The notes below the pieces were generated by a model that made no database searches, was not told where the DNA came from, and saw nothing but the letters and a program-made list of their open reading frames with translations. A DNA stretch of 32,085 nt from an uncultured Oscillospiraceae bacterium (GTDB taxonomy: Bacteria; Bacillota; Clostridia; Oscillospirales; Oscillospiraceae): contig CANQPU010000020.1 of the NCBI GenBank assembly GCA_947625815.1, positions 1-32,085 on the forward strand. Reading direction: 5' to 3'. Positions 1 through 32,085 of this stretch are shown here, piece after piece; the first letter of the stretch is position 1; each line of letters starts with the position of its first letter. The translations under genes were made by a program, and so were the position numbers.

Positions 1-79
1 ATCTAATGTCGGTTTTTCGCCCCCTTGCTAATCGCCAGCTAATTGGAACCACGAAAAATATCCGAAAATGACAGGAAAA

Positions 80-156
80 TACGGTAAATAACTGATAACG
101 TGACAAGCAAAAAATCCAGTAATATCAACGGTTTTCAGTGATTTACGGTGAATAAC
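80..156. repeat. Pair of 13-base direct repeats near the end of a putative integrated element
   Basis: The 13-mer TACGGTAAATAAC (80-92) recurs as TACGGTGAATAAC (144-156), matching at 12 of 13 positions with starts 64 bases apart. Both lie in AT-rich sequence just left of a tRNA 3' fragment. Short direct repeats next to an att core are what arm-type binding sites of tyrosine integrases look like, so this is a reasonable but unproven reading. No gene is visible in 1-175; the only open frames there are short shadows. Confidence 0.35.
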
Positions 157-175
157 AAACATCGTTTTTGGTCTA

Positions 176-220
176 CTCCTAAGCGAAAGGCCACGCGTTC
201 GAATCGCGTCAAGGGTGCCA
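176..220 (+). other. tRNA-Arg(CCU) 3' fragment, probable att site of an integrative element
   Basis: This stretch reads as the 3' part of a tRNA. It has an anticodon loop CTCCTAA (176-182, anticodon CCT), a 3' anticodon strand GCGAA (183-187), a five-base variable loop, a perfect 5-bp T stem ACGCG/CGCGT around a seven-base TTCGAAT loop (193-209), an acceptor strand CAAGGGT (210-216), a discriminator G and an encoded CCA (218-220). The 5' half is absent: upstream bases do not pair with GCGAA and no ACCCTTG acceptor strand is seen. A tRNA tail without a head is the usual mark left at one end of an element integrated in the tRNA 3' end. The intact gene should lie at the other end of the element, left of this window. 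Confidence 0.75.
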
Positions 221-250
221 CGCCGCCGCGTTTTGATGCGGCGATTTGAG

Positions 251-282
251 AAAAGGCAGCCGCCGAAAGGCGGCTGCCTTTT
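251..282. terminator. Strong rho-independent terminator after the tRNA fragment
   Basis: A 14-bp perfect stem (251-264 with 269-282) is closed by a GAAA tetraloop. It is GC-rich in the middle and flanked by AAAA on the left and TTTT on the right, so it should work in both directions. It most likely terminated the original tRNA-Arg transcript. Confidence 0.8.
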
Positions 283-306
283 CAGCTTGTCAAAAAGCGA
301 TTTTAT

Positions 307-339
307 ATTTTTTGCAAGGACATGCGCCTTGCAAAAAAT
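307..339. repeat. 13-bp perfect inverted repeat
   Basis: ATTTTTTGCAAGG (307-319) and CCTTGCAAAAAAT (327-339) are perfect inverted copies around a seven-base spacer. The T tract is 5' and the A tract 3', the reverse of a classical intrinsic terminator, so a protein-binding palindrome or an element remnant is as likely as a terminator. Confidence 0.5.
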
Positions 340-377
340 CCCTTTTTCAAACAATATACAAAATTATACACGATGCC

Positions 378-406
378 TCGATTTTTTTAGAGTGAAGGTA
401 TATAAT
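378..406 (+). promoter_or_regulatory. Possible sigma-A promoter for the pilus operon
   Basis: A perfect TATAAT lies at 401-406, with only a weak -35 (TCGATT, 378-383) at 17-base spacing. If used, the leader before pilB would be about 245 bases. Only the -10 is convincing. Confidence 0.3.
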
Positions 407-439
407 ATCAAGAAACTGTATTTTCCCGGAGAAAAAAGC

Positions 440-655
440 GGCTTTTAATTGACTTTTGACCAACCAGTTGACATTTTAACCATTTTTCTCCGCGACTGTC
501 CGCGCCGCGCTGCGGGCATTTTTATTCTGCCCGCGTACACGCGCGCGTCCATGATGCCGTTTTTGACAAAAACGCGATCCGCTGGGCGCGAAAGTGGCAT
601 AGTTGATCCATAAGATGGATATTAAGTATGAGGAACACAGGAAGGAGGGCGGCTG
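440..655 (+). promoter_or_regulatory. Leader/control region upstream of pilB
   Basis: Gene-free stretch before pilB. It holds three TTGAC boxes (449-453, 456-460, 468-472), a 7-bp hairpin GCGGGCA/TGCCCGC (512-518 with 528-534), a second hairpin CGTTTTT/AAAAACG with a three-base loop (558-574), a small ATCCAT/ATGGAT repeat (606-620) and the pilB ribosome site GGAAGGAGGG (640-649). I looked by eye for c-di-GMP riboswitch (GEMM-type) signatures and did not see them. A regulator site or structured leader is possible. Confidence 0.3.
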
Positions 656-2344
656 ATGGCATATCTGCGGCTGGGCGACCTGCTGATGTCTGTCGGGCTC
701 ATCACCGAGGAGCAGCTTCAGCGCGCCCTGGAAATTCAAAAGACCAATCATAAGCGCCTGGGCGTCGTGCTGGTGGAGGAGGGCATCATCACCGAAAGCC
801 AGCTCATCGAGACGCTGGAGCTCCAGCTGGGCGTGGACTTCATCGACTTATCCAAGGTCCGCATCCCCGTGGAGCTGGCGCAGCTGGTGCCGAAGGCCAT
901 TGCCCGCCGCCACAACGTGGTGCCCGTGAAGCTGGAGCGCGACGAGCTGACGCTGGCCATGGCCGATCCTTTGAACTTCATGGCCATCGAGGACGTGCGC
1001 TCGGCCACCCGCAAGCGCGTCGTCCCCAAGATCGCCACCGCCGCCGCCGTGGACCGGGCCATCGCCACCCTCTACGGCAACGAGGGCGCGGCCCGCGCCA
1101 TGGAGGAGATGAAGGGCGAGACCGGCCGCCGCCGTCCCACCCAGAGCGCCGCGGCGGACACGGTGGAGGAGGAGGTCCAATCCGCCCCCACGGTGAGGCT
1201 GGTCAACTCCATCATCGAGCGGGCCGTCACCGAGCGGGCCAGCGACATCCACCTGGAGCCCCGCAGCGGCGAGATGGTGGTCCGTATGCGTATCGACGGC
1301 CTTCTGCGCCGCGTCCTCTCCGTGCCCTCGGAGCTTCAGGACTCCGTCATCTCGCGCCTGAAGATCATGGGCGGGATGGACATCGCCGAGCGCCGGGTCC
1401 CCCAGGACGGGCGGGCCAACATGCACGTCAAGGGCAGCGAGATCGACCTTCGGCTCTCCACGCTCCCCACCCTCTACGGCGAGAAGATCGCCATCCGTAT
1501 CCTGGACAAATCCGCCCAGCTCCTGGACGCCGCGGCCATCGGCCTGGAGGGGGAGGACCTCCGGCGCTATAAGGAGCTCATCAAAAACTTCAACGGCATG
1601 GTGCTGATCGTGGGCCCCACGGGATCCGGCAAATCCTCCACCATGTACACTATGATCCGCTCCCTCAACACCGAGGAGGTCAACCTTGTGACCCTGGAGG
1701 ACCCCGTTGAGTACGACATCGACGGCGTGAACCAGGTGCAGATCAACGAGAAGGCCGGCATGACCTTCGCCGGGGGCCTCCGCTCCATCCTCCGCCAGGA
1801 CCCGGACATCATCGCCGTGGGCGAGATCCGCGACGGCGAGACGGCGGAGATCGCCATGCGCAGCGCCATCACGGGGCATCTCGTTTTGAGCACGCTCCAC
1901 ACGAATAACGCCCTGTCCGCGCTGGACCGGCTTCTGGACATCGGCGTGGAGCCCTACGTCATCGCCGAGGCTCTGAACGGCATCATCTCCCAGCGCCTGG
2001 TCCGGCGTATCTGCCCGGAGTGCCGGGAGAGCTATACCCCCACCGAGGAGGAGCTGGAGAAGCTGGGCCTTGCCGGACGGAAGGACGTCACCTTCTACCG
2101 GGGCCGCGGCTGTGCCCACTGCTACCACACCGGCTACCGGGGCCGCACCGGCGTCTTTGAGATCCTGATGCTGGACCGCAGGCTCAAGCGCGCCATCACC
2201 GAGAACCGCCACAGCGCCCAGCTGGAGGAGAGCCTGAGCGAGGCCCGGTTCACCTCCCTTTTGGACAACGCCCGGGACCTGGTCCTCCGGGGCGTCACCA
2301 GCGCCGAGGAGGCCATACGCGTTCTCAACACAACAGTTGACTGA
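656..2344 (+). CDS. pilB: Type IV pilus assembly ATPase PilB (GspE family)
   Basis: This is the hexameric cytoplasmic motor ATPase that powers pilus extension by driving PilC to insert pilin subunits. The 562-residue length is normal for the family. An MshEN-type N-terminal domain occupies about residues 5-150; in relatives such domains can bind c-di-GMP, relevant given the c-di-GMP enzyme downstream. Walker A GPTGSGKS is at residues 320-327, followed by the Asp box (LEDPVEYD) and the Walker B region (DPDIIAVGEIRD). A zinc knuckle of the PilB type is present as CPEC (453-456) and CAHC (486-489). The ATG start has a GGAAGGAGGG ribosome site at ideal spacing. It is the first gene of the operon and lies 12 bases before pilT. 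The family assignment is secure. Confidence 0.96.
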   Translation: MAYLRLGDLLMSVGLITEEQLQRALEIQKTNHKRLGVVLVEEGIITESQLIETLELQLGVDFIDLSKVRIPVELAQLVPKAIARRHNVVPVKLERDELTLAMADPLNFMAIEDVRSATRKRVVPKIATAAAVDRAIATLYGNEGAARAMEEMKGETGRRRPTQSAAADTVEEEVQSAPTVRLVNSIIERAVTERASDIHLEPRSGEMVVRMRIDGLLRRVLSVPSELQDSVISRLKIMGGMDIAERRVPQDGRANMHVKGSEIDLRLSTLPTLYGEKIAIRILDKSAQLLDAAAIGLEGEDLRRYKELIKNFNGMVLIVGPTGSGKSSTMYTMIRSLNTEEVNLVTLEDPVEYDIDGVNQVQINEKAGMTFAGGLRSILRQDPDIIAVGEIRDGETAEIAMRSAITGHLVLSTLHTNNALSALDRLLDIGVEPYVIAEALNGIISQRLVRRICPECRESYTPTEEELEKLGLAGRKDVTFYRGRGCAHCYHTGYRGRTGVFEILMLDRRLKRAITENRHSAQLEESLSEARFTSLLDNARDLVLRGVTSAEEAIRVLNTTVD

Positions 2345-2356
2345 CGGAGGGTAAAC

Positions 2357-3409
2357 ATGCTGCCTCTCACTGAGCTCATCGAATGGGCCCGGCAAAACCG
2401 GGGCTCCGACATACACCTGGTCCGCGGCCTTCCGCCCAGAGTCCGTGTGGACGGGTCGCTGAAGAGCGTCCCGGACACGACGCCCCTGACGGAGCAGGAC
2501 TGCGAGACCTACGCGCGGCTCATCGCCGGCCAGGACTATGAGAAGATCAGCCGCATCGGGGAGTTGGACCTGGCCGTCACCTTCCAGGGGGACGTGCGGT
2601 GTCGCGTGAACCTGTTCCGTCAGCAGGGGGCCGTCTCGGCGGCCATCCGCCTCCTGGCGGAGAAGATCCCGGAGCTGGACGCCCTGGGCCTTCCCCCGGC
2701 GGTGCAGGGGCTTCCCGACCTCAACCGCGGGATCGTCCTGGTCACCGGCGAGACGGGATCCGGCAAATCCACCACCCTGGCGGCGCTGCTGGACAAGATC
2801 AATCACACCTCCGACCAGCATATCATCACCCTGGAGGACCCCATCGAGTACATCTACACCCCGGACCGCTGTACCATCAACCAGCGGGAGATCGGCACCG
2901 ACACGGAAAGCTACGCCGACGGCCTCCGGGCCATTTTGCGGGAGGACCCCGACGTCATCCTGATCGGCGAGATGCGGGACCTGGATACCATCGAGACGGC
3001 CCTGACCGCCGCGGAGACAGGCCATCTTGTGTTCGCCACCCTCCACACCAACTCCGCCCCGGAGGCGGTGGATCGCATGGTGGACGTTTTCCCCGAGGGG
3101 CGGCAGAAGCAGATCCGCCTCCAGCTCTCCACCACCCTGATGGCCGTTTTGAGCCAGCAGCTGCTGCCCAGAAAGGACTCGGGGCGCGTGGCGGCCTGCG
3201 AGCTCATGATCGTCACTCCGGCCATCCGCAACCTCATCCGGGAGGGCAAGACCCCCCAGATCGCCTCCTCCATGGCCACCTCGGCGGCGGAGGGGTCGCT
3301 GACCATGGATAACTGTCTCATCTCCCTGTGCCGCAGCCGGGTCATCACTGCGGAGACGGCGCGAAGGGCCGCCCGGGACCCGGAGTACGTCCGCAAAAAC
3401 ACGTTTTGA
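2357..3409 (+). CDS. pilT: Type IV pilus retraction ATPase PilT
   Basis: Retraction motor ATPase, needed for twitching and for pulling DNA or surfaces. At 350 residues it matches PilT rather than the longer PilB. It lacks the large N-terminal domain and zinc cysteines of PilB. Walker A GETGSGKS is at residues 131-138, the Asp box LEDPIEY follows, and the Walker B region reads DPDVILIGEMRD. The PilT signature AIRNLIREGK is present near residue 289, which separates PilT from other GspE-family members. A ribosome site (GGAGGG) precedes the ATG. Its presence beside pilB implies that these pili are dynamic. Confidence 0.96.
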   Translation: MLPLTELIEWARQNRGSDIHLVRGLPPRVRVDGSLKSVPDTTPLTEQDCETYARLIAGQDYEKISRIGELDLAVTFQGDVRCRVNLFRQQGAVSAAIRLLAEKIPELDALGLPPAVQGLPDLNRGIVLVTGETGSGKSTTLAALLDKINHTSDQHIITLEDPIEYIYTPDRCTINQREIGTDTESYADGLRAILREDPDVILIGEMRDLDTIETALTAAETGHLVFATLHTNSAPEAVDRMVDVFPEGRQKQIRLQLSTTLMAVLSQQLLPRKDSGRVAACELMIVTPAIRNLIREGKTPQIASSMATSAAEGSLTMDNCLISLCRSRVITAETARRAARDPEYVRKNTF

Positions 3410-3440
3410 GCCATTTTTCGCCGGATAGGAGGGAAGCCCC

Positions 3441-4475
3441 TTGACTACCTATAAGTACAAGGCCCGGGACGCCGGGGGTTCCTCCGTCAGCGGCGTCGTG
3501 GAGGCGTATGACGAGTACGAGGCCATGGAGCTGGTGCGCCGCTCCTGCCCGGTCGTGGAGGACCTGACGCCCGTCAAGCAAAAGCGCAGGATCAACATCG
3601 ACCTGAACGAGCCCCTGTGGGTGGAGGACAAGAGCCTGGCGCTGGTGGCCAGCCAGTTCTCCATCATGCTCCGGGCGGGACTGCCCATGAGCCGGGTGGT
3701 GGAGCTCATCGCCAACCAGACCACGGATAAGCTGATGAAAAAGATCCTCACCGCCTGCGCCGCCGACGTGGCCTCCGGCCACTCCCTCTCCAGGAGCCTG
3801 GAGAAGAGCGGCAAGAAGATCCCCGCTGTATTTATCGAGTCCGTCCGCTCCGGCGAGGAGTCCGGCACGCTGGAGGAGTCCTTCGATTCCCTGAAAACCT
3901 ACTACGAGCGGGCCCACAAGGTAAAAGCCAAGGTCCGCGGGGCCCTTACATATCCCATCGTCCTCCTTCTGCTGGCCGCCGTGGTCATCGGCATCGTCAT
4001 GGTGATGCTGGTGCCGCGCCTCACCAATATGCTGGTCTCCACCGGGGGCGAGATGCCCGGGACCACCAGGGCCCTTATCGCCATCAGCTCCTTTTTCCAG
4101 CATTACTGGGCGCTGATGCTCATCGTCCTGGCCGCCGCGGGCCTGGGCATCGTGGCCTGGAACCGCACGGAGGAGGGCAAGATCAAGATCTCCTCCGTCC
4201 GTATGCGCCTGCCCGTTCTGGGCCGCGTGGCGAGGATGAACACCGCCGCCCAGATCGCCAACACCATGTCCACGCTCCTGGGCTCCGGGCTTCCCGTGAC
4301 GAAGGTCACCGGCATCGTCAGCCGCGTCCTGGATATGCGCTGTGTGGGCGTGGAGCTGGCAAAGGGCGTGGCGAAGCTGGAGACAGGCCGGACCCTGGCG
4401 GAGGTCCTGTCCGACGTGAAAAATCTGCCGGAAATGCTGAAAGAAGCTCACCAAAAAGGGCTTCACCCTGGCTGA
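3441..4475 (+). CDS. pilC: Type IV pilus inner-membrane platform PilC, C-terminally truncated
   Basis: PilC/GspF platform protein that couples the motor ATPases to pilin insertion. The start is TTG at 3441 with AGGAGGG seven bases upstream; the N-terminus TYKYKARDAGG is typical. The first T2SSF domain is about residues 60-170, with membrane helices near 170-192 and 223-240. The second T2SSF domain begins near residue 258 but stops at 344 residues where about 400 is normal. The last roughly 60 residues, including the third membrane helix, are missing. The final residues (after LPEML) are not PilC-like: they are the out-of-frame reading of a prepilin leader. The gene is therefore broken by a deletion or recombination, or the assembly is faulty here. 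As read, the product is probably non-functional. Confidence 0.9.
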   Translation: MTTYKYKARDAGGSSVSGVVEAYDEYEAMELVRRSCPVVEDLTPVKQKRRINIDLNEPLWVEDKSLALVASQFSIMLRAGLPMSRVVELIANQTTDKLMKKILTACAADVASGHSLSRSLEKSGKKIPAVFIESVRSGEESGTLEESFDSLKTYYERAHKVKAKVRGALTYPIVLLLLAAVVIGIVMVMLVPRLTNMLVSTGGEMPGTTRALIAISSFFQHYWALMLIVLAAAGLGIVAWNRTEEGKIKISSVRMRLPVLGRVARMNTAAQIANTMSTLLGSGLPVTKVTGIVSRVLDMRCVGVELAKGVAKLETGRTLAEVLSDVKNLPEMLKEAHQKGLHPG

Positions 4476-4833
4476 GCTGCTCATCGTCGTGGCTATCATC
4501 GCCGTCCTGGTCGCCATCGCCGCCCCGCTGTTCCTGGGGGCGCTGGATGACGCTAAAGATGCTGTACAACAAGCCAACATCCGCTCGATCAAGGGGCTTG
4601 CAACAGCGGAGATACTCAGTAACTGGAGTAAATACGGAAAATTGTCGAGTGGTGACGGTATTCCCACATCTTGGTCTGTAACTGCGTCATGGGATGAAGC
4701 CGGCAACATTACAATAACATCCATTACACCGGGTGAGGAGACCGCAGCGAAAGATGGGGATGTGAGCACTACGGGTGGTACGACAACCGTGACCGGTATG
4801 GTTCTGGTGGGTATTAAGTCACCGACGACCTGA
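4434..4833 (+). pseudogene. First type IV pilin gene, frameshifted at its start
   Basis: In the frame beginning at 4441 the sequence encodes KKLTKKG, then FTLAELLIVVAI, a textbook class III leader with cleavage after Gly and Glu at mature position 5, followed by the pilin helix and a body of about 115 residues. No usable start exists in this frame: a TGA (4438-4440) lies directly upstream and the next candidate is a GTG at 4489, inside the helix. The ATG at 4434 would fit perfectly (MLKKLTKKG) if one A of 4440-4442 were removed. That same ATG is also a Met codon of pilC, so the two genes meet at a shared ATGCTGA. The distal part is AT-richer than the operon. It is a broken major-pilin candidate, or an intact one hidden by an assembly error. 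Confidence 0.75.
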
Positions 4834-4882
4834 CGCTATAAGGGATTCCCTGTAAAATGCTGTTCAGATAGGGGGATGGCGA

Positions 4883-5329
4883 ATGAGACCTAAAACAAAT
4901 CGCAAAGGCTTCACACTTGCAGAGCTTTTGATTGTTGTGGCCATCATCGCAATTCTTGTAGCTATTGCGTTTCCAATCTACACAGCAGCAATGGACAATG
5001 TAAAGGAAACTGTCAAACAGGCCAACATTCGCGCTACCAAATCCGCGGGGATAGCATATATTGCCAATCACAGCGAATTACTTTGGGATGTGCTGAATGA
5101 AAAAGAGGGTCATGACTGTTGGCTCGTTGAAGCCGATGTTTATGAGGATGGATCCGTCAATAATTTATTGGCTTTTGGATTAGATTCAGAAAACCCCGGT
5201 GAGTTTGGCATGTTATTTTCTGAAGGCATCAGTGAGCCATATTGTGAATGGCTTGATATGTCCAGTGAGGGAAAAGAGTCATTTTACCTTGTGGCTTTAA
5301 TCCTGTTTCCTACCGATTTACCTGCATAA
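4883..5329 (+). CDS. Type IV pilin (second pilin gene)
   Basis: A 148-residue prepilin. Leader MRPKTNRKG is cleaved after Gly9, and mature Phe+1 and Glu+5 (FTLAE) are present, followed by the hydrophobic helix that packs the pilus core. The body is acidic, with three cysteines (DCWLV and YCEWL regions) that could form a disulfide. The ribosome site AGGGGGATGG precedes the ATG. The N-terminal 40 residues resemble the broken pilin upstream (LDDAKDAVQQANIR against MDNVKETVKQANIR), so the two are paralogues. Codon use is clearly AT-richer than pilB-pilT or pilD, a sign of recent transfer or cassette exchange. With its neighbour frameshifted, this is the best candidate for the working major pilin. 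Confidence 0.9.
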   Translation: MRPKTNRKGFTLAELLIVVAIIAILVAIAFPIYTAAMDNVKETVKQANIRATKSAGIAYIANHSELLWDVLNEKEGHDCWLVEADVYEDGSVNNLLAFGLDSENPGEFGMLFSEGISEPYCEWLDMSSEGKESFYLVALILFPTDLPA

Positions 5330-5355
5330 CCCCCCGTTTGGGTTGCTCCGGGGGG
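5330..5355 (+). terminator. GC-rich hairpin between pilin and pilD
   Basis: CCCCCCG (5330-5336) pairs with CGGGGGG (5349-5355) around a 12-base loop directly after the pilin stop codon; a further C/G palindrome follows to about 5366. There is no T tract, so an mRNA-stabilising or attenuating hairpin that keeps pilin above pilD expression fits better than a true terminator. Confidence 0.35.
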
Positions 5356-5438
5356 CCCCCGGGGGCGGGGGCGAGGCGCCTGACAGGCGGGCGTTTCGCC
5401 CCTGTCCCCGAAAACTGTATCTACGGGAGGCGCGTGAC

Positions 5439-6224
5439 GTGTCCTTTTCCGATTTGCCCGTCTCCCTTCGGGCATATTTTCTGTGTCTGTCCCTGCTCAT
5501 CGGCGCCTGCGCGGGCAGCTTTTTAAACTGCGCGGCCCTGCGCCGGCCCCGCGGCGAAAAGCTCCCCCGGGGCCGCTCCCACTGCCCGGAGTGCGGCCAC
5601 GTTCTGGGGCTTTTGGACCTGGTCCCCGTTTTCAGCTGGCTCTTCCTTGGGGGGAAGTGCCGGTACTGCAAGGCGAAGATCTCCCCCCGCTACCCCGTGA
5701 CGGAGCTCGTCTCGGCCGGCGCTTTCGCCCTGACCTTTTGGCGCTTCGGGCTCACGGTCCTGACGGCGGAGCACTGGGTACTTTTCGGGCTTTTGCTGTA
5801 TTTGAGCCTTGTGGACCTGGACTCCATGGAGCTCCCCGACGGGCCGGTGCTGGCCGCGGCGGTGCTGTTTTTGACCACGCTGCCCTTTGCCGAAAGGCCC
5901 CTGTCCAGGCTTCTGTGGGGTCTGGCGGCGGCGGTCCTCTACGGCGGCGGGCTTCTCCTCTTATCGCTCATCATGGACAAGGTCCTGGGGCGCGAGAGCC
6001 TGGGTGGGGGAGACGTGAAGCTCCTGGCGGCCCTGGCCCTGTGGTGCGGCCCCGGGCCCGGCATCTTTCTCATCCTGCTGGCGGCGCTTTTGGGCCTTCT
6101 CTTCGCCGCCGTCTTAAAAAAGCGGGGCCCCTTCCCCTTCGGCCCGGCCCTCTCCCTGGCGGCCCTCCCCGTGATCCTGGCGGGGGAGCGGCTCTGGGGG
6201 CTCTATCTTGGCCTTTTTTCGTGA
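5439..6224 (+). CDS. pilD: Prepilin peptidase / N-methyltransferase PilD
   Basis: Membrane aspartyl protease that removes the leader of all prepilins encoded here and methylates the new N-terminus. The start is GTG at 5439, with GGGAGG eight bases upstream; an earlier in-frame TTG (5343) has no ribosome site and lies in the GC-rich hairpin region. The N-terminal domain has the four-cysteine zinc motif of the methyltransferase part (C49, C52, C74, C77). The peptidase domain has the two aspartate motifs: VDLDSMELPDG near residues 125-133 and GGGDVK with Asp192. Multiple hydrophobic helices fill the rest. Length (261 residues) is normal. It should process both the pilins and the giant and minor prepilin-like proteins. 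Confidence 0.95.
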   Translation: MSFSDLPVSLRAYFLCLSLLIGACAGSFLNCAALRRPRGEKLPRGRSHCPECGHVLGLLDLVPVFSWLFLGGKCRYCKAKISPRYPVTELVSAGAFALTFWRFGLTVLTAEHWVLFGLLLYLSLVDLDSMELPDGPVLAAAVLFLTTLPFAERPLSRLLWGLAAAVLYGGGLLLLSLIMDKVLGRESLGGGDVKLLAALALWCGPGPGIFLILLAALLGLLFAAVLKKRGPFPFGPALSLAALPVILAGERLWGLYLGLFS

Positions 6225-6236
6225 GGAGGTAAGAAA

Positions 6237-7214
6237 ATGGCAAAACGCCTTGGTATCGACATTGGCGAGCGCAGACTGCATATCGCCGAGTATGGCCGCA
6301 AGGGCCTTACCCGGGCCCTGTCCCTGGAGCTTCCCGAGGACCTGGTGCGCAATAAGCGGGTGCTGTCCTACGAGGCCATGGCCGATTTCCTCAAGGAGGA
6401 GCGGAAGAAGAACAAGCTGAAGACCCGCTCCGTGGCCCTGGTCCTGCCCACACAGCTTTGCTGGTGCCGCCGGGTGACCATGCCCTACATGAGCGAGGAT
6501 AAGCTCCGTTTCAACCTGCCCTACGAGTTCCGGGACTACATATCCTCCGGCAAGGACGACTATTACTACGACCACGCCCTTTTGCGGACGCTGAACGACG
6601 AGGACGGGAGGCCCTACGAGCTGGACCTGATGGCCGCCGCCGTCAGCCGCTCCCTTATCCGGGAGTACGAGGAGATGTTCCGCCGCGCCGGCTTCAAGCT
6701 GGAGGCCGCCGTCCCCGAGGAGATGGCGTACATCAACCTCCTGCGCGCCTCGGCCAGGGACGGCCACGGCCACTGTCTTCTGGACCTGGGCTACGCCGGG
6801 ATAAGGCTCTACATCTTCAACGGCTACCTTTACGACAGCGTGCGGGCCCTGGACTTCGGCTGCGCCAATCTTTTGCGGGCCGTGGCCGACCACTTCGACA
6901 TCGACATCCACATGGCCGACCTGTATCTGACGGAAAACCGGGACGGCGCCGCCGGGATCCCGGAGTGCGCCGCCATTTACAACGAGATCGCCGTTGAGGT
7001 CATGAAGGCCATCAACTATTACCGCTTCAACAACCGGGGCGAAGAGGAGCTGACGCACATCCACTGCTGCGGCGGCGGCTCCAACAACAAGGCGCTTTTG
7101 GAGGCCCTGGACGCCGCGCTGCCCCTGCCCGTCACGGATATGAGCGAGCTCTGGCCCGGCACCTCCGGGTTTTCCGGCGTCTCCGCCGCCGCGGCCGGCG
7201 CGTCCATGCAGTAA
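6237..7214 (+). CDS. pilM: Type IV pilus actin-like assembly protein PilM
   Basis: Cytoplasmic actin-fold ATP-binding protein that, with PilN and PilO, forms the alignment complex linking motor and pilus. 325 residues. The N-terminus LGIDIGERRLHIAEYG is the phosphate-1 loop of the actin/FtsA fold; HCLLDLGYAGIRLYIF near residue 180 is the second phosphate loop and HIHCCGGGSNN near residue 278 the adenosine motif. AGGAGG precedes the ATG at seven-base spacing. Gene order pilM-pilN-pilO is the conserved one. As usual in monoderms, no pilP or pilQ follows. Confidence 0.9.
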   Translation: MAKRLGIDIGERRLHIAEYGRKGLTRALSLELPEDLVRNKRVLSYEAMADFLKEERKKNKLKTRSVALVLPTQLCWCRRVTMPYMSEDKLRFNLPYEFRDYISSGKDDYYYDHALLRTLNDEDGRPYELDLMAAAVSRSLIREYEEMFRRAGFKLEAAVPEEMAYINLLRASARDGHGHCLLDLGYAGIRLYIFNGYLYDSVRALDFGCANLLRAVADHFDIDIHMADLYLTENRDGAAGIPECAAIYNEIAVEVMKAINYYRFNNRGEEELTHIHCCGGGSNNKALLEALDAALPLPVTDMSELWPGTSGFSGVSAAAAGASMQ

Positions 7215-7225
7215 GGGGGGAGAGT

Positions 7226-7810
7226 ATGGCTTTTACAGCGAAAAAGGAGGGCCGGGCGCCCTCCAAGACCACCATGAACCTCTATTTCAAGGAGAAAAAG
7301 CCCCTGCGCCCCCAGGTCCTCATACCCTGCGTCCTGGTGCTGGCGGCGCTGGCGGGGCTCTTCGCCAAGTTCGCCGTGGCGGACCGCTTCGCCGGCCTGG
7401 AGGAGGCCCGCTCCGTCCTGGAGAGCGAGCGCCGGCGGCTCCAGACCCTCCGGGACAGCTACGCCGACTACGGCGAGGTCCAGGACGAGTACATGAAGTA
7501 CAACTACAACAATTTTGACCGCTCTATCGTCTCCCGGATGGACATTCTGGACCTTTTGGAGCGGGTGGTATTTCCCCCCGCCGGCGTCCGGACCCTCACC
7601 ATAAGCGGCAACACCATGTCCATGACGCTGACGGGCCTTACACTGGACGAGGTATCCGATATGCTCCACGCCCTGGAGGCGGAGGAGCTGGTCCGGAAGG
7701 TCACCGTCTCCACCACCGGCTACGGCGGCAGGGGCGAGGAGAGCGGCACGCCCATGGCCAACATGACCGTGGAATTTAATCCGGCTGACGCGGAAGGGGG
7801 CGAGGCGTGA
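7226..7810 (+). CDS. pilN: PilN-like alignment-complex protein
   Basis: A 194-residue single-pass membrane protein: cytoplasmic N-terminal tail of about 30 residues, one hydrophobic helix (about 31-50), a coiled-coil-like segment (LEEARSVLESERRRLQTLRD) and a small alpha/beta domain. This is the PilN/GspL-C architecture. Sequence is weakly conserved in this family, so the call rests on topology, size and position between pilM and a PilO-like gene. In known systems the PilN N-terminal tail binds PilM. The stop codon overlaps the next start. Confidence 0.75.
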   Translation: MAFTAKKEGRAPSKTTMNLYFKEKKPLRPQVLIPCVLVLAALAGLFAKFAVADRFAGLEEARSVLESERRRLQTLRDSYADYGEVQDEYMKYNYNNFDRSIVSRMDILDLLERVVFPPAGVRTLTISGNTMSMTLTGLTLDEVSDMLHALEAEELVRKVTVSTTGYGGRGEESGTPMANMTVEFNPADAEGGEA

Positions 7811-8352
7811 TGCTCAACCGCAGATTTACCCGGCGGGAAAAGCTCCTTTTACTGCTTTTGGCCCTTATCGGGGTGATGGGGCTCTATTTCTACCTGGTCC
7901 ACTATCCCGTCACCAGCGAGCTTGCCGAGATCGACGCCCAGCGCGCGGACGTGGCCGACCAGTACGCCATAGCCCAGGGCTGGAGCGCCAGCTACAAGTC
8001 CATGAGGGAGGAGCTTGATGAGATCGCCAAAATGCCCGAGGGGAGCGTCACGGTGATGCCGGATTACGACAACTCCCAGGCCCTCATCCGCTATTTCGAC
8101 ACCATTTTCGCCGGCGTCAGCCCGGAGCTTGACTACTCCGCCCGGGAGCTGGGCGGCGGGGTCTACGAGCGGACCGTGCGTTTTTCCTTCTACGCCTGGG
8201 ATTACGGCGACGCCCGGGAGATCCTGTCCGATCTTCTTTCCACCGGCTGGCGGTGCCAGATGACCGAGGTCTCCCTGGTCCCCGAGGAGGGGGATCTGGA
8301 GACGGACCTGCTCCGGGTGACCGGGACGATTGTGTTTTACGAGCGCGGGTAA
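7810..8352 (+). CDS. pilO: PilO-like alignment-complex protein
   Basis: A 180-residue single-pass protein: short basic N-terminus, membrane helix at about residues 11-30, a helical segment (ELAEIDAQRADVADQYAIAQ) and a C-terminal ferredoxin-like domain, as in PilO. The ATG at 7810 overlaps the pilN TGA (TGATG), a sign of translational coupling; a GTG three bases earlier is an alternative start. PilO pairs with PilN in known pili and spans the envelope. The call rests on position and topology more than on sequence identity. Confidence 0.72.
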   Translation: MLNRRFTRREKLLLLLLALIGVMGLYFYLVHYPVTSELAEIDAQRADVADQYAIAQGWSASYKSMREELDEIAKMPEGSVTVMPDYDNSQALIRYFDTIFAGVSPELDYSARELGGGVYERTVRFSFYAWDYGDAREILSDLLSTGWRCQMTEVSLVPEEGDLETDLLRVTGTIVFYERG

Positions 8353-8374
8353 ACGCCCGCTGTGAGGTGACGGT

Positions 8375-11300
8375 ATGTTCATGGGTGAAAAAAAGCGCCG
8401 CGCCGGCTTTACGCTGGCGGAGGTCCTGATGGTGGTGGCCATTTTGGCCATCCTTGCCTCCCTGGCCGCCCCCAACGTGCTGGCGTACTATAAGGAGCTG
8501 CGGCTCCAGAGCCTGGACGACAGCGCCAGGAGTATTTTCATGGCCGCCCAGAGCCGCATGACCGCCATGACCGACTCCGGGGAGCTGAAGACCCTGACAC
8601 CCAGCGGAACCGTCACCGCCTCCGGCGACCTCCCGGAGGGACTACAATATCTGGAAAACGACAAGCTGAAGCTTCTGCTGCCCGGGGGCTCCGTCGAGGA
8701 CGGGCTTTGGGACGGCAAGATCGTGGTGGAGTACCTGAAAAGCGGCCAGATCTACGGCGTGTGGTACTCCGACGGGAGCTTTGACTATAACGACCTGGCC
8801 CACGGCGACAGGAGCCGGGAGGAGCGGCTTGGCAGGTCCGACCTTGTGGGCTACTGCGGGGGCGGCGACACCGGCACGCGCCTGGACGGCGCCGCCATGC
8901 CCGTGCCCATTGTCACCCTCACAAACGCCGAAGAGCTGGTCCTGACCGTCACCGTCCCGGCGGACGCCGCCGACGGCGCTGTGCTGACGGTGAGGATCGG
9001 AGAGCGGGAGATCAGCGGCCCGGTCCACGCCGGCGATACCGTCGCCCTGGTGCTGGACACCCTGACGCCGGGGCGCCTGTACGAAACCGGGGACCCGCTT
9101 TCCGGCAAATACAGCGCCAGGTTCAGGGATTGGGGGACCGGCGTCGCGCCGGGGGAGAACTTCTCCGTCACCGTGACCCTCTCCGGCGATAAGTCCGCGC
9201 CCTCCTCCGTCACCGTCAGCGACAACAGCCTCTTCGCGGGGCTTACCGGGGACGGCACGGCCCTGATCGCCTGTGAACGGCACCTTCAAAACCTGGACAC
9301 GGCCACCTCCGGGGTCAACCGGAGCGTCACCGGCGCGGCGCAGATCAGGGAGATCGCCTGCGACCCGGACCGGGAGTTTATTGGCATACGTAACGGCGAT
9401 CTTCAAAGCTACGACGGCGCGGGCCTTGCCATCAGGAACGGGAATTTCACGGGCGGCGGCCTGTTCGCGGAGATGAACGGCGGGTCCCTTTCCCATATCG
9501 TTCTGGTGGATTGCGGGGCCGGCGGCGATGATCATGTGGGCGCCCTGGCGGGAGAGGTGAAGGGCACCGATATTTCCGGGTGCAGGGTGTACCTGGAGGG
9601 CGAAAAGTCCACCAGGCTCACGGGCGGCACTTATGTCGGCGGGCTTGTGGGCGTCGCCGAGAGCTGTGAGATCACAAACTGCTTCGCCTCCACTGTGGAG
9701 AGCGGAGACACCGTGGGCGGCCTTGTCGGCCTTGCAAGGGACGACGTGAAGATCCGGACCTCCTACGCCGCCGGGTATCTCACGGGCAATAAAGTCGGCG
9801 GGCTTATCGGTGAGACGGACAAAACCCCCGCCGTCGCCGATTCCTACGCCGCCGGGGAGATCGAAGCCGCGGCCGTTGCCGCCGGGATCTGCCCCGATGA
9901 GATCGCCGTTTCCAGCAGCTACGCCGCCGTGGTGTACGTTGGGACCCCGGGCACGGTCTACGCCGTCGCGCCCGGCGCTGCGGATATCCCCTACATCCCA
10001 CAGTCCGGCGTAACCCCCGCGAATAACAGCGGCAAGGCCCAAAATACCCTGACCGCCGCTGAAATGGGCGGCGCGTGGTACGGCGGCGCCAACCCCAGCT
10101 ACGCCGTTTTCCCCTATGACCTGACAGGCTCCGCCCCCCTGACGCCCCCGTACCCCTACCCCCAGCTCAAAAGCGGAGACCTACCCCTCTTCCACTACGG
10201 CGACTGGCAGATCAGCCAAAAGACCGAAAACTTCCTGGGATACTTCTATTGGGAGATCGAGGACGGGAGGTATCACTTCTACGCGTTGTCCTGGGAGTTG
10301 GATGCCCAGGGGAAGGTCATCGGGGGTTACAAGGTCCTTGATAACCTCTGCAAAGAGTATGACATGAAGGAGATTACCGAGTACGGCTACGGCGTCGCCT
10401 ACATGGGCAAAAATTCGCATTTGAATATTGACAGGCAGTTTGATCTATGCGGGGACGGAGATGCCCTTAAGAAAGAAGCAATGAATTTCTTCGGATGCTC
10501 CGACACGGCCAGGATCTATACCATCAAGAGCCTGACGCTTGAAGGTGAAAACAGCTATATAGAGGTAAAAACGACGATTTCGAAGGATGAACCGGTCTAT
10601 ATTAACCCCGAGTTTGCCGCCGCGATAAGCACGGAGAAGAATTTTTCTGAATATCAGATCCGCACGGTCCGGCAGCTGCAAAATATAGGCGGAGTGGAGA
10701 ATGACACGACCCGCTATCAAAACAGTACTTTTAAAATGACCCATGATCTGAATGGAGAGGGACAGACGATCTATCCCCTTTACCCATATGCAAATGGGTA
10801 TTGCGGCACATTTGACGGTCAGGGCCATCGGATCGTTGATTTAAGTATTCAGGCGCTGAATAACCGCGGCGCGCTGTTTTTGACTACCGGTGCCAACTGT
10901 GTACTTAAGAATATCATCATGTATTCTCCCAATGGGACCGCAACGATTACGGGGACCTTCTCGACTGCCTATGCTTCCAATACCAAATTCCTGAGAGATG
11001 AGGACTCTTTGAACCTTGCGGGATTTACCGCTGACTGTCACGGTTCTACTACGATCGAGAACTGCGTTATTGCCAATTATACGATCAGAGGCGACGGCAC
11101 TCGCCCGACAAAAGGAAATTACTACGGCGGGATCAGCGCGTGGCACAAGGGCAAGATCACAAGCTGCGCCGCTGTGGTCAAGATCGTTGATGGGAGCAAT
11201 GCCGGCAGGAACAGCGACAAGACATACGCCGGAGGGATCGTCGGGTCCACCAACGACGTTGTCATCAGGAACAGCTATTCAGGGGGCGTGATGATTTACT

Positions 11301-11728
11301 CCGGAGACGGCAATATTCAATGCGGAGGAATCGTGGGGAAAGTAGAACATTCCAATACGGATGCTGAAATAAGCTACTGCTACACCTATATGAATATGAA
11401 GAGTGCGAGTAAAAGCGCTTTAAATATCCACGCGGTCTGTCCAAAGGTCGATGGCAGCAACGGCAATTTCGATGACCATGTATGTTTTTGGGAGAACGTG
11501 TTCCCGTCAGGCGGGAGAGACAGCGGAGCAAGCGAGTACACTTTGGAACAATTTTGGGAAGACGATGATGATATTGGCGGGGTCACTCAGTATGTGGATG
11601 GCCATGAACAGCCGCTCAGTTACGGACTTCCCGCGTTGGTCCAAGTCCCGGTTGAATATAACGGGCCCTCGGTTTATGTCCATTACGGCTGGTGGCCAAA
11701 GAGCAACGGCGATACATACCCATACTGA
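8375..11728 (+). CDS. Giant prepilin-like protein with GLUG-type repeats, probable pilus tip adhesin
   Basis: A 1117-residue protein with a class III prepilin leader: MFMGEKKRRAG, cleavage after Gly11, then FTLAE with Glu+5 and the hydrophobic pilin helix. After about 140 residues of pilin-like head come long repeat domains. Residues about 400-520 contain GLUG-like units (VGGLVG, VGGLIG with NCFAS, TSYAAG, DSYAAG). A second set lies at about 790-1010 (YCGTFDGQGHRI, YAGGIVG, NSYSGG, QCGGIVG). Such repeats occur in Gram-positive surface adhesins and IgA-protease N-terminal regions. From about 10,200 onward the DNA is visibly AT-richer than the first half, suggesting an acquired C-terminal module. 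A pilin of this size is most simply a single-copy tip subunit. A GAGGTGA ribosome site precedes the ATG. Confidence 0.85.
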   Translation: MFMGEKKRRAGFTLAEVLMVVAILAILASLAAPNVLAYYKELRLQSLDDSARSIFMAAQSRMTAMTDSGELKTLTPSGTVTASGDLPEGLQYLENDKLKLLLPGGSVEDGLWDGKIVVEYLKSGQIYGVWYSDGSFDYNDLAHGDRSREERLGRSDLVGYCGGGDTGTRLDGAAMPVPIVTLTNAEELVLTVTVPADAADGAVLTVRIGEREISGPVHAGDTVALVLDTLTPGRLYETGDPLSGKYSARFRDWGTGVAPGENFSVTVTLSGDKSAPSSVTVSDNSLFAGLTGDGTALIACERHLQNLDTATSGVNRSVTGAAQIREIACDPDREFIGIRNGDLQSYDGAGLAIRNGNFTGGGLFAEMNGGSLSHIVLVDCGAGGDDHVGALAGEVKGTDISGCRVYLEGEKSTRLTGGTYVGGLVGVAESCEITNCFASTVESGDTVGGLVGLARDDVKIRTSYAAGYLTGNKVGGLIGETDKTPAVADSYAAGEIEAAAVAAGICPDEIAVSSSYAAVVYVGTPGTVYAVAPGAADIPYIPQSGVTPANNSGKAQNTLTAAEMGGAWYGGANPSYAVFPYDLTGSAPLTPPYPYPQLKSGDLPLFHYGDWQISQKTENFLGYFYWEIEDGRYHFYALSWELDAQGKVIGGYKVLDNLCKEYDMKEITEYGYGVAYMGKNSHLNIDRQFDLCGDGDALKKEAMNFFGCSDTARIYTIKSLTLEGENSYIEVKTTISKDEPVYINPEFAAAISTEKNFSEYQIRTVRQLQNIGGVENDTTRYQNSTFKMTHDLNGEGQTIYPLYPYANGYCGTFDGQGHRIVDLSIQALNNRGALFLTTGANCVLKNIIMYSPNGTATITGTFSTAYASNTKFLRDEDSLNLAGFTADCHGSTTIENCVIANYTIRGDGTRPTKGNYYGGISAWHKGKITSCAAVVKIVDGSNAGRNSDKTYAGGIVGSTNDVVIRNSYSGGVMIYSGDGNIQCGGIVGKVEHSNTDAEISYCYTYMNMKSASKSALNIHAVCPKVDGSNGNFDDHVCFWENVFPSGGRDSGASEYTLEQFWEDDDDIGGVTQYVDGHEQPLSYGLPALVQVPVEYNGPSVYVHYGWWPKSNGDTYPY

Positions 11729-11753
11729 CCCTTGACAGGAGGACGCGCTTACG

Positions 11754-12509
11754 TTGAGATGGCGGGAAAAACTGAATGGACGCAGGGGAGCGACGATGCT
11801 TTTCGCGCTGCTGGTGCTGATCTTATGCGCCGTGGCGGGGCTGGCCGCGCTCACCGCCGCCGCCTCCAACGTGGGCCGGTACACCCACCTGGAGGCCGAC
11901 CAGCAGGAGTATCTGTCCGTGTCCTCCGCCATCGGTTTTTTGCGCGGCAAGCTGACGGGCGGCGCGTTCGACGCCCGGCTCACCCTGACCGCCACGCACG
12001 CCTGGTGGTACGAGGAGGACCCCGACGACCCCACAAAGCAGGTACGCAAGGACGAGACAAGGCGCGAGCTCTCCTCCGGCCCATATGAGGGCTTCGGGAC
12101 AGATAACGAGCTGCTGACAGGCCTCCTGTTCGATTACTGCGCGGCGCTTTTCGAAAACAGCTATGTCCCCGACGAGTTCTTTGAAGAGACGGGGCGAAGC
12201 CGTCTTTTGCCGCCCTCGTCCGTCAAAAAAGAGTTCACCGTCTCGGGCATCGACGGACTTTCCCAAGTGACCGTTGAGCTTACCCTGGACGGGGGGAGCT
12301 TCAACGTCCGGCTCCTTCTCAAAACCGAAGACGGCCTCTACACCGCAAGACTCATGGCCGTGGCGCAGATCGACGCTCCGCCGCCGGAGTCGGAGACCAC
12401 ATACAGCGAGGACGGCGACAATGGCGTGGAGACCACCGTCACCAACGTCTATATGACGGTCAGGTGGCCGGAGGACGGCATCACCGTCACCCGTACGGAC
12501 AACGGATAA
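11754..12509 (+). CDS. PilX-like minor pilin / membrane-anchored pilus protein
   Basis: A 251-residue protein starting at TTG (11754), with AGGAGG upstream. The N-terminus is basic (LNGRRG), followed by ATMLFALLVLILCAVAGLAAL, a pilin-type hydrophobic helix without the FTLxE signature; PilX/GspK-like minor pilins have this form. The body is acidic and ends with a VTRTDNG tail. It sits between the giant prepilin and two more minor prepilins, the usual place for PilX-class genes. Specific function is unknown; priming of pilus assembly is the known role of the class. Confidence 0.7.
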   Translation: MRWREKLNGRRGATMLFALLVLILCAVAGLAALTAAASNVGRYTHLEADQQEYLSVSSAIGFLRGKLTGGAFDARLTLTATHAWWYEEDPDDPTKQVRKDETRRELSSGPYEGFGTDNELLTGLLFDYCAALFENSYVPDEFFEETGRSRLLPPSSVKKEFTVSGIDGLSQVTVELTLDGGSFNVRLLLKTEDGLYTARLMAVAQIDAPPPESETTYSEDGDNGVETTVTNVYMTVRWPEDGITVTRTDNG

Positions 12510-12523
12510 GGAGGGGGCAGAAG

Positions 12524-12826
12524 TTGAAAAAGCTGAAAAACCGCCGGGGGGAGACCCTGGCCGAGGCGCTGGTCTCCGTGCTGATCGTGGCCCTCTCCGC
12601 CCTCCTTTTGGCGGCGATGACCACCGCCGCCGGGAATATGGACGCCGCCGCCCGCCGGCGCGACGAGGAATTTTACGAGGCCCTGACGGCGGTGGAGACG
12701 AAGACCGGCGTGCCCTCCATGGGGCAGATCACCATAACGGGAGACGTCAACGTCACCGAGGACGTGGAGGTCTACTCCTCCGGCGGTCTTACCGTCTACG
12801 CCCCGTCGGGGAGCGCGGGGGGTTGA
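12524..12826 (+). CDS. Small minor prepilin (PilV-like)
   Basis: A 100-residue prepilin starting at TTG (12524) with AAGGAGGGGG upstream; longer readings have no ribosome site. Leader KKLKNRRG is followed by ETLAEALVSVLIVALSALLL. Mature position 1 would be Glu instead of the usual Phe or Met, while Glu+5 is kept. The rest is short, with a Thr/Val-rich beta-like tail. By position and size it is a PilV/GspI-like minor pilin. Confidence 0.75.
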   Translation: MKKLKNRRGETLAEALVSVLIVALSALLLAAMTTAAGNMDAAARRRDEEFYEALTAVETKTGVPSMGQITITGDVNVTEDVEVYSSGGLTVYAPSGSAGG

Positions 12827-12830
12827 CGCG

Positions 12831-13295
12831 ATGAAAAAGAGGATCCATCAGAGAAAGGGCTTTACCCTGACGGAGACATTGGCGGCCGTGGCCATCGTGG
12901 CGATGGTGGCCTGCGCCGGGGCCGCCGTGACCACCTCCGTCTTCACCGTCCGCGTCCATATGACGGAGGCGGCGGACGCCTCCACGCTGGGCTCCACCCT
13001 CCTTCAGGAGCTGGCCAATGAGCTGCGCTTCGGGCAGAACATCGTGGTATCCGACCACAGCGTGACGCTGGACAGCGCCGCCTACGGCCATGCCGCCATT
13101 GCCGTCACCGACGGCAGGGTGACGGCGGGAGGCGGCCCCATCCTGGCCGACGCCGCCTACGGGGGGCTGTCCGTCACGACGCTTGACTTCATAGGCGGCG
13201 ACGGCTCCATCGGGATACAGCTCGCGCTCTCCGGGTGCGACGGGGAGCTCTGGACCGGGGAGCTTTCCGTGACGCCCCTGAACGGGCATCAATAA
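12831..13295 (+). CDS. Minor prepilin (PilW/GspJ-like)
   Basis: A 154-residue prepilin. Leader MKKRIHQRKG is cleaved after Gly10, then FTLTE with Glu+5 and a hydrophobic helix (AVAIVAMVACAGAAVTTSVF). The head contains the TEAADASTLGSTLLQELANELRFG helix-type pattern seen in PilW/GspJ proteins that begin with helix and continue as a beta sheet. It is the last pilin gene of the operon and is followed after 36 bases by the c-di-GMP regulator. Confidence 0.82.
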   Translation: MKKRIHQRKGFTLTETLAAVAIVAMVACAGAAVTTSVFTVRVHMTEAADASTLGSTLLQELANELRFGQNIVVSDHSVTLDSAAYGHAAIAVTDGRVTAGGGPILADAAYGGLSVTTLDFIGGDGSIGIQLALSGCDGELWTGELSVTPLNGHQ

Positions 13296-13331
13296 CGGCA
13301 AAAAGTGGCGGGGGACCTCGCCGGAGGGAAC

Positions 13332-15377
13332 ATGGAAAAGGAAAAAATACTGATCGTTGACGACTCCGAAATGAACCGCTCCATCCTGGCGGATATGCTG
13401 GCCGACTATGAGATCATCGAGGCCGAGGATGGCGTTGAGGCCGTGGAGATCCTGTCCCGGCGGCTCCCGGAGCTGTCGCTGATGCTTCTGGACATCGTGA
13501 TGCCAAGGCTGGACGGCTTTGGCGTTTTGGAGAAGATGAAGGAGCGGGACTGGATCGAAAAGCTGCCCGTCATCATCATCTCCGCCGAGAACGGCTCCAA
13601 TCATGTGGAGCGGGCCTATGAGCTGGGGGCCACGGACTTTATCGCCCGGCCCTTTGACAGCCTCATCGTCCAGCGCCGCGTGGTGAATACGCTCCTTCTG
13701 TACGCCAAGCAGAAGCGCCTTATCCGCATCGCCGAGGAGCAGGTCCGGGAGAAGGAGCGCTACAACGACCTGATGATCGACATTTTGAGTCAGCTCGTGG
13801 AATTTCGAAACGGCGAGAGCGGCCTGCACATCAAGCACGTCCGGCGCCTCACCCAGCTCTTCCTCACGCGCCTGGAGGCCAGGACGGACGCCTACCCCCT
13901 GACGGAGGGGGAGATCTCCCTCATATGCACGGCCTCGGCCCTCCACGACATCGGCAAGATCGCCATCGACGACAAGATCCTCAATAAGCCGGGACGCCTG
14001 ACGCCGGAGGAGTACGAGATCATGAAGACCCACTCCGCGCTGGGGGCGGACATGCTCAGAAAGATCGTGGAGCACCAGAACGAGCCGCTCATTCAAAAGG
14101 CCGCCGAAATTTGCCGCTGGCACCACGAGCGCTGGGACGGCGGAGGCTACCCGGACGGGCTCCGGGGGGATGCTATCCCCATCTCCGCCCAGGTGGTGGC
14201 CCTGGCGGACGTCTACGACGCGCTGACCAGCAAGCGGGTGTATAAGCCGGCCTACTCCCATGAGCAGGCCGTTCGAATGATCCTGGGCGGCGAGTGCGGG
14301 GCCTTCAACCCGCTTTTGCTGGAGTGCATATCCGAAAACGACCCCCAGCTTCAAAACGCCCGCTGGGACGAGAGCATCGATCAACCGGGGAAGACCAGGT
14401 CCCGGGCAATTTTGGAGGAGCTCCACGACGAGAGCGGCGCCTCCCGCAGGACCCTGAGCCTCTTGGAGAAGGAGCGCATGAAAAACAGCGTCCTTGCCTC
14501 CATGGCCGAGACCGTCCAATTTGAGTACACACCCGATCCGCCCATGATTACCATGTCCCCCTGGGGCGCGCAAAAGCTGGGCCTTCCCGAGATCATCATG
14601 GATCCCAAAAACAGCGACGAGCTCTTTCGCGTCCTGGATCGGGAATACTGGGAGGAGATGTCCCGATTTATGCGCGCCTCCACGCCGGAGGACTCCGAAA
14701 AGCGCATAGACTGCCCGCTCCACTACGGCGGCGAGACCCGCTGGGCCCGCATTTTGCTGCGGACCATCTGGACGGACGACGAGGATCCCGTGCTGGAGAG
14801 CGTCATGGGGACGGTGCTGGACATCCACGACTCCCGGGTCCGGATAGAGGAGCTGGCGCGCCGATCCACCCAGGATTCCCTGACGGGGCTTCTGAACCGG
14901 GCCAGCGCCAGGGAGCGCATCGAGCGGCGCATGGCGGAAAAGCCCGAGGACCATTTCGCCCTGTGCGAGATCGACATCGACGACTTCAAAAAGCTGAACG
15001 ACACCTTTGGCCATATGTTCGGCGACCAGGTGCTCCGGGAGCTCAGCCGGCGCATGAAGCACAGCGTCCGAAGCTCCGATATTTGCTGTCGCGCCGGCGG
15101 GGAGGAGTTCTTCCTCTTCCTGGACTACAACGACCAGATCGAGAGCACCGTTGACCGCATCTACAAGAGCCTGTGCTTTGAGATAGAGGGACTGAACATC
15201 ACCGTTTCCATGGGCGTGGCGCTGTCCGTCACCGAGGGGCCGGATTACACCAGGCTCTATCGGGCGGCGGATCTGGCGCTCTATAAGGTCAAAAAATCGG
15301 GAAAAAAGCATTACCGCTTTTATGAACAGGCCATGTCCGACGCACTTGAGGACGTGGCCGGAGAAGAAGGGAGATAA
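13332..15377 (+). CDS. REC-HD-GYP-PAS-GGDEF response regulator, c-di-GMP synthesis and breakdown
   Basis: A 681-residue cytoplasmic regulator. The start is ATG at 13332 with GGAGGG upstream. A receiver domain (1-125) has the acidic pair at 10-11 and phospho-acceptor Asp54. The HD-GYP phosphodiesterase domain follows: HDIGK at 205-209, a later THSALGADML, HHERWDGGGYP at 264-274 and LADVYDALTSKR, so the metal ligands look complete. A PAS-like segment covers about 375-505. The GGDEF domain begins at DSLTGLLNR, with the active-site motif GGEEF at 589-593 and an inhibitory-site RSSD exactly five residues before it (580-583). Both opposing c-di-GMP activities therefore look intact. Phosphorylation through the adjacent HPt and kinases may select between them (inference). 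Confidence 0.92.
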   Translation: MEKEKILIVDDSEMNRSILADMLADYEIIEAEDGVEAVEILSRRLPELSLMLLDIVMPRLDGFGVLEKMKERDWIEKLPVIIISAENGSNHVERAYELGATDFIARPFDSLIVQRRVVNTLLLYAKQKRLIRIAEEQVREKERYNDLMIDILSQLVEFRNGESGLHIKHVRRLTQLFLTRLEARTDAYPLTEGEISLICTASALHDIGKIAIDDKILNKPGRLTPEEYEIMKTHSALGADMLRKIVEHQNEPLIQKAAEICRWHHERWDGGGYPDGLRGDAIPISAQVVALADVYDALTSKRVYKPAYSHEQAVRMILGGECGAFNPLLLECISENDPQLQNARWDESIDQPGKTRSRAILEELHDESGASRRTLSLLEKERMKNSVLASMAETVQFEYTPDPPMITMSPWGAQKLGLPEIIMDPKNSDELFRVLDREYWEEMSRFMRASTPEDSEKRIDCPLHYGGETRWARILLRTIWTDDEDPVLESVMGTVLDIHDSRVRIEELARRSTQDSLTGLLNRASARERIERRMAEKPEDHFALCEIDIDDFKKLNDTFGHMFGDQVLRELSRRMKHSVRSSDICCRAGGEEFFLFLDYNDQIESTVDRIYKSLCFEIEGLNITVSMGVALSVTEGPDYTRLYRAADLALYKVKKSGKKHYRFYEQAMSDALEDVAGEEGR

Positions 15378-15381
15378 CGAT

Positions 15382-15738
15382 ATGACACTTCAGGAATGCT
15401 ATGCCGCTATGGGCGGGGACTACGACGACGCCATGGGGCGCCTTCGCAGCGAGAGACTTTTGCAGAAATTCGTCCTGAAATTCCTGGACGACGGGAATTT
15501 CAAGCTCCTGTGCCAGTCCCTGGCGGACGGACGGCAGGAGGAGGCGTTCCGGGCTGCCCACACCATCAAGGGCATGTGCCAGAATTTGAGCTTCCGGGCC
15601 CTCGGAAAGTCCTCCAGCCGCCTGACGGAGGCTCTGCGCGCCGGCGAGAGCGACACCCGGGAGCTTTTGGAGTGCGTCATGGAGGATTACCGCGTCACGG
15701 AGGAGGCCATCAGGGCCTATCAGGCCGGCCTCAACTGA
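15382..15738 (+). CDS. Stand-alone histidine phosphotransfer (HPt) protein
   Basis: A 118-residue all-helical protein with the HPt signature AAHTIKGMCQNL; phospho-accepting His is residue 60. The start is ATG at 15382, five bases after the upstream stop, with GAAGGGAG upstream. It carries no other domain. HPt proteins relay phosphate between receiver domains; here it lies between one response regulator and two hybrid kinases whose own C-termini are receivers with no HPt. It is the natural link from kinase REC to the c-di-GMP enzyme REC. Confidence 0.92.
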   Translation: MTLQECYAAMGGDYDDAMGRLRSERLLQKFVLKFLDDGNFKLLCQSLADGRQEEAFRAAHTIKGMCQNLSFRALGKSSSRLTEALRAGESDTRELLECVMEDYRVTEEAIRAYQAGLN

Positions 15739-15763
15739 TTTTTGAGAGAGGGAGTGTACCGGG

Positions 15764-18334
15764 ATGAAAAAAAGGGGCGGTTGGAAATCGTGGAATATCT
15801 ACGCGACCCTGCTGGTGACCGTGGTCATCGTCGCCCTCTTTGTGGCGGCGTTTCTGGAGATCAACGCGTCCATCAAGGAGCGGGCCATCGGGAGGATGGA
15901 GGAGGGCGTCAACACCGTCATTCAGGAGGTCACGTCCAAATTTGAGCGGGACAGCCGGGTGCTCAACGCCACGGCGGACATCATCTCCACGGTCAACAAT
16001 TTTGACGTTGAGAACACCATCGAGATGATGAAGACGGTGTCGCCGCTTTTAGAGACCATGCTGATACGCCTTTTGCTGCCTGACGACCGTATCCTGGTGG
16101 TCAGCACCGAGAGCTCGGACACCGCGCGGCTGGACGCCCTCTCCTTTGAGAAGGAGGCCGCCCTGGGGGAGCACGTCTCGGACCGGGTGTACAGCTCCTC
16201 CAACAGTATGCCCGTCCTTCGCCACTTTGTCCCCGTCATGCAGGACGGGGAGATCGCGGCGCTCCTTTACGGGATCACCCTTTTGGAGGACCTGCCCAAG
16301 ACCCTCAATATCGAGAACATCTATAATGCCAGCGCCAGCGTCTACATCGTGGACACCAAGACCGGCGACTTCCTCCTGGATACCTACCACAATGAGCTGG
16401 GGAACATCCGGGACTTCGAGGCCCGGGAGACCAACGGCGAGACCACCTGGGAGGAGTACACCGACAACCTCCTCTCCCTGAAGACCGGCTATGTGGTGTT
16501 CAAGACCCACAAGACGGGGGGCTGGGAGTATCTCTACTACGCTCCCGCCGGGATCAACGAGTGGGCCATCGCCGTCTCCGTGCCGGAGCGGGAGGCGTTT
16601 TCCAGCGTCTACGCGGTGCGGAAGATCTTCATGGTCATCGGCGTCATCATGATCGTGGCTCTGGCGGCGTACTATGTGTTCATCTATTACAGGGCCCGCC
16701 GCGCCATCGACGAGATCGTGGAGCGGGCGGTCTTGGAGGAGAAGCTCAAAAAGGCCGAGGCCGCCGAGCGGGCCAAGAGCACCTTCCTCTCCAACATGTC
16801 CCACGACATCCGAACGCCCATGAACGCCATCATCGGCTTTACCGTGCTGGCGGACGCCAATATCGACAACAAGCCCCGGGTGCAGGAGTATTTGTCGAAG
16901 ATCCTGTCCTCCAGCAACCACCTGTTGAGCCTTATCAACGACGTGCTGGACATGAGCCGGATCGAGTCCGGGAAGCTCAACATCGACGAGAAGCCCTGCT
17001 CCATCTCCGACATCTTCCGGGATATGCGGAACATCATCCAGACCCAGATGCAGTCCAAGCAGCTCAACTTCTTCATGGACACCATGGATGTGGTGGACGA
17101 GAAGATCTACTGCGACAAGCTGCATATCAATCAGGTGCTTCTGAATCTCCTTTCCAACGCCATCAAGTTCACGCCTCCCGGGGGCTCCGTGTCCCTGACC
17201 GTCCAGCAAAAGCCGGGAGCGCCCAGGGGTTACGGCAGCTACGAGATCCGGGTCAAGGACACCGGCATCGGCATGGACGAGGAGTTCGTCCAGCACATCT
17301 TCGAGCCCTTTGAGCGGGAGCGCAACACCACCGTCAGCGGCATCCAGGGCACGGGCCTTGGAATGGCCATCACCAAGAACATCGTGGACACCATGGGCGG
17401 CAGTATCTCCGTCAACACCGAGCGGGGGAAGGGCACGGAGTTCATCATCAACTTCACCTTCCGGCTCCAGAACGACGTGGAGGAGAGCCTCCACATCAAG
17501 GAGCTCATGGGCGTCCGGGGCCTGGTGGTGGACGACAACTTCACCACCTGCGACAGCGTCACCAAGATGCTGACCCAGATCGGTATGCGGGCCGAGTGGT
17601 CCATGCACGGCCAGGAGGCGGTGCTCCGGGCCCGTCAGGCCGTGGAGATGGGCGACGCGTTTTACGCCTACATCATCGACTGGGCCCTCCCGGACTTGAG
17701 CGGCCTTGAGGTGGTGCGCCAGATCCGCTCCCTGGCCGGGGACACCGTGCCCATCATCATCCTCACCGCCTACGACTGGACGACCATTGAGGACGACGCC
17801 AGGATGGCGGGCGTCACCGCCTTTTGCAATAAGCCCCTGTTCCTCTCGGAGCTGAGGGACACGCTGATGACCGCCCTTGGAAAGACGGACCTCCCCGACA
17901 TCAAGCGCCAGGTGGTCGATCCCCTGGAGGACATCCGGGGCTCCCGGCTCCTTTTGGTGGAGGACAACGAGCTCAACCGGGAGATCGCCCAGGAGCTTTT
18001 GGAGGAAAACGGCTTCAAGGTGGAGACCGCCTGCGACGGCAGCGTGGCGGTGGATATGGTCCGGGCCTCCGCCCCGGGGTACTACTCTCTGGTGCTGATG
18101 GACGTGCAGATGCCGGTGATGGACGGCTACGAGGCGTCTAGGGCCATAAGGGCCCTGGAAAACCCGGAGCTGGCCGCCGTGCCCATCATCGCCATGACCG
18201 CCAACGCCTTCAGCGAGGACCGGCAGAAGGCCCTGGACAGCGGCATGAACGCCCATGTGGCAAAGCCCATCAATTTGGACAACCTCATCCAGACCATGGT
18301 CAAATATCTGGAGAAGAAGAAAACAGATGACTGA
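15764..18334 (+). CDS. Transmembrane hybrid histidine kinase with two receiver domains
   Basis: An 856-residue sensor kinase. Membrane helices at about 12-32 and 287-309 enclose an extracellular domain of about 250 residues, of a size that fits a double-Cache sensor. A HisKA helix carries SHDIRTPMNAI, with His347. The HATPase domain has the N box NLLSNAIKF (about 460), DTGIGM and GTGLGMAI (about 529). Two receivers follow: Asp639 in IIDWALPDLSG and Asp780 in LMDVQMPVMDGYEASR. There is no fused HPt, so phosphate should leave through the separate HPt gene just upstream. The next kinase overlaps or abuts this gene. Confidence 0.93.
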   Translation: MKKRGGWKSWNIYATLLVTVVIVALFVAAFLEINASIKERAIGRMEEGVNTVIQEVTSKFERDSRVLNATADIISTVNNFDVENTIEMMKTVSPLLETMLIRLLLPDDRILVVSTESSDTARLDALSFEKEAALGEHVSDRVYSSSNSMPVLRHFVPVMQDGEIAALLYGITLLEDLPKTLNIENIYNASASVYIVDTKTGDFLLDTYHNELGNIRDFEARETNGETTWEEYTDNLLSLKTGYVVFKTHKTGGWEYLYYAPAGINEWAIAVSVPEREAFSSVYAVRKIFMVIGVIMIVALAAYYVFIYYRARRAIDEIVERAVLEEKLKKAEAAERAKSTFLSNMSHDIRTPMNAIIGFTVLADANIDNKPRVQEYLSKILSSSNHLLSLINDVLDMSRIESGKLNIDEKPCSISDIFRDMRNIIQTQMQSKQLNFFMDTMDVVDEKIYCDKLHINQVLLNLLSNAIKFTPPGGSVSLTVQQKPGAPRGYGSYEIRVKDTGIGMDEEFVQHIFEPFERERNTTVSGIQGTGLGMAITKNIVDTMGGSISVNTERGKGTEFIINFTFRLQNDVEESLHIKELMGVRGLVVDDNFTTCDSVTKMLTQIGMRAEWSMHGQEAVLRARQAVEMGDAFYAYIIDWALPDLSGLEVVRQIRSLAGDTVPIIILTAYDWTTIEDDARMAGVTAFCNKPLFLSELRDTLMTALGKTDLPDIKRQVVDPLEDIRGSRLLLVEDNELNREIAQELLEENGFKVETACDGSVAVDMVRASAPGYYSLVLMDVQMPVMDGYEASRAIRALENPELAAVPIIAMTANAFSEDRQKALDSGMNAHVAKPINLDNLIQTMVKYLEKKKTDD

Positions 18335-18356
18335 CAGCCGAAAGGAGAACGCGGAC

Positions 18357-21278
18357 GTGAAGAAAAAAAGCAAATGGTTCCTGCCTTCACTGCTCATGGC
18401 CGCCGTCTGCGCCATGGCGCTCCTTATTGGCGTGTGGTACTTCCGGTACATATCCGATCAGATCTACGAGGACAGTACCGGCCACCTGCAGGAGATCTAC
18501 GGCCAGGTCAACCGCACCTTCGGAAGCTTTATGGAGCGCAACTGGGGGCTTCTGGAGAGCTGGGGCGACGCCCTCCCCAACGGCACCGGCGGGGACGACA
18601 GCTATATCCCAAATCTCGTGGCCGAGGAGAAGGAGCGCTGGAATTTCAGTAAATTCCTGTTCCTCTCCGCGGACGAGCGGTATATGACCCCGGACGGGGA
18701 GGAGCGCAAGGTGGACCTGGGGGACGCCTGGGTCAGCCTCACCCGGGACGGGGAGCCCATTATGGCGGGGGAATTCACCTCTTCCGGCCAGGCGGTGACG
18801 GTTTTTGCCGTGCCCACCAAGCCCGGGGAGTACCGGGGCTTTCCCTATACGGCCATCGCCGTCAGCTACACCAACGAGGACATTCTGAAGTCCCTGAAGG
18901 TCAACGCCTACGAGGACACGGCCGAGAGCTTCGTGGTGTACGGCGACGGGAGCGTGCTTCTCTCCTCCAGAGCCGGAGGCACCGTATTCACCAACTATTT
19001 TACGTATCTGGACGCCGCCTCCGACCTGGACGACAGGGCCATGGAGGAGCTCCGGGAGGATTGGGCCGCCGGCACGGCGGGCCTTGCCCGGTGCGAGATC
19101 AACGGCGAGGACAACTGCATCCTCTACCAGCCGCTGACCTACCGCGGGTATATGCTTTTGAGCGTGGTGCCCCTGGACGCCGTGGGCAAGGGCTTCATGC
19201 AGGTGCAGAAGATCACCGTCCTCTTCCTGGGGGCCGTGTTCCTCCTGGTGAGCTGCGCCATGGGGATGCTCCTCCTCATCCGCGGGTACAAGCAGGCCAG
19301 CCGCAATAAGACGGAGCTTGCCTACCGGGAGCGGATGTTCGACGTCCTCTCCAACAGCGTGGAGGACATCTTCCTCATGCTGGACACGGTCACCTACCGG
19401 GTGAACTACGTCAGCCCCAATATTGAGCGGCTCCTGGGCATCCCGGTGGAGGAGGCCCGGTCCGATATCCGCGTCATGGCCAAGTGCATGGTGGACGACG
19501 ACACCGTCATCCCCGCCGACAAGATCCAGGCGATCCCCTTGAACGGCAGCCTCCACCAGTGGTTCGAGTACCTCCACCAGATCACCGGCGAGCTCCGCTG
19601 GTATCGCACCACGGTGTACCGCATGGAGCTGGAGGGCATGGAGAAGTACATCGTCGTCCTCTCCGACCGCACCCAGGAGCGCCAGATGAACAGGACCCTC
19701 CAGGAGGCCCTGGACACCGCCAAGAGCGCCAACGAGGCCAAGAGCAACTTCTTATCCAACGTCTCCCACGACATTCGCACGCCCATGAACGCCATCATGG
19801 GCTTCTCGACCCTGCTGGAGCGGGACGCCGGCGACCCCGTCAAGGTCCGGGAGTACACCCACAAGATCACCGCCTCCGGCCAGCACCTTTTGAGCCTCAT
19901 CAACGAGGTCCTGGACATGAGCAAGATCGAGAGCGGCAAGACCTCCCTGAACGCCGAGGTCTTCTCCCTCCCGGAGATGCTGGAGGAGCTGAGCATCATC
20001 ATCCTCCCCCAGGCCCGGGCGAAAAAGCAGATCTTCAATATGCGCGTCCACGGCTCGCCGCCGGAGCGGATCATCGGCGACAAGCTGCGGCTCAGCCAGA
20101 TCCTCATAAACCTTCTCTCCAACGCCGTGAAATATACGCCGGAGGAGGGGAAGGTGGACTTCTCCATCAGCGCCCTTTCCGGCTCCGCCCCCCAGTACGC
20201 CAAGCTGCGCTTCACCGTCAAGGACAACGGCATCGGCATGAGCGAGGAATTCCAGAAGCAGATCTTCACCCCCTTCAGCCGTGAGATCAGCTCCGTCACC
20301 AACAAGATCCAGGGCACGGGCCTGGGAATGGCCATCACCAAGAACCTCCTGGACCTCATGGGCGGCATCATTGAGCTGGAGAGCGCCCCCGGAAAGGGGA
20401 GCACCTTCACCGTGGAGCTGTCCTTCGCCCTCCCCGAGGAGGAGAGCGGCGACGACTGGTACAGGCAGAGGACGTGGCGGATCCTGGTGGCCGACGATGA
20501 GCCGGACGTCTCCGAGACCATCCGGGAGATGATGACCGGCACGGGCGTGTATGTGGAGACCGCCTGCGACGGCACCTCCGCCGTGAAGGCCGCCGCCCGG
20601 GCCCACGAGGAAGGCAGCGCCTTCGACATCGTGCTCCTTGACTGGAAGATGCCGGACATGGACGGCGTGGAGACAGCCAAACGGATCCGGGGGAGCGTGG
20701 GCCGCGACATCCCGATCCTGGTGCTGACCTCCTACGACTGGAACGAGATCGAGGACGACGCCAGGAGCATTGGGATCAGCGCCTTCATGCCTAAGCCCTT
20801 CTTCGTCTCCACCTTCTGGAACACCATCAAGCCCATGTTTGAGACGGACAGGACTCCGGAGGAGGACGGCGAGTCGCTGGGGACCATGGATGGCCTTCGG
20901 TTCCTGGCGGCGGAGGACAACGAGCTCAACGCCGAGCTCCTCACCGAGATGCTGGGCATAGAGGGGGCTCTTTGCGAGCTGGCCCTCAACGGGCAGGAGG
21001 CTGTGGAGAAGTTCAGCGCCTCGGAACCCGGCTATTTCGATATGATCCTGATGGACGTGCAGATGCCGGTGATGAACGGCTACGAGGCCACCCGGAAGAT
21101 ACGTTCCCTCCCGCGCCCCGACGCGGCGGCCATCCCCATCGTGGCCATGACCGCCAACACCTTTGCCGAGGACGTCCGGCGGGCGCTGGAGTCCGGCATG
21201 AACGGGCATCTGGGCAAGCCCATTGACATGAACGAGGTCCGCAAGACCGTGGCGCGGCTGACAGGCCGGCGCGAATAA
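18357..21278 (+). CDS. Second transmembrane hybrid histidine kinase, PAS-containing, with two receiver domains
   Basis: Start chosen as GTG at 18357 because AAAGGAG lies nine bases upstream; an in-frame ATG at 18327 overlaps the previous stop but has no good ribosome site. The 973-residue product has membrane helices at about 8-31 and 287-311 with an extracellular sensor between, then a PAS domain (about 321-441). HisKA follows with SHDIRTPMNAI and His471, then HATPase (NLLSNAVKY about 585, DNGIGM, GTGLGMAI about 653). Receivers carry Asp762 (LLDWKMPDMDG) and Asp900 (LMDVQMPVMNGYEATR). It is a paralogue of the kinase before it, with an added PAS. The sensor domains differ, so two signals may enter the same relay. 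Confidence 0.92.
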   Translation: MKKKSKWFLPSLLMAAVCAMALLIGVWYFRYISDQIYEDSTGHLQEIYGQVNRTFGSFMERNWGLLESWGDALPNGTGGDDSYIPNLVAEEKERWNFSKFLFLSADERYMTPDGEERKVDLGDAWVSLTRDGEPIMAGEFTSSGQAVTVFAVPTKPGEYRGFPYTAIAVSYTNEDILKSLKVNAYEDTAESFVVYGDGSVLLSSRAGGTVFTNYFTYLDAASDLDDRAMEELREDWAAGTAGLARCEINGEDNCILYQPLTYRGYMLLSVVPLDAVGKGFMQVQKITVLFLGAVFLLVSCAMGMLLLIRGYKQASRNKTELAYRERMFDVLSNSVEDIFLMLDTVTYRVNYVSPNIERLLGIPVEEARSDIRVMAKCMVDDDTVIPADKIQAIPLNGSLHQWFEYLHQITGELRWYRTTVYRMELEGMEKYIVVLSDRTQERQMNRTLQEALDTAKSANEAKSNFLSNVSHDIRTPMNAIMGFSTLLERDAGDPVKVREYTHKITASGQHLLSLINEVLDMSKIESGKTSLNAEVFSLPEMLEELSIIILPQARAKKQIFNMRVHGSPPERIIGDKLRLSQILINLLSNAVKYTPEEGKVDFSISALSGSAPQYAKLRFTVKDNGIGMSEEFQKQIFTPFSREISSVTNKIQGTGLGMAITKNLLDLMGGIIELESAPGKGSTFTVELSFALPEEESGDDWYRQRTWRILVADDEPDVSETIREMMTGTGVYVETACDGTSAVKAAARAHEEGSAFDIVLLDWKMPDMDGVETAKRIRGSVGRDIPILVLTSYDWNEIEDDARSIGISAFMPKPFFVSTFWNTIKPMFETDRTPEEDGESLGTMDGLRFLAAEDNELNAELLTEMLGIEGALCELALNGQEAVEKFSASEPGYFDMILMDVQMPVMNGYEATRKIRSLPRPDAAAIPIVAMTANTFAEDVRRALESGMNGHLGKPIDMNEVRKTVARLTGRRE

Positions 21279-21300
21279 AAGAAACATGGGAGCTGATTTC

Positions 21301-22545
21301 ATGAAAAAGGCCATCACGGTCCTCCTGGCGGCGTGCCTTCTCCTGACGGCGCTGGCTTCCTGCCAAAAGGCGGAGGAGGAGAGCTATGACCTTACCATCG
21401 TGGGAAAGTCCGTGGATATGGACAACATATACATGACCCGGATATTTGACCTTTTTGAGGAGAAGACCGGGAAGAAGATCAAGCTCATCACCTTTGAGGA
21501 CTCGGCTTTTGAGGACTCCTCGGCGAAGCTCTTTGAAAAAGGGGAGGTGCCGGACATCTTCGTCCACTTCCACAACGCGGACCTTGACCGCTTCAACGTG
21601 GAGGAGAACTTCCTCTACCTCAACGATCAGGAGTGGGTGGAGGACCTGACGGACGGGGCCCTGGCGTACAGCGTTGACCGGGACGGGAACCTGCTGGGCC
21701 TCCCCTTTTGGGAGAGCTCCGTCTCCGGCTGCTACTACAACAAGAAGATCCTGGACAAATACGGCCTCCGTCCGGCCTCCAATCAGTCGGAATTCAACCT
21801 CCTGTGCGAGATTTTGGAGGAGTCCGGCTGTACCCCCATCTGCTGGCCGGCCAACGGGTGCGCCTGGATGCTCCAGTTCGCCCTGGACCCGGTTTTCGCC
21901 GACGACCCGGACCTTCTGGAGAAGCTCAACGCCGGCCAGATCCGCTACGCCGACATCCCCGAGGTCACAGACGCGGTGCGGTGGATCTATGAAGCCGCCC
22001 AAAAGGGCTGGTTCGGCGACGCCTATCTGGAGACGGGCTGGGACGGGATAAGCCCCGCTTTAAGCTCCGGCGACGCGGTGATGACCTTCATCTGGGACAC
22101 CTGGTTCGACACGGACTTCAAGGACGGCAAATACTCCGCCGGGGACTTCGCCCTGATGCCCGCCTTCCTCAACACCGCCAGGGACGGGACCTACGAGGGC
22201 GGGAACCTCAATCTGATGATGGTCAACAAGAACAGCCCCAACTGCCAGACGGCCCTGGAGTTCCTGAGCTTCTGCGCCGACCCGGAAAACTACAACATCG
22301 CCTTCGCGGGCATCTCCACGGTCAGCGTTTTCAAGGGGCAGACCACCAACATCCAGTCGAAGATGGTGACGGACGCCGCGGACTCCATCGCCCGGTACGG
22401 GCGCGTCTCCACCGCCTCCACCAGGATCGTGGGCTACAACGGCGACGCCGTGGCCAACGCCATCTACGCCCTTTTGAGCGGCCGGGTGGACGTGGCCGGC
22501 TGTGTTGAGCAGCTGGACCGGGACAGGCTGGCCAACGCCGGCTGA
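21301..22545 (+). CDS. Extracellular solute-binding lipoprotein (family 1)
   Basis: A 414-residue lipoprotein. The start is ATG at 21301; an in-frame ATG at 21286 has a poorer context. The signal peptide ends in lipobox LASC, with Cys21 lipidated. The mature part has the two-lobe binding-protein pattern: DLTIVGKSVDMDNIYM, EEKTGKKIKLITFED, GEVPDIFVHFHNADLDRF, then GLPFWESSVSGCYYNKKILDKYGL. The family binds sugars or similar solutes for ABC importers, but no permease or ATPase is next to it. It closes the signalling block directly behind two kinases, so a sensory partner role for a kinase extracellular domain is likely. The ligand cannot be named from sequence. Confidence 0.88.
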   Translation: MKKAITVLLAACLLLTALASCQKAEEESYDLTIVGKSVDMDNIYMTRIFDLFEEKTGKKIKLITFEDSAFEDSSAKLFEKGEVPDIFVHFHNADLDRFNVEENFLYLNDQEWVEDLTDGALAYSVDRDGNLLGLPFWESSVSGCYYNKKILDKYGLRPASNQSEFNLLCEILEESGCTPICWPANGCAWMLQFALDPVFADDPDLLEKLNAGQIRYADIPEVTDAVRWIYEAAQKGWFGDAYLETGWDGISPALSSGDAVMTFIWDTWFDTDFKDGKYSAGDFALMPAFLNTARDGTYEGGNLNLMMVNKNSPNCQTALEFLSFCADPENYNIAFAGISTVSVFKGQTTNIQSKMVTDAADSIARYGRVSTASTRIVGYNGDAVANAIYALLSGRVDVAGCVEQLDRDRLANAG

Positions 22546-22569
22546 CAGAATGACATAAAATCCCGCGGG

Positions 22570-22590
22570 AAAAAGGCGGCTGCCTTTTTT
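22570..22590 (+). terminator. Intrinsic terminator at the end of the pilus/signalling block
   Basis: AAAAAGGC (22570-22577) pairs with GCCTTTTT (22582-22589) around a four-base loop, with a T run at 22585-22590. It lies 25 bases after the binding-protein stop. A CCCGCGGG palindrome sits just upstream (22562-22569). Confidence 0.65.
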
Positions 22591-22636
22591 ATGCGCGCAG
22601 ATTCCCTGGCCAACAAAAAAGCGGTCGGCGCGGGGA

Positions 22637-22665
22637 TTGTCGAGACGGCAAAAATGGTGTATAAT
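22637..22665 (+). promoter_or_regulatory. Sigma-A-type promoter for the giant surface protein
   Basis: A -35 TTGTCG (22637-22642) and a perfect -10 TATAAT (22660-22665) are separated by 17 bases. It lies between a terminator and the ATG at 22731, giving a leader of about 60 bases. Confidence 0.7.
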
Positions 22666-22730
22666 ATCCATGATTTTACGCGAACCCGTGGAATTTGACG
22701 GGGAAGGCGTCACAGTGGGAGGGCTCCGGT

Positions 22731-25700
22731 ATGAAAAAGACCCGTGGAAGGATTTTGGGCGCGCTGGCGGCGCTCCTTTTGGCGGTGCAGATGACACTGC
22801 CGCAGGGGGCTCTCGGCGTCTCCTACGCCTCGGCCGCCGGGAATAACGGGATCATGCCCATCGCGGCCACGTCCACGGCGACAGCCGTGTCCTCCTCGGA
22901 GCTTAGCGAGTTCAACCAGTATTGGCAGCTGGGCGGGAGTGTGGTCATCCATGAGACAGTGGCGAGCAGCGGAGGGCTGGGCTCCGAGGTGTCGTCGCTG
23001 CCGCTGTATATCAACGACAGCAGGTCCTACCGTACGCCCCTGGAAAACCCCATTAAAGGCAATTACGGCATACAGAACAAGACGACTGGCCTGTACTGGC
23101 TGGCGTATCAGTACAGCCGGCAGGACAGCAATCCCCATGTGTGCTCCAGCAACGGCACGAACAACCACCTGTCCATGGACTATTATCAGGGCTTCAAAAA
23201 CGGCGACCACGTCACCATGTCCTACGCCACGCTGGGCGGGAACCTCTACAAGGACGAGTATGGGCGTATCTTTTTCAAGGTCTACTGTTACATGGCCGCC
23301 GGCGGCTTCCCGATCGAGCTCTACCGGGCGTACTTCACGAAGACCGATCTGCAGCTTATTTACCTGGACAGCGTGGGTACTTATCCCGATAATACGAATT
23401 ATATCCACGCCAAAAACCCCTCGGTGAATTCCTCTGCGGAGGCGCTGGTAAACTATTATTTGAATCAGGTGATTTCCCTGCCCTACAACGGCTCTACGCA
23501 GAACCACCCGATTTACACGACGTTGTTAACGGCGGGGAGCTCCCTCAAATTGTCGGGCAGCTGCAGCGGCAAAGACGTGGGACAATATCCGTTTTTTGTC
23601 AGCCCAAACACCGGGTACACCTGGAGCGACGGCACGACCACGCAAAAACTCATGATTCTGTCCATCACCAAGGCCGACCCCACGGGGTCGCTCCCGGAGC
23701 TGACCGTCAGCCCGCAAAGCCAGGCCCCCTACGGCCTCACCGGAGGCGGGGCGCTGACGCCCACGTCGGGCGTTACCTACACCTCCTCCGACACGGACGT
23801 AGGGACCTTTGAGGGCAGCGTCTTCCAGGCCGGGCGGAAGCTGGGGAAGACCACCGTCACCGCCACCTTCCCGGGGGACAAGAACCTGAACGCCGGGAGC
23901 TGGACAGGCACCGTCACCGTGGCGCTGACGGGCGGCATCTATCTGGAGGACGGGAGGGGCGGCATGACCGTCTACCCCACCCTTCAGGAGGCGTATGACG
24001 CCCTCCCGGGCGGCGGAGGGACGATACACGTCCTCGGCAACGCCACTGTCGATTCGGGACTTACCACCGTCTCCGGGAAGGACGTGACGGTCGTGGGAGA
24101 AGCCGGCGGAGACAAAGGCGACGTGGCGCCCACCCTGAACAGGACCGGGGACTTCTCCACCTTCACGGTGACGGACGGCGCCGGGCTGACACTGAGAAAC
24201 ATCACCGTCACCGCCGGCTCCGGCGCGGCCGATAACGGCGGCGCCATATACGTGCGGGGCGGCTCCCTGACCCTGGAAGACGGCGTTGTTCTGACGGGCA
24301 ACAAGGCCGCCGGAAAGGGCGGCGCGGTGTACGTGGCGGCGGGCGCCGAGAGCGTCACGCTGGGCGATATCACGCTGAATAATAACTCCGCCGGCTTCGG
24401 CAACGGCATTTACATAGAGGACGGCGCGACGGTCACGGTCTCGGGCAAAGTCAGCGGCATGGGCGACGGCATCGCCATCGGGTATGACGCCGGCAATGCC
24501 GGAAACGACAACCGGGGCACCGTGGACGTGACGGGCGCGCTGGACGCCAAGCTGACGGTGGAGTTTGAAAACCCGGCTGAGCAGCTGAGCGGGACGGCCG
24601 GCACTCTTTACGTGGTGAGCAGCGGCGCGGTCGATTCAGCGGATCTAAAGGCAAATCTGCTGGTCCGCAATCCGGGCTTCACCTTTGGTCAGAAAACGGA
24701 CGGTCTTTCCCTGACGGATGCGACTACGATCGTGGCGGCGCTTCAAGTGGACGGGGAATGGAAAGACTACACCGACCCGCAGAAGGCGATAGACGACATC
24801 GACATATCGGATGATGGCATTGTGTATTTTGCCGTCTACGAAAATGACGGGAATAAAGAGCTCAATACAACAGAGGTCCTGCTTTATGAGACGCTCAGGA
24901 TCCCGGCGGGCAAGCATATAATTTTCTCCGGCGTAAGAAAGCACGTTCCAAACGACCCTGAGCCTACCCCTGATTATACCGCCGGCGTCACCGTCACCCT
25001 CAAGCGCGCCGACGGGAACACGGAGGCGCTGGTATATGTGCCCGCCGGGGCGGAGCTGACGCTGGGAAGCGTCACCCTGGACGGCGGCGCCGTGTGGGAC
25101 GGCGGCATCAGCATATCCGACGACACCTTCGGCGGCGCGGGCACGGTCGTGACCAACAACTCCGGCATCACCGCCCATGCCCCGGTCATCGTCAATGCCG
25201 GGAAGCTGACCATCGGGGCCGGCGCGACCATACAGAATAACGACAACAACTACGCCGAGCCTGGGGTCGGCTTCGGCTCCCAGAATTACGGAGGCGGCGT
25301 GCGCAACGAGGGCGGCGGCGTCCTCACTATGACCGGCGGCATGATCCAAAACTGCTACGCCCGTGAGGGCGGCGCCATCATGAACGTGTGCAAGCCCGTA
25401 AACGGCTCCTACGCCGGGAAGAGCCCCTCCGTCACCGTCTCCGGCGGCGTTATCACCGGCTGTATGTCCCAGCAGAAGGGCGCGGCCATCCAGACCATCT
25501 ACGGCGGCGCCGTCACCGTCGTCGAAGCCGGCGCTTCGATCACCGGCAACAGCTCTCTCAACGATTTGGGCGTGCTCTCCGTGGAGGAGGGCGGGACGCT
25601 CCGGATCGAGGGCGGCGAGGTCGCGGCGGACAGCGGAAAAAATGCGGTCTACTTATATAACCAATACAGCGCCGAGGATTATGCCAGCGCGGCGACCAGG

Positions 25701-28700
25701 CCCTTTATCGAGGGGACCGGCGCCGACAATGTGGGCAGGCTTACCGTCACCGCCGCCCCGGCCCTCACCGGCGGGGTGCACATTGACGACTCCTGCTATG
25801 TGGTGGACACCGGGAGCCTCACGCCGTCCGATATCTGGTACGAGGCGTACGCGGATCTGACGGGCTATACCGGCACGGGGCTGACGCTGGATTTCAACGG
25901 CGGCGGGACGTCCTTCGGCAAGGTGGCCCAGTGGGGCGCCGGCGAAACCCCCAAAGTCAGCTATGCCGCGTCCGCGGCCGACGGCGCGTCCAACGTTTTC
26001 TATCAGGAGACGGCGGAGGGCGGCCAGACCGTCCTTACCCGCAGCGGCTACGCGCTGGAGTTTACGCAGACCGAGGCCAACAGGCTCGCCGTCTCCGGCA
26101 GCTGTGACGAGAGCATAGAAAGCTTCACCGTGGAGGTGGACGGAAAGGCCTATTCCCTCACCGTGGAGAACGGAGTCCTCACCGGGGAGATCGTTTTCAA
26201 CGGGGACGAGACGGAGACGGCCTTTGCCACTACGCTCAAGCCCGCCTACGTCGGCGGCGAGGCCAAGAGCTTTGACGGCCCCACGCTCGACGTCCTTTTA
26301 TATAACAGCGCGGACAAGACCTTCCAGGTCCCGGCGGATACCGTATACAGGACCGAGACGGGCGAATACCGGGACTTCACCGGCGGCCCCCTCCCGGAGG
26401 ACGCCGCCCTGGACGGCGGACAGGCCGTCTTTCAGGTGGGCGGTTCCACCGTCACCGTGTCGATGGGCACATGCGAGGCGGCCCCCGCCCTCAGCGGCGA
26501 CGTCACCACCCTGGTGGACGTGACGGATCAGAGCCTTACGCTGGACGTGAGCGCGGAGTATCGGGACCTTCAGTTCCGCCTCTCCTCCACCGGCGCGGAC
26601 GGCAGGACGGTCTACACCCCCTGGCAGACGCCCGCCGGAGGGAGGCTCACCTTCGGCTCCCTCTCCGCCGGCACCCAGTATACCGTCCTGGCCCGCACGC
26701 CGGGCGCGGCCGACACACTGCCCAGTGAGGCCGTCCCCTGCCCGGGGGGCGTCTATGTGACGCTCTCGGCGGAGCAGAAGACGGCGAAGGACGCGTTTAA
26801 GGAGGCCTACACCGCCTGGGAGGCCGATCCCTCCGCCAGTCCCGCCGAGGCCCTGGCAAAATACGACGCCCTGGCGGAAACGCTGAACGGCGCCGCGACG
26901 GCGGATCAGATGGCCCGGAGCCAGGTGGAGGCGCTGGTGAGCGAGAAGCTGGCGCGGCTCCAGGAGGCCAGCGACCGGCAGCAGGCCGACGCGTGGCTCA
27001 GCGAGCATCTTGATACCATGAAGGAGGCCGTGGCCGACCCGGTGCCCTCCGGCACAAAGGATAAGGTGGCCGGGGCGCTTGCGGATTACACAGCCCTGCC
27101 CGAGAGCGTAAAGGACCGGGTGGATCAGGCCCTGACGGAGAACGGGACGGACCCCCTGCCCGATCCCCTCACCGCCTACCGGAACCTGACGGCGAAGGAG
27201 ATCCGGGACGCCGCGTCCACCGCGGGAGTGGAGGATTTCGGGGAGACCTACGCCAACGCCGTCCAGGGGGCGGCCTCCAGGGAGGACGCGGACAAGGCGC
27301 AGGAGAATTTTGACGCCGCCATCGCCGCGGCGCAGACGGCAAAACAGACATATGACGAGTTCGTGGCCGCGGGCGGCCTTACCGCCCGGGGCGCGGCCCT
27401 CTCACGGCAGGCGCTGGAGAGCGTTTACGGAGACATCGCCTCCGCCGCGTCTGCCGGGGATCCCGGCCGGATGCAGGCCGCCGTGGACGCGGCCGGCGCG
27501 GCGTTTGAGCACGCCCGCGACACGGGCGCGGCGCTGAAGGACTATCTGGACAGCCGCAGGGCCCTGACCGGGGAGAACATCCCCGTGAACGCCCAGACCG
27601 GCCTTCCCGACGGCTCCTCCGCCGGCGCGCTGGAGGCGCTGGACGTGGCGCTGGCGCTGGAGGAGCAGCCTGACGCGGCCGGGATGAACGAGTATTTGGG
27701 CGGCCGGATCAAGGAGCTTCTGGACCGGGTCGCCCAGGGCGGCTCGCCAGCGGTGGGCGCCCTGGTGGAGGAGGGCAAGAGCCGGATCGACCAGGCCGTC
27801 GCCAATGCCGGGGGAGAGCTTGCGGACTTCTCCGGGCTGGCCGGCGAGATCATGGCGCAGATCAACGCCCAGATGACCCAGGATCCGGGGCCGGGACCTT
27901 CCCAAGGAGAGGGCTTCACGGGCCCGGGCGACACGCTGGACGGATATAAGGCCTCCGCCGCGGGGCAGATCGGAGCCCTGGCGGCTCAGTATGACGGGAC
28001 CGATATGTACAGCGGCGCCAGGGAGGAGCTCGATGCCCTCAAGGAGTCGCTTCTGGACAGAGTGGAGGAGGTCACCCCCTCCGGCGGCCTTGAAAACGCC
28101 CGGCAGGAGCTGGACGCCCTGGTGGAGCAGGCCGTGACCGGCTTTGCCCAAAAGGCCGCCCAGGGCCGGGCCCAGAAGGAATATCTGGACGCCGCGGCCA
28201 GCCTCACCGGCGCGGAGCCTGACCCCGCCGCCTCCCCCGCGAAGGAGGCGCTGGCGGCCATCGGCTCGGCGAAGGACACGGCCGGCATGAACGACGCCCT
28301 GGCAAAGGCGCTGGACGAGGCCCTCCAGGGCATGAAGCGGACGGACGACCCGCCCGAGGCCGCGGAGTACATAGACAGCGTGCGGGAGAGCGTGGAGGCC
28401 GCCGTCGCCGCGGCTGACGGCGACATCGCGGAGGTCTCCGAGCTTTTGCGGGACGTCCGCACCGCGGTGGAGGCCCTGCGGGAAGCCGCCCAGTCCCCCG
28501 ACGAGCCCGGGGACAGCGGGGACAATGGAGACACCGGAGACGGGGGGAACACCGGGAGTGCGGGGGGCACGGGAGATGCGGGGGATACCGGGAACACGGG
28601 GGATACGGGGAGCACAGGCGACCCCGGTGAGCCGGATACCCCGGACGATCCCGACGCGCCCGACACCCCTGACGATCCCGATACCCCCGACGATCCCGAT

Positions 28701-29339
28701 ACCCCCGACGAGCCGGATACCCCGGACGACCCGGACAAACCCGAGGGCCCGGACGGACCCGGTCCCTCCGACGTCCCGCAGCCGCCTGTTGACAGCGCCA
28801 AGCGGGCTGAATTTGAGCAGGTGAAGGCGGAGCTTCTGCGGGAAGCGGAGAAGCTCGTCCGGGAGCACGACGGGGAACGGGTCATTGACCTGCACCGGCA
28901 GTACGCCGACATCCTGGGGGCCGTGGAATTTTCGGAGGACAACCCCGACGAGAGCGTCGGGGAGCTCCGGTCGGCCTTTGACGACGTAAAACGGGAGACG
29001 GAGCAGGCCCAGCGTCTCCAGCGGTTCGAAAACAGCGCCAGGGCGGAGATCGCGTCCGCCGTGGACAGCGGGAAGTACGACGCCGGAGAGCTGGAGGCGC
29101 TCCTGGCAGACTATATGGACCGGGCGGACGGGCTCCCCTCCCGGGGGAGGGACGGCGACCCGCAGAGCGACATGGAGGAGCTTTACGGGCAGTTCCTGTC
29201 CGACCTGGCCGGGCTCCGTAGAGGGCCCGCCGTGAGCCCCTGGCTGCTGGCGGGCGGCGCGGCGCTTTTGGCGATCCTCTTTATCGTGATCCTCTTCATC
29301 ATCAGGAGAAAAAAGGACGGAGGTGAGCGGGATGATTGA
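22731..29339 (+). CDS. Giant exported surface protein with beta-helix, helical modules and collagen-like stalk
   Basis: The start is ATG at 22731, with GGGAGG upstream; 2202 residues. A signal peptide is present (cleavage near residue 33-35). An N-terminal domain of unknown type covers about 36-330, then an Ig-like segment. A right-handed beta-helix region (about 400-970) is rich in GGAIYV, GGAVYV and NNNSAG-type repeats as in polymorphic membrane proteins and adhesins. A beta-rich part runs to about 1344 and a helical region to about 1923. A Gly-X-Y stretch (1927-1968), an Asp/Pro/Thr stretch (to about 2019) and another helical part follow. A single membrane helix is at about 2169-2191, with tail RRKKDGG. 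There is no LPxTG motif, so anchoring is by the C-terminal helix and independent of sortase. Likely roles are adhesion or substrate contact (inference). It has its own promoter. Confidence 0.85.
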   Translation: MKKTRGRILGALAALLLAVQMTLPQGALGVSYASAAGNNGIMPIAATSTATAVSSSELSEFNQYWQLGGSVVIHETVASSGGLGSEVSSLPLYINDSRSYRTPLENPIKGNYGIQNKTTGLYWLAYQYSRQDSNPHVCSSNGTNNHLSMDYYQGFKNGDHVTMSYATLGGNLYKDEYGRIFFKVYCYMAAGGFPIELYRAYFTKTDLQLIYLDSVGTYPDNTNYIHAKNPSVNSSAEALVNYYLNQVISLPYNGSTQNHPIYTTLLTAGSSLKLSGSCSGKDVGQYPFFVSPNTGYTWSDGTTTQKLMILSITKADPTGSLPELTVSPQSQAPYGLTGGGALTPTSGVTYTSSDTDVGTFEGSVFQAGRKLGKTTVTATFPGDKNLNAGSWTGTVTVALTGGIYLEDGRGGMTVYPTLQEAYDALPGGGGTIHVLGNATVDSGLTTVSGKDVTVVGEAGGDKGDVAPTLNRTGDFSTFTVTDGAGLTLRNITVTAGSGAADNGGAIYVRGGSLTLEDGVVLTGNKAAGKGGAVYVAAGAESVTLGDITLNNNSAGFGNGIYIEDGATVTVSGKVSGMGDGIAIGYDAGNAGNDNRGTVDVTGALDAKLTVEFENPAEQLSGTAGTLYVVSSGAVDSADLKANLLVRNPGFTFGQKTDGLSLTDATTIVAALQVDGEWKDYTDPQKAIDDIDISDDGIVYFAVYENDGNKELNTTEVLLYETLRIPAGKHIIFSGVRKHVPNDPEPTPDYTAGVTVTLKRADGNTEALVYVPAGAELTLGSVTLDGGAVWDGGISISDDTFGGAGTVVTNNSGITAHAPVIVNAGKLTIGAGATIQNNDNNYAEPGVGFGSQNYGGGVRNEGGGVLTMTGGMIQNCYAREGGAIMNVCKPVNGSYAGKSPSVTVSGGVITGCMSQQKGAAIQTIYGGAVTVVEAGASITGNSSLNDLGVLSVEEGGTLRIEGGEVAADSGKNAVYLYNQYSAEDYASAATRPFIEGTGADNVGRLTVTAAPALTGGVHIDDSCYVVDTGSLTPSDIWYEAYADLTGYTGTGLTLDFNGGGTSFGKVAQWGAGETPKVSYAASAADGASNVFYQETAEGGQTVLTRSGYALEFTQTEANRLAVSGSCDESIESFTVEVDGKAYSLTVENGVLTGEIVFNGDETETAFATTLKPAYVGGEAKSFDGPTLDVLLYNSADKTFQVPADTVYRTETGEYRDFTGGPLPEDAALDGGQAVFQVGGSTVTVSMGTCEAAPALSGDVTTLVDVTDQSLTLDVSAEYRDLQFRLSSTGADGRTVYTPWQTPAGGRLTFGSLSAGTQYTVLARTPGAADTLPSEAVPCPGGVYVTLSAEQKTAKDAFKEAYTAWEADPSASPAEALAKYDALAETLNGAATADQMARSQVEALVSEKLARLQEASDRQQADAWLSEHLDTMKEAVADPVPSGTKDKVAGALADYTALPESVKDRVDQALTENGTDPLPDPLTAYRNLTAKEIRDAASTAGVEDFGETYANAVQGAASREDADKAQENFDAAIAAAQTAKQTYDEFVAAGGLTARGAALSRQALESVYGDIASAASAGDPGRMQAAVDAAGAAFEHARDTGAALKDYLDSRRALTGENIPVNAQTGLPDGSSAGALEALDVALALEEQPDAAGMNEYLGGRIKELLDRVAQGGSPAVGALVEEGKSRIDQAVANAGGELADFSGLAGEIMAQINAQMTQDPGPGPSQGEGFTGPGDTLDGYKASAAGQIGALAAQYDGTDMYSGAREELDALKESLLDRVEEVTPSGGLENARQELDALVEQAVTGFAQKAAQGRAQKEYLDAAASLTGAEPDPAASPAKEALAAIGSAKDTAGMNDALAKALDEALQGMKRTDDPPEAAEYIDSVRESVEAAVAAADGDIAEVSELLRDVRTAVEALREAAQSPDEPGDSGDNGDTGDGGNTGSAGGTGDAGDTGNTGDTGSTGDPGEPDTPDDPDAPDTPDDPDTPDDPDTPDEPDTPDDPDKPEGPDGPGPSDVPQPPVDSAKRAEFEQVKAELLREAEKLVREHDGERVIDLHRQYADILGAVEFSEDNPDESVGELRSAFDDVKRETEQAQRLQRFENSARAEIASAVDSGKYDAGELEALLADYMDRADGLPSRGRDGDPQSDMEELYGQFLSDLAGLRRGPAVSPWLLAGGAALLAILFIVILFIIRRKKDGGERDD
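28509..28785 (+). repeat. Collagen-like Gly-X-Y repeat followed by Asp/Pro/Thr hexapeptide repeat
   Basis: Codons 1927-1968 (28509-28634) form 14 uninterrupted Gly-X-Y triplets, rich in GDT, GNT and GST. They are followed by DDPDTP-type hexapeptide repeats, encoded by nearly identical 18-base units around 28660-28740, up to about 28785. Such tandem units are prone to length change by slippage. Confidence 0.8.
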
Positions 29340-30147
29340 ATTTAACCGGGACACGGGCGAATTTCCCCGGACGCCGGAGGAATCCGCCTCCTGCCCGGAA
29401 AATCCCCAGCCCGCGTCGGAGCGGGAGGTCCCGGAATGGCGGGACCCGGAGGAATTTCCCGCGGGGAGGCCCCGGAAAAAGAAAAAGGCGGCCCGGACCC
29501 TGCCTCCCGCGGCGGGCGTGGTTGCCGTGGCGGCGGTGCTGGTCATGGCCGCGGCCGGTGGACTTCTTCCGCCCCGGGCGGAGGCGTCCATCGTCTCCGC
29601 CGAGAGCACGGACAGCGCCATCTCCTTTGACGTGGACGTGGAAAAAAGCGGCGGGGAGCTCAGCGCCGTGGTATACAACGACTTCACCCGCCGGACCTTT
29701 CCCCTGGCGGAGGGGCCGAATCAGCTCACCGCCGGGGAGCTGACGCCCGGTATGCGCTACACCGTGGCGGTGGTCATGCCCTCGGCGCTGGGGGACATCA
29801 CCCTGGATGAACGGCCCGTGGCGACCAGCGCCTCCCCGCCGGTGACTCGCTGGCTGGGCATCCAACACGAGTGCACCTGCAACGTGGACGGGTACTTCCA
29901 TTTCACCTTGTCGTTCCGGGACGATAACGGCTGGTGGAGCCATTTCCGAGCCACTCTGACGGACGCGGACGGGCGGATATCGGAATGCGCCTTCACCGAC
30001 GATATTCAGGACGACCAGAGGATCGACGTGGCGATCCGGGCGGGACTTTTAGGCCGCACGGCCACCTTTACCGTGACCTGCGAGACCGCCGATCCCTCCG
30101 CGCCCCAAAAGGAACTGGTCCTCTACACGGCCGAGGTCAAAATATAA
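29332..30147 (+). CDS. Single-pass membrane protein of unknown function
   Basis: A 271-residue protein not recognised by family. The ATG at 29332 overlaps the upstream stop (ATGATTGA), with GGAGGTGA before it, so it is translationally coupled to the giant surface protein. The N-terminal cytoplasmic tail is Pro/Glu-rich and ends in a KKKK cluster near residue 52. A membrane helix lies at about 60-79, then an exterior region of about 190 residues with two beta-sandwich-like parts (SAISFDVDVEKSGGELSAVVY and FHFTLSFRDDNGWW). The pairing suggests a partner or assembly factor for the surface protein. Confidence 0.7.
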   Translation: MIEFNRDTGEFPRTPEESASCPENPQPASEREVPEWRDPEEFPAGRPRKKKKAARTLPPAAGVVAVAAVLVMAAAGGLLPPRAEASIVSAESTDSAISFDVDVEKSGGELSAVVYNDFTRRTFPLAEGPNQLTAGELTPGMRYTVAVVMPSALGDITLDERPVATSASPPVTRWLGIQHECTCNVDGYFHFTLSFRDDNGWWSHFRATLTDADGRISECAFTDDIQDDQRIDVAIRAGLLGRTATFTVTCETADPSAPQKELVLYTAEVKI

Positions 30148-30168
30148 CACCAAAGGAGAGCAAAGGCT

Positions 30169-31179
30169 ATGAAAAAGAAAACATCCACCGGCAGGATCCT
30201 GCTGATCGCGGCGCTCGTGATCATCACCGCGGCGGCGTTCGCGCTGACGCCGTATATCTACGGGGAACGGTCGGTTTTCAACCGCTCCGTGAGCGATCAT
30301 TATGTGATCCAGGACCTCTATCAGAAGATCCCCGCCCTCATCAAGAGCATCCAGATCATCACCGTGGCGCTGGTCCTTTCCGCCGCCATCCGCTGGCTCT
30401 TGAGCCGGATGTTCCGGAAAAGCAACCGGGGCATCACGGTGGTGAAGCTCCTCAACAGCTTCATCCGCTGGATCATCCTCATCGCCGGCGCGCTCATGGT
30501 CCTGGGGGCCTGGGGGGTCAACACCGCCACGCTCATCGCCAGCGCCGGGATCCTCTCTCTGGTCATCGGCCTCGGCGCCCAGAGCCTGGTCGCCGACATC
30601 ATCGCCGGACTCTTTATCGTGCTGGAGGGTGAATATCAGGTGGGCGACATCGTCGTCATCGACGACTGGCGCGGCACCGTGCAGGAGATCGGCGTGCGTA
30701 CCACAAAGATCGTGGACGCGGGCGGCAATGTGAAGATCATCAACAACAGCGCCATCAGCTCCATCATCAACCAGACCCAGGAGCTGTCTGTGGCGAAGGC
30801 GTACATCAGCATCGAGTACGGCGAGTCCATCCCCCATGTGGAGCGGATCATCAGCGAGAACCTGAAGGGCATCCGGGAGCGCATCCCCTCCATCGTGGAC
30901 GGCCCCTTCTACAAGGGCGTCAACGCCCTGGCGGCCTCCAGCGTGGACCTGCTGTTCGTGGCCAAGTGCAAGGAGGAGGACGTCTACCAGGTCCAGCGGG
31001 ACCTGAACCGGGAGCTCAAGCTCATGTTCGACCAGAACAACATCAACGTCCCGTTCCCGCAGATCGTCCTGAACCAGCCCACCGTCTTCGACGCGCAGCC
31101 CGAGACCGCCAGCGACACCCGCTCCTTCGTGGAGGACCAGCGCCTCCGCTCCAAGGGTATCGAGGAGAAGTCGAACTGA
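30169..31179 (+). CDS. Mechanosensitive channel, MscS family
   Basis: A 336-residue small-conductance mechanosensitive channel that opens on membrane tension and relieves osmotic pressure. Three hydrophobic helices lie near residues 8-26, 62-82 and 102-118. The pore-lining third helix and its extension (ASAGILSLVIGLGAQSLVADIIAG, with the Gly/Ala packing pattern) come next, and the beta domain begins with GEYQVGDIVVIDDWRGTVQEIG. A C-terminal alpha/beta vestibule follows. AAAGGAG precedes the ATG. It lies 21 bases behind the unknown membrane gene and may share its transcript. Confidence 0.92.
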   Translation: MKKKTSTGRILLIAALVIITAAAFALTPYIYGERSVFNRSVSDHYVIQDLYQKIPALIKSIQIITVALVLSAAIRWLLSRMFRKSNRGITVVKLLNSFIRWIILIAGALMVLGAWGVNTATLIASAGILSLVIGLGAQSLVADIIAGLFIVLEGEYQVGDIVVIDDWRGTVQEIGVRTTKIVDAGGNVKIINNSAISSIINQTQELSVAKAYISIEYGESIPHVERIISENLKGIRERIPSIVDGPFYKGVNALAASSVDLLFVAKCKEEDVYQVQRDLNRELKLMFDQNNINVPFPQIVLNQPTVFDAQPETASDTRSFVEDQRLRSKGIEEKSN

Positions 31180-31316
31180 GCGGGAGCCTCAGCCCCTGCC
31201 CTGTACGCGGTTTGACCGTGCCGGACCTCGACCGGCTCATTTTGCCCGCGTTTGCGACAAGCCTCTTCAGCCGGCCGCGCAGGAGGGGAAAAGCTGCCCC
31301 GTCATAACGAAACAAA

Positions 31317-31341
31317 GCCGCGGGACTTTCCGTCCCGCGGC
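31317..31341. terminator. Bidirectional terminator between convergent genes
   Basis: A 10-bp perfect GC-rich stem (31317-31326 with 31332-31341) with loop TTTCC. On the minus strand it is followed by TTTGTTT, and on the plus strand by CTTGTG, so it best serves the minus-strand sod gene and probably both. A smaller 6-bp hairpin (31353-31369) lies beside it. The rest of 31180-31482 shows no gene. Confidence 0.7.
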
Positions 31342-31482
31342 CTTGTGCTGTCCGGAGCTTTACGCTCCGAGATTACCCCGGCGCTGGCCCTGATAGAGCG
31401 CCGGAGATATGGAGATCGCCCTGACCGGGGGCGGCGAGCTCCTTTTCACCTGCATCGCCCCTGTTTTTGCAATGACGCGCCG

Positions 31483-31929
31483 TCAAGCGCGGCGGATGAC
31501 GCCGCAGGCGATCTTCTCCCCCGCGTTCCCGGACGGTTGCGTCGTGAAATCGTCCGGGCCGCCGTGGATAACAACGGTTCTGCCTATGACCTCGCTCACC
31601 CGGAACCTGCCCGTCAGCACCTGACAGTACGCCCGCCCGTTGTCGCTGAGCAGCGGAGGGAGGTCGCCCGCATGACGCGGGTGCCCCGTGGCCGCCGGAT
31701 CATAATGGGCGCCCGTGTTGGGGAATCCGTCGCCGCGGCAATCGCCGCCCTCGTGGATATGAAAGCCGAAAAAGCCGGTATCCGTGGTAGGCAGGCCCCT
31801 AATATCCGCGATGACCAGCGTCCCGGCGCATCGCGGAAGGAGCCGGACCGTCCCTGTAAGCCCCGAATACCTCTCCCCGCCTCTGATGTAGGCGACAGCC
31901 GAAGGCGTTCTATTTTCCAAATGACTCAC
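31483..31929 (-). CDS. Cu/Zn superoxide dismutase family protein (SodC-like)
   Basis: A 148-residue SOD_Cu-family protein, converting superoxide to oxygen and peroxide. Metal-site residues can be read off: FHIHE gives H57 and H59, GAHYDP gives bridging H75, GHPRHAGDLP gives H83, H86 and D89 (a short zinc loop), and VVIHGGPDD gives H122. The disulfide pair would be C64 and C142. The active-site Arg of most members (GNAGxR) is Lys139 here. No signal peptide is seen, so it is probably cytoplasmic. The open frame starts at GTG (31929). A TTG at 31920, with GAGGTGA at good spacing, is an equally good start. It runs against the preceding operons. Confidence 0.88.
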   Translation of the reverse strand: MSHLENRTPSAVAYIRGGERYSGLTGTVRLLPRCAGTLVIADIRGLPTTDTGFFGFHIHEGGDCRGDGFPNTGAHYDPAATGHPRHAGDLPPLLSDNGRAYCQVLTGRFRVSEVIGRTVVIHGGPDDFTTQPSGNAGEKIACGVIRRA

Positions 31930-31988
31930 CTCATCCCCATGCTACGCAGATCCGGGGTCGGAGGTGACGCGGATACTCACATGAATAG

Positions 31989-32019
31989 TCAAGACCTCCG
32001 GCTCAGCCGGAGGTCTTGA
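31989..32019. terminator. 14-bp perfect hairpin at the right end
   Basis: TCAAGACCTCCGGC (31989-32002) pairs perfectly with GCCGGAGGTCTTGA (32006-32019) around a TCA loop. There is no strong T run on either side. It may terminate a gene to the right or be a copy of a dispersed palindrome. No gene is visible from here to the window end. Confidence 0.5.
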
Positions 32020-32085
32020 TTTGTGGGCAAAAATTCGCCTGATTTCCGGCGGCGGAGAGTGACAGGAAGATAATCCTTTATTATC

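Follow-up and report, generated by a model that had tools for sequence, protein, structure and literature searches.

In this study, we describe a gene row in which a putative multistep phosphorelay stands directly beside a type IV pilus cluster, and we lean, by a little, towards the explanation that this relay, fed by two convergent kinases, steers the pilus motor via c-di-GMP. The anatomy of the locus, the recurring linkage and the single Hpt and MshEN domains are established, as is the conservation of catalytic and phospho-acceptor residues among relatives. The window (the whole stretch of DNA analysed, 32,085 nucleotides) carries five signalling genes at 13332-22545, all on the + strand: a response regulator (RR), a free HPt, two hybrid kinases (HK1 and HK2) and a solute-binding lipoprotein (SBP) (Table 1).

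Table 1. Coordinates of the pilus and signalling features in the window.
Feature	Position	Strand	Basis or remark
PilB extension ATPase with MshEN	656..2344	+	PF05157; NF053729
PilT-like retraction ATPase	2357..3409	+	PF00437
PilC platform protein, truncated in assembly	3441..4475	+	runs into prepilin gene
First prepilin	4438..4833	+	class III leader motif readable; listed ORF from 4489
Second prepilin, intact	4883..5329	+	PF07963
PilD prepilin peptidase	5343..6224	+	PF06750, PF01478
PilM	6237-7214	+	PF11104
PilN	7226-7810	+	position and similarity to relatives
PilO	7807-8352	+	position and similarity to relatives
Large prepilin with GLUG motif	8375-11728	+	in 8375..13295 stretch
Three minor-pilin-like genes	11754-12509, 12524-12826, 12831-13295	+	order before RR conserved
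RR, receiver-HD-GYP-GGDEF	13332..15377	+	Pfam Response_reg, HD/HD_5, GGDEF
Free HPt	15382..15738	+	PF01627, 36.5 bits (cut-off 24.6)
HK1: dCache-like sensor, HisKA, HATPase, REC, REC	15764..18334	+	
HK2: dCache-like sensor, PAS-like linker (probable), HisKA, HATPase, REC, REC	18357..21278	+	
SBP, sugar-type solute-binding lipoprotein	21301..22545	+	PF13416, PF01547 above cut-off
Hairpin and T-run	22569..22590	+	possible transcription unit end, weak
Promoter-like site	22637-22665		best of 4

The original prediction that the five genes are adjacent, co-directional and continuous with the pilus cluster agrees with the spacing. The row starts 36 bp 3' of the last pilus gene, pilW, and its internal gaps are 4 bp (RR-HPt), 25 bp (HPt-HK1), 22 bp (HK1-HK2) and 22 bp (HK2-SBP). 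The first large gap in the row, of 185 bp, follows SBP, and a 2,202-aa surface protein is encoded beyond it. Neither the hairpin nor the promoter-like site after SBP is strong evidence for the end of the transcription unit: 15 of 200 shuffled sequences folded as well as the hairpin (z -1.55), the terminator scan did not list it, and 2.2 +/- 1.4 sites like the promoter were expected by chance. Riboswitch control at this locus was rejected because the window gave no Rfam match. Nine pil stretches of relatives gave nothing in Rfam apart from a tRNA. Genome-wide searches for c-di-GMP riboswitches were empty and their controls were silent too; hence they carry no weight and the absence of riboswitches is not claimed. 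A plasmid search did not find the row, its only matches (18 records) lying below 60% identity.

PilB, PilT, PilC, PilD, PilM and prepilins stand in one cluster, as in type IVa pilus systems, with pilC truncated. PilC has 344 aa here and 404-427 aa in relatives, about 70 C-terminal residues being missing, and the first prepilin is startless, with no ATG, GTG or TTG in frame ahead of its leader motif. PilT is 78-81% identical to PilT of the same genus. PilN and PilO had no match in the Pfam search, and the order PilM-PilN-PilO is kept in relatives. PilB had been expected to bear an MshEN-type domain, which is recognized by PF05157 and by NF053729 (67.5 bits, cut-off 38). The motif is defined as two RLGxx..LxxxLxxQ half-motifs with a 5-residue linker (PMC5013675). 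PilB has both in tandem, 24 residues each and separated by five: the copy at residues 34-57 is perfect, and that at residues 5-28 departs from the motif once, conservatively, with Met at position 7. Its relatives in the PDB are 5htl MshE and Thermus PilF. With these motifs, PilB would be able to bind c-di-GMP.

RR carries the receiver Asp54, HDIGK at 205, HHE..GGGYP at 264, an RxxD I-site at 580 and GGEEF at 589, with what is probably a PAS-like linker between HD-GYP and GGDEF. These are the motifs of a bifunctional HD-GYP/GGDEF response regulator, for which turnover of c-di-GMP is predicted, and they bear out the claim that the output receiver is fused to c-di-GMP enzymes. Asp54 is kept in 32 of 33 RR homologues, the remaining one being cut by a contig end; the HD and GYP motifs are intact in all 33. 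A GGDEF domain is present in 26 of them, each with GG[DE]E[FY]. The HPt acceptor, His60, is kept in 39/39 homologues, and both acceptor positions are those originally named.

Each kinase has HisKA, HATPase_c and two Response_reg stretches in Pfam, and a search for Hpt found no match in HK1 or HK2, as had been predicted. Their sensors both model as double-Cache domains. The kinase His and both receiver Asp residues are kept in 9/9 HK1 and 17/17 HK2 homologues. The last receivers of HK1 and HK2 are 49% identical, against 28-31% for the two receivers within one kinase, as would follow from a common HPt partner. Hybrid kinase, HPt and terminal receiver, all with their acceptors, thus provide the parts for a multistep His-Asp-His-Asp relay, through which transfer is predicted. 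The kinases were not assigned to the LuxPQ family proper, since they score 310.5 and 275 bits against the whole-protein cut-off of 1200 for the LuxQ_Vibrio model, which matches the kinase core only.

The lipobox cysteine 21 of SBP is invariant in 17/17 aligned homologues. Its family is of the ABC sugar-binding kind, and the ligand is probably sugar-like. The scans made of the 32-kb contig found no permease gene. Among the 25 most frequent families in 117 ORFs beside SBP there is likewise no permease family, so these ORFs include at most two permeases.

The whole assembly (1.9 Mb, 96% complete, draft) was searched for Hpt, MshEN, EAL, PilZ and GGDEF. It gave one Hpt match, the free HPt, in line with the claim that the sole HPt is free-standing, and one MshEN match, PilB. 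GGDEF occurs twice, in RR and in a separate protein. No EAL and no PilZ domain was found in this 96%-complete assembly.

Relatives redraw the unit. Of the 15 relatives seen to carry RR, eight have it directly 3' of the minor pilins and five elsewhere (G019, G032, G033, G045 and G028), while its place is ambiguous in two. All 20 further order-level HPt loci that were read are away from pili, and an RR-type regulator adjoins HPt in 17 of them. A scan with SBP gave 239 loci, of which the best 80 were read. A kinase stands directly upstream of SBP in all of these 80; the HK2 sensor is covered in 77, and three are cut by the contig start. Among 60 relatives, HK2 is upstream of SBP in 14/14 SBP-positive genomes (partial in G011). 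Nine further order-level SBP loci have HK2 upstream in five and lack it in four. Another kinase stands upstream of SBP in L153 and a kinase downstream of it in L156; SBP has no kinase in L152, with 3.5 kb to the contig end; and in L155 a 57% identical homologue is followed by two apparent sugar permeases. We therefore rejected SBP as an invariable kinase partner, given L152, L153 and L155.

HPt is present in 13/14 SBP-positive relatives and in 9/11 in the order sample (Fisher test, kinship ignored). Among the 80 best loci, eight have HPt no more than 10 kb from HK2-SBP, where about 0.5 are expected if each 2.2-Mb genome has one HPt and kinship is ignored; assuming three HPt gives a chance of 1e-4. 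The position of HPt beside SBP requires at least seven changes on the SBP tree, a quick search with 30 of 78 inner branches weak. HK2-SBP also adjoins pil genes in L239, L279 and L226, so that it meets HPt or pil genes repeatedly and in differing orientations, and in most relatives it is distant from RR-HPt-HK1 or placed on a different contig. Both units are together in the window and in G032, and probably in G028 and L215. Judged by gene neighbourhoods, RR-HPt-HK1 is one module and HK2-SBP a second, separable one; the RR-HPt and HK2-SBP adjacencies both recur beyond chance.

The survey thus rejects the single fixed five-gene module originally proposed, and at the same time the linkage of relay and pilus recurs, which supports a probable functional link between them. 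The module had also been called self-contained, which holds only in part: G022 has the pil-RR-HPt-HK1 row with no SBP match, and G012 has RR after pili with no HPt match. G010 has SBP, HK2 and pilB with no HPt match. The PilB motifs are kept in HPt-negative G010 and G012, so their retention need not depend on the relay, and one is lost in HPt-negative G002.

In the explanation that we favour, the extracellular dCache domain of HK1 would sense a signal of its own, and that of HK2 would probably read the adjacent SBP, either empty or carrying its ligand, which is probably sugar-like. In both kinases phosphate would pass from His to the kinase's own REC, then to the shared HPt His60 and to RR Asp54; all of these transfers, the sign of the output and the contact of SBP with HK2 are predictions. 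That both kinases converge on the shared HPt is likely. Phosphorylation of RR would shift the balance between degradation of c-di-GMP by HD-GYP and synthesis by GGDEF, and the MshEN domain of PilB would read the resulting level and alter pilus extension. No other recognizable protein receptor for c-di-GMP was found in the genome than PilB, and we give its role as the main target slightly better than even chances. Only tentatively do we suggest a near-complete one-operon circuit, in which a transportable pair of lipoprotein SBP and dCache hybrid kinase, distributed over Clostridia families that share one gut habitat, was plugged into RR-HPt-HK1. With a single HPt for the whole cell and PilB as the single receptor, an extracellular, probably sugar signal might then set extension directly.

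The relay might be real and its c-di-GMP output serve other targets (matrix, adhesins or riboswitches), the pilus genes being merely co-transcribed neighbours. Such a view is doubtful: it accords with the RR modules off pili in 5/15 relatives and 20/20 order-level HPt loci and with the surface protein gene 185 bp after SBP. However, the genome has no PilZ match and one MshEN, RR follows pilW in eight relatives, and HK2-SBP adjoins pil genes in the three loci named above. The near-constant pairing of SBP with HK2 in the best 80 of the 239 loci, the repeated co-location with HPt or pil genes in varied orientations and the scarcity of permeases (at most two in 117 adjacent ORFs) also make it unlikely that SBP is part of a sugar transporter, with HK2-SBP regulating carbohydrate use, brought here by accretion as an unrelated unit, and HK1 alone feeding HPt. 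Although the SBP family, the two apparent permeases in L155 and the separation of HK2-SBP from RR-HPt-HK1 in most relatives point that way, HK2 requires an HPt, of which the genome holds a single copy.

Xanthomonas RpfG is an HD-GYP protein acting by contact, and this precedent, with the close genomic linkage of RR and pili, would allow RR to act on the pilus as an HD-GYP/GGDEF scaffold rather than via diffusible c-di-GMP. We consider this highly improbable, because the catalytic motifs of RR are intact in every homologue read and the c-di-GMP motifs of PilB near-perfect, which argues that the chemistry is kept. Decay of the pilus, leaving a circuit without output, also seems improbable: the shortened pilC and the prepilin without start codon speak for it, but local misassembly is possible in a draft, and both the relay and the rest of the pilus cluster have open, conserved reading frames.

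Networks of c-di-GMP usually comprise dozens of enzymes and receptors, so partners are hard to assign. Here one small genome seems to have one Hpt, two GGDEF proteins, only one of them outside the pilus row, and one recognizable protein receptor. If the favoured explanation is true, about six proteins would suffice to reconstruct signal, relay, enzyme and motor, and gut Clostridia would gain a solute-to-pilus route that acts at the motor, not by riboswitch. The parts are of known kinds, the pairing recurs in relatives, and the whole seems a compact, testable circuit.

The row had been thought not to be a described system. No such system was found in the open-licence PMC literature, which gave analogues only; each principle is known elsewhere. 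In Vibrio LuxPQ-LuxU-LuxO, a binding protein with its hybrid kinase and further hybrid kinases converge on one free HPt, much as proposed here. The Vibrio output is a transcription factor, LuxP is of another binding-protein family than SBP, and the periplasmic domain of LuxQ has another architecture. Xanthomonas RpfC-RpfG likewise leads from a hybrid kinase to a REC-HD-GYP regulator, and it too is connected with pilus motility. However, RpfC carries its own HPt, unlike HK1 and HK2, and to our knowledge RpfG has no GGDEF domain. In Pseudomonas aeruginosa, several hybrid kinases converge on HptB. HptB acts through HsbR/HsbA on the diguanylate cyclase HsbD, and the network resembles ours in its shared HPt below hybrid kinases, its c-di-GMP output and its effect on type IV pili and twitching; its regulator is HsbR and its cyclase a separate membrane protein (PMC5085249). 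In our row, which also has an SBP and belongs to a Clostridia relative, a single protein encoded beside the pilus genes combines REC with both c-di-GMP enzymes. For AgtS/AruS (P. aeruginosa) and TorT-TorS, the sbp gene stands next to that of the SBP-activated kinase (PMC11113362), as in our row, which differs in its lipoprotein, Clostridia relative, dCache kinase, shared HPt and c-di-GMP output. The tandem 24-residue motif with 5-residue linker is shared with the MshE/PilB/PilF motors (PMC5013675); our PilB has Met where L/V/I is usual in motif 1, and its binding of c-di-GMP is predicted. In Clostridioides difficile, type IV pili are reported to be under a c-di-GMP riboswitch (Bordeleau 2015, as cited in PMC6916266). 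Control of type IV pili by c-di-GMP in Clostridia would thus be common to both, whereas here it would act on the motor protein.

The whole of contig G000:C20 makes up the window; it comes from a draft assembly of 1.9 Mb that is 96% complete and divided into 35 contigs. The original prediction described a five-gene phosphorelay continuous with a type IV pilus operon, and its domain assignments were borne out by domain searches. The genes for the regulator (RR), the phosphotransfer protein (HPt), the two hybrid kinases (HK1 and HK2) and the solute-binding lipoprotein (SBP) start 36 bp past the pilus cluster and are separated by gaps of 4-25 bp, while the next gap, after SBP, is 185 bp. The PilC protein of the window is 344 aa vs 404-427 in relatives (~70 residues lost), and the first prepilin has no in-frame ATG, GTG or TTG ahead of its leader motif. 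These two features reflect either a deletion or a misassembly. The GLUG prepilin-like protein is possibly a giant pilus-tip adhesin.

Features of the window and of compared loci
Feature	Position	Description	Basis
Type IV pilus cluster	window 656-13295	all genes one direction; pilB, pilT, pilC, prepilins, pilD, pilM, pilN-like, pilO-like, large prepilin, three minor pilins	ORF calls and Pfam domains
pilC	window 3441-4833	stretch covers pilC and first prepilin gene; pilC aligns with relatives only up to ~4439, then continues into prepilin gene	
GLUG prepilin-like protein	window 8375-11728	1,117 aa; N-methylation and GLUG motifs	
Same-place homologue	L026 1-13581	open frame >4,500 aa	
Same-place homologue	L029 1-14265	open frame >4,500 aa	
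Same-place homologue	L036 1-14028	open frame >4,500 aa	
RR	window 13332-15377	REC-HD-GYP-GGDEF	
HPt	window 15382-15738	free phosphotransfer protein	
HK1	window 15764-18334	HisKA-HATPase-REC-REC	
HK2	window 18357-21278	HisKA-HATPase-REC-REC	
SBP	window 21301-22545	solute-binding lipoprotein	
Surface-like protein	window 22731-29339	2,202 aa, 185 bp past SBP; collagen-like stretch under Pfam cut-off	
Second GGDEF protein	L157 (G000:C28) 3987-5777	596 aa; GGDEF motif intact	
Kinase upstream of SBP homologue	L153 10179-13445	N-terminus resembles fused binding-protein domain in place of HK2 sensor	by eye
SBP homologue	L155 7342-10668	57% identical to window SBP; then two apparent sugar permeases downstream	
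luxS	L218 12449-12907	two genes past SBP	
luxS	L221 12449-12907	two genes past SBP	

HPt was matched at E <= 1e-3 in 21 of 60 relatives (22 places). Among the HPt neighborhoods and pil clusters read, an RR orthologue was found in 15 relatives besides the window; it adjoins HPt in 14 of them, and that of G012, a genome with no HPt match and pil-RR alone, was found via its pil cluster. The gene immediately after the minor pilins is RR in the window as well as in G006, G012, G015, G017, G018, G022, G025 and G031; the cluster spans a contig break in G031 and G022, with exact end overlaps of 62 and 77 bp, respectively. RR lies apart from the minor pilins in G019 and G033 (where other genes lie upstream), G045, G028 (SBP upstream) and G032, where a different pil-like set ends ~4.6 kb upstream; contig ends cut its neighborhood in G011 and G013. 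In a sample of the same order, HPt was detected at E <= 1e-20 in 30 of 394 genomes (32 places). A REC-HD-GYP regulator adjoins HPt in 17 of the 20 places read in context, and none of these places has a recognizable pil cluster. All 33 RR sequences read have undamaged HD and GYP motifs; the GGDEF domain is absent from 7; its motif is intact in the remaining 26 and the RxxD site is present in 25. The core of RR is thus the receiver plus HD-GYP, with the cyclase optional outside the genus.

SBP was found in 14 of the 60 relatives, with HK2 directly upstream in every case (partial in G011). Scanning species genomes yielded 239 confirmed SBP relatives; among the best 80 (L209-L288), the ORF immediately upstream encodes a kinase in 80/80 (median distance -3 bp), and the HK2 sensor is covered in 77, the other 3 being cut by the contig start. 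At most 2 of the 117 SBP-adjoining ORFs in this set belong to the ABC permease family, which is outside the 25 most frequent families. In 9 further order-sample loci, with neighbors judged by eye from sequence starts without Pfam, HK2 is upstream in only 5: the kinase in L153 has another sensor, L156 has a 38% identical SBP with the kinase downstream, and L152 has no kinase in the 3.5 kb up to the contig end. The apparent permeases of L155 suggest a transporter origin for the sensor SBP. Judging from these permeases, the kinase pairing and the rarity of permeases elsewhere, SBP is probably a former transport protein taken over as a sensor in most of its family. The best 80 of the 239 loci all come from records named 'Lapin' (French, rabbit), labeled Oscillospiraceae, Lachnospiraceae, Monoglobus, Gemmiger and others; these are probably from rabbit gut. 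The luxS genes of L218 and L221, near-identical Monoglobus-labeled genomes, are probably near SBP by chance.

The gene-set survey sustained the predicted five-gene unit in part. The order RR-HPt-HK1-HK2-SBP recurs in G032 and, with RR and HK1 in pieces, in L215; in most relatives it does not, HK2-SBP usually lying apart from RR-HPt-HK1. G028 has HK2-SBP at the end of one contig and SBP-RR-HPt-HK1 at the start of another, the ends overlapping by 56 bp with 3 mismatches. HPt occurs in the flanks of 8 of the best 80 of 239 SBP loci, in several orientations (L214, which is G032, L215, L245, L247, L268, L273, L282 and L284), vs ~0.5 expected from one HPt per 2.2 Mb with kinship ignored, and at least 7 changes of this label are needed on the SBP tree. 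Of the 14 relatives with SBP, 13 have HPt, as do 9 of the 11 order-sample genomes with SBP. Pil genes flank HK2-SBP in L239, L279 and L226. G010 has SBP, HK2 and pilB with no HPt match; G022 has pil-RR-HPt-HK1 with no SBP match.

The modeled sensors of HK1 and HK2 (pLDDT 79.7 and 76.9) both gave matches to double-Cache domains from kinases and chemoreceptors, at best E values of ~1e-9 and ~1e-10. Since the kinase cores and last receivers are 48% and 49% identical and the sensors 21%, the kinases appear to provide two inputs with one exit. Protein-family searches of the window's own genome, each positive in 5 to 8 of 14 control genomes, found one Hpt domain, two GGDEF domains and one MshEN domain, that of PilB, and no EAL or PilZ domain in the 96%-complete assembly. 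The second GGDEF protein has no RxxD site just ahead of its motif. No c-di-GMP-I or -II riboswitch was retrieved from this genome, but the control genomes gave none either. As the assembly has a single Hpt domain, either both kinases use that HPt or neither does. In the pathway judged most likely, both would feed HPt, which would hand phosphate to Asp54 of RR, and phosphorylated RR would alter the c-di-GMP level. That HD-GYP is constant points to degradation as the regulated core. The MshEN domain of PilB, predicted to bind c-di-GMP, has both receptor half-motifs as defined in PMC5013675, one perfect and the other with Met for L/V/I. Because these motifs are also retained in the HPt-negative G010 and G012, the c-di-GMP read by PilB may come from other sources.

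No description of this arrangement was found in searches of the open-licence PMC literature. The receptor branch would be LuxPQ-like, and HK1 and HK2 fall outside the LuxQ family by model score. That branch would also resemble TorTS as described in PMC11113362. The whole would be similar in working to the HptB network of P. aeruginosa, which involves c-di-GMP and type IV pili (PMC5085249).
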